DNA from: Thraustochytrium sp. TN22
Taxonomy: Eukaryota > Sar > Bigyra > Thraustochytrida > Thraustochytriidae
Assembly (NCBI GenBank): GCA_013306675.1
Contig: JABLUY010000061.1
Span: 1-64,000, forward strand
Reading direction: 5' to 3'
DNA: 64,000 nt
Positions 1-64,000 of the stretch are shown here, in pieces. The notes under the pieces were generated by a model. That model was not told where the DNA came from and did not search any database. It saw only the letters and a program-made list of their open reading frames with translations. A program made the translations under genes and the position numbers. Each line of letters begins with the position of its first letter. The first letter of the stretch is position 1.

Positions 1-58
1 CGCCGAGCGCAGCGCAGCGCAGCGCAGCGCAGCGCAGCGCAGCGCAGCGCAGCGCAGC
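1..58. repeat. (AGCGC)n pentanucleotide repeat
   Basis: About ten near-perfect copies of a 5-bp unit at the window edge. It may continue leftward. The rest of the stretch up to 373 is the GC-rich leader of the protease gene; nothing else is visible in it. Confidence 0.9.
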
Positions 59-373
59 ACAGAGCATCGGCGGGCTCTGCCAGGCCGGCTGGCTGGTGCT
101 GTGACTGGCCCGGCCCGGCCGCGGCTCTGTCAGGCTGGCGTCGCCGTGACGGTCACTGCCAGGTCGGAGCTGTGCAGCCTGCGCGCAGCCCGCTGGCCAA
201 CTTGAAGGCCGAGCCTGACACGACAAGTTGGGCACACGTCCACTCGGACTCGAAGGTGGAGGTGGACTCGGAGCGGCAGAGCGGCAGAGCGGCCGACTCG
301 GACAGAGCCAGCCTGAGCGGCAGAGCCCGAACTCCGACTCGCGCGACCGGGCGGCGGCGGCGGCGCGGCGAGC

Positions 374-1609
374 ATGGCGCGGGCGACGCTGGCGCTGGCG
401 GCGGCGCTGGCGGCGGCGCTGAGCTGCGTCACGGCGGTCGCGGCGACGGCGACGACGCGGGTGGTGGGAGGCGTTGTCGCGGACCCGCTGGAGCGGCCAT
501 GGATGGTCCTGCTGCAGACCGAGTACGAGACCAAGGGCAGCAACCAACTGAGCTACTATCTCTGCGGCGGGAGCTACCTAGGCAGCGACGGCTCGCGGCA
601 CTTCGTGCTGACCGCCGCGCACTGCATCGCGGACAGCTCAGAGGAGACCATGACGACGGCGTCGGCGTATTTCCTCTTCGACAATTATAAGGTGTTTGAC
701 TCGGACGCGTTCCAGCTAGACAGCTTCGTCACGCGTGTGGTGCACGGGGGCTTTGCTGAGACCACCCTGACCGACGACATCGGCATTATCGTGTTCAAGG
801 ACAAGGATGTGACATCCAAGGTGCCAACGCCGGTCACCTTGGCCGGAGCCCGCATGACGGATCTGGTTGGCGAGACAGCGACTGTGACTGGTTATGGCGC
901 CACGTCCGAGTCAAGCACCAGGAACTCCGAACTTCGGGAGACCGAGCTGACGATCACGAATGCGTCGTTCTGTAAGGATGCCTACGCCAGTTTGATCGAG
1001 ATCTCCTACACGACGCAGGTGTGCGCGTATCAGTTGAACAAGGATAGCTGCCAGGGCGACTCAGGCGGCCCTCTTGTGGTGGAGCGCGACCTCGACGGTG
1101 ACGGCGACGAGGTTCAAATTGGCCTTGTGTCCTTCGGCATTGGGTGCGCCCGAAAGAATGTCCCTGGCGTCTACACCCGCATCTCCGCGTACCAAGACTG
1201 GATCACCCAGCAGGTGATCGAGAATGGCGTGGATGGATCCGATGGCTCTTTCCTGCGTTTTTACCTTCCCGAGGGGGTTTCGACACTCTCGCCAACAGCG
1301 CCCTCACCCACGACAGACACCGCCGGGTCCTCGGGTCCGACCACTTCCGAACCTTCTGCTGCGCCCACACCACTCCCGACGCCTCGACCGAGCAAGCCTG
1401 CGCGCACGCAGTCGCCGACCTCCGAAGACCAGGTGGCGACCGCGGTGCCGTCGGCGGAGCCAACACTTTCTGACATCGACACTATCTGGAACGCGAGCTT
1501 CTTCTCTCCGCTGGAGGAGGGGAGCTCCGCGGCGGGCGCCCACTTGCTTGACTCCGCGTCCAGGTTGGCTGCTCTCGCCCTGCCGCTGGTGGCGCTACTA
1601 TTGGTGTAA
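374..1609 (+). CDS. Secreted trypsin-like serine protease (S1A), probably GPI-anchored
   Basis: A 411-residue protein. Residues 1-23 are an Ala/Leu-rich signal peptide. The activation site is R29 followed by VVGG at 30-33. The catalytic triad is visible: H83 in TAAHC, D135 in DDIGII and S230 in GDSGGP. D224, six residues before the serine, matches the S1-pocket aspartate of trypsin, so cleavage after Arg or Lys is expected. PGVYTRIS closes the protease domain near residue 275. A Ser/Thr/Pro-rich stalk follows, and the C-terminus is a hydrophobic tail (LAALALPLVALLLV) preceded by small residues, which fits a GPI-attachment signal; a type I membrane anchor is the alternative. The start is the first ATG before the signal peptide. 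It converges with the transporter gene on the other strand. Confidence 0.93.
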   Translation: MARATLALAAALAAALSCVTAVAATATTRVVGGVVADPLERPWMVLLQTEYETKGSNQLSYYLCGGSYLGSDGSRHFVLTAAHCIADSSEETMTTASAYFLFDNYKVFDSDAFQLDSFVTRVVHGGFAETTLTDDIGIIVFKDKDVTSKVPTPVTLAGARMTDLVGETATVTGYGATSESSTRNSELRETELTITNASFCKDAYASLIEISYTTQVCAYQLNKDSCQGDSGGPLVVERDLDGDGDEVQIGLVSFGIGCARKNVPGVYTRISAYQDWITQQVIENGVDGSDGSFLRFYLPEGVSTLSPTAPSPTTDTAGSSGPTTSEPSAAPTPLPTPRPSKPARTQSPTSEDQVATAVPSAEPTLSDIDTIWNASFFSPLEEGSSAAGAHLLDSASRLAALALPLVALLLV

Positions 1610-1632
1610 GAAAGAGAATTTGATGAAGAAAG

Positions 1633-1634
1633 AC

Positions 1635-1701
<67 letters not shown>

Positions 1702-1703
1702 AA
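1633..1703. repeat. (GA)n microsatellite
   Basis: About 70 bp of nearly pure GA between the stop codons of two convergent genes, with a few AAAG interruptions. It probably lies in overlapping 3' UTR sequence. Confidence 0.95.
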
Positions 1704-1794
1704 CAAGCAGTGAACGAGCCTTTTGAAGAAGAGTTTGAAGACGGAAATGCCTTCAAGTTCCAACAACGAGAACAGAAGCTACGAAGGCGAAGAC

Positions 1795-3327
1795 TTAGGC
1801 CTCAGCGGAGCTGACAGCGGTCGCCTTGAGCACAGGCGAGTTTCCGCGCTCATGTTCGTTGCGACGGTAGCTGAAGCGGTCGCGGATGAGGAGCACCGGA
1901 ATGCAGCCCAGCACCACGAAGCCACAGCCAGCGGCGTAGGTGTTCAGCGCGCCGTTGACGACCTCTGGGGCGAGCGCGGCGACGAAGATGAACCTGCTAA
2001 TCTGGAAGATGATGCGGTCCGTGCTGATGACGTAGGTTTCGAGCGCGTGGTCTGGGCTGAAGACATACTCGACCTTGGTCTCGAAGACGGCTGTCTGCCA
2101 AGCGATGAAGAGAGTAAGCGCGCCAATAATGGCCACAATAAAGAGCGCCGACACGTCGACAGCAAAGGCAATGGTGGCTAGGATCCACATGAAGGCGCCG
2201 CTCACGTAGCCGCCCGCAGTCATGGTGTAGAACATCTTACGCGAATCGAGCAGGTGCGCAGCGAGAATGGACATGGGGATGGCAAGACCCATGCCGACGG
2301 CGCTGACGATAAAGCTCCTGTCCGCCACATCGGCAGGAAACATACGTGCCATGGCAAAGTAGAGCACCAAGACGGGGCCGGACATGATAAAGTCGCTCAG
2401 CGCCAGCTTCGCGAAGCGAGGCTCCGTGAAGATGAGCCGCAAGCTCTTGATCAGACCGCTGAACTCCTTCGGCGCAGCCGCCGCAGACGGCAGCGTGGGC
2501 GGCCGGTTGCGGATCGCCAGGACCGAAATAACGAGGTTGACCGACGCGAGAACTGCCATGATGAGGTCTAGCGTGCGAAGGTCCACCGGAAGATAGCAGC
2601 AGAACTCCTCCTGGGCATACTCGAAATCCTCCACGTCACACGAGAGCTGCGTGCCATCAAGCTGCGCCTGCGTGTACGCCGCCAGCAGGGTCGAATCCAG
2701 CGCATCTACTTTGCAGCTCTTGAGCGAGAGGTCCACCACCCAGACGTCCGAGGTCGCCAGCATCGGGCCCACGAGTAGCGCTGCGCCTGTGCCCAAGAAG
2801 GACATGAACGCGAGCACCGCGGTGGCCTTGGAGCGCTCTGTCTCGGGAAACCACGTGTTGGTGAGCGTCAGGAAGCTTGCCGAGACGCTGGGCACGGAAA
2901 TGGAAGCCACGCACCGCGACGCGATGACGCCCCCGAAATTGTCATCCGCCACGTACCATCCCCACATGGAGATGGCAAGACCGAAGCTGCCAACAATCGC
3001 CACACGAATTCCCCAGCGGTCCACGCAGTAGCTGGCCACCAGGTAGCTGATGATCAGGACGACGGAGTCCAGCGTCGCCAAAAAGTCCACGCCAAGCAGC
3101 AGTGACCCGTCACCCGTGCGCGTGTATGCCGGGTTTGGCACGTCCCAGTGGCGTGCGTACGTCGGTGAGATGGGCACCTGCCGCTGCATCACCAAGTTCC
3201 ACAGGAACCCGGACAGCGCCACCGCGCCCAGCACCGCGAAGCGCCGCGGGTACACCTTGGGCTTGCCATTCTCGTCGCGCAGCACAACATGCTCGCCGGC
3301 GTCCTCGACTGCGCCCTCGCCGGCCAT
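1795..3327 (-). CDS. FLVCR/SLC49-like major facilitator transporter
   Basis: A 510-residue polytopic protein with about 12 hydrophobic segments. After a short hydrophilic N-terminus (PRRFAVLGAV starts TM1), the first half carries an MFS-like VDRWGIR loop and the segment TNTWFPETERSKATAV. This resembles the WFPPxERxxATA region after TM4 in the FLVCR/DIRC2 (SLC49) branch. The central loop has RPPTLPS, again similar to FLVCR proteins. The extracellular loop between TM5 and TM6 is unusually long and cysteine-bearing (about residues 205-255, including EEFCCY). Animal relatives carry choline/ethanolamine or haem; the substrate here cannot be inferred. The start ATG is at 3325-3327. The protein is predicted to sit in the plasma membrane or an endomembrane. 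Confidence 0.8.
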   Translation of the reverse strand: MAGEGAVEDAGEHVVLRDENGKPKVYPRRFAVLGAVALSGFLWNLVMQRQVPISPTYARHWDVPNPAYTRTGDGSLLLGVDFLATLDSVVLIISYLVASYCVDRWGIRVAIVGSFGLAISMWGWYVADDNFGGVIASRCVASISVPSVSASFLTLTNTWFPETERSKATAVLAFMSFLGTGAALLVGPMLATSDVWVVDLSLKSCKVDALDSTLLAAYTQAQLDGTQLSCDVEDFEYAQEEFCCYLPVDLRTLDLIMAVLASVNLVISVLAIRNRPPTLPSAAAAPKEFSGLIKSLRLIFTEPRFAKLALSDFIMSGPVLVLYFAMARMFPADVADRSFIVSAVGMGLAIPMSILAAHLLDSRKMFYTMTAGGYVSGAFMWILATIAFAVDVSALFIVAIIGALTLFIAWQTAVFETKVEYVFSPDHALETYVISTDRIIFQISRFIFVAALAPEVVNGALNTYAAGCGFVVLGCIPVLLIRDRFSYRRNEHERGNSPVLKATAVSSAEA

Positions 3328-3330
3328 TCT

Positions 3331-3411
3331 GGCTAGCTAGCCAGCTAGCTGGCTAGCTAGCTGCTCTAGAGTAGCTCTAGCTAGCTAGAGCTACGAGAGC
3401 GAGCTGCTAGC
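3331..3411. repeat. CTAG/TAGC-rich short palindromic repeat cluster
   Basis: Overlapping GCTAGC and CTAGCTAG units lie just upstream of the transporter start codon. Similar short clusters recur at 17264-17286, 31636-31668, 35724-35735 and 35846-35855. Confidence 0.8.
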
Positions 3412-4196
3412 TACGAGAGCGAGCTGGCGACCAAGCCGCCGCCCAGCACGACCGTGGCCGACCGCGACAGCGCCTCTCCCTGCTAACAGGCGGTGCCCAC
3501 GACAGCTAGCTGGCTGGTGTCCACGACAGCAGCCAGCTCTGCTGCTAACACTGCAGGCTGCTAACACCACCGCTCGCTCGCTCGCTCGCTCGCTCGCTCG
3601 CGTGCACGTCTGCCGCGGCGCGCGCCACGCGGGCGGCCTACGCGAGCGCCAGATGAGATCAGACGGCCCACCTGCACTCACGTCTCCCGCCTGCTGCTGG
3701 GCGCCCGCGCAGGCAAGAGCTCAGCCGAGTTAGCGGTCTACCGCCGCGCCTCCACGCTCGCACGCTGGAGCGACGACGCTGGCGAGGAGGTCCAGGTCGA
3801 GAAGGTGCACGTCGCCAGTGCAGTTGGTGAGCGCGGTGTTCGACGCTGCAGTGGGCAGGGGTGCGGGTGCACGCCAGCCGCCGCCAGCCGCGCTAGGACT
3901 TATTCTACGCTGTGCGGCGCCGCCACTGCCACTGCCAGCCTCGGGCCGGTGCAGTGGGCCAGCGCGGCCGCGCGCGCGCGCGTGCAGTTGTGGCCCGGCG
4001 CCCAGCACTGCTCTCAGTCTCAGAGCACTGCACTGCACTGGCCGCGGTCCACTCTTGATGTGCCGGGGCGCCGAAAAATGCGACAGTGAAAGTTGACCCC
4101 GTTCACAATCACGACTCGGACTTGGCTTGGACTCGAGCTGCGAGTTGGCAAATGCCGTAGATAACTTGTCAACCAACCAAGTTGAAGCAACGGAAA

Positions 4197-4218
4197 GTAG
4201 CCTACCATGGTAGGCTAC
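4197..4218. promoter_or_regulatory. Perfect 22-bp palindrome upstream of EED
   Basis: The two 11-bp arms (GTAGCCTACCA and its reverse complement) meet with no spacer, about 395 bp before the EED start codon. It could be a dimeric transcription-factor site or chance; function is not established. Confidence 0.5.
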
Positions 4219-4613
4219 AGCCTGGCTGCCGTGGCCGGCCGGCCAAGGCAAGCGTGAAATTCCAGTCTCAACACCACATACTACCTGCCAGCCTGCTTGC
4301 TGGCTGCTTGCCTGCCTGGCGGAACTGCGGCCCTGCGGCAGCGAGGGTGATCCGACGGCCCGTGCGTGCGTCGCGAGCCGGACGCGCGAGCTCGGCACTG
4401 GCAGTGGATGGGGTTAAAACTGTAAGGGCCCGGGTCGAGACTCGCCAGGCGCAGGCGGGCTCTCACGCCAGCGCAACGCTTTTCGTCGATTGGGGTTGCG
4501 CGGCGAAAAGGGTCGTGCAGCGAAAATGGGTTGCGCAGTGGTTAGGTCGGCGGCCGCAGCAGCAGGCAAGCATTCACCTTCGTCGGCAATCAACGTCTCC
4601 GGTGGCTGGCGCA

Positions 4614-5996
4614 ATGGGCGGGCCGGAGGCGACGGCGGCGGAGGCCGGGACAGAGGCGGCGGCAGAGGCCGCAAAGGAAGAGTCGCGCGCGCTTCGTACG
4701 CGGCAGCTGCAGCGCGCGCAGCTGCGGCGCATCGTCAAGGAAAACCACCTGTCCGCTGTGGAGGCCGTGCAGTTCCACCCGGCCAGCGCGAACCGTCACA
4801 TGCTCGCGTCGACCGGTGGCAGCCTCGTGAGCGTGTACGACAATAACCACTGCGGGAGCCACCTGGACCTTTCCTGCGTATTGCAGAATGTGCCCACCGA
4901 GTACGCGCAGGGCGGCGCACTCTCCTGCCTGGCTTGGCTCGTGCAGCCGCAGGACTGGCCCAACGAAGCGCTCCTCGCCTTCGCGGGCGTGGCCGGCGAG
5001 GTCAGCGTCATGAGCGTCGCGCACTGCCGCGTCATTGGCCTCTTCAAGGCCCACACAGCGCCCGTGCAGGACCTCGCCGCGCACCCCACGCTCCCGGGTG
5101 TCCTGGTATCCGTCGCGGCCGACGGCCTCGCGCGCGTCTGGAACGGCATTCGCGAGCACGATCACGCCTCGCCTGCGCAGGAGGCGCGCCCCGCGTGCAT
5201 CGCGTCCTTTGCGCTCGGCCCCGACGCGCCAACCTCCGTGGCATGCCATCCGGAGGGTGACTCTTTCGTGGTCGGCTTCGCCAATGGCCGCGTCGTCTAC
5301 TTCGATGCGCGCCTGCGCTCTGCCTGGGACGCTGCAAGCACGGCAGTGCCCCCCGCCGATGGCGCTCCTGTCCCAACACAGACAGAGGCGGAGAGCGCCC
5401 CCTTTGCGGACCTGCTTCCGCCCGGAGTGCAGGCATCCATCGACTGTGTCCAGTTCATCGACGCGCAGCGCCTTGCTGTCCTGGACGCTGCCGGTGCGCT
5501 GGTCATCATCGACGCGGCCGCGGCCTCCGTGCTGCACCGCCTCACGGTGCCTGCGTCCGCCCCCCACATACGGCCAGGCGTAGCCGCCGGCGCTGTGCCT
5601 CTCGGCTCGCATCGCCGGACGCGCTTTGCGCTGTCCACCTGCCGCACTTTTCTTTGCTATGGCAACGACTGGGGCCACGTCCACGTCTTCGACCTCGTCG
5701 ACGCCAAGCATGTGCACACCATCGCAATGTCGTGCATCCGCCCCCCCGTGACGGCCTGCGCCTTTTCCTTCGACGCTTCCAGCATCGTCGTTGCTACGGC
5801 CGACGGCATCATCTGGCGCTGGGACGCCGCCGATGCCGATGCCCTGGCAGAGGAGGACGAGGCCGCCGCGCAGCCTCCCAGCGAAGACGCCGCCTCCACG
5901 GAGCCGGCCTCCACGGAACGAACTGTAAACTCCATGAATCCCTCGACCAAGGAGGACGTAGACATGGCGGACGCGCCCCAGCAAGCAAGCGCCTGA
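4614..5996 (+). CDS. EED: EED/ESC-type WD40 protein, Polycomb PRC2 subunit
   Basis: A 460-residue WD40 protein from the chosen start at 4614; human EED has 441 residues. An Ala/Glu-rich N-terminus leads into the first blade (AVQFHP, LASTGGSLVSVYD). Later features match EED in order: SCLAW followed by LLAFAGVAGEV, a repeat ending in LVSVAADGLARVWN (EED has LLSVSKDHALRLWN), then near the C-terminus LCYGNDWGHVHVFDL and SIVVATADGIIWRWD (EED has SILIAVCDDASIWRWD). EED is the propeller that binds trimethyl-lysine and stimulates EZH methyltransferase in PRC2, so nuclear H3K27 methylation is the expected role. The last 45 residues are acidic and Ser/Thr-rich. LRWD1 is the main alternative, but the C-terminal blade fits EED better and no leucine-rich repeats are present. 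Confidence 0.83.
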   Translation: MGGPEATAAEAGTEAAAEAAKEESRALRTRQLQRAQLRRIVKENHLSAVEAVQFHPASANRHMLASTGGSLVSVYDNNHCGSHLDLSCVLQNVPTEYAQGGALSCLAWLVQPQDWPNEALLAFAGVAGEVSVMSVAHCRVIGLFKAHTAPVQDLAAHPTLPGVLVSVAADGLARVWNGIREHDHASPAQEARPACIASFALGPDAPTSVACHPEGDSFVVGFANGRVVYFDARLRSAWDAASTAVPPADGAPVPTQTEAESAPFADLLPPGVQASIDCVQFIDAQRLAVLDAAGALVIIDAAAASVLHRLTVPASAPHIRPGVAAGAVPLGSHRRTRFALSTCRTFLCYGNDWGHVHVFDLVDAKHVHTIAMSCIRPPVTACAFSFDASSIVVATADGIIWRWDAADADALAEEDEAAAQPPSEDAASTEPASTERTVNSMNPSTKEDVDMADAPQQASA

Positions 5997-6363
5997 CCGG
6001 TCTCATGACAGGAGACGACGAGAACGAGAGAGCGGGTGGCGAGGCAAAGACAAGAAGGCCTCCACCATTCTGGAATGCATACCATAATCAGCGCTCCGGC
6101 GCATCTCGGACAGTCTCTAAAAGAAAACGAAGCGAGACGGTTCGATGAAGCGTGGTGAGAAGGGCATGGGACAACGCCTATCTGTCCTGACTTGAGCGTT
6201 TCGGACTCGGAGTCGCTGGGCAGACTTTTGCAAGCCCAGACGCAGCCGCGTGGTCCTGGCGGCGCGGCCGCGGAGCCGCGCGCGCCTTGCGGCAGGCCTG
6301 CACGGCCTCGTCTTGCCCTCTGCCGCTCCTCGGCTGGCTGCTTCGTGGTGGGGACCAGCCAGC
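5997..6363 (+). other. Intergenic leader between EED and PG-repeat gene
   Basis: 367 bp with no supported gene. The reading frame of the next gene is open back to an ATG at 6250, but that extension (38 residues, Arg/Ala-rich) is not needed; the ATG at 6364 begins a better-formed protein. Confidence 0.6.
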
Positions 6364-9300
6364 ATGAGCGCCGGCGCGGAGGTGGCGCTCCTGCTCGCCC
6401 AGGTGGAGGCCTCCGTCGCCGACTTGGAGCGCAAGGCGGCCCCGCGCGGACCGCGGGCCGGCCAGGGAGAACTTTGGGTGCTCGACAACGTGGAGGAGAG
6501 GAGCCCCAAGGTCGTCCGCTCACGATCGCAAGAACCCGAGCCGCAACAACGCTACGCCGACAAGAGGCCGCGTGTTGCGCGTCAGGCGTGGACGACGCCG
6601 GCGCCTGGCCAATACAGCCCCAAGCACGGCCTTGTGCATGAGGCCGCGCCCTCAGTGAGATGGGCCGCGCCGAGCGCGGCGCCTGCCTCACGACGAGCCG
6701 CGCAGCCGGGTTCCATTGCGCAGGCGCGGATGGCCCGATCCCTCGCGGCCTCCTCGCGCGCCAGGCGCGTCAAGGGCGGCGCCTGGGGCACAGCACCTAA
6801 ATCCGAGCCTACGGCTCGGCGGCAGCCTCCGCAGCCTCCGCAGCCAGACCCCGCACCCGGGCTCTACGCGCCGAGCTTTCGCCTGGTAGAGCGGAGAACC
6901 CCAGCAGCGTCCTTTGCGCCGCCTCCAAAAGCCTCTTATGGTCGCGCAGCCGCTGACCATACGTCGAAGGCTGCGACCAGTGCGGACCTATCAGAGGAGG
7001 TAGACGTGGAGCTCGAGCCCGCGTACCGTGCCATGGAGGCGCGAGTCAAGGGCGTGACGGCCTGGGCAGCTCCGTCCAGAGCTGTGTATCCGAGCCGTGC
7101 GAATGGAAAGACACGTGGCCAGAGCGAGAGGAAAAGCGTCGCGAGCGAGCCCGACGAATCGACTCTTCAACTCGATGTGTTGCGGGCTTGGTCTGCGCTC
7201 CAGCCCTATCACGGCACCCCTGCTTGGGTGCGACCCACAACTCCCCGCCAGCGCCCAGCGGACGCCCCGCAAGCGAAGATCGCACCGCGCAAAGACGTTG
7301 TGGTCACTGTCAAACGGCCTACGGTGCGTAGTAGCGCGTTTGCGCAGCCGACGCCCAAGCCAAAGCAGCTGCGCGTGCGGCAGGCGTCCGAGGAAGCCGC
7401 TGCAGCCAAACGCGGACCAGGATCGTACTTTGACTCGGACCGGGCGTCCTCGTTTCGAAGAAGCGCTGGCCCACGCATCTGCGCACCTCCGAGCCACGCC
7501 AAATCCAAGCTCGCTTCAGCGACTCCAGGCGTCGGCACATACGACACCGACCGAGGACTCCTGATGACTTGGTCTCGCGTCCCGGGAGCCCCGAACCTTG
7601 GCAAGGCTCCGCCGCGCTGGAAGCCTCCCCGGCCCGAACGGAAGTCATTGCCGCAGGAGTCCGCTCCCAACGAGATGGCGCCGCTTTCGCCACACTCCGT
7701 GTCGAATGCGTCGCCGAAGGAGACCAAGGCTTTCGAGGGCAAGGTCGCCGATGGCAAGGTGAGCAGTGACGACGACGAGGAGGACGATGAGGACGACGAT
7801 GTGGACATCAGCACGCTCGAAGATTCGTCTGCGTACGACTCAGAGAGTGACAGCGGAATTGATCGCCACCGGCGCTCGCGGCCGGAGCCCATGGAGAACC
7901 TCGCGCGTCAAGTCTTGGGCTCCGATGCATTGCGACCCTCCGCTTGGCCGCACAAGCCCTTTGTTGACGAGACCGAAGCCCGGCGCGCTCTCATTCTCGA
8001 GCGTCACCGCCAGCGCAAGGCCGCCGAGAAGCGCGGCCCGAGCGCGGCGCTCAACCTGCGTCACGAGGCGGTGGAGCCACGCCGAAGCACCCACGTGGTG
8101 TCCATGGAAGCTGCCGAGGCCGCCCGCCAAAAGCAAGGTGAGCGCAACGCCGCAATACGAGCCAAGATCGAGGACCGACAGCGCACGCGAGCCGATCGTC
8201 TGCTGGACGCTCTGGGCGTCGACCTCTCTGACGACTGCCCCAACGCCTCATCGTTTCGCGTTCTTTTCTCAGCGAGCCCTCGCGGACGCAAGGGCTTTTC
8301 CTACCACGAGCCCGCGCCGCTGCCGCCGCAGGCGCTGCAAGCCCGAGCGCGCCGCGAGGAGGAAAACCGGGGCCGCGGGCCTGGCGCCTACACCGGCGCA
8401 TCGGGTCACATGGTCTGGGCGCAGGAACAAGAGCAAAACACGGGGTTTATGAGCAAAGCCTACGCTACTTCAAGCAGTGCTGCGCGATCAGGCAATGACA
8501 ACGAACACCTCGGCCCGGGCTACTACGCAGTTCCGGCTTCGGTGTCTCGCTTTGGCGTGGAGCGCGTTCGAGCCGCTGACTTGGCACGCGGCTCTGGCCG
8601 CGAGGGCGACACGGAAGATCCCTTGGGGGACTATGACAGACTTGGCGACGGCGAGATGCCGCTCGACCTCGACGCGGTCGCGGCAAAGGATCGTATGCGC
8701 AAAACCGCGCCTGGCGAGAGCGGCTTTACCTTCTCCAGAATCCCCAGTATGCGCGGGCCCGTGCCGGACGGTGACGAGGAGAGCGCCATCGAAATGGCAA
8801 ACGAGTCCAGGCGCAACGCGGACCCGTCGGCTTGGAAGTTCAAGCGGACGCCAGGCCCAATCCCTATGGCGAAGCAGCCTGCCCGATTCAACTCGGACGG
8901 CGACGGCGCGATCCCTGCCGTCGACGAGGACATCATCGTCCACGAGGAGCTTGACACCGAGCGCGGACACGCCTACCTCGAAAAGCGTACACGCGCTGCA
9001 AATCTCGGAGCCGGGCCGGGCCGGGACCTCTTCACGCTGAACGATGCCGGCTTCGGCGACGAGGCCATGCCGGACGTGGACGGGAGTGGCATCTCGCCGC
9101 TGGCCGCAGCCGCAGCGCGCGACCTTTGCAAGCCCAGGACGGTACGGCACGTGCCAGACTTTAGCAAGGGCGGCGCGCGATTTGCATCCGCCCGGGGCGA
9201 CGGGCCGGAAACCCCCATCTATGACGTTGAGACGGGCTTGCGCGCGACGAAGCCTCGCACCAAGGCGGCCGTCGTTGACATGGGTCGCCAGCGAGGACAT

Positions 9301-10407
9301 CAGGGCGGCGATCCTGAGGACCGAGAGGCGTACCACGATGCAGACTATGGTGGCGCAGCGCAGGGCCGAGCGCACCTGGGAGGGCGCGACGCAAAGGGCA
9401 AGATGCGTCGCGGCATTCGCGCCGCTGCGGTAAACATGGCAAAGGCGCCGCCCCGAGAATCCTCGCAAGGCAAAGGGCCAGACGAGGGCGGCACGGCCCC
9501 GGACATCGGCTCCGATGCCCTGGAGCGCGCAGAAGCGCACCTGAGGCCACGCCGAGAAAGGGCCGGGCCTGCCATGGCAAAGGCCCCGCCGCGCTGGGTG
9601 CAGAGCGAGCGCGAGGCAGTCGCGGCCGCGGACCGGCCCGCGTCGCCGGATGAGGCCGCGCTGCGCCGCGGCATGCGCCAGCTTTCCCTGCACGGGCGCG
9701 CCGCCTTCCCGGAGCCCAAGGGTCACGTGAACATGCGCTCGCAGCCTGGGCGCAAATCAAAGGAGCTGCGGCCTGACGAGCTGACCGAGATTGATGCGCA
9801 GGCGGCGCGCGACGCACCCTCGCAGAACCTGCGCGTGCTAGGCGGCGTCTTGCCGGCGGCGCCACGAGAAACGTCCTCGCCAAAGACAGCGCATGCGCGC
9901 GCAGTTGCAGAGCAGGGCAACGTGCTTGTTCTGAACCCAGACCCGACCCCGCTGCTGAAGCGCATCGGAGCCGGCGTGCGCCACATGGACGGCCAGACCG
10001 GACGCAATGACCGCCCTGGCGCGGAAGAAACCCTACATAGCGACGGGCTCGCCATGGCCTCGCCTGAACGCCCCGACATCACCGCCGCAGAGCACTACCT
10101 CGCGCGTCGCCCAACCGGCGGCGCCGTTGGCCTTGAGGCGGACGTGGCGAAGCCGGTGCTGGAGCGACGGCGCGCTGACGAACAGAGGGCAGACCGTGCC
10201 CGCAGAGAGGAGCTGCAGACCGAGGGCGAAGTGCAGAGGCTGGAGCAGCAGCGGGAACGCCTCAAGACGGTCGTCCGTCTCGCGCGCCCCGGCGGAAAAG
10301 AGAATTCCCGAGCAGCGAGACGACGCCGCGCGGGCGCCAAGTCCAAGCCCAAACTCAAGGCTGGGCACCTCATTCCCCGCGCCCAGCGAGTTTCGAACCT
10401 CGGCTAA
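6364..10407 (+). CDS. Large sperm-tail PG-rich repeat (STPGR) protein, probable axonemal/cytoskeletal
   Basis: A protein of about 1,347 residues made of spaced PG-rich repeats of the SHIPPO/STPGR type. Clear units are APGQYSP (near 80), APGLYAP (near 164), GPGSYFDSD (near 352), PGVGTYDTD (near 388), GPGAYTG (near 672) and GPGYYAVP (near 718). A KAPPRW/AKAPPR motif recurs at about 7600, 9440 and 9580. An acidic run of Asp/Glu lies at about residues 467-480. The C-terminus is basic and probably helical. Family members associate with microtubules of cilia, centrioles or basal bodies, so this gene hints at a flagellated life stage. An alternative in-frame ATG lies at 6250. The stop is only 20 bp from that of the convergent thioredoxin-fold gene. 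Confidence 0.75.
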   Translation: MSAGAEVALLLAQVEASVADLERKAAPRGPRAGQGELWVLDNVEERSPKVVRSRSQEPEPQQRYADKRPRVARQAWTTPAPGQYSPKHGLVHEAAPSVRWAAPSAAPASRRAAQPGSIAQARMARSLAASSRARRVKGGAWGTAPKSEPTARRQPPQPPQPDPAPGLYAPSFRLVERRTPAASFAPPPKASYGRAAADHTSKAATSADLSEEVDVELEPAYRAMEARVKGVTAWAAPSRAVYPSRANGKTRGQSERKSVASEPDESTLQLDVLRAWSALQPYHGTPAWVRPTTPRQRPADAPQAKIAPRKDVVVTVKRPTVRSSAFAQPTPKPKQLRVRQASEEAAAAKRGPGSYFDSDRASSFRRSAGPRICAPPSHAKSKLASATPGVGTYDTDRGLLMTWSRVPGAPNLGKAPPRWKPPRPERKSLPQESAPNEMAPLSPHSVSNASPKETKAFEGKVADGKVSSDDDEEDDEDDDVDISTLEDSSAYDSESDSGIDRHRRSRPEPMENLARQVLGSDALRPSAWPHKPFVDETEARRALILERHRQRKAAEKRGPSAALNLRHEAVEPRRSTHVVSMEAAEAARQKQGERNAAIRAKIEDRQRTRADRLLDALGVDLSDDCPNASSFRVLFSASPRGRKGFSYHEPAPLPPQALQARARREEENRGRGPGAYTGASGHMVWAQEQEQNTGFMSKAYATSSSAARSGNDNEHLGPGYYAVPASVSRFGVERVRAADLARGSGREGDTEDPLGDYDRLGDGEMPLDLDAVAAKDRMRKTAPGESGFTFSRIPSMRGPVPDGDEESAIEMANESRRNADPSAWKFKRTPGPIPMAKQPARFNSDGDGAIPAVDEDIIVHEELDTERGHAYLEKRTRAANLGAGPGRDLFTLNDAGFGDEAMPDVDGSGISPLAAAAARDLCKPRTVRHVPDFSKGGARFASARGDGPETPIYDVETGLRATKPRTKAAVVDMGRQRGHQGGDPEDREAYHDADYGGAAQGRAHLGGRDAKGKMRRGIRAAAVNMAKAPPRESSQGKGPDEGGTAPDIGSDALERAEAHLRPRRERAGPAMAKAPPRWVQSEREAVAAADRPASPDEAALRRGMRQLSLHGRAAFPEPKGHVNMRSQPGRKSKELRPDELTEIDAQAARDAPSQNLRVLGGVLPAAPRETSSPKTAHARAVAEQGNVLVLNPDPTPLLKRIGAGVRHMDGQTGRNDRPGAEETLHSDGLAMASPERPDITAAEHYLARRPTGGAVGLEADVAKPVLERRRADEQRADRARREELQTEGEVQRLEQQRERLKTVVRLARPGGKENSRAARRRRAGAKSKPKLKAGHLIPRAQRVSNLG

Positions 10408-10427
10408 TCTGAATCACGCGCGAGCAA

Positions 10428-11279
10428 TCACCCGTGACCTGTTTCTTGCTCCGTATCCTGGTCCTGCTCCTGAAGCTCCACTTGCACTAGCATGGGCATT
10501 GCCGGTGACGGCAGCTCGCACAGCATCTCGATTTCCGCCTCAAGTTCACCTGGAAAGACCCCGTCGTACCGGCCTTGCAGACTTCCGGCGGAGTCCACTA
10601 TGAAGTAGGTCTGGAAGCGGTCGCCAACATCTCGAACATTCTTGGACAGCTCCTTGAAGAGGCGCACGAGTGGCACAGCGGCGGGCCCGTCCACAATGGC
10701 GGGCCTGGTGAGCGCGAACGCGGCGTCCACCTCGTCCATGACCTCTCTCGCCGCGCGAAGCGCCCTGACCTGGTCTGCGCGCGACCGCTTGCGCCACGCT
10801 GGTCCACGTTGGTCCACTTGGAGCACCACCACGAGCAGGCGTTCGCCGAAACTCTCCTGCAGCTCGCTCAACTCCTGTACGTGCAGACCCACTTCCTCGT
10901 CCTCGGTGCTGGAGCGCAGCACGTCAAGACCGCAGCAGCCGAGGAGAACCACGCGACCGTGCAGCTCACGCAGGTCTAGGCGTTCAGGCATGCGGACGTT
11001 GGTGCTGCCGCCTCGTCTACGTACGAGCGCGAGCAGCGGGCGCAACGCAACCGCCAGCCCATTGGCGAGCTGGTCACGGACCTCGCGCGCTTCCTCCCGC
11101 ATGCGCGGCTGGACGCCCTCGTCATCGACCTCCACCGCTTCTCCCTCCTTGGCCGCACCATCTGACTGCGCTAGGGTTGGCGACGGTGCTGACTGGCCTC
11201 GCTCCGCCTCCTCTTGCTGCGGCGCTGGCGAGACCTTGTCGCCGTCGCCGTTGTCGCCGGGCGCCGGCTCGTTGCTCAT
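10428..11279 (-). CDS. Thioredoxin-fold (redoxin/GPx-like) protein, divergent
   Basis: A 283-residue protein. The first 70 residues are acidic and low-complexity. The core reads LRELHGRVVLLGCCGLDVL, followed by a helix and LLVVVLQVDQ. Near the C-terminus FIVDSAGSLQGRYDGV precedes a last helix. This order (strand, Cys turn, helix, strand, then an IVD-x-x-G-x-L-x-x-R-Y strand pair) matches thioredoxin-like redoxins and glutathione peroxidases. The adjacent cysteines at the expected active-site turn are unusual, since GPx and SCO/TlpA proteins have CxxT/U or CxxC there, so peroxidase activity is uncertain. The C-terminus is glutamine/glutamate-rich. No targeting signal is obvious. Fold assignment is moderate; substrate unknown. 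Confidence 0.6.
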   Translation of the reverse strand: MSNEPAPGDNGDGDKVSPAPQQEEAERGQSAPSPTLAQSDGAAKEGEAVEVDDEGVQPRMREEAREVRDQLANGLAVALRPLLALVRRRGGSTNVRMPERLDLRELHGRVVLLGCCGLDVLRSSTEDEEVGLHVQELSELQESFGERLLVVVLQVDQRGPAWRKRSRADQVRALRAAREVMDEVDAAFALTRPAIVDGPAAVPLVRLFKELSKNVRDVGDRFQTYFIVDSAGSLQGRYDGVFPGELEAEIEMLCELPSPAMPMLVQVELQEQDQDTEQETGHG

Positions 11280-11650
11280 GGTGGTCCCAGCGCCGCGGCT
11301 GCGCGGCGCGCGGTCGCCAGCGAGGGTCGAGGGCTGCTCCCGGTCGCGCGCACGACACTCCGCGCGCCCGCGCCGCGCCGCTCCGCTCCGCGCGGCGGCG
11401 GGCGTTGGCAGAGCGCGACTGCACGCCGCTCGGACCCTGCTTCGGGCCGAGGCTGCGAGGCCGGCCGCAACGGGTCTCTGCGCAGCGCGATTTTTCCCAC
11501 CGTGTCAGTCACTGCACAGGCCGCGAGGGAGACCAGACTCCGTCGTGAGCAATGGCGTCAGCGCCGGCAGGCGACAGGCAGGAAGGCCTAGTAGTCAGGT
11601 CCAGGCCAAGGCCAAGCAGAGAGCACGGACATTGTTTTAAAAAGGTCTGT
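11280..11650. other. Intergenic region
   Basis: 371 bp of GC-rich sequence upstream of the thioredoxin-fold gene and downstream of the RBR ligase. Both genes are on the minus strand. No gene or distinct motif was seen. Confidence 0.6.
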
Positions 11651-14600
11651 TCAGGCCAGCGTCGGGCTGGCAGGGCAAAGTACAGGCATGGGCGGCGAGA
11701 CTACATGGAGGACGCGGAGCGGGTCGCCACCCGGCACCGGCGCGAGATCACATGCATCGAGACGGACGCAGAGCTGCAAGGCGCGGCCGGCAAGACTGGG
11801 ATCCAGGTCCTGCAGCGGCGGCACGTGTATGGTGCAGACGCCGACGTCGGGGACGTCGCTCACGGCGCGAAAAACTATGGTGCCGCGGTCGTAGAGGAGA
11901 AGCGCGACGCGCACACAGTGGAAGCGCGGCGCCCCGACGCAGCGCGTCTCCCACCATATCTCGAGCGCGGTGGGCGCGTCCAACTTCAGCGCTTGGGCTG
12001 CCAGGCGGTGCGGATCGCGGCGCACCGGCTTGAGCAGGGTTAGACAGCGCGTTGCGGAGCCTGACATGCCGGTTTCCTCCGGCAGACAGGCGGACACGAA
12101 GGGCGGCGGTGGCATAAGGCCGTGCGCCACGGTGGCTCCAAACTGGATGCGGCTTAGCTCAAGGGTAGTTCGCGGGGAGAAGGGCGGTAATACAAATGCC
12201 GACCTCGGCGGGACGGCGATACCCGCAGGGGGCGGCGGCGGCGGGCTGGGGCCGACGCGCTCCGGGACGCGCGGCGAGTCCAGGGATACCATCGAGTCTG
12301 CGTCATCTCCTCGGACTTCCCGGTCATATCCGGCTGGCGATGGTTCCAACGACACGTCCTGGACCTGGTCCTGGTCCTGGTCCCGGTTCTGTTGCTGCTG
12401 ATTCTGTTGCTGCCGATTCTGCTGCTGGTTCTGCTGCTGCGGCGGCGGCAGCGGCGGTGGCGGCGGCTGCGGCGACGACAACGGCGAGTGCGACGTGATG
12501 CTTTCGGTCTCGACCGAGGCAGCGGCAAACGCGTCCGCGTCCATGAGCCGCAGAGGACCTGGAGCTGGGCTCACGGACCGCGGCGGACTTTCAACGCCAG
12601 CATTGACGCGGCGCGAATCACACATCACGCAGCGTCGCGAATCCTCGTTACCATTCCAGAAGGTGCAGTGCGTGCAGGCCCAGCCCTCTGGCTCGGAGAG
12701 GTCACTAGCGAGCGAGCCAGTGCGACCACGGTGGCGCGATGCGTCGTGCGTCCCGGAGACCTGGCTCCGGAAGGCCCTGGGGGAGCTGAAGAGGACAGCG
12801 TTGCGGCGACGGCGGGGGATGCCCTCCGCGGCTGGCACAAGCCGCTGGTTCTGCTTGGAGATCTCCGCATAGCTTTGCAGGTGCGAGCAGGGCTTGCAGA
12901 TGACGCTGTTGCAAGAGACGCAGAGGCCAGGCGCGCCGCGGATCTGTTTGCAACATGAGTCGCACTCAAAAATGCCTGCGCGGCCCTCGTCGAAGATGAG
13001 CGCGTGGCCCATCCCACAGCGGAAGCGACCCGTCGTCGCAGCCTTCGCCTGCGGGTCGACATCCTCGGTGTGGTCCTCCTCGTCATCGAGCACCTCGCGC
13101 AGCGCCGCCTCTTCGACCTCCTCCGCGGTCGCCGAGATGGGGCGACGGCCCTCGAGCACCTCGCGATCGCACTCTGGGCAGACGAGGTCAATGCGTCCAA
13201 CGATGTCGTCGGCTCCGGCGGCATCCGTCTGCATGAAGCGGCTGAAGACTGCGCTGCTGCCGCTGAGCAGGCTCCCGGACGCCATGCTGGAAGCCGACGA
13301 GTCGCAGCGGCAAGGGCTCTCGTAGCGGTCCGCGAGAGAAATGCTGGCACTGCAGCCCACGCACCGTCGCACCTGCTGGAAGAGCGCGAGCCGGCAGCGC
13401 GCAAAGAGGTTTGTCACAGCGGGGCTTGAACACGTGCGGCAGGTGCCCTCGTTGCTCTCGTTCTGCCAGCCGCACAAAGAGCACATCCAGCGGCGCTCGC
13501 CCCGAGCGGGTTCGAAGCGGACGAGCCTCTCATTGGCCGCGTTGTGGTGGTCCGCGGGCGGCCCCGTGGAGCCTCTGCCGAGCTGCTGAGGCTTCGCCAG
13601 ACTGCCGAAGGCGGCGTTGAGCTCGTCGGCCAGGGTGTCCACCTCACCCAGGCGGTCGAGCGCCTGGCACATGAGGCTGGCCAGCTCGCGCTCGACCGGT
13701 TCGATGGCGCGCGCGAACTCCATGGCCTGCGCTGTGCGGCCCGATCGATCGCCGGCCATACTCCAGCGCAGTTTCGAGATGCCGTGTGGGCGCAACTCAA
13801 AGAGGTGGAGTCCGGCAGCGGGCGCCTCCACGGCGTGCTGCAGGCGCTCTGTGACCTGGGCGAGAGCACCGACTTTGGCGAGGAAGAGCGCGCGGTGCGG
13901 ACCGTCGATGAGAACGGGCTGCGGCCCAGGGAGCGCAGCCTCCTGCACGCCATGGACCCATACGCTGGAGGTCTGTGGATGAGTCAGGAAGTAACCAACG
14001 ACTGCGGCCCACTTGAGCGCCATGCGGCAGTCGCAGACGACGCGCATCGTGCGGCGCAGGAAGCGCACCAGGGTACGCTGCGTGGGCAGAAGCATGCGGG
14101 ACTCAAGCACCTGAGAGAGGTCTTCGCATAGCTTGGCGGTGCTGGCGGCGACCGCGTCGTGGCGGTCGTACTGCTCCAGTACATGGCCTACGCGCTTGCG
14201 CAGGTCGCGTGCCTTGCGATAGGCGGTCTCCTGTGCAGCGAAACGCGCGCGCTCCTGAAGAGCGCGCGTGCGCGCAGAGGAGAAGTCCTTCTCCATGGCG
14301 GCCTGCGCCTTGCGCTGGAGGTCGGCAATCTCGTCGGGGCGCTCCTCGCTCAAGTTGCAGCGGAAGAATCCGCCGGTCGCAGCGCCGTGTTTGGACCAGG
14401 GCCCGAGGCAGACCCAGCAGAACTCGTGGGTGCAGGAGGAGCAGTTCATATGGTTGCAACCTTGCATCTTCTCGATGGGCACCTTGCACTTTGGACACGG
14501 CCGCGCGTTGTCGAGGATCCAGCGCTTGGCCATGACCTGCTCCTGCTCCTTGCGCGGCGCGGCCTTGACCTTGAGGGCATCTTCCGCCTCCAGGACTACC

Positions 14601-16386
14601 TGTTGCCACACGTCGACCTGCTTGCAGGTGGCTGGCGCATGCGGTTCGCCGCCGCAGTCGAAACAGAAGGCGTGGCTGCAGGAGCAACGAACGGTGCGAG
14701 CCCGCGCGCCGGGCGTTGACTGTGCCGCGGAGCCAGCGTTGATCACCGGCCGGCTCTTTTCGACTCTCTCGGTCTTTTCCTCGTTCATCTCGGACTCCTC
14801 GTCATCCATGGCGGCCGTCGTCCACTCGACAGCGTTCCCGCATCCCGAGCGCGGACACCATCGCACATCCTTGCACGTGTCCACAAAGGAGGCCGCGTAG
14901 AGCTCGTCAAATCGCGCGCGCAGCGACGGCGTGCGTGCGTGCGCACGCAGGAAGCCGGGCGTTGCCCTCACGGAGCATGAAGGCGCCATGCAGGCGGTTG
15001 AGAGCACCGCGATGCCGTCATTGATGCGGCTCGCAATGTAGCCCTCCCAGCAGGACGCACAGAAGGCGTGGCCGCATTGCAGCGCGGCCTCGGCGTCCAG
15101 CGCAATGTCCTCGAAACAGACCTGGCACATCGCCGTGGCGTCTTCGACATTAATAGCGTCCGCGACTTTGGACTCGAGCTCCTCGTCGTTCTCCGTCTGC
15201 GCGTGCATAATCTCAGCCTTTCTCTTTGCGCCCATTGCCCCAGCATAGCCGCTGGAACCCGCTTGCTGATCGTGCTGTTGAACTTGGTGCTGGTGCTGCT
15301 GGTGCTGCTGGTGCTGGTGTTGATTTCGCGCCTTGCCCTCGTTGGTAACGGCGTACATGGCGCGGTGCAGGTCCCAGTCGTGATCGCGGAGGACCTGTTC
15401 CGCGGTGGCGGGGCTGGCAGCGACCTCGAGGTCGTCCTGCGTACGCTCTAGGTAGGCCACGAAGCAGTCGACGAGGTCCTGCCGGCGCGCCGCGATACGG
15501 TCCGCGCCGCCGTGCACGAGGCAATCGCCAAGCTCAAGGCGGCTCTGCATGGCATGCAGAACCGCCGCCGCGGGGCCCCGCATGTTGGGGTCATCCTCCT
15601 GGAGCCTGTGCGACGCGGCAGGCGCGGGTGCGGTGGCACTGCCGGGCACGGTGGCTCTCTGGTGCACCTTGCGGAGGCTCTTGCGCCGCGCGGCGCTGCC
15701 GGCGGGCGACTTGGGCTGCGCGCTGGGCTCGCGCCGACGAAGGCCGAGCAGGCGCAGCAGGCCAGTAGACTTGGTTGCGCCGCTGCCGCTGGAGCTGCTG
15801 TTGGTGCTGCGCGCCGGCTTGTCGGTGTCGATGGCCAAGGCCTCGGAGCGGCCGCTGCAGTGACGCGGGGCCCGAAATGCCGTGAACGAGGTGGCGGCAC
15901 GCGACTCGAAGCTGCGCAGGGCGCTGACCCAGAGGTCGCGCTCCTCGGCGGTGGCACAGCGGAGTCGCACAAGCACCAGGCCTCGATAGCGCTGCACAGA
16001 GAGTGTCCATTCGTAGGTGGTCTCGAGCGGCGAAGGCATGACGATCTCGCCCGGTCGGCGCCGGATGGACGCGGACAGCGCGACGCTGACGCTCAGCGTG
16101 GGCTCCGATAGATCGAAGTGCATTTCGCTGTGCACCTTGCGCCACGAGGCGCTGTCGCGCGCGATGCGCGCCATGAGCTGCTCGTTGTCCGCGTAGGCGG
16201 TGGGAAAGACCGCCAAAACGTTGCCGTGCAGCACGAGCAGTCGGTTCTGCCAGACGGCGCTGCGCCTGCCAGAGAACTTCATCACCTGCATGACACCCGC
16301 CTTGGCGGGCGCGCTGCTCGCCATCATGTGATGCAGCGAGATGCTCTTGGGCAGCCTCCGCACGCGCGCCATGCGCGTCGTCTTCG

Positions 16387-16417
<31 letters not shown>

Positions 16418-16489
16418 TTGTCGCTGCTGCTGCTGCTCGCCTGCCCCCTCCCCGTCCCCCGTCATGAGCCCCTGCTCCTGCTCCATCAT
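11651..16489 (-). CDS. PH-domain Ariadne-type RBR E3 ubiquitin ligase with RanBP2 zinc fingers
   Basis: A 1,612-residue protein. A polyglutamine tract (18-34) precedes a PH-like domain (about 66-197; WQNRLLVLHGNVLAVF to WVSALRSF). A UBA-like segment lies near 330-385 (LRDHDWDLHRAM). RING1 starts CQVCFEDI (455-505), then an IBR with an acidic insert (about 540-625), then RING2 at 665-694, in which C678 of QGCNHM is the ubiquitin-accepting cysteine. An Ariadne helical domain follows (LVRFLRRTMRVVCDCR, about 800). RanBP2-type fingers lie near 1000 (WMCSLCGWQNE) and 1268 (WACTHCTFWNG), with a C1/DC1-like zinc segment between them (about 1160-1200). A Gln/Asn-rich stretch lies near 1375. RBR ligases form a thioester on RING2 before transfer. 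The PH and ZnF additions suggest membrane lipid and ubiquitin binding (inference). Confidence 0.92.
16388..16437. repeat. CAG/CTG repeat encoding polyglutamine
   Basis: About 16 CTG-type triplets on the plus strand (CAG in the coding strand) give the N-terminal polyglutamine of the RBR ligase. Some interruptions are present. Likely length-variable. Confidence 0.9.
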
Positions 16490-17409
16490 CTTCGCCTTTC
16501 GCGCGGCGGGCCGAGCTCGAGCGCGATTCTGGCAATCCCTTCTGCGTCACCTGCGCAGAGCAGAGCAGACCAGACCAGACCAGGGCCGGGCAGAGCAGAA
16601 CACAGCACAGCAGAGCAGCGTGGCGCCCGTCGCCGCGCCCGCCGCCCTGCCCCACGGCCTTGCTCGCCTTGTTGCGTCGGCCGGCCTCGGCTGTCCGCCT
16701 GCGCGCGCTGCCGCTCTGCCGCTTGCTTGCAGAGCCGTGCTCTGCCTGCCCGGACAGTGGACACCGAGAACGGCACCCCTGCGCTGCGCAGCGCCGCCGA
16801 CTGCGGACTGCCGCTGCGTCGGGCTCGGCTCGGCTCGGCTCGGCTCGGCTCGAGGCGACGGCGGGGCCGCCGGGCCCGTGCCACGCGGTCACGGTCGGGC
16901 CTGCCCTCCCGCCTGCCGCCCGCCCGGCGGCCGCGGCGCGTCGAGGGCTTCGAGCGGGATGCTGCAGCGGGACGACGATGCGACGGGGCGCCACGAGGCC
17001 CGGGCCCCAGGAGCTCACGCTCGCTGGCCAGCCACAGCTGGCGAGCCAGATGGATAGCTGGGACAGGCGCCGCGGCGCAGGAGGCCAGACTCGAGGCTGT
17101 CGATCGGGCTGGCTGGACGGATGGGATGACTCGGGATGGAGCGCGGAGCTGCCGAGGGGGAGGTCGGCGCCGAGCTCGAGCAGCTTGCGAGCCCCTCCCT
17201 GCTTGGCTGAGCTGAGGGGCGGCTCGCCACCGGTAGTTCACTGCTCGGCGGCGGCGCGCGGTGTAGCTAGCTAGCTAGCTAGCTAGTCAACGGTTTCAAC
17301 GTCGCGGAGGCGATGGAGGAGCTGAGCGTGAGGAGGAGCAAAGCACGGCCAAGGCTAGAGTGGAGATCAAGGGACGAGAGGAGGCGTGAGTGAGTGAACG
17401 TGTTCATTG
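16490..17409. other. Intergenic region upstream of RBR ligase
   Basis: 920 bp without a supported gene. It contains six copies of GGCTC (16821-16852), an AGACC-rich stretch near 16560, and a TAGC array at 17264-17286. Long frames here on both strands are compositionally biased and not credible. Confidence 0.6.
17264..17286. repeat. (TAGC)n tetranucleotide array
   Basis: Nearly six perfect TAGC copies, self-complementary as CTAGCTAG. It lies about 125 bp beyond the stop codon of the minus-strand 2OG-oxygenase gene. Confidence 0.95.
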
Positions 17410-19248
17410 TCAGACCGAAGGGTCGCCGAGAAGACGCGCGCGAAAGTCGGCGTGCTCGTGGATGAAGAAGTGCTGGTCGAGGCTGGGCGGGAAGGCGAAG
17501 CGCGGCGCGGAGGCCGGCGGCGGCACGGCCTCCCACGCCGTGGACGTGGCGTGCACAGGGAGGAACTGTGCCTCCGCCTCGGGGTCGTTCCGCTGTGCAG
17601 GCGTCCCTAGTTCCTGCGGTGGGTGCCGCGGCGCCTGGCGCTCCTCCTCCTCGTGCTCCTCCTGGAGGTGACTGAGCGCGAGGACGGAGGGCCAATCGGC
17701 GCCGCGGGAAGCGCGAGGAAACGGCGAGCACGGGCCAAGACGACGGCGCTTGCCGATCTTGCTCACGTCGCGGTCCCAGAAGCCGACCAGGAGCGTGAGG
17801 CGGTGCGGCTCGGAGGCGGGGGCGCGCAGCTTGGACTCGCTGTGCCGCGTGCGCTTGGCGGGCTGCGGCGCGCGGCCAGGCAGCACGCCGTGCAGGCGGT
17901 CGCCCGGGAAGGTGAGGAAGGCGCCGTTGACCGGGTTGGCCACGAAGGCGCGCTGCGCCGGCCCGGTGTCCGCGACGCGCTGGTCCAGGACAACCGTGGG
18001 ACCAGCGCCCGCGGTGTCGCCATTCAGGTAAAGCACGGAACTGGTCGCCGGGTGCAGGATGGTGTCGCCCTCGCTGCCGAGCGAGTTCTCCTCTGTGTCA
18101 AAATGGAACTGGTGGCCGAGGTTTCGCCCGCTGGGCCGCGAGTGCGCCCACCATTCGGCGCCCACGATCGCGTCCTTGTTGGGCACGTGCTCCAGGAGCT
18201 GCAGCACGGCGAGCTCCACCAGGTTGCTTGGCTTGCGCGAGACGTCGTACCAGAACGAAAAGTATGCGCCCTCGCTGTAGTTGGTGCCATCCCAAAAGGG
18301 CGACGAGGGCCGCAGCGCCGTTTGAAGCGCTTCAAACAGGTTCGGGCGCAGCACCGGCCGCACGAGCTGCACCGGGCACGAGCTGTCCGTAGCGGCGGGT
18401 GCGGACGCGGGCCGGCCGACGCACTCCCAGAGCGCTGGCGCGAGACGCCACTTGGCTGGGTACATTTGCACGTATGGCATGGCCTTGTCGTAGCGGCCCC
18501 ACTGGTGGTGGAGAAGCGCCAGCAGGTAGGCTGCCTGCTCCGCGCACTTGAAGGCCGGTGCGTCGACCCATGCGTCGACCCAGGAGCCGCCATTTTCCTC
18601 TTTTCCTTCCTCGTCCTCGTTCTTGTCCTCGTCCTCGTCCTCGTTCTCGTCCTCGTTCTCGTCCTCATTCTCGTCCTCGCCGTCGCCCTCACCCTCGCCC
18701 TCGTCCTCGCCATCTTGCTTGTTGGTGGTGGCCGCCTTGCTGGCACATCGCTGCTCGATAAGCGGGCGCAGACGCGCCTCATGCTCGACGATGGCCTCAT
18801 AGAGGGCCACGGCACGGTCCGCGCTGCCGTGCTCTCGCTCGAGGTTGCCCAGGTTGAGGCGCGCCATGGCGCCGCTGGGCCACCATTCCAGACTGCGCTG
18901 GAACCAGGTCCTTGCCTCCTCGTACTCGCCTTCGTCCAGGAAGAGCCCGCCGGCGCAGTTGGCCGCGGTCGCCGCAATCACTGCGAGCGGCGGCTCGTCC
19001 AGCGCCGCGAGATCCTCATACGCGAGGCCGTCCGCCTCAGCCCCGCCCCGCTCCCGGTCTGCGTCCTCGCCCTCCTCCTCCTCCTCCTCCTCCTCCTCCT
19101 TCACCACCTTCTCCTTGCGTCCGCGCGAGTCCCGCTCCGCGGCGGCAAGCCGCACGAGCTCCTCGTACAGCGCGAAGGCCTCGTCCAGCTCGCCGGCGTC
19201 CTCGTGCGCCTGCGCCGCGGTGAACAGCTCGTAGGCCTGGTCGCCCAT
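17410..19248 (-). CDS. TPR-containing 2-oxoglutarate/Fe(II)-dependent dioxygenase
   Basis: A 612-residue protein. The N-terminal half has TPR-like helical pairs (YELFTAAQAHEDAGELDEAFALYEEL and NLGNLEREHGSADRAVALYEAI, each given in part). An acidic Glu/Asp/Asn tract lies at about 176-218. The C-terminal half has the double-stranded beta-helix signature: H381-x-D383 in HFDTEE, a distal His near 452 in GDRLHGVLPG, and the 2-oxoglutarate Arg in RLTLLVGFWD. LYLNGDTAGAGPTVVL is typical of prolyl-4-hydroxylase-like oxygenases. All three iron ligands appear intact, so catalysis is expected. The substrate is unknown; hydroxylation of protein side chains is the usual role for TPR-linked members. No signal peptide is seen. 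It is transcribed divergently from the IDO gene. Confidence 0.78.
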   Translation of the reverse strand: MGDQAYELFTAAQAHEDAGELDEAFALYEELVRLAAAERDSRGRKEKVVKEEEEEEEEEGEDADRERGGAEADGLAYEDLAALDEPPLAVIAATAANCAGGLFLDEGEYEEARTWFQRSLEWWPSGAMARLNLGNLEREHGSADRAVALYEAIVEHEARLRPLIEQRCASKAATTNKQDGEDEGEGEGDGEDENEDENEDENEDEDEDKNEDEEGKEENGGSWVDAWVDAPAFKCAEQAAYLLALLHHQWGRYDKAMPYVQMYPAKWRLAPALWECVGRPASAPAATDSSCPVQLVRPVLRPNLFEALQTALRPSSPFWDGTNYSEGAYFSFWYDVSRKPSNLVELAVLQLLEHVPNKDAIVGAEWWAHSRPSGRNLGHQFHFDTEENSLGSEGDTILHPATSSVLYLNGDTAGAGPTVVLDQRVADTGPAQRAFVANPVNGAFLTFPGDRLHGVLPGRAPQPAKRTRHSESKLRAPASEPHRLTLLVGFWDRDVSKIGKRRRLGPCSPFPRASRGADWPSVLALSHLQEEHEEEERQAPRHPPQELGTPAQRNDPEAEAQFLPVHATSTAWEAVPPPASAPRFAFPPSLDQHFFIHEHADFRARLLGDPSV

Positions 19249-19688
19249 GCTGCCAGCCCCGCCTCGGCCTGTGCCTTGGCCCCGGGCGCCGCCCCCGCCG
19301 GGCCCTCACGATTTGCCGCGCGCGCCGCGGGAGCTGCGCGCGCCCCGGCTGCCCGCCACCCACGCCACGGCCCGCGCTTGCATGGCGTGCATGTGCCCAG
19401 AGGCGAGGCGAGGCGAGGCGAGCAGACCTGGGACCAGGGCCGGCTGGCGCGGGCTGGCGCGGACTCGGGCCCGCGGGCCCGCGCAAGGCGGCGGCGGCGG
19501 CGCTCGCGGGCCGCGGCGGCCGGAGCAGCCTGAGCGCGTTGCGAGGGCGCGGTGCTGGAACACGCGGCGCGGCGCGGCCCCGGCAGGCGGCCCTGAAAGC
19601 AGGAGGGCATCCCGACGGCCGCGGCCTGGATGGCGGCGGCCTTCCTGGCGGCCTTCCAGAACCGCAAGAGGGACGCGGGGCGGGGGCG
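19249..19688. other. Divergent promoter region (2OG oxygenase / IDO)
   Basis: 440 bp of extremely GC-rich sequence shared by two divergent starts. It contains a short GGCGA repeat near 19401-19420. No TATA-like element was seen. The IDO frame is open back to 19539 but the extension is Gly/Arg-rich and non-homologous. Confidence 0.55.
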
Positions 19689-20831
19689 ATGGAGGCCAAG
19701 ACGCGCAGCGCGCTGGCGGCGCGATGGGACCTGGACGAGCGCGGCGGCTTCCTGCAGCTCGACACGCCGCGCAGGCTGAGCGGCGCCGCCTTCGCCGGCT
19801 GGGAGGCGCTGGCGGCGGACCTCCCCCGGCTGTGCGGGGGCAAGAGGGACGCCATGCTGGCGGCCGTGACGGCGCAGCGCGAGCACGCCGAGGCCGTGCA
19901 GGCCTACTTGGCGGATTGCCCGCTCCGCGACCTGCGTCGCGCGCACATTTTGTTCGGCTATGTGATGACGGTCTTCGTGCTCGGCACGAGCCCAGCGTGG
20001 GACGCCGCCGAGGACCGCGTGCCGCGTGAGCTGGCGGATCCGCTTTTGCTGGTGAACGAGCGCCTGGGCCTGCCCAGCGTGCTGAGCGCGAGTTCGCTTG
20101 ACATCTTCAACTGGGCGCTGCGCGACCCGGACGCGCCGGTGAGCCTGGACAACGTGGAGCAGAGCACGAGCATGTCGGGCGAGAGCGCGGAGCGCGCCTT
20201 CCACCTGACTTGCGTCATGCACGGGCAAATGGCGGACGCCGTCTTCGCGCTACTCGAATCTGACCAATACGTGCGCGATGGCGATGTGGAAAAGGTGCGC
20301 ACAACGCTGTCGCTTGTGCGCCGAGGCTTGCTGCGCTGCATCAAGGTCTTCAGGTACATGGTGGACCACCTGGAGCAGGCCTCCTTCGACCGCTACCGTC
20401 CGCTCATGTCGGGCTACGCCGCCAAGGGCGTCCTTTTTGACGCGTCCATGGGTGAGGTGCGCGTGCGGGCCAAGGGCGCCAGCGCCGGCCAGAGCGCCAT
20501 GTTCTACCTGCTAGACGCGGCGCTCGGCGTGCGGCACGCGGGCAGCATGGGCGAGTTCGCGCAGGAGATGCTCGCGTACCTCCCGCGGACGCACCGCGTT
20601 TGCGTGCTGGACTTTAGCGCCCGCATGAAGGCGTGCGGCGGCCTCGGCAGCGTGCCCGGCGTGGAGCGCGAGTTCAAGTCGGCCGTGCATGCGCTGGAGG
20701 CCTTTCGCGCTTTCCACAAGCAGGCCGCGATGCGCTTCCTGGCCGCCGTGACGGCAGGTACGGGCGGCTCGGACTTTCGCGTGATGCTGCAAGAGGCGCT
20801 GGACGAGACGGCGCGCGCGGCCGTGGCCTGA
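19689..20831 (+). CDS. Indoleamine 2,3-dioxygenase family haem protein
   Basis: A 380-residue protein from the ATG at 19689. The family pattern is clear: DLRRAHILFGYVMTVFV in the N-terminal half, DIFNWALRDPD mid-way, and YAAKGVLFDASMGEV leading into KGASAGQSAMFYLLDAALG, the SAGQS haem-pocket loop typical of IDO. H343 in FRAFHKQAAM lines up with the proximal haem ligand H346 of human IDO1. IDO opens the indole ring of tryptophan to N-formylkynurenine, feeding kynurenine and NAD synthesis; it is cytosolic. The length is close to the 400-residue norm. Residues tuning substrate choice were not resolved, so a myoglobin-like or low-efficiency IDO cannot be excluded. It converges with syntaxin. Confidence 0.88.
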   Translation: MEAKTRSALAARWDLDERGGFLQLDTPRRLSGAAFAGWEALAADLPRLCGGKRDAMLAAVTAQREHAEAVQAYLADCPLRDLRRAHILFGYVMTVFVLGTSPAWDAAEDRVPRELADPLLLVNERLGLPSVLSASSLDIFNWALRDPDAPVSLDNVEQSTSMSGESAERAFHLTCVMHGQMADAVFALLESDQYVRDGDVEKVRTTLSLVRRGLLRCIKVFRYMVDHLEQASFDRYRPLMSGYAAKGVLFDASMGEVRVRAKGASAGQSAMFYLLDAALGVRHAGSMGEFAQEMLAYLPRTHRVCVLDFSARMKACGGLGSVPGVEREFKSAVHALEAFRAFHKQAAMRFLAAVTAGTGGSDFRVMLQEALDETARAAVA

Positions 20832-21049
20832 AGCGGGCTCAGGGCTGAGGAGAGTCTCAAAGATGCTGCCAAAGCTCAGGTGCACTTAGAAATTGCCGCA
20901 GCTTCTTCCGTGGCTCGCTGATCACCGCTCACTTGCTATTTCTTCAAACTTAGGCTAGATTATTTGATTTGGTGTCTTTTGTTATCGCGTCACGGGGTCT
21001 CTGCTACAAGGTGCATCCGAGCTCTCGAGCGTTGCAGCGCTGGCACTGC

Positions 21050-21922
21050 TTAGCTCGTCCACTTGATGATGAGGATGATGGTGAAGATGATGATGAGGAC
21101 GACGAGAATGGCGATGCACTTGATGGGGCGTGTGCTCTTGGAGTACTTCTCGGCCTTTTCGAGCTCACCGACGGCCTTGTTGGTTTGCATGACGACGTTT
21201 TCCATGTTGTAGTCGATGCGGTCCAAGACCGTACCTTGGTCAATGACAAGGACAGCGAGTTCCTTGAAGATGGCTGCAAGCTCGTTGATGGAGGTGGCGA
21301 TCTTTTGGATCTCCTGATCACGCTCCTCAACGTTGGTCTCTGCGAGCTCGAGCAGAACGGCCTGCTCGTCCGTGAAGCCGTCGACCTCGACGCGCGGCTG
21401 CTCCGGGTCGGCGCCGAGCAGGTCGTCGAGGTCGCCGCCGCCCTTTTGCGACTTGAGGCGCGTCATATACTCCTTCTGCGACTTGCGGAAAGACATGGAG
21501 AGCGCCTGCAGCTGCTGCGCGAGCTGGCGCTGAATGTTCTTGCGCACGAGCTCATCCCCGGAGCCGTTCGCGGTCTTGGTGGCTATGCGCTTCATGAGCT
21601 TTTGCTCCGCGTCGCGGAACTTATCCGTGATCTGCTTGGTGAGGTCGTCGATCTCGCGGTCCCGCATGCCCTCGTTCTCGTCGAAGCGCACCATGAGCCG
21701 CTTGCGGTGCGCCTCATGCAGCCTCGCGATGCGCTGCTCAATCTGGCGGATCGTCTCATTCACCTCCTCCACGCTGTCCACCCAGTGCGGCGGCAGCGTG
21801 TTCATGCGCTCGGTCGTGGCGTCGCCCAGGCTCGACGCCCCGCCAAACCCGCGCGGCCGCCGCCGCTCATTGAAGTCCTCGCGCAGCTGCTTGAACTTGC
21901 GCGTCAGGTTGCGCGTCGCCAT
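21050..21922 (-). CDS. Qa-SNARE of the syntaxin-16/Tlg2 type
   Basis: A 290-residue tail-anchored SNARE. An N-terminal basic helix (MATRNLTRKFKQLREDF) resembles the SM-protein (Vps45)-binding peptide of Tlg2. A predicted helical Habc region covers about 45-150. The SNARE motif runs from about 200 to 255: RDQEIQKIATSINELAAIFK then LAVLVIDQGTVLDRIDYNME, with the zero-layer glutamine in IDQGT. IDQGTVLDRIDYN is nearly diagnostic for syntaxin-16. A hydrophobic anchor (IAILVVLIIIFTIILII) ends the protein. Syntaxin-16 drives fusion of endosome-derived vesicles at the trans-Golgi network. The gene has no introns and is divergent from AP-2 sigma, another trafficking gene. Confidence 0.93.
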   Translation of the reverse strand: MATRNLTRKFKQLREDFNERRRPRGFGGASSLGDATTERMNTLPPHWVDSVEEVNETIRQIEQRIARLHEAHRKRLMVRFDENEGMRDREIDDLTKQITDKFRDAEQKLMKRIATKTANGSGDELVRKNIQRQLAQQLQALSMSFRKSQKEYMTRLKSQKGGGDLDDLLGADPEQPRVEVDGFTDEQAVLLELAETNVEERDQEIQKIATSINELAAIFKELAVLVIDQGTVLDRIDYNMENVVMQTNKAVGELEKAEKYSKSTRPIKCIAILVVLIIIFTIILIIKWTS

Positions 21923-22376
21923 GCTGCCCGCGCTGCCGCCGCCGCCCGCCGCCGCCCGCCGCCGCCGCCCGTGCCTCCCCGCCCGCGCCGCCCGCGCCCG
22001 CCGCGCGGAACTTCGTCTCCTTCAGGCCGGGCTGCTTCTGCCTGCGCCAAGCTGCGCCGTGGATGCGCGCTCCGACTCCAAGTCCTCCTCGGCCTCACGC
22101 CGCCGCGCGCGCAAGTCGGCTATCCGCGGCGGCCGCCCTTGCGCCGCCGATGCCGCACTTGCGCCGCGCCCTTGCCCATGCAGCCAGGCCGGCAGCCAAG
22201 CCAGGCAGAGAAGAGCGGCGGCCAACGTCGAATCGGCGCTCTCTCGACTCGGAGCCTGATCAATTCAAATTCCAAACCCGAGCCGCGGGCCGCGCGGCGC
22301 CTGCGACTGGCGGCTGGCCGGCTGGCTGGGCGCGCGCGCGCGAGGGAGAGAGAGAGAGAGAGAGAGGGAAGGCGCG
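21923..22376. other. Divergent promoter region (syntaxin / AP-2 sigma)
   Basis: 454 bp between two trafficking genes. A CCG-rich stretch flanks the syntaxin start and a GA repeat (22343-22367) sits 10 bp before the AP-2 sigma ATG. No other motif stands out. Confidence 0.6.
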
Positions 22377-23042
22377 ATGGTGAGTCGCTGGCGCGAGCCG
22401 CGAGGCACGGGCGAGGAGAGGGCTGACGGCGAGGCGCGACGGGACAAGATCAACTTCGTGCTCGTGCAGAACAAACAGGGCCGCACGCGGCTGTCCAAGT
22501 GGTACACGCCGGCGCCGGACGCGACCAAGCACGCGGTGGAGAAGGATGTCTTCCGTGTCGTGGCGACGCGCGATGACAAGTTTACCAACTTCGTTGAGGT
22601 AGGTGGTTCGCGCGAGGGATGTGCTGGGTGATGATGGACCACGCGCGGATCTTGTTCACGAAGAAGGTCATCGTGGTCGCGTCCATCCTCGATGAGTTCT
22701 CGAGAGGGCCAAGCCGCTGCAGGACGGGCTAACGAGGCAAAGCGCGCACAGTTCAATCTTGGCAAGCACACGCGGAGGCTCATCTACAGGCGGTACGCGG
22801 CGCTGTACTTTGTGTTTTGCGTGGATGCGACGGACAACGAGCTGGACGCCTTCGAGTCGATCCACATCTTCGTGCAGGCACTCGACGGCTACTTCAAGTC
22901 CGTGTGCGAGCTCGACCTCATTCACCACTTTAGCAAGGTGTATGCGGTGCTGGACGAGTTCATCCTCGGCGGCCACATCCAGGAGACCAACGTGAAGAAG
23001 ATTCTGCACAAAGTGCGGTCGGATGACAAGTTGGTGGATTAG
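22377..23042 (+). CDS. AP2S1: AP-2 complex sigma subunit (three exons)
   Basis: Exon 1 is only the ATG (22377-22379). Intron 1 (22380-22448) starts GTGAGT, has CTGAC and ends ACAAG; it is 69 nt with no in-frame stop, so it mimics a 23-residue extension. Exon 2 (22449-22598) gives INFVLVQNKQGRTRLSKWY through RDDKFTNFVE. Intron 2 (22599-22766) starts GTAGGT and has CTAAC. Exon 3 (22767-23042) gives LIYRRYAALYF, VCELDLIHHFSKVY and LDEFILGGHIQET. The spliced product has 143 residues against 142 in human AP2S1 and aligns from residue 1. An upstream acceptor at 22751 would add five residues. Sigma is the small core subunit of the clathrin adaptor at the plasma membrane and binds dileucine cargo. 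FTNFVE and the KVY motif favour AP-2 over AP-1. Confidence 0.93.
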
Positions 23043-23087
23043 ACATGTAAACTCGTATGGAAAATGGAGAAAGACATGTAAACTCGT
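23041..23087. repeat. Two 16-bp direct repeats at the AP-2 sigma 3' end
   Basis: AGACATGTAAACTCGT occurs at 23041-23056 and again at 23072-23087, the first overlapping the stop codon. A second pair, 22 bp with period 22, lies at 23204-23247 just before the DP stop codon. Together they fill much of the 204-bp convergent gap. Confidence 0.85.
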
Positions 23088-23246
23088 CCGGAAAGCGTCC
23101 AACGTACCGTTTCCTGCGAGAACAATCCGTCGCGATTGCGACAGAGATGGGGCCGCGGCGATGCGACGAGGGATCCAGCCCTTGGGGGCCCATGTTACAG
23201 CCGCACTTGTGTCGTCCTCCTTCTTCACTTGTGTCGTCCTCCTTCT

Positions 23247-24161
23247 TCAGGCACTAAACTCGGTCCATTCCTCGTTGCGGGGCAGAAAGGGATGGAGCGC
23301 CGCCGGGAAGAGCTTGCGCAGCTTCGCAGGGTCTGCCTCGTGCAGACGGAGACGCTTAAGGACCTCGGTGTCGTCGCAGATCTTAAAGGGCTCATTCATG
23401 TTGAGCACAACATCGGTACGCGACTCGGCGATCTCGCACTCGATGACGGCGTCCTTGTCGGTACTGACGACGACAAAGGGGAGCGGGATGCGCTGCGCCG
23501 GGTCGATCGTCTCAGTGCGCTGCTCGTTCTGGTCAGCCAGGTTGCGCAGCGCGGAGGTCTGCATCATGAGCTCGCGCAGCTGCGCGCGCTTGTCAGCGAT
23601 ACGCTTCATAAGGTCGCTGCGCTCCTTGTCCAGAATGACAAAGTCATGTTCCGTAGACTTGGAGGCGGTGGTCCACGTGAGCACGTCGCCCTCCTTCTCC
23701 ACGAGGCCCATGGCGATGAGCACGTTCACAACGTCGTAGATGCGGCGCCGCATGACCTTGGCATCCTCGGGCGGCAGCGCCGGCTCCACGCCCGGCAGCG
23801 CCTGCTTCGTGCGCACCGCCTCGATCATGGCCGTCCCGAGCTCCTGGTAGCTTATTGACTTCTTATCGCGGATGGCACGCAGGACCTGCGCTGCGGATAC
23901 GCGCTGCTGAGCCGACGGCGCGCTCGCGATCTCGCCCTCGTGCGCGCCCTCGCCAGCGCGCCGCCGCTTGCGCAACAGCTCGGCGTTCTTGCTCGACGAG
24001 CCCACAAGCGTCGCCATGCGCTCCTCCCCCGCCTCAGTCCCCTTGAGCGCCGTCAGCTTGCCGTCCTTGAGAACACCCAGCTCCTTTGCCAGCTCGTCCA
24101 GCCCGTGCTCCTTGAGCTCGCGCACGAGCGCCTCTTGCACGAGCTCGTCCTTGCCCGCCAT
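23247..24161 (-). CDS. DP-type transcription factor (E2F dimerisation partner)
   Basis: About 304 residues from the ATG at 24161. The winged-helix DNA-binding domain (about 85-165) ends with the hallmark RRRIYDVVNVLIAMGLVEKE, matching [20 protein letters not shown] of animal DP1. The dimerisation region follows: a coiled coil (RIADKRAQLRELMMQTSALR), then IPLPFVVVSTDKDAVIECEI and the DDTEVLKRL segment, all co-linear with TFDP1. DP proteins pair with E2F to control G1/S genes; no E2F gene is in this window. The domain order argues for DP rather than E2F or atypical E2F. The frame stays open upstream to about 24695, and an ATG near 24348 would add a basic, low-complexity leader. Confidence 0.88.
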   Translation of the reverse strand: MAGKDELVQEALVRELKEHGLDELAKELGVLKDGKLTALKGTEAGEERMATLVGSSSKNAELLRKRRRAGEGAHEGEIASAPSAQQRVSAAQVLRAIRDKKSISYQELGTAMIEAVRTKQALPGVEPALPPEDAKVMRRRIYDVVNVLIAMGLVEKEGDVLTWTTASKSTEHDFVILDKERSDLMKRIADKRAQLRELMMQTSALRNLADQNEQRTETIDPAQRIPLPFVVVSTDKDAVIECEIAESRTDVVLNMNEPFKICDDTEVLKRLRLHEADPAKLRKLFPAALHPFLPRNEEWTEFSA

Positions 24162-24566
24162 CTTCGTGGCCGCCGCTGCGCCTTGCGTTTGCGCCGGTCG
24201 GGCCAGTCGCGCGCCTGACCACCACGCCGCCGCGCGCCGCCGCCGCCGCCGCCGCCCCGCGCCGCCGCCGCCGCCGCCGTTGCGCGCGCCTCTTCGGGCC
24301 GAGCGCACGCAGGCCGCCGCTCGTTCAAAGGTTTTGGATGAACGTGCCATGCCCGACGGCGGCGGCACTGTGTGAAGAAGCAGGCAAAGCAAAAACCGCC
24401 TGGGCTCGCTGCTGCACCGCGCTGCGCCGCGCTGCGCTGCGCGGGGTGGCGCGGACGTGCGTGTGGGCGGCGAAGAGCAACGGACGGCGCAAGCCCGCTG
24501 CTTGCTTGCTTGGCTTTTTGCTAGCTTGCTTACTTTGACGAGCAGGGGGGCATCCGTGCCAGGAGG
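24162..24566. other. Divergent promoter region (DP factor / small orphan)
   Basis: 405 bp. It holds a (GCC)n stretch near 24235-24280 and a GCTTG-rich segment near 24500-24535. No independent gene is supported. Confidence 0.55.
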
Positions 24567-25150
24567 ATGTTCAACGTCTACGCATATCGCGAGACGCCCT
24601 CGGCGCGACGCGAGGTAGGTTGCCTGGAAAGAAAGGCCTTGCTTGGTCGCACGCGAGGGGCTCGTTCGTTCGCGAAGAGGAGAAGGAATGCGCATAACAC
24701 GACTAACGAAGGCATTCGTGAAACCCCTCTCCTGTTGTGCAGCGGGAGCGAAAACAGGCTGCGCACAAGCGCAGGCTGCTCGAGATCAAACGCGGCAAGG
24801 CACTGAGAACGTTGGTCGCGACGGACCGCGTGCCGACGGGCGATAATGTGCGTGAGCGCGCGGCCGTTGTGCGGCGACAAGAGGTCCCGGACGCTGCAAC
24901 CGACAAGGAGAACCTCGCGACTACAAACGAGGTCGCGCGGCCGCGAAAGCCGTCGTGCAACTCGTCTTCGCTAATGCCCGTGTGGACACCCTCACAAAAT
25001 CGCCTCCCAGCTCGTCGTGGTGCCGCCCTGGCGATGCCCGCGTGCGCCCCAGTGCCGCCGTCTCTTGCCACAGGCCCTCGAGATTTGGAAGAGAATGAGG
25101 ACGTCGAATGGGACTCGGGCTCGATTTCCGGTTCTATCCTCTGCCGCTAA
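24567..25150 (+). CDS. Small orphan protein with one intron
   Basis: Exon 1 (24567-24614) encodes MFNVYAYRETPSARRE. The intron (24615-24742) starts GTAGGT, contains CTAAC near 24700 and ends with a pyrimidine run and TTGTGCAG. Exon 2 (24743-25150) continues in phase with RERKQAAHKRRLLEIKRGKA, then a Pro/Ser/Thr-rich middle and an acidic tail (EENEDVEWDSG). The product has about 151 residues. The junction restores one basic, helical stretch (ARRE-RERKQAAHKRRLLEIK), which supports the splice. I do not recognise the family. The basic helix followed by a disordered region would fit a small nuclear or cytoskeleton-associated protein, but that is a guess. Confidence 0.62.
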
Positions 25151-25343
25151 AACGCTGCAGAGCTGCGGCACGGATGACGCCTGTGTACATTGTGCTTTTT
25201 GTTAGAAACAGCAAAAGGAAGCTTTTGCACAAAATGCTACACATCTTTGAATCGCAAGTCGAGCGTCTGCGTCTTTGGTAACGAGGCAAGTTGAACACGT
25301 CTGCGTCTCCGCGTCTCTGCCTGTTGGTCTCCTGCACAACGAA

Positions 25344-28300
25344 TTACTCTGCCGTGCGCTCGAACTGCGTGAGGGTGCGCACAATGACCTGGTCGGCTTC
25401 GAGGACGTCTTGGTTGAGCTGCTCGAGCTGCGGCTCGATCTCAGAGTCGAAGACGGTGGTGAGTGTCTCGACGAGGTCCTCGAAAGACACCGCATCGTTG
25501 CCGGAAACATCGGCCTCGAAGACCATCTCGTGGGCCTCCTCCCAGGAGCACGGGATGTTGAGGTCGGCCATGAGCTGCATAATGTCCTCGGCAAAGATGA
25601 GCTCGTCGGTGCCATTGCTGGCGGTAAGGTGCTGGAAGTCCAGCGCGACCTGTTCGTGGAGCTGCTCGGAGTGGATGTGCCAGGACATCATGCTGCAAAG
25701 GCTGGCGAAGTGAAGTGCGCGAAATGGCTTCTTCCCGGGCTCGACGGAGGGCAGCGTGAAGTCAGACCACTCGGCGAACATCTTCTCGAGGCGGATCGGG
25801 TCCTCCGTGTGGCTGATGTCGTCGAGGAATTGCTTGAGCCCTTGCACGGTGAGGACAAGTTCCGGAAGGACCGGGATCTCGTCTGGCAGCTTGGCGCGCT
25901 CCTCGTCGCTGAGGCGATGCGCGTGGCGCTTGAAGAAGAGCGCGAAGCCGTGGACCTGGTCATTCGACAGCGGCTCGAGGCTGAGGTCGCGCACGACGAG
26001 CAGGAAGCTCTCCTCGGTGATGACCTGCGCGCCCTCGCAGTGCTTGTGGAGAATGGCTTCGAGCTCGGCGTCACTGGGGAAGTGGCCCATGTCCATGAGC
26101 GTCTGGCGCAGGCGCGAGCGCGGGAGCGCGGCCTGGAAGAGGCTCGCAAGGCTGGACTGCGCCGCGTCACCGCCGCCATAGGGCGCCATGCTCGAGCCGT
26201 CCGAGCCTTGCTCCATCTGGAAGGAGAGGGGCCCAGCGCGCATCTGGCCAGCGTTGCCACCGCTGCCCGTGCGATGGTTATCGCCGCCGCCGCTGCCGCC
26301 ATTGGCAGGGTCCGTCTGCGAGACTGGGCGCTTGCCGCGCGCGTGGAAACGGTTCATGGCGGCGCGCTTGAAGCAGGCGACGGCGTCCATCTCCTGCACG
26401 CGGGAGAGATGGACGTTGGCGCGCACAGCGTCCGGGTCGACGCTGTCGAGCGGCTCTGGGCACGAGGGCACGTGGAGGAAGTTGCCGTGGCGCAGGTCGG
26501 GGCGGAAGCTGAGGGTAGGCATCCACGGCATGCTGGACGTCCGCGAGTGCGAGCGGTGCAGGCGATCCGAGTTGCGGCGGCCAGATGAGGTGTCCTTGAC
26601 AGCAGCGGCCAGGGCGGCGTCCTGGTCTGTGCTGGAGGTCGCGCCGACGGTGGGCTCGGCGCTATTGGGCTCAGGGCTTGCCGAGGACGGCGGCGAGGCA
26701 GAAATGGCGCCGGCATCGCCCGCCTCGGCGTTGATGCGGCGCACCATCTCGCTAAGGTCGTAGTCTTGCGCGGCCGGCGCACCATGCGAGCGCGGCGGGG
26801 GGGAGAGTGTGGGCGTTGCTGTCGCCAGGGTTGTGGCTGTGGCTTTGGCTGTGGCTGTTGCCGCGGACGCCGTGGCGGAGGCGGCGTGCGTGCTGTTCGC
26901 GCTTCTCCTTCTTGAGCGCGGCTTGCGCCTCGTGCATGATGGCGCGGCCGACCTTGCGCGAGGTGGAACGCAAGTGCGGCTGCTGGTTGTCGCCAAAGCC
27001 GCCCTGCGCGCCAGTGGCGGCGGCGGCGGGCGACCGGAGCGGGCCGGGGTGCTCGGGGTCCTCCGCGTCGCCGTTCTTGTCATGGTAGAGACTGCTGGAG
27101 AGCGCGGGTGCCACGGGCTGATGAATGCTTGCGTTGGCGCCGCCGCTGGTGCTTGGCGTGCCGGTAAAGGAGCCGTCCTCGCTGAGCGCGCGCATGGAGC
27201 CGTCCTGCGGGAGCTCGAGTACCTGAACCTGGTCGAGCTTGAAGCCCGGCGTGTAGCCAGAGTGGTGGTGCGAGGCGTAAAAGCTGGAGCTGCGCGAGGT
27301 GGTGGCGCTGCGCGTGAGCGCGTGCAGCGAAGGCATGAGGTGGTGCGAGGTGGAATGGCGCACCGAGGAGAGGCGCGAGGGCGCGCCGGTGTGCGCGGTG
27401 GCCTGCACGGACTGCTCTTCGACGGCCGCAGAGCGATCGAAGAGCGCCCAATGGTCGACGACGTCGAGCTCGCGCGCCAGGCGGTTGCGCGCACGCGCCG
27501 TGAGGCGCAGCACGTTGCGGTGGATCTCAAAGGCGACCTCGGGCTGCTGCACCTCGAGGTGCTTGAGGCTCTCACGCGAGATGGCCAGCAGCGTGCAGTC
27601 CTCGTCGGCCACCACAGTGTGCGAGACCGGGTACTCCACGAAGAGCGCGTCCTCGTTGATGAAGGCCCCGCGACGGTGGCTCTGCAGGCGCATCATGGTG
27701 TCGTCGTTGCGAACCATGTACGAGGTGAGCCGGCCGTGTTGGAGCAAAAACAGGTGCGGGTTGATCTGGCCTGCGGTGATGAGGCGCACGCCGCGCGGCA
27801 CGCGGATGGTCTGTACGTACTTCCAGACGGAGTCGCCGAGGTGGCCGCCGAGGACGTGCTCAAAGGGCTCGTGCTGAGCCTTGAGGCGCGCGAGCTCGTG
27901 CAGGCGCCGGAAGGCCTCGGAAAAGACAAGCCAGCGCTGGCGGATGAGACTTGCGCGCTCCAGCAGGCGCTCCTCGACCCACTCCATGGCGAGGTCGAGC
28001 GTGGGAAAAGCGCGGCGCAGCTCCGTGTTGAACTCGTAGTTGGGGTAGTAAAAGTCAACCGTGGTGAGGTTGGGTAAGACGGCGCCGTTGTGCGCGCCCG
28101 AGGCTTCCGACTCGGCGCGCGAACGAACTGCGCTCTCCTCGTCGTCCACGAAGTCCTTGGCGCGAGGCGCGCGTCCTACCGGGCTGGCCATGGGCGACGG
28201 CGGCACCGAGGAGGAGGTGGTGTAGGACATGTGGGGGGAGGCCGGGTTCTCTTCGCCGCTGCCGGTGGCACTGCCGGCGCCCATGGCGGACCTCGAGGTG

Positions 28301-30486
28301 TCGGGCGGGACCGCGTGGCGCCTGCGGTCGGAGCTGCTCGGCTTGAGGCGGCGCAGCATCTTGTGCATGTAGGACACGAGGGGGTGCGTGCGAGGCACGT
28401 CGACGATTGCGGGCGTGACCATGTCGATTTCAGACTTGGTCGGGCCGTGCGGGAAGCCGGAGCGATGGATGAGGTTGATGATGCCCTCCATGCGAAGGCG
28501 GCGGTAGACCTTGTCGGACATACCTGTGAAGAGGATGGTAAGCCCGCGGCTGGCGCCGTTGTTGCGGCGCGCGCGGCGCAACTTGCGCACCACCGGGTTG
28601 GACGAGAACCACGCGCAGCCGGAGGTTTGCGAGCCATCGGCGCTGGCGGCGCCATCATGGAACGGCTCGGCCGAGGCGTTGGCGCCGCGGCCAAAAGCGG
28701 CCGGCGCACCGGGCTGGGCGTCCGGCGGCGCATCGACGACAAGCTGTTGGATGAGTTCCATGAGCGCGCCGCAGGCGGTAAAGTCGACGCCGTAGACGTC
28801 CTCGAAGTCAAAGACGAGCGTATGAATGCTGCGCTCCTGCGGGAACTCGGAGTGCCGGCTCTGCGAGGCCTCCTCGGGCGCGTCGTGGTCGTCGTTGAGG
28901 TCGCGGTAGCCGTCGTCGAGGATGGACCAGACCAGGTCGGTAATCTGGTTGGCGGAGCCGAAGAAAATGTAGCGCTTGAGCTTGATGATGACAACCTGCG
29001 AGCTGAGGTGCTCGAGCTTGGCGTCCTCCTGCGAGCTGCGCACAACGGAGCTCTGAAAGTCGGACCCGCTGAGCACCGCCTTGACAACGCCAGTCTGCGA
29101 GTACTGCACGGCGAAGAGCACGAAGGAGGCCATGACACCGACAATGACCGAGACAAGCAGAGAGGTGGTCTGGCTGAGAATGACGATGGCCACGACCGTG
29201 AGATACTCGAGCAGCGAGAGGCGTGCCTGCACAAAGGTGTCCCACAGGTTTTCCACGATGAAGCCGAGGCCAGCGTAGATGAGCAGCGCGCCGATGAAGA
29301 AGCGCGGCAGGTAGTTGATGAGCGGGAAGCCGGCGAACCAGAGCGCCGCGTTGAAGAGGCCAGCCAAGATGCCCGGCAGTCGGCTGGTGGTGTTGTGGAT
29401 GATGCCCGAGTTAAGCGCGTTGAACTTGAGCTGGCCGTAGCCGGGCGCGCCGACCATGAAGACGAGCAAAAAGTGCGCCTTGCCGCCGAGCTGCATCTCG
29501 TGGTCATAGTCCAGCTCAGTGATGCCGAGCTTCTTCTTGGTGCCGGCGATCTTGAGCAGTGAGTCGAGGGTGACGATGATCAGCATGACGAAGAGCTCCG
29601 GCAGCGCAGCGGAGAAGGCGTCCCAGTCGATATAGTCCGTCTGGCCGTAACTGAACTTCCACTGGTCTGTGAGCAGGACCGCCTCGTACTCCTCGTAGAG
29701 CCAGCCACACGTGAGGCCGTGGCCGCGATCGTGGCAGAGGTTGATCTCGCGCACGTGCTCCAGGTCGGACCCGAGCGCGTACACCACGACGTAAAATAGC
29801 AAGTACGGCCCGAAGAGCAGCAGCGGGATGGTGTAGATGGGCTCGCCAATGTGGAAGCGCTTGGTGCAATAGAGGCCGACGCCGATGGGCACGGCCGGCG
29901 CCAGGAGCGCCCAGAACTCCCAGTAGTTCAGGTGGTGCGGGAGCTCGTCGCCCACGGCAGACTTGACGGCCTTGATGATGACAATGACACCGACCGAGGC
30001 CAGAAAGCCGCTGAGCACAGCCGCCGGCACGAACTGCACGACGCGGGTGAGGCGGAAGTGGCCCAGAGAATAGAAGAGCACCGACACGAGCGCCGAGCCG
30101 AAGACGATGGAGAAGAGCACGGTCGTAAGCACATACTGCGTACGGATCTCCTCGGACTCGCCGGCGTGCTTCGAATCCACGCTCGAGCGGATCGCCTCGG
30201 CCGCCGACGCGAAGAAGATGGTCGGGTTGATGTCAGGCCCTGCGATGGTGACCGCCGAGTCGCTGTAGGTGGCGAAGGTGAGGCCTAGAATGGCGGCGCT
30301 CGTGATCTGCGTGGCTGCACCCACTGGAATAAACGGCGCCAAACCGTCGTCGGGGCCGAAGATGAGGCTCGAGAAGACGTAGCAGAAGCTAAGCATGAGC
30401 AGGCCGTTCACCACGCCGCTCAGCACCTCCGTCGTCAGCTGCATCATCTTGCCCGGCCCCTTTTTGCCCTTTGCGTGCGCCCCCAT
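25344..30486 (-). CDS. SulP anion transporter with STAS, cyclic-nucleotide-binding and EF-hand-like domains (frame interrupted)
   Basis: The first frame starts at the ATG at 30486. About 12 membrane segments fill residues 15-470 (MMQLTTEVLSGVVNGLLMLS onward), a SulP core. A STAS domain spans about 490-690 (VVIIKLKRYIFFGSA; VFDFEDVYGVDFTACGAL). A cNMP-type domain lies at about 885-1000 (RVPRGVRLITAGQINPHLFL; GAFINEDALF; DEDCTLLAISRESL). This frame ends at 26752. From about 26800 the minus strand is open in another frame to 25344, encoding a Ser-rich linker and EF-hand-like helices (FEADVSGNDAVSFEDLVETL). The frames meet at seven G (26797-26803); a one-base error there, or a true frameshift, would explain it. 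No splice signals were seen. SulP-STAS-cNMP proteins of fungi and protists are poorly characterised and probably vacuolar or plasma membrane transporters. Confidence 0.85.
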
Positions 30487-32139
30487 GGCGCCCGGCCGCT
30501 CAGCCCGCGCCGAGCGCGCGGGCGAGCGAGTGCGCGAGTGAGGGAGTGAGCGAGTGAGCGAGCGACGAGCAAGCCTGTGCAGGAGGGCCTCCACCGCCGT
30601 CACCTGCGCCGCCGCCGCCGCCGCCGCCGCCTCCGCTGCCGCCGCCGCTGCCGCCGCCGCCGCTCGCGTCCGTCCGGGGCCGCCTCGCCCCTGGCGGCTC
30701 CCTCTCGGTCTGCCTGTCGGCCGCTCCACGCGGACGACAGCGTCGGTGAAGCTGCCCCGCTTCTCCGCCGCCGCCGCCCCCTCCTGCCCCGCCTCCGGCG
30801 CCTCCTGCTCCGACAGTGATGGTGAGTGAAGCCGCTCTCGCGCCCTCGGCTATCAACTAGCCGGACAGTAGTCCACGCGCTATCAACCTAAGTAGCCGTG
30901 GACTGTCCACGCACTCCCAACGACGCCCGCCGCCGTCGCCGCCGGCAGCAGCCGTCACCGCCGCTGCGACCGATTGAACTCAGCAGCGACGGTCGCGGCC
31001 GCTGGCCAGGCCTCCCGCCCCGCCGGCGCTCGCCCGCGCAGGCGCCCGCGCCGCGCGCGTCGGGCCGGGCGACCTCGGCGCGACGCCCCGATCGACAGCG
31101 ATTTGAATTTCCGTCTGCGTGGCGACGTGCCCTCTGGAGCCAAACGCCGCGTGCCGCCCCCCACCGCCCACTGGCACCGCGCCGGGGGGAGGGGCCTCGG
31201 CGAGGGCCCCTCCTGCGCCCCTGGGTCTTGGCCATCGGCGCCGAGCAGGCCTGCGCTCCAGTGGGCGCGGGGGCGCGCCGCCAGCCGCGAGCCGGCCGCG
31301 AATTCAAAAAGACTTGACAAAGGAGGCCTACTAGAGAGCTGCGGCCAGCCTGCGGAGCGGCATCCTGCGCCCGTCGCTGCGCGGCTGGCCCGCTGGCCCG
31401 CTGGCGTCCTGGCTGTCGCTAGCTTAGCTCTAGCGTCGCGGCGCGTCGCATCATTCGCGAAGTGCTGTCGTCGCCAGGGATTACGGGAACGCTTGGCCGT
31501 GAGACAAGAAAGAGCAGGGTCCCGTCGCTTTCAAGTTCACGGTCCCGCCGCCCGCGAGCCGTGGCCAGGAGCCGAGCGAGCGCGAGCGGCGAGCAGCGGC
31601 GGAGTAACGAACCAACGCGCCGCGCAGCCTTGGCTCCAAGCTAGCTAGCTGGCCTAGGCCTCTAGAGAGCACTGCATGAGGCAGCATGACACGGACGAGG
31701 GCGCAACCTGAAAGCGCTCGTACTGCGTACTACCAGGAGGTGCAGGATTCCACAGCTTCTTTGGCTGAATCAGGGCGGCGGGACGAGGCGCCAGCTCGCT
31801 AGCCAGCGACAAGCGGCAAGGCTATCGGCGCAGTTTGGCTCCTGCTGCCTTTGCCACGGCTACCCGGGGAGAAATCCTGAGGTTTGTCAAGCACAGCAAC
31901 GCAAGCAAAGGTTCATCAAGCAAACAAACTTCATCGACAAGCACTGGCAAGCAAAACCGCAGTCCTTGGCGGGGAGAAAACTTTCCTCTGGATGGTCATA
32001 TCGTTCGGTCTTCATCAGCAGCCACCCGGCTGCAGCAACCGGCCAGATACCACTCTGATACGCGAGACAGGCAGGCCAGGCAGGTCCTTGGTCATGGACT
32101 CAATGGACAGTGTGTTCGTGAGCCTATGCCCGGCGCCAC
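30487..32139. other. Long intergenic region
   Basis: 1.65 kb with no supported gene. The part near 30487-30790 is a GCC-rich leader of the transporter. A GTCCACG/CGTGGAC inverted motif recurs near 30870-30910, and CTAG-rich sequence lies at 31636-31668. Frames found here are low-complexity in translation. Confidence 0.55.
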
Positions 32140-33096
32140 TTACCGGGCTTCGCCGGGGGCGCCAGGGCACTCGCTCTCGTTCACGCAGGTCTGCTTGTCT
32201 GTGTCGAAAAGCTGGCCCTCCGGGCACATGCAGCCCCAGGAAGAGCCCAAACCGCAGAAGACATCGTCGTCGAGCTGCGAAGGGCAGACGGGAAGGCAGG
32301 TGCTCGGGCGCTCGCCCCAGACCTGACCGTCCGGGCACTGCATGCACGAGCCCTCGGCGCAAGGCGTGCAGGCGTCCTCGGTGACGCACTTGTCGAGAAC
32401 CCTGTCGAGGACGTAGCCCGGCTTGCAACGGCAGCCGTAGTTGACCTCCTCGGTGCAAATGAGGCCAAAATCGTGGCCGTCGCAAGCCTCGGCGCAGCCG
32501 CTGGAGCGGTAAAGGCGGAAGAGGCCCTTGGTGCCGTCCGGGTCGCACGTGTTGGCGGAGCACGCGTACCAGACGTGGCGCGGCTTGATGCACTTTTGAG
32601 TGATGGGGTCGTAGACCTTGTTGGTCGGGCAAGCGCACTCGCGGCCGTCGATACCCGTGTCGAGGCCGATGTCGAGGCAGTCGCCCGAGTCATCCTTGCA
32701 GATCTGCGTGCACACGCCACGCTCTTCAGTCTTGCGCGCGATGAGGTCGCCCGGGCAGCAGCCCGAGACGCAAAAGCCGTTCTCGTTCATCCAGTCGCCC
32801 GCCGGGCAGCCGCAGCCGGCCTCCTCGAGCGTCACGGAGTCATCGGTCTTACACGAGCCATACGAGCTGCCGGCCTCGAGCCACACCTGGTTCTTGGCGC
32901 ACGCGCACGTCTTGACCACACCGTCCGCCGCGCGAGTCGTGTCGTCCTCCGTCTTTCTGCACTTGAGCCCTCTCTGGCACTCGGACTTGCGCCGGCACTC
33001 GCCGCCGTACGAGGCCTTTTCCTGCTTGCCCTCACCCACCGCAGCCGCCACCGCCAGCACCGCCGCCGCCGCGCAGAGCGCCGCACGCACGCGCAT
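32140..33096 (-). CDS. Secreted cysteine-rich protein, TIL-like repeats (copy 1)
   Basis: A 318-residue protein with a signal peptide (residues 1-21, AALCAAAAVLAVAAAVG). The rest is rich in regularly spaced cysteines. It holds YGGEC, CRCKPGYVLDRVLDKC, CPDGQVWGERPSTCLPVC and CMCPEGQLFDTDKQTC; the last two look like trypsin-inhibitor-like (TIL) or EGF-like units. It is co-linear throughout with the paralogue at 34427-35377, sharing YGGEC, CCPGDL, DDSGDCLD and TCDPxGxxGLFRL. No membrane segment is present after the signal peptide, so an extracellular or wall location is likely. Its stop codon lies inside a strong splice-donor-like string (CGGTAAGT on the coding strand), so a further exon cannot be ruled out, though the paralogue ends at the same place without one. 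Function unknown. Confidence 0.85.
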   Translation of the reverse strand: MRVRAALCAAAAVLAVAAAVGEGKQEKASYGGECRRKSECQRGLKCRKTEDDTTRAADGVVKTCACAKNQVWLEAGSSYGSCKTDDSVTLEEAGCGCPAGDWMNENGFCVSGCCPGDLIARKTEERGVCTQICKDDSGDCLDIGLDTGIDGRECACPTNKVYDPITQKCIKPRHVWYACSANTCDPDGTKGLFRLYRSSGCAEACDGHDFGLICTEEVNYGCRCKPGYVLDRVLDKCVTEDACTPCAEGSCMQCPDGQVWGERPSTCLPVCPSQLDDDVFCGLGSSWGCMCPEGQLFDTDKQTCVNESECPGAPGEAR

Positions 33097-34426
33097 TCTT
33101 AACTCTTAGCTCTGCACTGCTCTGTTCTGCTCTGCTCTACCTCGGTCCTTGCGTGCGTGTCCCGCGTCCCGCGGGATGCCGATGCCCAGGACGTGGGCAC
33201 GGAGCCGCACACAGTCGGTCTGCCGCCGCTCGCCGCTCGCCGCCCAGCCGCGCCGCGCGCCGGCCGTACGCCTCCCCCGTGCGCCCGTGCGCCCGCTCGC
33301 CCGCTCGCCCGCCCGTGGCCGCTCGCTCGCTCGCTCGCTCGCTTCTTGATTCACGATTGCTACGAGTGGCCGGCCTCGCGCGCGCGTGCAGTGCGGGGCG
33401 GGACTGACTGCGCCATTGTGCCCTTGTGGCAGCGCGCGCAAGGTGCCGCTGCACTGCCGCACAAGTCGGCCTTGCGCTGCGCCCACTTTGTGCGCGCGCC
33501 CGCAGCTGTTGCCCATCGTGGCCGGCCGGCCATCCGAGTACTCCATCCAATCAATCCACTTGCCAGCACTTGCCAGCCAGGCCGGCCGAGCGGCCTCGGC
33601 TGGCTCGCGCGCGCCGGCCAGCCTCGATCGCGGCCGCGATCGGCTCCGCGAGGGCGAAGGCGAGCCGCGAGGGCGCGAGGCGAGCGCGCGCGCGCGCGCG
33701 CGAGCGAGCGAGCGAGTGAGCGAAGGCAGCCAGGCTGAGCCAGCCGCCAGGCCGAGCCTCCGAGGCGAGCCACCCCGCAGCTCGCGGACGGAGCCCGACT
33801 TGGGGCGTGCCAGGGCGAACAGCTGGGCCGAGGCGGGGGCGCGCTGGAAGGCGACGCTACCCTCGTGCGTCGGTCTCGCATGGATTGGCCGAGCTTGTGC
33901 TGCCGCTGCTGCCCGCTGCCGGCCCGGAGTGCTGCTGCAGCTGCGCATTGGTGCCGAGAGCTGTGTCTACAGGCTACGAAACCTGACGAAACTTGGGCCA
34001 TGGCTGTCTGTCTGTCTGTATGTATGTCCGTCTGTCTGTCTGTGCCTCTGTCTGCCTGACATCACTGGTGGCAGTGACAGGGCTCAGAGCATGTCTTCGG
34101 GGGTTCACTGCAGCATGTCTTCAGGTTCACTGCAGCCAGCCATGAGTCACGATGGTCGCTGATCGTCGCTCTCACTGTCGTCAGCCAGTGTCCTCACTGG
34201 CAGTTGGCTGGCAGCAGCCTGTTCAGACTCTCGTCTCGGTTCTGAGTGTACAACGACCCGCGACACGTTGGCGCCCTGCGGCCAGCGAGGCGTGTGCCAA
34301 GCTGCAATGGCAAGCAAGAGCAATCGTCACGATAACGGTGATTCTTGATTTTGTCCAAGCACTAGGTTAGTACAATCAACTTGAAGACGAGAGAGAGGGC
34401 GCAGGGCGCGGTCCCTTTTTGCTTCA
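33097..34426. other. Intergenic region between cysteine-rich paralogues
   Basis: 1.33 kb without a supported gene. It contains CGCT repeats (about 33314-33342), CG/GAGC runs (33690-33722) and a CTGT tetranucleotide array (34004-34057). Confidence 0.6.
34004..34057. repeat. (CTGT)n microsatellite
   Basis: About 50 bp of CTGT units with a TGTA interruption, lying in the gap between the two cysteine-rich genes. Confidence 0.9.
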
Positions 34427-35377
34427 TCACATCTCGGGGTTGGCACCGGGACAGTCGTGCTCCGCGACGCAAGCCTCGAGGTCGGCATCGAAGAGCTCCC
34501 CGTCGGGGCACATGCAGCCATAGCTGGAGCCGAGAGCGCAGGTAGTGTTGGCGCTGAGCTGCGAGGCGCAGGTCGGGATGCAGGCGGAGGGGCGCTCGGC
34601 CCAGACCTGGCCGTCAGGGCAGGACAGGCACGCGCCGTCGCTGCAGGGCGTGCAGTCATCGGCCACGACGCACTTGTCCTGCACCTTGTCGAAGACGTAG
34701 CCCGGCTTGCAGCGGCAGCCGTAGTTCACGAACTGCATGCAGATGTCGCCGACGTCGTGGCCCGGGCAAGTCTCCATGCAGGAGCTCGAGCGCAGGAGCC
34801 TGAAGAGGCCCATGGAACCGGTCGGGTCGCAGGTGTTCTTGCTGCAGAGCGCCTCGGCGTCCGTGCTCTCGATGCAGACCTGGTCGATCGGGTCGAAGAC
34901 CTGGCCCACGGCGCAGGCGCACGCACGGGTCTCCAGGCCCACGTCGATCCCGAGATCCAGGCAGTCGCCCGAGTCGTCCTGGCACAGCGTAGTGCAGATG
35001 CCACGCGCCTCGACGCGGCGCGCGACGAGGTCGCCCGGGCAGCACTCGGTCACGCAGTAGTTGATCTCGTTCATGAGGTACCCGGGCTCGCAGCCGCACC
35101 CGGCCTCCGTGGGTACGGCGCTGCCGTCGCACATCTCGTACTCGTGCGAGTCGACCCAGTCCTGGTTCTTCATGCACAGGCAGAGCTTGCTGTCCGCCGC
35201 GCTGCGATCATCCGCGGTCTCACCCGGCCGCTTGCACCGCAGGTCGCCCTCGCACTGGCTGCGCGACGTGCACTCGCCGCCGTAAGCCAGCTTCACCTTG
35301 GCGCCCGTACCGCTGGCCACGAGCACGGCCATGGCGACGGCGGCCGCCACGGTCTTGAATCGGGTCGCTGCGCCCAT
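34427..35377 (-). CDS. Secreted cysteine-rich protein, TIL-like repeats (copy 2)
   Basis: A 316-residue tandem paralogue of the gene at 32140-33096. The signal peptide covers about residues 1-25 (VAAAVAMAVLVASGTG). Cysteine spacing is conserved along the whole length: YGGEC, CGCEPGYLMNE, CCPGDLVARR, DDSGDCLDLG, NTCDPTGSMGLFRLL, NYGCRCKPGYVFDKVQDKC, CPDGQVWAERPSACIPTC and CMCPDGELFDADLEAC. The many near-identical blocks show a gene duplication in the same orientation. Divergence is highest in the stretch after residue 45, where the linker between cysteines differs. Function is not recognised; protease inhibition or adhesion are possibilities drawn only from the fold type. Confidence 0.85.
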   Translation of the reverse strand: MGAATRFKTVAAAVAMAVLVASGTGAKVKLAYGGECTSRSQCEGDLRCKRPGETADDRSAADSKLCLCMKNQDWVDSHEYEMCDGSAVPTEAGCGCEPGYLMNEINYCVTECCPGDLVARRVEARGICTTLCQDDSGDCLDLGIDVGLETRACACAVGQVFDPIDQVCIESTDAEALCSKNTCDPTGSMGLFRLLRSSSCMETCPGHDVGDICMQFVNYGCRCKPGYVFDKVQDKCVVADDCTPCSDGACLSCPDGQVWAERPSACIPTCASQLSANTTCALGSSYGCMCPDGELFDADLEACVAEHDCPGANPEM

Positions 35378-36354
35378 GGTCTACTTGATGAAAAGTTGTC
35401 GTCCTTCGGCTGGCGGAGCGAGCCGGAAAGCGCGAGCGCAGGCCAGAACCTGGGCGCGAGCGCGGCACAGTCGGGTGCCGAGAACCAAGGTACGCCTGGC
35501 GATCTGCGGCGATCTTTTGTTTGTTGCGCGTTTGCTGCCGGCCGACCGGCGCAGGCGCGCGCGCGAGCTCCGGACGCCTTCAGCCACTGGCTAGCCTTCA
35601 GCCAGGCTGCACGTCATGCCAAGCTGCCTGCACACGCTCGGCGCCGGGATTTGATTTGACTCAGTTGCGCGCGGTGGCCCCACAGGAGGAAAAATCGCTC
35701 GCCGCACGCGGCTCATGGCCGGGCTAGCTAGCTCGGAGCGGCGCCGGCCATGGCCGGCCGGCGCGGTGGCCGCGCCCTTTGAACGCCGTCAGCGCGCCGC
35801 CGGAGCGCCGCCCGACGCCGCCTCTGGACTAGCCTACCACTCTAGCTAGCTCTGCCGGCCACGGCCGCCGCGGCGCGCGGCGCTGCGCTGCTCACTGCGG
35901 AGCTCCACATACTTGGTTGCAGCTTCCGAACCAGCGCACACCGCGGGACGCAGCCTGCAGTGGCAGCAGGCGGGAAGGCTGCGAGGCAGCCAGGCGCCAG
36001 GCAGATGCCAGAAGCCTGCTCGGCTGCTGAGCGAGAGGGGCGGCAAGGCCGGGCCCGCGCGCGCGCGGCGCGGCGCGCGCGGCGTCGGCGGCCGCCGTGC
36101 GCCGCGCCGGAGCGGACACCGAGGGCGCCGCGCGGCCGCGCGTGGCCCGGGGGGTTCCCAGAAGCGGGTCGCCTGGCAGGCGTCCCGTCCCATCTCGGCG
36201 TCTCGTTGCCCCTGGCAGGGCCAGAGGACAGCACGGCGCCGCGCTCGGCGCGCCAAAGGCCGTGCTAGCCCATCAGAAGCATTTTGCGCCGCCGCACTGC
36301 AGGGGACAGCGGTCGGAGTATTACTCTCGGGTCCTGGCCTCTCGGAGCGATGAG

Positions 36355-36378
36355 CCACGATCGCGCGCGCGATCGTGG
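36355..36378. promoter_or_regulatory. Perfect 24-bp palindrome
   Basis: Arms CCACGATCGCGC and its reverse complement abut with no loop. Located in a 2.3-kb gene-free stretch. A protein-binding site or chance in CG-rich sequence; not resolved. Confidence 0.45.
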
Positions 36379-37507
36379 TCCATGAGCACCGGCTGCACAG
36401 CTGCGGCGCGCGGCGCTCGCGGCGACCGGCCGCGCCAGCCGGCCCGGCTGGCAAGCCATGGCCGAGAGCAGGCCGGGGCCGCGAGCAGGGCGGAGCGCGA
36501 GCCTGAGCCGCTCAGCCAGTCTCAATGCCATGCCATGCAGTGCAATGCATCACGGACGCACGCGGGACCGGGGTTGAGGCAACTCGATTGACTGCGGGTC
36601 GCTGCCGGCCGATCGCGCCTTGCCTCCCTCTCGGCGAGCTCAGCTCGCGCCGCCTCGGGCAGGAGGAGCAGGCCTGCGCGAAGCAAAAGCACGGCGGCAC
36701 GCGGCCCGAGCAGACCACAGGCGCAGAGGGGTTCACGGCAAGCACCCGGTCGACGGCGCTCGCGGCGCTGATCAGAGGAGGTCGTCGAAAGCGTTGGCAA
36801 GACGCGGAGCGCGCCGCCGATGCCACACAGCTTGGTGCTGCAGCTCTAGGCCGCATTGCCACTGTGGAAGAGGAGGGAGGGGGCCTCGGCCGGCGCCTTC
36901 ATCAGGGTCCTCAAGACTTTCTGAACGGCATCTAGCCGCAGCCAGGCCCGGCCGACCTCAAGGGGGAGCAGCACTGCAGCCACCAGTCAGTCACCAGCGA
37001 GGGAAAGAGGGAGCTGGAGGGAGAACAAGACGCCGGCGCGTGGCAGGCGGGCTCGATCGAGGCTCGAGGGCAGCGCGGGGCAGCCCAAGCCCTCGGCGTT
37101 GTCAGGCGGGCTGACCCGCGTCTCGCCGACCAGTCAAGAGCCGCGAAATTCGACGGGCTCGATCGAGCGACCAGCGACCGGGCCATGATGTCTGTCATTC
37201 TCTTTGTCTGTCTGTCTGCGCGCCGCGCCGCGCCCCGCCGCGCCGCGCCGCGCCGCGCCGCGTGCACATGCACATGCGAACGCACGCCGCCGATGTACAC
37301 TTCGCTTCCGCAGAAAAGGGAGCTTCCGCAGAAAAGGAAAACAGGTTGTTGTTTGGTTTGGTGCTCGTTTTGCTGTCTCTCATCATCACAAGGGGTCGTG
37401 GCCGAAGCAAAAGCTCGACCGATCAGCCAGGTTGGCTCGCTAGACGTCACGCAGCCATCGGCTCCTTGCCTCTGGCTTGTCGCCCTCGCCCCCCGGCCTT
37501 CAGCGCG

Positions 37508-37562
37508 TTCGCGTCGCGTCGCGTCGCGTCGTATCGTGTCGTGTCGTGTCGTGTCGCGTCGC
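37508..37562. repeat. (GCGTC)/(GTGTC)n pentanucleotide array
   Basis: About 55 bp of 5-bp units drifting from GCGTC to GTGTC, about 125 bp beyond the uL11 stop codon. Confidence 0.9.
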
Positions 37563-37688
37563 TTCGTGGCGTCTTGCGTCGCCGCGTTGCATCGTCCTTC
37601 CTCGCCTCGCCTCGCCTCGCCGGCTTTGCCACCTTGGCGCACCTTGGCCTTTGGCGAAGCGCGCTCAGATCATTGTAAGCCCCCCACC

Positions 37689-38147
37689 TTACACGACTTT
37701 GACGCCCATGGACTTGGCCGAGCCCAGCACGCTCTTACAAATGCCCTTGAGCGGCACAGACTGCAGGCCGGGGTCAGTCTGCTTGATCTTGGCGATCTCG
37801 TACACGGCCTTGATGGAGATGGTTGCCACGAATTGGTTGCCTGGCAAGGCAGCGCCCTTCTCGATGCCCGCGGCCTTCTTGATGAGCCAGCTCGTTGACG
37901 GCGTCTGTCTCGCGTTCCTTGTCAGCAATCAACCGCACTTCGCCGGGGTTCTTCTGTCTCCTCCCGCGCTTGAAACCTACCTTGGCGACAAAGTCGAAGG
38001 AACGGTCGCTGAAGGCCGTCAACTGCACCGGCAGCGGAGTCTCCGGCTTGTACGCCTCGGTTCTCGCGTTGAAGGCCTGCGCAGGCAGCACGCGGGTTAG
38101 TCTTTTCTTCTCGAGCGGCTTTCTGGCGCTCCAGCGCCCTCGCTCGA

Positions 38148-38184
<37 letters not shown>

Positions 38185-38407
38185 CACGGGCGTGGGCGCA
38201 GACACGCCGCCGCGCTCGCCCGCCCGGCCGCGCGTCGCGGCCGGGCGGGGCACGGCGGGCCGGGCCGGGCCGACCACCAGCCACACGTACCTTGCAAAAC
38301 TCCATCATGTTCACGCCCAGCGGGCCGAGCGCCTGGCCAATGGCCGGCGACGGCTTGGCCGCGCCCGCAGGCACGATCAGCCGCACGACGCCCTTGACGG
38401 TGGCCAT
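37689..38407 (-). CDS. MRPL11: Organellar (mitochondrial-type) ribosomal protein uL11, three exons
   Basis: Exon 1 (38407-38291) encodes 39 residues with [21 protein letters not shown], the L11 N-domain, here quoted for its key GxxLGPLGxNxxxFCK pattern. Intron 1 (38290-38077) starts GTACGT, has CTAAC and ends GCGCAG. Exon 2 (38076-37981) encodes [20 protein letters not shown] through DFVAK. Intron 2 (37980-37905) starts GTAGGT, has CTGAC and ends GACAG. Exon 3 (37904-37689) gives [17 protein letters not shown] and ends [14 protein letters not shown]. The product is 142 residues, bacterial L11 length, with each junction falling in a conserved block. [10 protein letters not shown] and SAKSMG match mitochondrial L11. 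It binds the GTPase-associated region of large-subunit rRNA. No cleavable presequence is seen. Confidence 0.92.
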
Positions 38408-38612
38408 CCTCCCCGCGCGCGCGAGGCCTGCCGCTCTCCCTTCGCTGCCTGCCTGCCTGCCTGCCTGTTTGCCTGCCTGCCTCTCTGTCTGGCAGGCGCC
38501 GGCCGCCGGCGTCCACGGCGCCAGCAGCTGAGCAGCGAGCGGCGCGCAGCGGCGCGCGGCCTATCCAGTCATAGCCCGCTTTGTGCTCCGCGACCGGCGG
38601 TCGCGACCGCGG
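38408..38612. other. Short intergenic gap with CTGC repeats
   Basis: 205 bp between the uL11 start and the end of the next minus-strand gene. It holds a (CTGC)n run near 38446-38480. Nothing else was seen. Confidence 0.6.
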
Positions 38613-39173
38613 TCACGGACGCGGACGCGGTCGCGAGCTGCGCTCTTGCGAGCGCCGCATCCTCTGCTCTTGCTGCCGCTCGGCGTCGTCGAAAACGGAC
38701 GGGATGGGCTTGGTCAGGGCATGCCAGGCAGCATTGCGATGCATGGCAGAAGATGTGCCGCTCTCGGTGGTCAGCTCGGTGCTGCTGGCCCGCTCCAGAA
38801 CGCGCTCGTCGAGATCCTCCAGCGTGCTGTAGCTGGCGTCGAAGGCTGTGCGCCGAAGAGCCTCGGAACCCGCACGCAGGCGCTCGCGCGACACGTCCTG
38901 CAGCAGTCGCAGCCGGTAGGCCTCCTGGTCCTGCAGCTTCGCCCAGTGCTTGAAGGCTGGCGGCGCGAAGTGGTACTTGCGGTCCACCTCTTCGAGCGGC
39001 GCGAACACCTTCATCTTGAAGGTGGACTCTCTGAATCGGAAATCCTCCACCTTGTCAAGTGGACGGCCATCGAGCACAAACACATTGCGTCTCGCCACGC
39101 TGAGCCGCGGCCCCCCCTCTTGCTGCTTCTTCGCCCGACGCGGCTTGCCTGCCTTCGCAGTCAACACCGTCAT
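38613..39173 (-). CDS. Hypothetical basic protein
   Basis: 187 residues from the ATG at 39173. The N-terminus is basic (AKAGKPRRAKKQQ). A more ordered middle reads VFVLDGRPLDKVEDFRFRE, KMKVFAPLEEVDRKYHFAPP and FKHWAKLQDQEAYRLRLLQD. The C-terminus is helical and charged, ending in an Arg/Pro tail. The composition looks like a real protein with alternating ordered and charged segments, but I do not recognise a family. It is on the same strand as uL11, which might suggest a ribosomal or mitochondrial role, though nothing in the sequence shows that. A GAGC tandem repeat begins four bases before the ATG. Confidence 0.6.
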   Translation of the reverse strand: MTVLTAKAGKPRRAKKQQEGGPRLSVARRNVFVLDGRPLDKVEDFRFRESTFKMKVFAPLEEVDRKYHFAPPAFKHWAKLQDQEAYRLRLLQDVSRERLRAGSEALRRTAFDASYSTLEDLDERVLERASSTELTTESGTSSAMHRNAAWHALTKPIPSVFDDAERQQEQRMRRSQERSSRPRPRP

Positions 39174-39176
39174 TGT

Positions 39177-39221
39177 GAGCGAGCGAGCGAGCGAGCGAGC
39201 GAGCGAGCGAGCGTGCGAGCG
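39177..39221. repeat. (GAGC)n repeat abutting a start codon
   Basis: About eleven GAGC units, one altered to GTGC, in the presumed 5' leader of the orphan gene at 38613-39173. The repeat lies four bases from its ATG. Confidence 0.92.
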
Positions 39222-40081
39222 AAGATAAGAAAGGAAAGGCTCCAGGCGCCCTCTCCCGGCGCTAGCCTGCTGGTGGCGGCGCGATGACGCCCGCCCGCCC
39301 GCGCGCCCGCCCGGCGACTGCCCGACCAGCACCTTGGCCACGCGCAACGTGAAGGCGAGAGCGACGAGGTCAAAACGATGTGATGGATGCAGTGCGAGCG
39401 CACCTCACCTCACTGTTGCTGAGCCGCGGTCCACTCCCGAGTGTGGGTGGTGGCCTCGGCGAGCAACCGACCCTCCAGCCCGCTCGCCGACGCTCGAGCA
39501 CCGCGGCAGCCGGCTCAGCGCTCAGCTCTGCCCGCGCGCAGCCAGCTGCTGCCTGCCCGCCCGCCTGCGCAGGCGGCCATCACCAGGCCTGCGACCCGGG
39601 GCGCACCTTGACGTAGCCTAGTAGTAGCGCAACTCCTACCGGACCCTTGCGGGCGCGCGGTCCCTGACGAGCGCGCCCCGCGCCCCTCAACTTGCCGCGC
39701 TCGCGTCCCCACCGGACCCGGAGATTCCAGGTCCAAGATCATCGCGTCCAGTGTGCGTGGAGGAGACGTCCCGCCCGCGTCGCAGGGCCCGGCGCGGGTG
39801 GCGCCCTCCTGTCCCTCTGCGCGCGGATCCTGACGCCCCCTCACAGGGACCGCGCGGAGACGCGCAGAGGCGAGGAGGGGGCGGCGGGGCGCGGGAGCTT
39901 CCCCCCGCCCCCCCGGGCAGGTCGCCAGTGGGCGCGCCCCTGCGCGCCCCTGGCGGCGAGCGCGGGAAACGTCCCAAAGTAAAGCGGCGGCCGCGTTCGA
40001 AGCAGCGCAGGGCGATCAAACAGCACGCCGGCCTCGGCGCAGGCAGAATCGTATGCGGCGCGCGACGAGGACGAGGGCGAG

Positions 40082-40113
<32 letters not shown>

Positions 40114-40419
40114 GCGCAGGCGCAGGCGCGCGGCGCGGGCCCGCGGCGCGGCTGCTGCTGGCGGGCTCCCCCCCCTCGCTCCGGCCGGCCGAGCCGCGGT
40201 CGGTCCCGTCACGGCCAAGCAGGCAAGCCTGAGCTGAGGCAGGCAAGCTAGTAGCCTGGGCACCGTAGCGGTCACCTAGCCGGCGAGAGAGCGAAAAGAG
40301 CAGCAGACTCCGAGCAGAGCAGAGCAGAAGCAGGGCGCGAGGAAAAGCAAACGCACGAGCAAGAGAAGAGGAAAAGGTGGCTCGAGCATCGGCAGGCGCT
40401 GCCGGCGGCGGCGGCGAGC
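39222..40419. other. Divergent promoter region (orphan / PI4K gamma)
   Basis: About 1.2 kb with no supported gene. It contains (GGC)n at about 40086-40112 and short CTAG-type motifs near 39614 and 40248. Long antisense frames here are compositional. Confidence 0.55.
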
Positions 40420-41916
40420 ATGCGCGTGCTGCTGGTGTCGGAGAGCGCGGCACCGCGCACGTACGATGTGGCGCTTGCGAGATCGGCGACAGGGCTTGAC
40501 GCACGGCGCGAGGCCGCAGAGCTCGCTGGCGCAGATCTCGAGCACGTGCGCCTGTACTACCGCGGCGCAGGTCTGGAGGACGATGCGCATCTCTGCACGA
40601 GGCTGAACGGCGACGCGCGGGAGGACTGCCTGGTGGCCACCGTGGACGAGGCCGGCGCCAAGGCCTCGCCTCACTCCGGTACGGACCGCTCGCTACGCCT
40701 GTGCGGACTGGAGAGCCTGGGCCGCGTCGAACCGGCGGCGCTCGATGGCATACGGCGGCTGCTGGCAGAGGCGCGCGGTGGCCTGGCTGCCGGCCACCAG
40801 CCTGTGCTGTCCGAGGACGGCTCCGGCGGCACATACTTTCTAAAGAATGCCGCCGGCAAGTGCGTGGCGTGCTTCAAGCCGCGCGACGAGGAACCCGCCG
40901 CGGAGAACAACCCGCGTGGCCTGCTGGGCCACATCGGCCAATGCGGGCTGCGCGAGGGCGTTCGTGCCGGCGAGGCCGTGCAGCGCGAGGTGGCCGCCTT
41001 TATCACGGATTTTGGCGGCTTCAGCGGCGTGCCGGAGACCATTTTGGTGGAGGCCAAACACAGCGCTTTCAACTACCGCGACGGGACTGTGCGCCACAAG
41101 ATTGGCTCATTCCAGCGTTTCGTCCCGGCCGACTGCATCGCCAGTGACTTCAGCCCCAACCTCTTTCCAGCCGAGGAGGTGCACAAGATTGCGCTGCTCG
41201 ACATTCGCCTCCTCAACGCCGACCGGAACGACGCCAACCTGCTAGTCTCGCGCCGTCCAAAGGCGACGCTGCTCTCCCCAAGCGCGGATGACGGCAGCGG
41301 TGGCGCCGCCACGAGCCCCTGCAGCATCGGCGGCGCCTCGTCAGCCTCGTCCTCCTCCATGCGCAAGTTCCGCTCGCTCTCGTGCAGCATGAGTCCACTC
41401 GACTTCGACTACTACCTCACGCCCATCGACCACGGCTACTGCCTGCCGGACAAGCTGGAGGTGGCGTGGTGCGACTGGTGCTGGCTGGACTGGCCTCAGG
41501 CGCGCACGCCCTTCTCGGAGGCTACGCTGCGCTGGATCGAAGACTACGACGTCGATGCCTGCGAGCGCATCCTGCGTCGCGACCTCAATGTGCGCGCGCC
41601 CTGCCTGCGGCTCATGCGCATCGTCGCCATGGTCCTCAAGAAGGGCGCGCGCGCTGGCCTCTGCCTGCACGACATCGCCTCCATCATCGCGCGCCAGGAC
41701 GTCAACCAGCCCTCGGTGCTCGAGACCCAGGTCATCCGCGCGCGTGAGCTCGCTGGGATGATGCAGGCGAACGCGCGCATCAAGGGCGCCACGGCAGCAG
41801 CCGCGCTTGCAGCCTCCGCTTCGACGCTTCCGCTGCGCCCGGCGCACGGTGTGCGCCGCGACCGCCGCGTCGCCACGCTCTCCTCCTGCAACCTGCCCTT
41901 TCCTGGCAGCAACAGC

Positions 41917-41947
<31 letters not shown>

Positions 41948-43134
41948 CCAAGAAGCACAGCGCACAGCGCCCCAGTACGGACATGGTCGCGCCTCGCCCC
42001 GGCAAGGAGAACAATCACCGTCTCGGCCTCCCGCGCATGTCGGCGCCCACCTACGACGAGCTCCGCGCGCGCACGCCGCCCGCGCCGCACGCCGATGCCT
42101 TGCGCCAACCGCCCTGCTCGCCGCCGCGCGACGCCGCCCGACCCAGCCCGACCGGCGCCCTCTCGCCGCAGCCCGACGCCGCGACCGCGCTCGACGAAGC
42201 CGCCGTCTTCGAGCGCGTCTTCCTCGAGTACGTGGAGCGCCTCGTGGACGACGTCATCCTTTGCGTGCGCGCGCGCCGCCAGAGTGACCAGAAGTTCCTC
42301 TTTCGCCGCGCCAGCTCCGTTCACCTCACCTCGCCGCACCGCCAACTCCACCCTCCCGACCTGCTCGACGAGGACGGCGCCGCGGCCTCCCCGCGCATGC
42401 TACGCGTGTCGCCGTCCAGTTCGACCCTCATCAGCCTCTGCGACCCGCGCCGCCCGCGCTGCGCCTCGGCCGACCAAACCTACGGCCAGCCGCCCGTGCC
42501 GCCGCCTGCTGCGGTTGACCTCGCGTGCTCCGGCATGCTTCAGCGCCAGCACCTTCGGCGCCCGCATCCGCACGAGAGCCCGCGCAAGAGGTCCGCGCCG
42601 CACCAGCGACAGCACGAGCACCAACACCCGGCCAGTGACGACAGCCCGAGGTCCAGCGACGACGACGCCCACGACGCCGCCACCGACGACATCGACGCCG
42701 ACACCGACGCCGAGTCGTACTTGGACCTCTTGGCAGCGGCCGCCGCCGGTCCTCCGGGTAAGCCGGCACCTCTTGATATCTCGCTCGCCGACCCGGACGT
42801 CCCACACGTCGTCCGCGTCGACGCATTTGGCATCAAGCACCTCATGCCGGTGCGACCCATGGCTACCTCCAGCTTCCACGAGTCCAAGCTCTCCTCGCTC
42901 ATGGACATGCACGCGCGGCCCTCGCCGTCCAAGAAACCTGCACTTGCGGCCTCATCCAAGACGCTACGCACCGTGAGCATGCGTCAAGCAACGAAGCCGA
43001 ATGTGGCCGTGCTCTTTGCGTCGCCTCCGCCAAAATCAGCGGCTGGCGCTGCAGGATCCTACTCGCCCGTCTCCCTGACACTCTCCACTGATTCGTCCTC
43101 CCCCCCGGCGTCGCCGCCGCGCATCGCGTTGTAA
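40420..43134 (+). CDS. Type II phosphatidylinositol 4-kinase gamma-like protein
   Basis: A 904-residue protein. The first 75 residues resemble a ubiquitin-like or C2-like fold (VLLVSESAA, LEHVRLYYRGAGLED). The PI3/4-kinase catalytic domain spans about 105-450: GGTYF near 137, VACFKPRDEEPAAENNPRG, VQREVAAFITDFGGFSGVP, KIGSFQRFV, then the catalytic IRLLNADRNDANLLV (near 258-272) and the metal-binding IDHGYCLP with D337. This order matches plant PI4K gamma/UbDK gamma. A Ser-rich insert sits between the last two motifs. The C-terminal half is low-complexity (poly-Gly, poly-Ser, Asp runs). Plant relatives show protein kinase or weak lipid kinase activity, so either PI4P synthesis or Ser/Thr phosphorylation is possible. 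The membrane role is inferred. Confidence 0.87.
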
Positions 43135-43334
43135 ACACTCACAGTCACCTTCATCACACCGAGCACACGCGCGCTGTGAGAGCGCGCCGCACACCCATCA
43201 GACCCCTGGTGTCGACGGCGGGCGGCCGCTTAATCGTGCGTGCGCACAGAGAACACATTGTATCTACTACTACTACCAAGCCTTATCTAAAAGAAAAAGC
43301 ACATGATGACCACATTGCCATCACTCACCGTTGG

Positions 43335-44228
43335 TCACTGCTCCGGGAGCGGCGGCGGCTGCGGCGGTGGGTACTTGGACTCGCTCAGCAGTGGCCCCGC
43401 TCTTGGCAACAACCGAGGGTCGCCCGTCCCGTCATGGAATGGCAAGGCTTCCGGCGCGCCAGCAGATGAGGCCTCCGGAGCGGCCATCTGAGAAGCCCCC
43501 GCTGGCGTTCGGCTGGCCAAGGGTGCTGCCAAGGGCCTCTTGTCGGCCGTGGACACGCCCATGGCGCGCAGGAATTCCGGCTCCGACTGGAGCACCTTGG
43601 TCATCTCGTCCGCCTCGGCCGGGCTCACACGAATGCCGGCCTCGGCGAGCACGCCCTCGAGGGCCTCGTCCGAGGCCTCCAGAGCCTTGACTAGCTCCTC
43701 CCGCGCCATGCCGTACGCCGAGCGCCAGCTGCCTGTGCGCTGGCGCTCGCACACGCGCGCGAATGTGGCCAGATCGATGCGGTCCACCTCGGCGCTCGCC
43801 GGCACGAACTGCTGCAAAACCCATGCCGCGTCCTCCGCGCGCAGGTCTGGTCGCATGGCGCACAGGTCTTGCCCCGTGATGAGGCCGTCGCCGTCCAGGT
43901 CCAGGAGCTCAAAGGCCTGCTTGTATCGCGCGATCTCCGAGTCCTTGAACCCGTGCATGCGCAGGTCGCTGCGCGGCGTCGCCGGTGGCTGTTCCGGTGG
44001 CGGCGGCGCGAACCCCGCTGTCCGCAAGGAAAGTGCCCGCGGCACCGAAGGCCGGCCAGGAGGCGCCGCCACCTTGGTTGTCTTGGTCGTAGTCTTGGTC
44101 GTCGTCACCGAGGTCTTGCGTAGCGACATGATCGTGCGCGGGCTCGGCGGCGCCCCCGGCGGCGCCCCCGGCGGCGGCGGCGGTGGCGGCGGTGGCACGC
44201 TCGGCGCCGGCGGCACCGCGAAAGGCAT
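43335..44228 (-). CDS. EF-hand protein with proline-rich N-terminus
   Basis: 297 residues from the ATG at 44228; the upstream GTG is not used. The N-terminus has a run of nine prolines and a Thr/Lys-rich segment (TTTKTTTKTTK). A canonical EF-hand follows (about 108-140): RYKQAFELLDLDGDGLITGQDL, with loop ligands D-D-D-L-T-D. A second, degenerate pair lies near 145-230 (EVDRIDLATFARVCE; LAEAGIRVSPAEADEMTKVL). This resembles myosin regulatory light chain or calmodulin-like proteins, but only one loop can clearly bind calcium. The C-terminus is disordered and proline-rich. Role likely in calcium signalling or cytoskeleton; partner unknown. It converges on the PI4K gene. Confidence 0.72.
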   Translation of the reverse strand: MPFAVPPAPSVPPPPPPPPPGAPPGAPPSPRTIMSLRKTSVTTTKTTTKTTKVAAPPGRPSVPRALSLRTAGFAPPPPEQPPATPRSDLRMHGFKDSEIARYKQAFELLDLDGDGLITGQDLCAMRPDLRAEDAAWVLQQFVPASAEVDRIDLATFARVCERQRTGSWRSAYGMAREELVKALEASDEALEGVLAEAGIRVSPAEADEMTKVLQSEPEFLRAMGVSTADKRPLAAPLASRTPAGASQMAAPEASSAGAPEALPFHDGTGDPRLLPRAGPLLSESKYPPPQPPPLPEQ

Positions 44229-44347
44229 CTTGCGCTTGGCGCAGAGCACGCTTGGCTCAGATCGTGCTTTACCAGGTCAGTCGCGGCCCGATGAAAAGAT
44301 CCGTTCCCAAAGTCACCCCGTTGATCGTGACTGTGAGTCACGAGGTG

Positions 44348-44595
44348 GGAGCATGCCATGCAAAGCAAGCAGCCTTGAATGCAGCGACGGGCTTGCCTCG
44401 CCAAGAAACATGTAGCAGGTGTGAGATTTTTGCATATTGCAAATTTCGCCCAGCCTGGGCCTACAGCCCCGGTCCGCGGGGTCCACAGCCTACGTCATGC
44501 GCAAGGCAGACGTAGGCAGTACCTTGAAGGACTCTCGCTTGCACGCTTGCTCGCTGGTCCACTTGCTCGCTTGCCCGCACTTGTTCTTCGCCCGC
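44348..44595. repeat. Tandem 248-bp duplication, copy 1
   Basis: A 248-bp unit directly followed by a second copy that differs at about six bases and one indel. Each unit contains a perfect 8-bp-stem hairpin (44489-44516 here, CCTACGTC with GACGTAGG) preceded by CCCCG/CGGGG and GCCCA/TGGGC short stems. The unit lies upstream of the EF-hand gene and downstream of the 7TM gene. No conserved protein is encoded. Confidence 0.93.
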
Positions 44596-44842
44596 GGAGC
44601 ATGCCATGCAAAGCAAGCAGCCTTGAATGCAGCGACGGGCTTGCCTCGCCAAGAATCATGTAGTAGGTGTGAGATTTTTGCATCTTGCAAATTTCGCCCA
44701 GCCTGGGCCTACAGCCCCGGTCCGCGGGGTCCACAGCCTACGTCATGCGCAAGGCAGACGTAGGCAGTACCTTGAAGGACTCTCGCTTGCACGCTTGCTC
44801 GCTTGTCCACTTGCTCGCTTGCCCGCACTCGTTCTCGCCCGC
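44596..44842. repeat. Tandem 248-bp duplication, copy 2
   Basis: Second copy, about 97 percent identical by eye to copy 1. The three stems are preserved. The remaining sequence of the 692-bp gap (44229-44347 and 44843-44920) holds no other recognised feature. Confidence 0.93.
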
Positions 44843-44920
44843 CTTTTGCGCTTTCTCTCACAACTTTCTCGCTCTCTTGCTCATACTTTCCAATCCCACT
44901 GGTAGGTGAGCTCATTCATG

Positions 44921-46408
44921 TCAGAACATCTTGCCACCCTTGACAGGACGGCCACCAAAGGCACCCGGGAGCATACCGGTGGAGGCCACCTCGGAGACCT
45001 TGGAGTACCAGCTGGACTGGGAGAGGAATTGCTGAGACATGAGGGTTAGCGCGGCGGACTGAATGATGAGCACGCCGCCCGTGATGATGCGGTGGCGCAG
45101 GTAGTGCGCAAAGAGCGAGGCGATGAGGACGAGGACCGGGAAGACGAAGAACCAGGTGGCGCCGAAGACCATCAGCGTGCGCAGAAAGCCCTGGAGCTGC
45201 ATCTGGCCCTGGACCTCAGGGGCGCGCATGGTGCCAAGGATGCTGGTGGTGAAGGCGATGCCAAGGATGATGCGCTGCAGGAGAAGGAACTTGCCGGCGA
45301 GGCCATCGTGGTCGTGAAACTTGAGGAAGTTGTCGTCCTGCACCTTGTTGATGATCTGCAATATGGTGGAGACGAAGACGATGATGATGAGCACGAAGAG
45401 AGTCGGTGTCTCGTCGTCCAGCTGCGGCTGGTTGAGCAGCTGCTTCACCCAGCTGTTCCCCTTGCCCGGCGCGCGCCGCGAAAAGTCCACGAGCGTCCAA
45501 CCGTTGCCCAGGCAGAGCAGCAAGAAGGACATGATGAGCTGCGAGAGCGCCTCAAAGGACTCCGAGAAAAGGTCGAAGACGAAGACGCCCTTGCCGTTGT
45601 ACGAGTACGAGAAGAGGTGCAAAATTTCCAAGACCATGGAGAGGATCTGGAAGATGTACGCAAATGCCAGGCCCTTGATGACAGCGTGCGAGCCACCCAT
45701 AAAGACCCCGTGCCCCGTCTTCTTCTGGTACGCCGTCGAGCTCCACACAAAGAAGGCCACCATGGTCGCCGTCATGATCCAGTAGAGCGTCGGCAGCCCA
45801 CGCTCATCCGCTGGAAGGTGGTCCTCACCCGGGTTGTACAGCGTGAACTCGTACGTGAAGAGGTTGCGCTTTAGCCTCCGACGGCGGCGACTCGAGCTGG
45901 CCTGATGCTCCGGGTCCTCCACGTACTCCTCCGACGAATCGCCATTCTCGAAGCCGCGGCAGTCCGCAATGACAAAGTACCAGCCGTACGTGCGCACCTC
46001 GTGCTTGATGCTCCACTCAAACTGCCACGAGACCTTGTTCGAGTCGGGCACTGGCACAGGGTCCGTACCGCGCGCAGACCCGATGCCGTGCGCGCCCGAC
46101 GGCTTTCCGATCGGGATGCGCGTGTGCGCATGCTTCACCTTTTCGCAGTCCGCCTCATTGTGGAATTTGTCGTGCCAGTTTGTATCCATGAACAGATACA
46201 CGGACCCACGCGGCTCGCCCGTGTACGTGACGTTCCCGATGACCTTGCTCGTGCCGGGCCGGAAGCTAAACTTGGTCACCTCCGTGATCTTGTGAGACCC
46301 AAAGTAGCCCTTGCCCTCGACCACCTTGCCACCGGCCTGCGTCGCCAGCGCCGCGGCTGCCGCCAGCGCCAGCGCCCACCGCAGCGCAGTCCCGCTCAAG
46401 AGCACCAT
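44921..46408 (-). CDS. GPR180/TMEM145-like seven-transmembrane protein
   Basis: 495 residues from the ATG at 46408. Residues 1-24 form a signal peptide. A lumenal or extracellular domain of about 190 residues follows (GKGYFGSHKITEVTKFSFRP start; WYFVIADCRGFENG later), with features seen in the GPR180/TMEM145 N-terminal domain. Then seven hydrophobic segments: LYWIMTATMVAFFVW, AVIKGLAFAYIFQILSMVL, QLIMSFLLLCLGNGWTLVDF, LFVLIIIVFVSTILQII, LLLQRIILGIAFTTSIL, LMVFGATWFFVFPVLVLI and GGVLIIQSAALTLM. LGNGWTL near TM3 is shared with this family. These proteins are orphan receptors or secretory-pathway proteins of uncertain ligand. A polybasic RRRRRLKR stretch precedes TM1 by about 30 residues. Confidence 0.82.
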   Translation of the reverse strand: MVLLSGTALRWALALAAAAALATQAGGKVVEGKGYFGSHKITEVTKFSFRPGTSKVIGNVTYTGEPRGSVYLFMDTNWHDKFHNEADCEKVKHAHTRIPIGKPSGAHGIGSARGTDPVPVPDSNKVSWQFEWSIKHEVRTYGWYFVIADCRGFENGDSSEEYVEDPEHQASSSRRRRRLKRNLFTYEFTLYNPGEDHLPADERGLPTLYWIMTATMVAFFVWSSTAYQKKTGHGVFMGGSHAVIKGLAFAYIFQILSMVLEILHLFSYSYNGKGVFVFDLFSESFEALSQLIMSFLLLCLGNGWTLVDFSRRAPGKGNSWVKQLLNQPQLDDETPTLFVLIIIVFVSTILQIINKVQDDNFLKFHDHDGLAGKFLLLQRIILGIAFTTSILGTMRAPEVQGQMQLQGFLRTLMVFGATWFFVFPVLVLIASLFAHYLRHRIITGGVLIIQSAALTLMSQQFLSQSSWYSKVSEVASTGMLPGAFGGRPVKGGKMF

Positions 46409-46963
46409 GGTGGCGAGCGAGCTCCGCCGACCCGCGCCAGACCACGCCTCTCCCGATCGCCGCACCGCACCGCACCGCGCACGCCAAGCGAGCCGGCCAC
46501 CGCCGTCGGAGGCGCCGCTGCCGCTCGCGTTGCTGCGCGCCGCGCCGCGCCGCGCCGCGCCGCCCGCCGCCGCGCGCCGCGTCGCTCGCTCTGCGCCGCC
46601 GCCGCTGCCGCTGCAGTTGCGGCTTTGACTTCCGCCGTGCCACGCAGGCGCTTGGGCAAGAAGAAGGTGACGTCAACTGCCGGGCTCGAATCGCTGTCGC
46701 TGCGCCTCACTCGCCAGGCGCCAGCTCGAGCTCTCTCTCCATCTCACTGTCAATCTCGATCTGCAAAATTCCTCCGGGTCGTCATGAAGTTAGTCTATGA
46801 GAGAGCTAACCCGTTTCTCGAGGTGGTCTCGCTCGCTGCCACTGCAGGCAGGTTGCAAATCGCGCCGATGCGTCATCAAGGCTGGCTGCTCATGGAAAAA
46901 GGTTCTTGGCGGTCACGAATGGCCATCAAGATTCTTCAGGTAAAAGGTTCTTGACGGTCACAG
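46409..46963. other. Intergenic region
   Basis: 555 bp. It contains (CCGCG)n near 46535-46565 and two imperfect copies of AAAGGTTCTTGRCGGTCAC at about 46900-46918 and 46944-46962, the second next to the stop codon of the FluG-like gene. Confidence 0.6.
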
Positions 46964-48238
46964 TCAATAGCGCTCGAGGAGGACATCCACTTGGTGGTCT
47001 AGGTCCATTTGCTCGAAAAACTCGTGCTCAAATTTGCGAAGGGCCGCAATGGTCCCGGTCAAGTCAGACCCGAGACGCTGGACGAGAGCTGCGTCCGCGA
47101 GAAGGGCGTCCGCAGCCTCGACCGTGGACCGCGGGAGACGGGCCCCATCGGCCTCAGAAGGCGAGCGCTGGCATGGTGGTTGCAGCACTCGCTTCTGCCC
47201 GAGGCCATCCAGGCCGGCGTAGAGGATGCCGGCCACGGCCACGTAGGGGTTGGCGGTGGCATCAAAAGTCTTCATCTCAAAGTTAGAGGCAGGGGCGTGG
47301 CGTGACGAGATGAGGCGCAGCGGCGCCTCCCGGTTCTGGTGTCCCCAGACCTGAAAGGCACCGGCCCAACAATTCGGCTCGATGCGCCGAAAGGAGTTTG
47401 GCGAGGACACGACGAGCGCCAACAGCGCGGGGAGGTGCTCCAGAACGCCTGCAATGAAGGCAGCTCCCTCGCCTGTCAGGCCGGGCCGGTCCTCTTCATC
47501 AAAAGGCGCGTCTGCCAAGGCGTTTGAGCCGTCGCTGAGGTTGGCCAGACTGACGTGGCAGTGCAGCCCGTTGCCCGCGGCGTCATGCTTCGCCTTGGGC
47601 AGGAAGCTCGCAATTAGGCCGCGACGATGAGCGACAGCTGCCACAGCCTCGCGCGCCATGGTGAGCGTGTCGACGGCCTCGAGCGCCGGCCCGTGAAGCA
47701 GGGCGAGCTCGAACTGGCCGGGCGCCGACTCCGCGTGGAACTGCGTCACCTGCGCGCCGACGGCTTCTAGCGCGCTCACCATGTCGAGGAGCACGTCCGC
47801 GCGCTCCGAGACTGCGCTGGAGGTCGAGTAAATGTGCCTGTCCACGGGCTTGCGCGTCGTGGCGTCCAACAAGACGAACTCGAGCTCGAAGCCGACCTGC
47901 ACTGTCAGCCCCGCCTCCGTCTCCAGTGTGCGCACTGCGCGCCGCAGGACTTCGCGGCCGCATACTGGTGCCGGACTGCCGTCCTGGCAGCGCACATCAA
48001 CCAGCCGCGTCGTCATGGGCCCGCCGTCCACCACCCTGGCGGACCCCGCGTCGATCTGCAGGACGAACTCCCCCGATGCCGGCAGCGGCGACCCGGGGAC
48101 GACCACGTCGACGCATCCCGCCGCCGCGAAGCACGCTGTGCCTACGGCGCCCTCGGCTGCCGTCTCGGGCAGGCACCTTGCGCGCCGGACGCCCGCAAGG
48201 TCCGTCCATACGACCTTTTGCCATGCATGCCGCGCCAT
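46964..48238 (-). CDS. FluG-type glutamine synthetase-like enzyme
   Basis: 424 residues from the ATG at 48238. The N-terminus (VVWTDLAGVRRARCLP) is the GS beta-grasp opening seen in FluG and related proteins. The catalytic domain has GFELEFVLL (first metal-binding Glu), QFHAESAPGQFELALLHGP (second Glu site, nearly identical to fungal FluG), then LEAVDTLTMAREAV, KAKHDAAGNGLHCHVSL (NGxGxHxH loop with the ammonium/ATP-site His) and RIEPNCWAGAFQVWGHQNRE, the glutamate-binding Arg region. The metal-ligand residues appear intact, so a gamma-glutamyl ligase reaction is plausible. FluG and lengsin relatives often do not make glutamine; gamma-glutamyl amide or polyamine conjugation are options. Cytosolic, no signal peptide. 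Confidence 0.87.
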   Translation of the reverse strand: MARHAWQKVVWTDLAGVRRARCLPETAAEGAVGTACFAAAGCVDVVVPGSPLPASGEFVLQIDAGSARVVDGGPMTTRLVDVRCQDGSPAPVCGREVLRRAVRTLETEAGLTVQVGFELEFVLLDATTRKPVDRHIYSTSSAVSERADVLLDMVSALEAVGAQVTQFHAESAPGQFELALLHGPALEAVDTLTMAREAVAAVAHRRGLIASFLPKAKHDAAGNGLHCHVSLANLSDGSNALADAPFDEEDRPGLTGEGAAFIAGVLEHLPALLALVVSSPNSFRRIEPNCWAGAFQVWGHQNREAPLRLISSRHAPASNFEMKTFDATANPYVAVAGILYAGLDGLGQKRVLQPPCQRSPSEADGARLPRSTVEAADALLADAALVQRLGSDLTGTIAALRKFEHEFFEQMDLDHQVDVLLERY

Positions 48239-49000
48239 CCTGCCGCTGTTCAAGCTCTGCTGTGCGTTCTCTCAGGCTCTCGCATCACTGGCAGGCTGAC
48301 AAAAACTTCGTCCCCCTTCAAGTTGGCGACACCGGCCCCATACTGATGTGAGTGCTGACCCACGGCCGTCGCCGGCCGAAGAACGCTTCGTGATTTACAC
48401 GTCAGGCCGAGGCACAAGCAGTGGTGGTAGCCGTCCGCCAAAAGCTGCAGGCAAGCAGCTAGGCCCATCGGCCCAAGGCAAGAACGACCAAGCCGCGACT
48501 TGCCCTGGCGACACGACGACTTGACTGTGCCACGAAGATGGGCCAAAAAAAAAAACGAACCATGGCGCTCCTACGCGAGAGGGGGGAGAAGCAGAGGGGG
48601 GTATGCTGCGCGCTAGCTGTGAACGTTCCGTTCAGACTCCAAAGGCTTCGTTAGGGGTCTTCTGGGCGACTGGAGCGCAGGAACTCTCTACGGGATCCCC
48701 GAGGGCCACAGCACCTAACGTCCGGAGCGCACAAGTGCAGATTGGCGGCAGCGCAAGGGGCCGGAAGCGCGGCACAAGTGCCAGCTGGCCGTGGCCGCGT
48801 AGTAAGATAAGTTAGACTCGGACGGCGGCGGCACGAGCGAGCAGAGCGACAACGATCGCGGCGGCGGCGGCGGCGGCGGCAGCAGCGGCGGCGTGTCTGC
48901 GCGCAGCGTCGCGGCGGGGCACGGGCGCGGGCGGCTGTGCGGTCGCGCGATCGCGTCGCGGCGGGAAGCGGCGAGGGTCGGCGGCTAGGAGCGGTGCGCC
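48239..49000. other. Divergent promoter region (GS-like / DPY30)
   Basis: 762 bp with no supported gene. It has a run of 11 A (48545-48555), a G-rich patch (48580-48603) and a CGG repeat leader just before DPY30. Confidence 0.6.
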
Positions 49001-49435
49001 ATGGCGGACGAGGCCAAGGACTCGGGCGCCGCGCCCATGGACACGAGCGAAGGCGCGGCGGTGGAGGCCGGCGGCGCCGAAGGCAACGCTGAGGTAGCCG
49101 CGTCGTCGTCGTCGTCAGGGGCGGCGGCTGGCGGTGCGGCGCCGGCGGACGGCGCCGAGGATCCGAACGCGGACGCGGCGGCCGCCCTCTCGGCCGCGCT
49201 CTCCGGCAAGCCGTCGGCCGACGATGCCGCCAAGGCAGAGGCGACGGCTGCCAAGGGCGCTGATGCGTCCAAGAACAAGAATGCGCTGCCGATCCGGTCG
49301 TATCTCGACCAGACTGTCGTCCCCATTCTGCTCAGCGCGCTCTCGCAGCTCGTCAAGGAGCGGCCCGACGGCGACCCGGTCGAGTGGCTCGCGCACTGGC
49401 TGCTGCGCAACAATCCTGCAAAGAAGTCTAACTGA
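49001..49435 (+). CDS. DPY30: DPY30-domain protein
   Basis: A 144-residue protein. The first 95 residues are Ala/Ser-rich and disordered. The last 45 are the Dpy-30 motif: [20 protein letters not shown] followed by [21 protein letters not shown], which matches animal DPY30 ([34 protein letters not shown]). The motif is a four-helix dimerisation/docking fold like that of the PKA RII subunit. DPY30 is a core subunit of SET1/MLL (COMPASS) H3K4 methyltransferases via ASH2L, and DPY30-domain proteins also occur in flagellar radial spokes. The lone motif at the C-terminus and small size fit the COMPASS subunit best. It precedes the cyclase cluster by about 1.6 kb. Confidence 0.92.
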
Positions 49436-49665
49436 TTCACAGCACAGCTCTTCCTTCATGGCGCGCCATGCCGTCCTGCGATGGGCAGGCAGGCAGGCAG
49501 GCAAGCAGGCAGGGAGGCAGAGAAACAGGCAGACGAGCCTCGTTCGCTCGGGTGGGAGCACGAGCAGCGCGACTCTGGGCCAGCTCTCGATCTGCGAGAG
49601 GTTGCGAGAGCTAGTTTGTCTGCCAGCGGCCTCTCCACATGAACGACCTTCTTGTTCTTTTCTCT

Positions 49666-50397
49666 TTACTTGTTCATGCCCACGCCGCTCTTGCTCGAAG
49701 CGAGGAAGACTGCTGCGTGCACGGGCTCCTGGTTGCCTCTCTTTGATGACATGCCCAAGGCTACGGGAGGCTGTAAAAGGTAGCTATCGAAGCTCTTGAA
49801 GAGCCTTGCGCGAGCACGTGCCGCAGCAATGCCTCGCTCCGGCGGCACTGGCTGCGGCGGTCTCTTAAATTGCGCCACGAGGGGAGCGCGGAAAGTTCCG
49901 TGCGCCAGGTCTAGCGGATTCTTGGCCGCTTTGGGTGCGAAGTCTCTTTTAAACGGCGCGAACCCCTTCCATGGCCGCCTTTCCCTGGCTGCTGCCGTCG
50001 ATGACGCCTCACCTCGTGGTCGCGCGGCAATATGCTGCGTCTCTGCCCTCGCGGGCCTCATGGGCCTCTTCCCGCGCCGCGCTCGATGTGGGGACCTGTC
50101 GTCTGTTTCGTTCGCTCCTTGTTTTGGCATGGGCAAGAAATGCTGTCGCCCTGATGAATGACGCGTGCTGCGATGCTGCGAGCTGGTATGTTGAGCCCGA
50201 CGCTCGGCACGAACAATGCCAGGTCGAAGAGGGCCAAACAAGGGAACCTTCGACTCACAGCGAGGACCTTCGTTTGGTGTATGCCCTCCATCTTCGTGCG
50301 AACCCCCTTGCGGCTGTCCCGACTCCTGCAGCAGGCCGTCTCCGAGGCTGATCCGCAGCATGACTTGCTCGAACTTGCCGCGAAAGATGTCCTTCAC
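49666..50397 (-). CDS. Hypothetical protein (243 residues)
   Basis: A continuous minus-strand frame of 243 residues with an ATG at 50397. The N-terminus (MKDIFRGKFEQVMLRISLGD) and C-terminal part (KGFAPFKRDFAPKAAKNPLD, then FRAPLVAQFKRPPQP and SFDSYLLQPPVALGM) have normal protein composition. The middle (about 50-130) is Arg/His/Ser-rich. The frame lies in sequence less GC-extreme than the rest, which makes a chance open frame of this length less likely. Spliced forms are possible; a GTGAGT sits near residue 48. No family recognised. It is divergent from the first cyclase gene, so it may share a promoter region with it. Confidence 0.5.
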   Translation of the reverse strand: MKDIFRGKFEQVMLRISLGDGLLQESGQPQGGSHEDGGHTPNEGPRCESKVPLFGPLRPGIVRAERRAQHTSSQHRSTRHSSGRQHFLPMPKQGANETDDRSPHRARRGKRPMRPARAETQHIAARPRGEASSTAAARERRPWKGFAPFKRDFAPKAAKNPLDLAHGTFRAPLVAQFKRPPQPVPPERGIAAARARARLFKSFDSYLLQPPVALGMSSKRGNQEPVHAAVFLASSKSGVGMNK

Positions 50398-50801
50398 CCC
50401 GGAGATTGCACCACGCTAATGTGAGGGCCGGCCCTGGTGCGGCAGAGCCGGCTCCACTCCACTCTAACAGTAGGCTAGAGGGACGCAACCAAGAGACGAT
50501 GTCTCGATCGAGCTGGCGCCGTCGCAGGCTGGCTGGCTCAAGACGTCCTGGGCCTGGTGGTTCTCTTGAAATACCGGCAAAGTTCGCTCGATTGAAGTTT
50601 CTCACACGCAAGCACATACGCAGCATGAGCGGGACGCCCCTCAATTGTGGCGGCACGTGGCGCATGGCGCCGCGTGGCGCATGGCGCCGCGCCAAGGTGT
50701 GTGACACTGTGTGCCAGTGGCCGGCTGCCGCCTGGGGGGTGGGTCCGTTCAACGGACAGGTCCGGCACGCATACAGGGAGCTTTCTCCGAGAGAAGACCG
50801 C

Positions 50802-50836
<35 letters not shown>

Positions 50837-51037
50837 GGCTCAATGACATGACTTCAGGTGTTCGGCCGTCTTGAGCAGCGCGGAGGTGGTGACGACGTCG
50901 ACCTGCAAAGCGGCCTTGGCTGCTGCTGCGCTGCCGGCGCGCGGAGCGCGGAGCGCGGCACACGCGCGGAGCAGGACGCACGCGGGGACATCGGGCAGCG
51001 AGTGCAGTCGCGCGCCGCCTTGGCGTGGGTGTACAAG
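50398..51037. other. Divergent promoter region upstream of the first cyclase
   Basis: 640 bp, including a (GA)n repeat at 50804-50832 and a duplicated GGCGCATGGCGCCGCGT block near 50657-50695. The cyclase frame is open back to 50858 without an ATG, so part of this is transcribed leader or an alternative N-terminus. Confidence 0.55.
50804..50832. repeat. (GA)n microsatellite
   Basis: About 14 GA units some 200 bp before the first cyclase start codon; comparable GA runs precede AP-2 sigma and follow the protease gene. Confidence 0.93.
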
Positions 51038-54000
51038 ATGGACGACAGCGCAGGCGTCACAGGCGGCCAAGGTGCTGCCGACAGTCTGGCGAAAGGTGTA
51101 CAGGCAGCCACGCTGCGCCGGAGCCGAACAACGAGCGGCGATCTGAAGCCGTCGCCGCCATCGACCCCGAAGCCAAGGCGATTATCGCTACCTAGGGTGT
51201 CCAAACTTATGAACCCAATAATAAAGCGCAGCTTCGAGCAGCTGCCGGTGCAGATGCGATCAGAAATTGGCAGTAGAATGAGCCTGACCAAGAGCCGCGC
51301 TGATCCTGATACCATCGAGGGGAACGTTCTTTCAAATGAGCCGAGCATTGCATCAGCAGCCTACGAGACGGACGGCACGGATGCGTTGCTTGCTTCCAGG
51401 AGCTCTGAAGTTCCCGACTCCAAGGAGACCATCGCCGCCCGCCAGATCCAGCGAGGATTTCGGACAACCCAGTCGAAGTTCCTTGCATCGCAGTGGAGAC
51501 GGGACCTGATGGTTGCTCGCGACTCTCTAGCCGCGCATGCCAGGTTTGGCACTGGTCCGAGGGCGCAACAGCACATGGAGACGGAGGTCACGCTCAAGGT
51601 GCTAACGCCCCAGTATTTGCGGTGGGTGCTCGAGGTTGAGGGCCCCGGAGCGCTTACGCCGGGAACTTGCCGAACAGTGAGGGGTTCGGTGGCCTTCGTC
51701 GACATGAAGGGGTTCACCAAACTGGCGCAGCAGCTAGCGGCAGCTCACAAGTTCGGCAACCACGGCGGCTCGCTTATCTTCAGGACGGCTGAGGTCGACG
51801 CCAACAACAGCGTCGATGTCTCCTCCGAGATCACCAACGACGTGCTGGCGCGCTACTGGAACCTGGTCATCATGTACGCGGACAAATTTAATGGTGATGT
51901 GGTCAAGTTCCTCGGCGATGCGGTTCAAATCGTTTTTCCAGACCAGCCAGTCTTCTCGCACATCCGCGGACGCGACGCAGTCCCGGGCATCTGCCAGGAC
52001 CGCGCTCTCATGTTCGCAATCGAGCTCATGCACGGGCTCGAGGTCTTCGGGCTCGAGTCGCAGTCCGGAGCCTCGTCGCAGAAAATGAGCCTCAAAATTG
52101 GCCTCGCCTACGGCGATATGACCTTCTCCGTCGTCGGAGGCGTCTTATCGCGCTGCGAATTCGTCCTCTCCGGCCCGGCGCCGGCCAGAGCCGCTGACCT
52201 CAGCGGTTGTGCCAATGAGAACGAGACCATTGCAGACAGCAGCTTAAGAATCATCAAGCCGCTCATGAAGGCAGGCAAGGACTTCGCGCGTCTCCACGTC
52301 GGCTCGGGGGAGCACGACACGGAGGCCATCTACTCGAGGCTGACGGAGACGGAGGACTACTTCCACGTTAGCCTCAACGTCAATCCTTACATTTCGGAGA
52401 GCGCGGCCGTGGCATTTCCGGGGAAGTTGGACTCCCGCTTCAGCGCGACGCAAGAACGCTCAAGCCAGCTGCGGGCGTCGACCGGCATGGGTTTTAGCTC
52501 TGCAAACCTGAAAGTGCCGATGGACTCGCCTCGCCTGTCGGCAAAGACAGGTGCCTACGTTTTGCGGACACAGTCATCGACGGGCAAGGTTGGGAAGACG
52601 TTATCACGCGGCAACGATAGCAACGTCAGCGACGGGTGGGAGGCCCGGGTATCCGATGTTCAGATCCCCGTACTGAGTCGGTTCGTTCCAATTTGTGTGC
52701 TTTCGCAGATCGCAGCGGGTTGCCACAACGCTCAACTCGGCCAACGCTACTGCTCCGTACTCTTCGTGAACGTGCTGAGCTACGACCCCAGCGCCTCCGA
52801 CGAGGAGCGCACGCGGCTCATGCAGCTGTCAACAGCGCTTGCGCAGACTGCAATCTTCCATCAGCGCGGCGACCTGCGCCAGGTCGCCGTCGACGACAAG
52901 GGTCTCGTCATCATCGCCATGTTTGGGCTGTCGACGCCGCAACCCGAGCTTGCGGCCTTCAACGCGCTGATGCAGATCAAGAAGGAGTATCGTAAAGTCG
53001 ACATTCGCGCCGGGCTCGGGCTCACCTCGGGAACCTGCCACTTCGGCCCGACCGGCGCGACGTCACGCGCGGAGTACGCAGTCGTTGGCAACATTGTCAA
53101 CCTCTCGGCCCGCCTCATGGGTCGGGCCTCGGCGACGCGGGACGGCCAAATTGGTCTTGTGGACGAGGCGACTCTCCTGGCGCTGCCGACCTTCTGCAGC
53201 CACTCCTTCGTGGAGGCCTCGGTTCAAGTGAAGGGCTTCTCGGACGCCATCGAAGTCTTCATACCGCTCGCTAACGATGAGTCGCTTGAGCAGCTCGAGC
53301 AAAAGGCTAGGTTACCCTGGCTTTCTGATTCTCCGCGCCTCCGTGTCGTCACGGTCAGTAGCGTTTCGAGGCAAAGTGACGCTCATGCTCGCAAGGTAGC
53401 AGCGAAGAGGTCCAATGACGACTTCGTCGCGGACATCTTTCGCCTCACGCTCAATGTGCAGAGTCCAGACGCAGTGCGGGAGGTCCTCAAGCATGTCACG
53501 GTCATGGGCATGGTGGAGGCACGGATCGATGTCGGCATTCTGTACGCTCTCCTCCCGAGCGAGTCAGTCCGTGAGATGCTGGATGACTGCCTCGAAATCA
53601 TCCGCGACGAGCTTGGCCTCCTTCGCGGCACTCCAAATGCGGGCCAGGATGACGCCGACGAAGAGGAGGAGGGCTTCGTTGAGGTGATCCATGTGCAGAA
53701 CAAGATTGCGCCTCTGTACCGCACTCTGATGCGCTCGTTTCGACATTCAGCGCATGCAAGGCTTGCCGGCCTCTACCAGGACCAGCTCTACCATGGTCGG
53801 CTCAAGCGACAGGCGCGAGACAACATTCACGTGGTCATCGGTTCTCACTTCGCCATGGCGGGCGTCGAATACTACATGGATGCTGCCGAGTACATCAATC
53901 AGGGTATCGAGCGAATTGGCCCCATCAACCCGGCCTCTGCCGAGAGCCTTGCCACGAGGAGCTGCATGCTCGTCGAGCTTTGGCAGCACGTCCAAGCGTG

Positions 54001-54640
54001 CAAGGCTGAGACAGTAAGGGCCAACGCGCTTCTCTTTGTCGCCGAGCTGAAGCGTCGGGAGCGAAACTTACTCACCAGCTACCGCACCTACGTCCGTTGT
54101 CTCCGCTCATATGCTGCCCTTTCCCCGCTTCTCATGCCCGCGTGCTCCGAGCTTGGCCTCGACATAGCCACCGACTGTGGCAATCTTGCGAACGAGTGCG
54201 GGTGCGGCGCTCTCAAGCGCGGCTTGCGAGCTTACTTCTTCCTGCACCTGATCGAGAGTGACGGCGCCATGTCTTTTTCCTTTCGATGCCTTCGCGTCAT
54301 CGTTGCCAAGGACGGCTTCTCGGCGCACGTGCAGCAGTCCGAGTGTGTGAATCTTCGTGGCATGATCGAGACGCCGGCACATGCCGTGAACTGTACTCTG
54401 CGCACCCTGACTCGCCAGGAGCTGCCCGCCAGCTACCAACTCGCGCATCCGGAGCGCTCCATGGAGAACTTTTACTGCATCACCTCCTACAACTCAACCA
54501 CATCCAAGCATATCCTCGCCTGCCTGGCGCAAATCGGTCGACTGGACGCGGCAGCCTCCAAGTCGGCTGCACAGTTGCGCGCCTCGGAAGAGCCGAGCAT
54601 CACGGAGAACCCCGTATCAAAGATGTGCACCATCTCGTAG
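51038..54640 (+). CDS. Soluble-type (ADCY10-like) adenylyl cyclase, copy 1, with CaaX terminus
   Basis: 1,200 residues from the first ATG. An IQ-like segment (AARQIQRGFRTTQSK) lies near residue 135. The C1 cyclase domain starts VAFVDMKGFT with D222, then VVKFLGDAVQIVF with K290 and D294, and KIGLAYGDM. The C2 domain starts VLFVNVLSYDP, includes VAVDDKGLVIIAMFGL and GLTSGTCHFGPTG, and ends AVVGNIVNLSARLM with N688 and R692. Metal aspartates in C1 and the Asn/Arg pair in C2 reproduce the single shared active site of animal soluble cyclase; cAMP synthesis is expected. The Arg that binds bicarbonate in mammalian sAC is not evident after LSGPAPA. The last 440 residues form an unrecognised module (VTVMGMVEARID; IGSHFAMAGVEYYM). 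The protein ends CTIS, a CaaX box. Confidence 0.88.
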   Translation: MDDSAGVTGGQGAADSLAKGVQAATLRRSRTTSGDLKPSPPSTPKPRRLSLPRVSKLMNPIIKRSFEQLPVQMRSEIGSRMSLTKSRADPDTIEGNVLSNEPSIASAAYETDGTDALLASRSSEVPDSKETIAARQIQRGFRTTQSKFLASQWRRDLMVARDSLAAHARFGTGPRAQQHMETEVTLKVLTPQYLRWVLEVEGPGALTPGTCRTVRGSVAFVDMKGFTKLAQQLAAAHKFGNHGGSLIFRTAEVDANNSVDVSSEITNDVLARYWNLVIMYADKFNGDVVKFLGDAVQIVFPDQPVFSHIRGRDAVPGICQDRALMFAIELMHGLEVFGLESQSGASSQKMSLKIGLAYGDMTFSVVGGVLSRCEFVLSGPAPARAADLSGCANENETIADSSLRIIKPLMKAGKDFARLHVGSGEHDTEAIYSRLTETEDYFHVSLNVNPYISESAAVAFPGKLDSRFSATQERSSQLRASTGMGFSSANLKVPMDSPRLSAKTGAYVLRTQSSTGKVGKTLSRGNDSNVSDGWEARVSDVQIPVLSRFVPICVLSQIAAGCHNAQLGQRYCSVLFVNVLSYDPSASDEERTRLMQLSTALAQTAIFHQRGDLRQVAVDDKGLVIIAMFGLSTPQPELAAFNALMQIKKEYRKVDIRAGLGLTSGTCHFGPTGATSRAEYAVVGNIVNLSARLMGRASATRDGQIGLVDEATLLALPTFCSHSFVEASVQVKGFSDAIEVFIPLANDESLEQLEQKARLPWLSDSPRLRVVTVSSVSRQSDAHARKVAAKRSNDDFVADIFRLTLNVQSPDAVREVLKHVTVMGMVEARIDVGILYALLPSESVREMLDDCLEIIRDELGLLRGTPNAGQDDADEEEEGFVEVIHVQNKIAPLYRTLMRSFRHSAHARLAGLYQDQLYHGRLKRQARDNIHVVIGSHFAMAGVEYYMDAAEYINQGIERIGPINPASAESLATRSCMLVELWQHVQACKAETVRANALLFVAELKRRERNLLTSYRTYVRCLRSYAALSPLLMPACSELGLDIATDCGNLANECGCGALKRGLRAYFFLHLIESDGAMSFSFRCLRVIVAKDGFSAHVQQSECVNLRGMIETPAHAVNCTLRTLTRQELPASYQLAHPERSMENFYCITSYNSTTSKHILACLAQIGRLDAAASKSAAQLRASEEPSITENPVSKMCTIS

Positions 54641-54972
54641 CTCATGGAGGGCATCGAGCTTGGTGACCTAGCGAAGGTTCTTCCGTGAAACCCAGTTTGC
54701 ATTCACGATTTTTATTTTTACCAGATGGTAGAAGTCGACGGAGAGAAAGCTCTGCGCGCGTGCACAGCAAACACACAGATCACTTTTTATTTTAAAGCTG
54801 TCCCTGATCCCGCTGGGCCGTGTCGTTGGTGTTCCTCGGCGACAGAAGTTGAAGACCGTTTGACGCGGCTGCCACTCTCGCATGTGGTACGCTAATGTAC
54901 CGGTAACGGTACGGTACGTGGTCGGTACCACCGTGGTGCTGGTGGCGGCAACACCAGGGTACACACAACTTT

Positions 54973-55001
54973 GGACGGATTGCTCCGGCGCGGAGCAATC
55001 C
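54973..55001. promoter_or_regulatory. Perfect 12-bp-stem hairpin
   Basis: ACGGATTGCTCC pairs fully with GGAGCAATCCGT across a five-base loop. It lies about 330 bp after the stop codon of cyclase copy 1. It could be an RNA structure in the 3' UTR or a DNA-binding site. Confidence 0.55.
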
Positions 55002-55913
55002 GTTCAGCAGACGTGGCGTCGCCACGGCGTTGTGGTAGCGGCTGCTCTCTCTCTCGCTGTGCGCTTCCCTCCAACTGTGCAGCTGGAGAGAATTCAGCCG
55101 GACAGCAACCCTACTGGGGAGGACCCCAACCACTGGCAGTAAAGTCTATCAATCTGCCAGGTTCAAGCGAGGCCAACCCGACCGACTACTTGCCACAGCG
55201 CTCCGCGCCGCACCGGCTAATTCGCCAGAGAGGCTGCGGCGAGCGCGTCGCGCAGAGGGAGAAAAGGAACTTGACAGGGCTCAACTTGACGTGTCTGGTT
55301 CAGTTTTTTTTTCATTTTTGCCGGACTCTTCGCAAGGGTGTGTGCCCGCCCTGCAGTGCCACGTATCGCGCGGCGGCGTGCCTCGCCTGAGCGTCCTGAA
55401 CTAGACGACAATTTTTACGAGGGGCCAAGGGCGAGAGACGAGGCGTGCAGAGCGCGTGCGCCGACCGAAGCGTGAGGTGCGACGTCGCGAGGCCACGCGC
55501 GAGCGTATCGCGAAGGGCTGGGCGCAAGCAAGTGCGAGCGCGCCGCCCGGGCTGATCAAGTATCGCTACGCTCGTGCAGTTCGCTCGTTCGCTCGTCCGC
55601 GTTGCGTTGCCGCCTAGGGAGAAGTGCGTTCAGTCGGCGAGGAGCGAGACGCGGAGCGCAAGCAACCAGTGTACACAGGAGGGAGGGAAAGGGGAGAGCC
55701 ACGTCGTGTGCAGGCAGACGCAGCGAGCGTGGAAGGATTGGCAGGCAGGAAGCGATTGCGCAAGGGATTCGATCGAGCTCTCCTTGGCGTCTCCCCGTGC
55801 CCGTGCTGGAAAAAGCTTGCTTGGTCGTCGTACTTATCACTAGACTGCCCTCCTGCCGGTGTGGTGCAATTGGGCCTGCATTCTCCTTTTCCTCCATCCC
55901 CATCTCGTTCTCG

Positions 55914-56018
55914 CCTTCGTCTTCGTCTTCGTCTTCATCTTCGTCTTCGTCTTCGTCTTCGACTTCGACTTCGACTTCGACTTCGACTTCGTCGCGCGGC
56001 GCGCGGCGCGCGGCGCGC
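55914..56018. repeat. (CTTCGT)/(CTTCGA)n and GCGCGCG array
   Basis: About 80 bp of hexanucleotide units drifting from CTTCGT to CTTCGA, then about 25 bp of CGCGCGG. Antisense translation gives an artificial Glu/Asp/Val run that should not be taken as protein. Confidence 0.92.
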
Positions 56019-56100
56019 AAATTGCCGGTATTCAAGATACGCACCTGGCTTCGAAAGAAGGCTGTGACACCTTTTCAAGTTGCTGCCTGGCCCGCACGTG

Positions 56101-59100
56101 ATGAATGATGCCCGCGACGACGGGATGGAGGCCAAAACCACATCGGACGTAGGAACGAGCGAAGCCTCCGGCCTTGATCAGTGGCTTGGCGAGGCCAAAT
56201 TCAAGCTTTCGGAGGCGCCGAGTCCAGAACCAGATCGCAAGACCCGCCGAGTCAGCTTCAAGCTCGGCGCTCGGCCATCAATAACCCTGATGGCTGACGC
56301 GGAGCGGGCCCGAGCAGCCAGGATCGTGCAACGCTGGCGTCAGGAACATCAGCGCAGGAAGCACGTGGCAATTCGCAAGGCCAAACTGCGCCGTTCGCGT
56401 TTCATTTTGGAAGGTCGTTTGATCTCAGGTTTGGGGTCATCGTCGAGCAACTTGGGCGGGCAAATGCTGAACCTGCAGCAAAGCCGGGAGCAGCTCGTAG
56501 AAGTGAACGACATGCTGCGGGCGCTGACGCCACATTATATCCAGTGGCTCATTCGGGTCAAGGGCACCAGGGCGCTTGCGCCAGAGACCTACCACGAGAT
56601 CACAGGCGTGGCCGTCTTCGTTGACATGAAGGGCTTCACAAACCTGGCTCAGTATCTGGCCGAAGGAGGCAACGCCAAAGCGCCCGGGGCCACAGCGATC
56701 TTGGACGACGATGAGCATCAAACGCGGGACCTGTCATCCGAGCTCACCAACGCCGTGCTGGTGCAGTACTGGTCGCTCGTCCTCATGTACGTGCAAAAGT
56801 TCCAGGGTGACGTCCTCAAGTTCCTCGGCGACGCTGTCCAGATCATCTTCCCGCTGGAGCCGCTCTTCGATCACTGTGAGACGCAGGAGGAAGCCGCGGC
56901 CAAGTGCCAGCAGCGGGGGCTCGTCTTCGCCCTTGAGCTGCTTCGTGCTCTGGAATTCTTTCAGGTCAGTTCCCTGGACGTCGGCACGCACCGAATGAAC
57001 CTCAAGATCGGCCTGGCGTACGGCGATATGACCGTGCGTTTCCTCGGAGGTCTGTCTCAGCGCTGCGAGCTCGTGCTGTCTGGGCCGGCGTCGGAGTTGG
57101 CAGCAGATCTGAGCGGTCGTGCGGTGCCGGACGAGGCGGTGGTGCACGAGAGTATTGCGATACTGCGCTCCTTCAACGGCCTCATCGCCAAGGACGCCAG
57201 CTTCGGCCGTCTACAGATGTCACGGAAGCGGACCGAGGTGGAGGAACTGTACACCTTCCTGAAGCAGTCCGACGACTACTTCGACGGTAGCCTGTGCGCC
57301 AACCCATATGAGGGGGAGCAGGCCGATGTCGACGACTCGATCCAAGGCGCTGGCAGGTCATCCACGGACGCCCTCTTCGCCGGGGTTCAGGCGCTAAATC
57401 AGTACCAGAAGCGCGCCTCGTCGCGCACACGTCGTTCACAGCGTCGCGGCTCGAACTCGTTGGGGTCCCTTGGCTCCGTGCCCTCCTCTGGCATGGGCTA
57501 CTCAACTCGGATTCAAGAGTTCGCAGAGAGCTTTGCAGATCCGCGTCTAAAGTCCGGCACAGCGAGCGCTACGCTTCCGCTCAACGTGCTCGGGCGATTC
57601 GTGCCACAGTGCGCGCTCATTCAGATCGCCTCCGGCTGCCACACGGCTCACCTCGGCGAGTGCTACTGCTCTGTGCTCTTTGTGGAGATTTGCAACTACG
57701 ATCCAGGAGCGCCTCCTCAGGAGCAGACAGTCTTCATGCAGGTGGCCGTCTCGCTCGCACAAAAAGCCATTTTCGAGGAGCTTGGCTACCTACGTCAGGT
57801 CGCCGTGGATGACAAAGGCCTGGTCATCATTGGAATGTTTGGCATCAACTCGTCGCTATCTGAGGAATCCGCCTTCAACGCGGCCCTTAAGCTTCGGGCC
57901 CGGTACGACGCGGAAGGTATTCGTGCCGGCATCGGGCTCACCTCGGGCAATTGCCACTTTGGCCCCACCGGTTCCAGCATTCGCATGGAGTATGCAGTCG
58001 TGGGCAACACGGTGAACCTTTCGGCGCGGCTTATGGCACGGGCGTCAAAGGCGGTGAAGCTCCGCGACAACAGCTCTTCGATGATCATTATTGACCAGGG
58101 CACCTTTATGGGGCTGCCCGAGCGCGGCCAGCTGGAATTTCTCACCTCTGAGCTCAGCGTCAAGGGATTTAGCTCGGCAGTGCAAGTCTTCTCCCCGCTC
58201 GCTGCCAATGAGACCGCGGCGGACTTTTCTGAGCCGGCCATGATGGAGGCGCTGGGCTTCGAGCGCGCACCGCAGTGTGTCTCCATTTCACAGGCCACGC
58301 AGCGCTCGGTCGTGAGCTTCCGTGAGCATCGCAAGCGCACCGGTTTCGTGGCAGACATCCAGCGACTCACGCAGGGCCTCGAGAGGCCCGAGCCGGTCCA
58401 GGAGGTAATCAAGCACATCGCGGTGATGGGCTTTGTGAGTGCGCGCGTCGACCTCGTCATCTTAGGCGCTGTGTTACCCGGGATTGGGACCACTCAGGAC
58501 CTGACCTACGCGCTGCAAATTATCGAGAAGGACCTGCAGCTCATTCGAAGGGTCGGACACCACATGTACATCATCAACGACCTGGAGGGCCAGATCAAGC
58601 CGCTGTACTACACCCTCATGCTCTCTTTCCGCATGATGCTGCACATTGAGCTGGCCGAGCTGTACGAGAACCAGCTCGTGCACGGGGATATGAACGAAAT
58701 CCCGAGCGATGGCCTTCACATCACAATCGGCTCTCATCTCTCGCTCGCCGGCGTGGACTGCAGCCTCCGCGCGGCGGAATTCCTCAACAGGGGAATCGTC
58801 CAGGTGGCTCGTCAAGATCTCGAGTACGCCAGCGAGCTGGCACGCAAATCCCGCCGCTTGGTCGTGACGTGGCAAAAGAAGCAGCAGAGTCGTGCGGAGG
58901 AGGCCGCAGCGACGGCACTCTTCTATCTCGGGGGCTGCGAGCTCAAGCTCTCGAACTACCGCCGAAGCTTTGGATCATACATTGGTGCGCTACGCTGCTA
59001 CGCGGGGCTCTCGCCATTGCTCTCGTCAGCCTGTGATTCTCCGTCCACCTGCTTTCTCCTGAACGATAACATGCCGCCGTGCGACTGCCTGAGGTTTCGA

Positions 59101-59607
59101 GACAAGCTGCACGCTTACCTGAGCATTCACCATCCCGAGGACACCAGCTCTTCTTCCTACTTCTTGCGCACCATGGAAATCAGTTCAAGCAAGGGTGACA
59201 CCTTTCACCTACTTCCCATTCAGAGCGCGAGCGTGGACTCTGTGGGCGCGCCCGCAAGCGATCTTGGGAGCTGCACTCTGGAGAAGCTTTCGCGACAAGA
59301 GTATTTCGAGCAGTACGAGCTGGTCCAGCCCCGAGAGACCATCACGCAATTCTACCGGCTCTGCATCTTTGATGCTAACACGGCCAAGCTTATCTTGCAC
59401 ACCCTGGCGCAGCTCGCCAAGACGTCCGCCAGCGCGCACATCAAGTCAGGCGAGGTGTCATCAGCGACCGGCGACCATACAACAGTGTCGAAGCTGGACT
59501 CGTTGACGAGGCATCCCGAGGAGCTCGAGACCGCCCACGCCGCTCGAGACGCGTCCAAACAAAGTGCGCATGTGCACGTACAGTCCAAGCTCTGTACCCT
59601 TCAGTGA
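56101..59607 (+). CDS. Soluble-type (ADCY10-like) adenylyl cyclase, copy 2, with CaaX terminus
   Basis: 1,168 residues from the ATG at 56101. An IQ-like basic segment (ARIVQRWRQEHQRRKH) lies at about 73-88. C1 begins VAVFVDMKGFT with D175; VLKFLGDAVQIIF carries K240 and D244; KIGLAYGDMTV follows. C2 begins VLFVEICNYDP, includes VAVDDKGLVIIGMFG and GLTSGNCHFGPTG, and ends AVVGNTVNLSARLM with N639 and R643. As in copy 1 the catalytic set looks complete. The bicarbonate-site Arg is again not evident (LSGPASELAADLSG). The C-terminal module matches copy 1 (IAVMGFVSARVDL; PLYYTLMLSFR; IGSHLSLAGVDCSL; AAEFLNRGI). The protein ends KLCTLQ, a CaaX box. A same-strand tandem duplicate. Confidence 0.88.
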   Translation: MNDARDDGMEAKTTSDVGTSEASGLDQWLGEAKFKLSEAPSPEPDRKTRRVSFKLGARPSITLMADAERARAARIVQRWRQEHQRRKHVAIRKAKLRRSRFILEGRLISGLGSSSSNLGGQMLNLQQSREQLVEVNDMLRALTPHYIQWLIRVKGTRALAPETYHEITGVAVFVDMKGFTNLAQYLAEGGNAKAPGATAILDDDEHQTRDLSSELTNAVLVQYWSLVLMYVQKFQGDVLKFLGDAVQIIFPLEPLFDHCETQEEAAAKCQQRGLVFALELLRALEFFQVSSLDVGTHRMNLKIGLAYGDMTVRFLGGLSQRCELVLSGPASELAADLSGRAVPDEAVVHESIAILRSFNGLIAKDASFGRLQMSRKRTEVEELYTFLKQSDDYFDGSLCANPYEGEQADVDDSIQGAGRSSTDALFAGVQALNQYQKRASSRTRRSQRRGSNSLGSLGSVPSSGMGYSTRIQEFAESFADPRLKSGTASATLPLNVLGRFVPQCALIQIASGCHTAHLGECYCSVLFVEICNYDPGAPPQEQTVFMQVAVSLAQKAIFEELGYLRQVAVDDKGLVIIGMFGINSSLSEESAFNAALKLRARYDAEGIRAGIGLTSGNCHFGPTGSSIRMEYAVVGNTVNLSARLMARASKAVKLRDNSSSMIIIDQGTFMGLPERGQLEFLTSELSVKGFSSAVQVFSPLAANETAADFSEPAMMEALGFERAPQCVSISQATQRSVVSFREHRKRTGFVADIQRLTQGLERPEPVQEVIKHIAVMGFVSARVDLVILGAVLPGIGTTQDLTYALQIIEKDLQLIRRVGHHMYIINDLEGQIKPLYYTLMLSFRMMLHIELAELYENQLVHGDMNEIPSDGLHITIGSHLSLAGVDCSLRAAEFLNRGIVQVARQDLEYASELARKSRRLVVTWQKKQQSRAEEAAATALFYLGGCELKLSNYRRSFGSYIGALRCYAGLSPLLSSACDSPSTCFLLNDNMPPCDCLRFRDKLHAYLSIHHPEDTSSSSYFLRTMEISSSKGDTFHLLPIQSASVDSVGAPASDLGSCTLEKLSRQEYFEQYELVQPRETITQFYRLCIFDANTAKLILHTLAQLAKTSASAHIKSGEVSSATGDHTTVSKLDSLTRHPEELETAHAARDASKQSAHVHVQSKLCTLQ

Positions 59608-60202
59608 TGAATCAAACATGGAAAAATGTATTGCGACAGCAATCTTTCAAAGTTGCATTGCTGCGAAAGCACCAACACGACGCCTGCTCTCTTGCAGGTT
59701 CATGGCGGCCAAGTCCACACCACACACTGACGATGACGGCCATCGGCAGTCTCCGTTGCGACTCAAGGCCACGCTGACCTGGCCAACGGCTTGTTGGCGA
59801 GGCGGCCGGGTCGTCGTCCCGCGTCGTCCCGCGAGACTTTGTGTGCCCCTCCCTGTACGCGCCTCGCTCACTCTCGCACACTGTGCCACTGTGCCACTGT
59901 GAGCCTCTTCAAGGCCCGAAAACGGCTAGCTAAGATGCTCGCTTCGCACCTCACATGTCGAAGCTTCCAGAGGATGCATCATTTATCGCAACGCACGGCA
60001 AACAGCAAAGCTCAGCATACCGCCACGCCTCGCCACGTCACGCCCCGCCTCGCCTCGCCTCGCCTCACCTCCGTGCGCGCGCGGTGCGCGCGGTGGGCCG
60101 CGCGGCCGCGCGGCCTCTGCTGCGCGTTCAGGAGGAGACCAAGTGCCAGCCTCCAGGAGAAGAAAGGTTTCTTTGTCGGCCCGAGGCTTCGCATTGAGCA
60201 AA
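59608..60202. other. Intergenic region between cyclase copies 2 and 3
   Basis: 595 bp. It has a GTCCCGC duplication near 59815-59830, a (TGTGCCAC) repeat near 59882-59900 and a (CGCCT)n run (60042-60070). No gene supported. Confidence 0.6.
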
Positions 60203-63200
60203 ATGCGACGCGCAGGCATCGACAGCAGCAGCTGGTTTTCGTATGGGGACGCGGACTGGCTCGGCTTTGCGGTGCAGACGCCAGCGCTCAGGCGGGCGCG
60301 GCCTTGGTCGAACAGGGTCGACTTTGGTGCAAATCGAGGGACAATGCCAATGTCCAGCTCGCGAGCAACCCACCGCACCCGATCGCGACAGAAGCTGCGT
60401 GGACAGGATTCGGGCGGCTCCGGTGAGCTAGTGGTACCTGGTAAGAAGGCAATGGCCTGCCGCCGTATCCAGCGCTGGTGGGCGAACCAATTGCGCCTTC
60501 GCGTCTGGACGACTCGCCGCGAACTGATCGCCAAGACCCAGGCGGCCCTCCAAGAGCTGCTTGCGGACGAGTCTTCACAACGCATGACGGATGTCCTCGT
60601 GCAGATCCAGCGTTTGACTCCAAGTTGCATTCAGGCCGAAGCAAAGATCGCAAGCGAGGATTCTCTCAAGGCGGGCTCGAACTTCATAGCCCATGGGGCG
60701 GCCATGGCTATCTCGCTCAAGGGACTGACGGCTCTCCTGTACAACATCTTCGTGCAGCACAGCGCGGTCACTCGCACGAGAAGCACCGTCGATGTTGGTG
60801 ACCGCATATCCCGGAATCTGGCGCTCCTTGTGAACATGGCGGAGCCTGACAAGGCCACGCGCGTACTGCAGAGTTGCTGGGGACAAATTATGGCATGCAT
60901 GAAAAGGTGCGGTGGCGACTTGCTCCAGGTGGTCGGCGAGGACCTCCTCATCCTTATTCAACCTCAAGGCACGGCAACCATCAAGGCGACCTACCAGGGT
61001 CGATCGCAGTCCATCCTTGACGCAGAACGCGCGGAATGCGAAGGGCGTGCCATGCGCCTCATCAGCGACCTCTGTAGCATGCTGCAAAGTACGGAGGTAG
61101 CCGGCAGCATCAAGCTTGGGCTGCACATTAAAATTAGGGCGGGCTTAGCCTTTGGCGACTGCCAGGCTTTGATCGTCGGCGGTCGGTACACGCGCAACTT
61201 CTTGATCCCTGTCGGCGAGGTGTGGCGCCGGGCCCAAGAGCATCTAGAAGTCGCGTTGGACACGGAGCTTGTGCTCGACGCGGAATTCGCGATCGCGAGG
61301 CAGCATGCGCTACCGTCCGCCGCTTACGCGCGCCTCAGTCTCGCCCCTGAGGAGCTTCGTGCTATCAGGACCTCAATGGAGCGCCTTGCCACGGACCAGT
61401 CCCATCGGAGCTTTCGCACGTCTTCTCCAACTTCCTCGCAAAAGTCGCAGAACCTGCACGCTCGTCGCTTGTCACGAGAGATGGGCGCGAAGAATAGTCT
61501 CCCAGTGCTCCGGGAGCAAGGAGTGCTCGACAACGGGAGCTCGTTCCGAAGCCGCGACGGACTGGAAGCCGTGGAGAGACGGCGCCACAGCGACCACGGC
61601 ATCTCCGACAACGTGGAGAGACGGCGCCACAGCGACCACGGCATCTCCGACAAGTACAGCTCAGGAGCAACTCGCGGGAGCTTCGCAGCTCGGAACTTCC
61701 AGCACCCGTCGCACCACGCAGACTTGCTCTTGGCCGAAGACAGTCTGCCGAGCAGAGATCGGGGCTCCTTTCTTGGCTTCAGCTCGATGAAGACTTTCGC
61801 AAGGCGTCTCAACCACATGTCAAAACTATGCCACCTCTTGCCTCCTCGAACATTGGCGAGCATCGTACGTGGCTCGTTCGCGATGATGCCAGAGAGCGGC
61901 ACGGCGACCGTCGTGTACGTTGTGGTACACCTAGCGCCCAGCAGTGACTTCGACCCACGAGAGGCGCCTGGACGCGGCCCAGGCTCAAGGGCCGACCCTC
62001 CCAGCGCTGGTGGCGATGTCCGCCAAACCAGCAGCAACGGCAGCAGCGACAGCGACGCCAGCGCAAGCGAGGTCAATTCCAAGAATGAAATGACGCAGCT
62101 GGCGCAAGTGCTCCAGAAGATCGTCCTGCTAGTGCAGGCACCCATTTGCGAGAATGGTGGCGAGCTCGTGAACGCTTGCGTGTGGGGCGAAAACTTCCAC
62201 CTCGCGATCGCCATTGGCGCGGACGGGTATGAGAATGAGCGCATCGCCTGCGCAGCGTCTCGGGAGCTGGAAGGCTTGCTCTCAGGAGCTGGCTTTCGAG
62301 CTGTTACTGGCATTGCAACGGGCTGGTGCAAGATCGGCTTGGTGGGCAACGAGCTGCGGAGTGAGTACGCGCTCACAGGGCCGGTTTTCGGCCTCTCCAG
62401 CGCGCTTGCTTCAAGAGCGCTGGGAGCCGCAAAGGAGCAAGGTTGCTGGCCTTTGACAATAACAGACAACACCACCTTTCTCGGGCTGCCGCTGGACTAC
62501 ACCTGCAGCTTCGTTGCTGGCGACCTTTTCGTCAGGCAGTATGAGGAGACTATTCAAGTCTTCCTCCCACTTTGGGGTTCAAGGCTGACATTGGAGGCGC
62601 TGGAGGAGGACGGAGCTCTCCTGGGTTTGTCCGTCACTGGCGACCCGAGACAAGTCAGGGTTGCTGACGCACTTGATGATGTCAAGGCGCACAGAATGGT
62701 GAAACGCCGGCATCGCGATCAGCTCAGCGACGTGATGAGGCTCGGACGCAAACTCGGCAACGAGCGAGCGGAGGCCATCAAGCAGTGCCTGCAACTCGTC
62801 TCCGTCATGGCGACGGCTCACGTGGAGGTGGACACACAGGCGCTGACGGAAGCGACACGCGCGTTCGCCATCTTGGTAGAAGCCAACGAGGCGCTAAATG
62901 TGCTCTCCAGGGACCTGCAGATGCTTCGAAATGTCGGCGCCAACCAGTACGTGGTGAACAGTGTAGAGGAGTGTATGCATCCCATCTACATGAACCTTTT
63001 GCCAAGCTTCCGTATTGCGGCGCACCAGATCTTTGCCGGGCTCTACTCACGGCGCCTCCTCGCTGGCAATTGTGTCTCATGGACTCCGGAGACCGCGCAT
63101 GCGGTCATTGGGACACACCTTTCCTTCTCGGGGAGCTCCCATCATCTGGATGCTGCGAACCACTTCAATCAAGCTCTGCCAGCCCTCACGCGAAGCAATC

Positions 63201-64000
63201 CGGCGGTGGCAAAGGCGCTTGCGCGCAGGGCCCACATGCTCGCCCGCTCCTGGGCCGCCTCGCAGAAAAATAAGGCGGAGCGCGTGGCGGCGGAGGCCGC
63301 CATGATAAGCGCTCGTCTCGCGCGCATGTCGCGCCGACTCAACGTCGCCGCTTGCGCCTCCGTAGCCTGCTTGCGCAGCTTCGAGGCGCTCGCACCATTG
63401 CTGGAGCCAATCTGCGGTCTTCATGCCGAGGCCTGCACGGTGTGCCATGCTGCGGAGAACCCGACTGGCATAAGCTGCTCATGTTTCACACTCCGTAAGG
63501 ACCTTCGTGCCAGGGTCATCGTATACCAGTCCGACGATGCCTACGCGAGGTCACAACTGCGCTGCCTTGAGCTCGCAAATGACAACGGCACCGTCGTCTT
63601 GGCGCCGCGCAAACTTGCTATTGACCAGAAGCGCCTCGAGGAGTTGCTCGTACAAGCGCTCCATGGGGAAGATGAGGTTCTGCTCCTGTCACTGCCCGAG
63701 GATGACGTAGCAAGAGTTGTCTCCGAAGACGCGACGCCTAAGAACCTTCCTGTGGAAACCTTCGTGTTGGTGCTGCGTCAATGGCGGGCAGCCAAGCTCG
63801 TGCTGACTGCGTTGACACAGCTCGCCGAATTGTCTCTGCGCGATCGGGTTCAGCAGCTTCGTCCACTCGATCCGGAGGCGTTGCGGAGGGAAGCAAATGA
63901 CAAGGTCGAGGAGGCACGGAGCCAAAGCCCGAGTGGTCTTGAGCAGCGGCACCTCCATGTGGACCAACATCACCAACGGCATCCTCCGGGCCAGCCTCCC
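60203..64000 (+). CDS. Degenerate soluble-type cyclase homologue, copy 3 (pseudo-cyclase, runs off window)
   Basis: Open from the ATG at 60203 to the window end (1,266 codons, incomplete). The N-terminus aligns with copy 2 (DWLG; NRVDFGANRG against RRVSFKLGAR), then an IQ-like segment (CRRIQRWWANQLRLR). The C1 position of FVDMKGFT reads LLYNIFVQHS and the KFLGDA site reads QVVGEDLLIL, so both metal aspartates are lost or shifted to Glu. KIRAGLAFGDC still marks the fold. In C2, GIATGWCKIGLVGNELRSEY is recognisable, but the VNLSAR site reads VFGLSSA, losing the Asn/Arg pair. The C-terminal module is kept (AVIGTHLSFSGSSHHLDAAN). A Ser/Arg-rich insert of about 150 residues separates C1 and C2. 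A regulatory, non-catalytic role is likely. Alternative starts: 60344, 60350, 60452. Confidence 0.83.
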   Translation, partial: MRRAGIDSSSWFSYGDADWLGFAVQTPALRRARPWSNRVDFGANRGTMPMSSSRATHRTRSRQKLRGQDSGGSGELVVPGKKAMACRRIQRWWANQLRLRVWTTRRELIAKTQAALQELLADESSQRMTDVLVQIQRLTPSCIQAEAKIASEDSLKAGSNFIAHGAAMAISLKGLTALLYNIFVQHSAVTRTRSTVDVGDRISRNLALLVNMAEPDKATRVLQSCWGQIMACMKRCGGDLLQVVGEDLLILIQPQGTATIKATYQGRSQSILDAERAECEGRAMRLISDLCSMLQSTEVAGSIKLGLHIKIRAGLAFGDCQALIVGGRYTRNFLIPVGEVWRRAQEHLEVALDTELVLDAEFAIARQHALPSAAYARLSLAPEELRAIRTSMERLATDQSHRSFRTSSPTSSQKSQNLHARRLSREMGAKNSLPVLREQGVLDNGSSFRSRDGLEAVERRRHSDHGISDNVERRRHSDHGISDKYSSGATRGSFAARNFQHPSHHADLLLAEDSLPSRDRGSFLGFSSMKTFARRLNHMSKLCHLLPPRTLASIVRGSFAMMPESGTATVVYVVVHLAPSSDFDPREAPGRGPGSRADPPSAGGDVRQTSSNGSSDSDASASEVNSKNEMTQLAQVLQKIVLLVQAPICENGGELVNACVWGENFHLAIAIGADGYENERIACAASRELEGLLSGAGFRAVTGIATGWCKIGLVGNELRSEYALTGPVFGLSSALASRALGAAKEQGCWPLTITDNTTFLGLPLDYTCSFVAGDLFVRQYEETIQVFLPLWGSRLTLEALEEDGALLGLSVTGDPRQVRVADALDDVKAHRMVKRRHRDQLSDVMRLGRKLGNERAEAIKQCLQLVSVMATAHVEVDTQALTEATRAFAILVEANEALNVLSRDLQMLRNVGANQYVVNSVEECMHPIYMNLLPSFRIAAHQIFAGLYSRRLLAGNCVSWTPETAHAVIGTHLSFSGSSHHLDAANHFNQALPALTRSNPAVAKALARRAHMLARSWAASQKNKAERVAAEAAMISARLARMSRRLNVAACASVACLRSFEALAPLLEPICGLHAEACTVCHAAENPTGISCSCFTLRKDLRARVIVYQSDDAYARSQLRCLELANDNGTVVLAPRKLAIDQKRLEELLVQALHGEDEVLLLSLPEDDVARVVSEDATPKNLPVETFVLVLRQWRAAKLVLTALTQLAELSLRDRVQQLRPLDPEALRREANDKVEEARSQSPSGLEQRHLHVDQHHQRHPPGQPP
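61571..61654 (+). repeat. In-frame 42-bp tandem duplication
   Basis: Two copies of a 42-bp unit (period 42, one or two differences), encoding VERRRHSDHGISDN and VERRRHSDHGISDK in the linker of the third cyclase homologue. The unit RRRHSD resembles a basophilic kinase site (R-R-x-S like), so it may duplicate a phosphosite. Confidence 0.93.

Follow-up and report, generated by a model that had tools for sequence, protein, structure and literature searches.

Given that three long genes lie side by side at the end of a 64,000-nucleotide stretch of Thraustochytrium sp. TN22 DNA (the window), we asked whether they form a local cluster of soluble-type adenylyl cyclases (sACs) resembling animal ADCY10, as an earlier note on this sequence had proposed, or whether they belong to a family with an architecture of its own. 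The genome is GC-rich, 37.9 Mb in size and has long uninterrupted frames. All three genes are uninterrupted long frames on the same (+) strand, each with tandem class III cyclase domains. Among the open reading frames of the window, copy 1 (1200 aa; 51038-54640) occupies 50858-54640 with its first ATG at 51038, and copy 2 (1168 aa; 56101-59607) occupies 56080-59607 with its first ATG at 56101. Copy 3 (1277 aa; 60203-64000 within the window) lies in a frame that opens at 60143, has its ATG at 60203 and runs on beyond 64000; once downstream sequence was added, its stop was found at 64034-64036, 36 bases beyond the window. The proposed homology of the three genes was borne out, with 402 identities over 1042 positions (39%) between copies 1 and 2, and, over the C-terminal halves, 160/516 (31%) between copies 1 and 3 and 157/593 (26%) between copies 2 and 3, the N-terminal matches of copy 3 being weaker.

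The cyclase domains of copies 1 and 2 point to sAC ancestry. Human ADCY10 was matched by copy 1 (E 1.2e-6) and ranked first in a search with a C1-C2 profile (E 8.2e-13), while the Pfam Guanylate_cyc model scored above its cut-off of 21.9 bits in copy 1 (24.2 bits) and copy 2 (26.5 bits) and found no match in copy 3. In a domain tree, from which the five degenerate copies described below were left out, C1 of copies 1 and 2 fell inside the sAC-C1 clade (100/98) and C2 inside the sAC-C2 clade (100/100). The earlier note had suggested a phylogeny of the two domains as a check; run in part, it did not refute the sAC assignment and placed them apart from the six other class III domains of the same genome, the comparison set being these six non-sAC domains, with no named guanylyl or membrane cyclase, and two of the six coming from a two-domain frame (C417) that we took to be membrane-type. 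A quick tree, which carries long-branch warnings, used 24 of the 80 retained prokaryotic loci and the domain tree nine of these; the loci left out of the trees include four titled with names of known pathogens, and two long-branched sequences of this genome (own_C3 and own_C433) were dropped from both the domain tree and the family tree.

The earlier note stressed that the triad stands in a non-animal genome. This is not notable in itself: 12 further frames of the same genome match copy 1 at E <= 2.6e-6 (seven of them were aligned; a further frame, C245, at E 0.0021, stands outside this count), and 208 prokaryotic genome stretches encode relatives of the C1-C2 alignment, so that non-animal sAC-type cyclases are unremarkable. 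With these 12 frames, 118 matches to cyclic-nucleotide-binding domains and 14 to phosphodiesterase domains (in 11 frames), cyclic-nucleotide signalling is well represented in this genome.

We then considered which copies could be catalytic. Copy 1 carries its C1 domain at 51683-52222, with D222 (51701-51703), K290 and D294 (51917-51919), and its C2 domain at 52739-53263, with K621, A681, N688 (53099-53101) and R692 (53111-53113); in copy 2, C1 (56605-57132) holds D175 and D244 and C2 (57655-58194) holds N639 and R643, the domain limits being approximate. The catalytic residues quoted in the earlier note are exact; in both copies the metal aspartates of C1 are retained, and so are the Asn/Arg pair and the lysine of C2. 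The proposed ADCY10-like tandem thus stands for the sAC-type domains and the split-site residues of copies 1 and 2 but not for copy 3, a pseudo-cyclase whose degenerate C1 (60692-61276) has S and E at the metal aspartate positions and whose degenerate C2 (61895-62542) has G and A at the Asn and Arg positions (limits again approximate).

Three further alignment positions, which we take to correspond to T405, R176 and K95 of human sAC, refine this picture. The T405 equivalent is Ala in copies 1-3 and Val in four other members of their family; it is Thr in 24/24 bacterial rows and S, S, A, T, A, S and I in the seven canonical sAC rows of the same genome. With Ala at this position, copies 1 and 2 may be altered in activity or in their preference for ATP. 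At the bicarbonate site, the K95 equivalent is present in copies 1 and 2, and the R176 arginine is missing from all seven family members (Ala in copies 1 and 2), as it is from 23/24 bacterial and 7/7 canonical rows of this genome; an ADCY10-like bicarbonate response should therefore not be assumed. The alanines at both the T405 and R176 positions, together with the long branch on which the family sits in the trees, would also fit copies 1 and 2 being guanylyl cyclases or having little or no activity, the family as a whole then being regulatory. We regard this as improbable: neither copy has lost a metal, Asn/Arg or Lys residue, no other long region is as well conserved between the two as the cyclase domains, and the guanylyl-type Glu/Cys base pair, judged by the residue rules that separate guanylyl from adenylyl cyclases, is missing from both. 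Their residues thus mark copies 1 and 2 as probable cyclases.

The triad is part of a family of seven genes, three on its own contig (C411), two in tandem on C24 and one each on C366 and C443. Own-genome searches score best candidates only, so seven is a lower bound; copy 3, used as query against its own genome, returned no further member. In the family tree, whose bootstrap was reported as not fully settled, the seven form one clade (100/99) beside sAC, divided into the pair of copies 1 and 2 (98/95) and the remaining five (100/100). The suggestion of a local cAMP signalling cluster therefore holds as to local paralogy, but the cluster belongs to a dispersed family. Segmental duplication was considered and rejected: open reading frames of at least 120 codons from the flanks of C24 (15 kb; 40001-47000 and 64001-72000) and C443 (15 kb; 38001-45000 and 55001-63000), taken a few kb away from the genes themselves, had no counterpart at E 1e-4 in the window or the next 30 kb. 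Among viral contigs scanned with the C-terminal module, 30 stretches fit the pattern and none was confirmed as a relative. The case for a real IQ motif in the triad's IQ-like segment is weak. The IQ consensus, [ILVF]Qxxx[RK]Gxxx[RK], is matched in its strict form by none of the seven members, and a loose form occurs in the N-terminal segment of only copy 1 (the basic [IVL]QR segment at 51434-51517) and the C443 gene.

The earlier note overlooked the absence of the NTPase, the CaaX tails and a shift of constraint within the family. In the canonical layout, a P-loop NTPase stands between the cyclase pair and a C-terminal helical region of winged-helix/TPR-like type. A P-loop is found in 0/7 family members, compared with a strict P-loop in six of the seven canonical frames of the same genome; AAA_16 exceeded its cut-off in 2/3 canonical frames scanned, and C423, a canonical frame scanned as two pieces, gave no AAA match and only the P-loop motif. 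What follows the cyclase pair in the family is a helical module with a Cys cluster (53453-54262 in copy 1 and, with approximate limits, 58375-59148 in copy 2 and 62771-63484 in copy 3). Its profile aligned in register with the post-NTPase region of 17 bacterial sAC-type proteins (hhalign E 2.9e-4, probability 40%; 17 of 18 chosen loci, one frame being too short) but found no convincing match in four canonical proteins of this genome (E 0.58), and the structure model of the module was poor (mean pLDDT 43.6). The alignment gives modest support to a link with the bacterial sAC C-terminus; on this reading, the NTPase would have been lost, rather than never present.

At the extreme C-terminus, every member ends in a CaaX box (counted with X = S/Q/M/A/C): CTIS in copy 1 (54626-54637), CTLQ in copy 2 (59593-59604), CALQ in copy 3 (64022-64033, beyond the window), and CSLQ, CSLQ, CLLQ and CMIQ in the other four. 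Being of common descent, the seven tails do not count as separate occurrences. CaaX matches can go unmodified, and with tandem copies on both C411 and C24 and a common ancestry, the family could consist of ordinary cytosolic sAC paralogues, produced by local duplication, whose CaaX-like ends were inherited and stay unlipidated. Against this, the box is kept in 7/7 members despite the poor conservation of the preceding ~30 residues (mean pair identity about 0.22), and Cys is rare in the preceding tails (10/700 residues; chance about 0.0005-0.001 per tail). Moreover, the genome encodes a farnesyltransferase beta subunit (E 7.6e-101 against the human subunit) and one frame with four PPTA (alpha-subunit) repeats. 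One of its six DnaJ_C frames ends in CQQS, a type of C-terminus known from farnesylated DnaJ proteins elsewhere. A CaaX box is absent from the four canonical frames that are sequenced to their ends, a soft control since these unverified ends may not be the true protein ends (the canonical frame of C433, for instance, stops soon after its winged-helix region), and none of 37 background ORFs (>=300 codons, GC3 > 0.8, from 194 kb, a filter that excludes low-GC3 genes like this family) has Cys at position -4. We consider the cytosolic alternative unlikely, if still deserving of some weight.

Copy 3 and the four members outside the triad lack the full catalytic set, and all five have lost the first metal aspartate and, in C2, both catalytic residues as well as the lysine. 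This shared loss, together with the Pfam result for copy 3, might suggest that the five are decaying pseudogenes and that copies 1 and 2 alone matter. However, all five maintain stop-free frames of more than 1100 codons, the CaaX box, the N-terminal segment and the Cys cluster, and four pairs among them give dN of 0.56-0.75 and dS of 1.6-2.1, with dN/dS about 0.3-0.4 (dS being near saturation). Constraint has also shifted: the active pair scores 0.54 in the cyclase domains and 0.39 in the helical module, the dead five 0.40 and 0.48, a difference of differences with a 95% interval of 0.16-0.32 (column bootstrap). The module is thus better conserved among the dead five than their own cyclase domains, and better than between the active copies. 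Pseudogene decay therefore seems very unlikely to us, and five of the seven members, their active site lost, nonetheless look maintained by selection.

Taken together, these patterns support the earlier interpretation in part and lead us to favor, with somewhat better than even confidence, a membrane-tethered, sAC-derived family that would comprise two probable cyclases and five pseudo-cyclases, without the NTPase and with CaaX tails. In each of copies 1 and 2, the two cyclase domains would pair within the chain to build one active site that makes cAMP, and farnesyltransferase would modify the terminal cysteine, turning a "soluble" cyclase into a peripheral membrane enzyme that needs no transmembrane helices. 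The five pseudo-cyclases may serve as membrane-held regulators or scaffolds, and the helical module perhaps binds them to the active copies or to shared partners. It is tempting to go further and speculate, tentatively and at rather less than even confidence, that these sAC-derived enzymes make up a novel kind of class III cyclase, bound to the membrane, in which NTPase control has been swapped for a farnesyl anchor, and in which dead farnesylated paralogues, one ancestor having given rise to five, have co-evolved as regulatory or scaffold partners, possibly at the flagellar membrane. The titles and abstract openings returned by a limited literature search describe no sAC, and no other cyclase, with a native CaaX tail.

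Compared with ADCY10-type sACs, the animal and bacterial proteins of C1-C2-NTPase-TPR layout, the family shares the tandem C1-C2 pair, the C1 metal aspartates and C2 Asn/Arg pair (in copies 1 and 2), the placement of both domains in sAC clades and, more tentatively, a C-terminus that weakly resembles the post-NTPase region. It differs in having no P-loop and a CaaX box throughout, in lacking the R176 equivalent, in the Ala or Val at the T405 position and in the catalytic degeneration of 5/7 members. With farnesylated CaaX proteins such as Ras and YDJ1-type DnaJ it shares the C-a-a-Q/S end, in a genome with both a farnesyltransferase and the DnaJ_C frame ending in CQQS, but its lipid modification is a prediction from sequence. 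Transmembrane adenylyl cyclases are anchored by helices, whereas the anchor predicted here is a C-terminal lipid, and the domains of copies 1 and 2 are separate from the two of C417, taken as membrane-type. The five dead paralogues provide a clear setting in which to ask what function a pseudo-enzyme retains, with a known module and tail as the places to look. Animal class III cyclases are commonly divided into transmembrane and soluble forms; an NTPase-less branch of the sACs in which a lipidation box is conserved would represent a third way of holding cAMP synthesis at a membrane.

Three uninterrupted frames lie on the forward strand of the contig: copy 1, from an ATG at 51038 to a stop at 54640 (1200 aa), copy 2, from 56101 to 59607 (1168 aa), and copy 3, from 60203 to 64036 (1277 aa), the final 36 bases of which run past the window. 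Stop-to-next-ATG spacings are 1460 bases between copies 1 and 2 and 595 between copies 2 and 3. Copy 1 shares 39% identity with copy 2, and the C-terminal half of copy 3 shares 31% identity with copy 1 and 26% with copy 2, which bears out the earlier note's three homologous same-strand genes; every residue it quoted for copies 1 and 2 was checked and is correct. The GC content of the cluster (50858-64000) is 0.59-0.62, that of the preceding sequence mostly 0.63-0.72. ARAGORN calls a tRNA-Ala on the opposite strand within the copy 3 frame (60291-60380, minus), probably falsely, and a GPR180/TMEM145 transmembrane-domain protein (44924-46465, minus) lies ~4.6 kb upstream of copy 1.

Searching the PDB with copy 1 retrieved Pseudomonas CyaB (E 6.3e-9) and human ADCY10 (E 1.2e-6), and ADCY10 was the top match of a C1-C2 profile built from all three copies (E 8.2e-13); copy 3 alone gave no cyclase match in this database. 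The predicted C1-C2 structure (mean pLDDT 52) contains two cyclase-like domains, and human soluble adenylyl cyclase (sAC) heads its structure matches, level with membrane cyclases. The alternative of a guanylyl or membrane adenylyl cyclase affinity was for the most part tested by a tree of 40 single domains, in which C1 and C2 of copies 1 and 2 fall within the sAC C1 (100/98) and sAC C2 (100/100) clades, separate from six further class III domains encoded by this genome; the outgroup consists of such own-genome domains rather than named guanylyl or membrane cyclases, and two of them are membrane-type in our reading. The catalytic core is of an already known kind. Twelve further frames of this genome (37.9 Mb, 453 contigs, carrying eukaryote-type genes) match copy 1 at E 2.6e-6 or better, so that sAC-type genes per se are unremarkable here, and prokaryotic relatives are also found (of 302 stretches that fitted a pattern, 208 were confirmed and 80 kept).

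Own-genome searches with copy 1 and with copy 3 return an identical set of seven short frames: the three on this contig (C411), a tandem pair on C24, and single genes on C366 and C443. All seven fall into a single clade (100/99); the local paralogy stands, and the triad is part of a dispersed family of at least seven. Farther out from the genes, the flanks on C24 and C443 show no detectable similarity to C411. GC3 is 0.68-0.75 in the seven family genes versus 0.74-0.93 in seven canonical sAC frames. Aligned to human ADCY10 at its residues D47, K95, D99, R176, K334, T405, N412 and R416, copies 1 and 2 retain the equivalents of D47, K95 and D99 in C1 and of K334, N412 and R416 in C2, and carry Ala for T405 and R176. 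The other five members, copy 3 and the four outside C411, have lost D47, K95, K334, N412 and R416, with D99 kept in three of them. As R176 is also absent from 23 of 24 bacterial and all seven canonical rows, its absence implies no more than that these proteins need not be regulated as the animal enzyme is. Copies 1 and 2 pair in the family tree (98/95), and the degenerate five form one clade (100/100) with copy 3 as earliest branch (remaining four, 97/98), suggesting most simply that catalysis was lost once, before the pseudo-cyclases multiplied. Both active members and the earliest-diverging pseudo-cyclase are located on C411.

Are the dead copies mere debris? Four dead-member pairs (1104-1203 codons) give dN of 0.56-0.75 and dS of 1.6-2.1, a dN/dS of about 0.3-0.4 that is only rough because dS is near saturation. 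More telling is the ranking of regions: conservation between the active copies is highest in the cyclase domains (0.54 versus 0.39 for the C-terminal helical module), whereas among the dead five it is highest in the module (0.48 versus 0.40 for the cyclase domains; 95% range of the difference of differences 0.16-0.32, column bootstrap), which argues that the latter are maintained.

Every one of the seven proteins terminates in C-x-[LI]-[QS] (CTIS, CTLQ, CALQ, CSLQ, CSLQ, CLLQ, CMIQ), preceded in six by S-[KR]-x, and conservation is low over the ~30 residues ahead of this CaaX box (mean pair identity about 0.22). The last 100 residues contain few Cys (10 of 700 across the seven tails), and tail composition puts the chance of a CaaX-type ending at ~0.0005-0.001 per tail. 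Cys occupied the CaaX position in 0 of 37 background ORFs, and CaaX was found in none of four canonical frames with a sequenced end, where frame ends may differ from protein ends. The genome encodes a farnesyltransferase beta (E 7.6e-101), two additional Prenyltrans-family proteins and a frame with four PPTA repeats; one of its six DnaJ_C frames ends in CQQS, an ending like those of farnesylated DnaJ proteins elsewhere. Farnesylation of the family tails would be the simplest reading.

A strict P-loop occurs in six of seven canonical frames and in none of the seven family members. AAA_16 scored above cut-off in two of three canonical frames scanned (on C433 and C10); that on C423, scanned as two pieces, gave no AAA match. 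The family's C-terminal profile aligns in register with the post-NTPase stretch of bacterial sAC-type proteins (E 2.9e-4, probability 40%); it failed to match four own-genome canonical proteins (E 0.58), which themselves match the bacterial set at E 5e-22. We read this as probable deletion of the NTPase core with retention of the downstream helical region, the retention being only moderately supported. A Cys cluster, C-x(n)-C-x(n)-C-x-C, follows PLL in all seven.

Taken together, the best explanation, which we hold with moderate confidence because the canonical C-termini and AAA-match controls are soft, is an sAC-derived, NTPase-less and membrane-tethered family of two probable cyclases and five pseudo-cyclases. 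Copies 1 and 2 would make cAMP at a single ATP site at the C1/C2 interface, a C-terminal prenyl group would tether them to the membrane, and the helical module would serve as a binding surface; the pseudo-cyclases, sharing anchor and module without catalysis, may be regulators or scaffolds. While the parts are visible in the sequence, catalysis, lipid and partnership are what we infer from them. What the earlier note called IQ-like is a basic [IVL]QR segment that departs from the IQ consensus, and control by calmodulin should therefore not be taken for granted.

Other cyclic-nucleotide genes were also observed. A single frame at 26755-30729 (minus), ~20 kb from the cyclases, combines Sulfate_transp, STAS and cNMP_binding and is predicted to be a SulP-type anion transporter with a cyclic-nucleotide-binding domain. 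This genome alone was surveyed for cNMP_binding (118 matches) and PDEase_I (14 matches in 11 frames); both counts look high. A 2658-aa single frame (C423:117591-125564) joins C1-C2, a P-loop motif and a PH domain to a phosphodiesterase (PDEase_I), and a 2247-aa frame on C116 has cyclase and PDEase_I matches in one phase; both are sAC-like and resemble the cyclase-PDE fusions reported from basal plants. As for the family itself, copies 1 and 2 match ADCY10 at the metal, Asn/Arg and Lys positions and differ at T405 and R176, and all seven differ from canonical sAC in lacking the P-loop NTPase. To our knowledge, and within a limited literature search, no family has been described that combines a missing NTPase with a CaaX box on all members found and a clade of inactive paralogues that is maintained.
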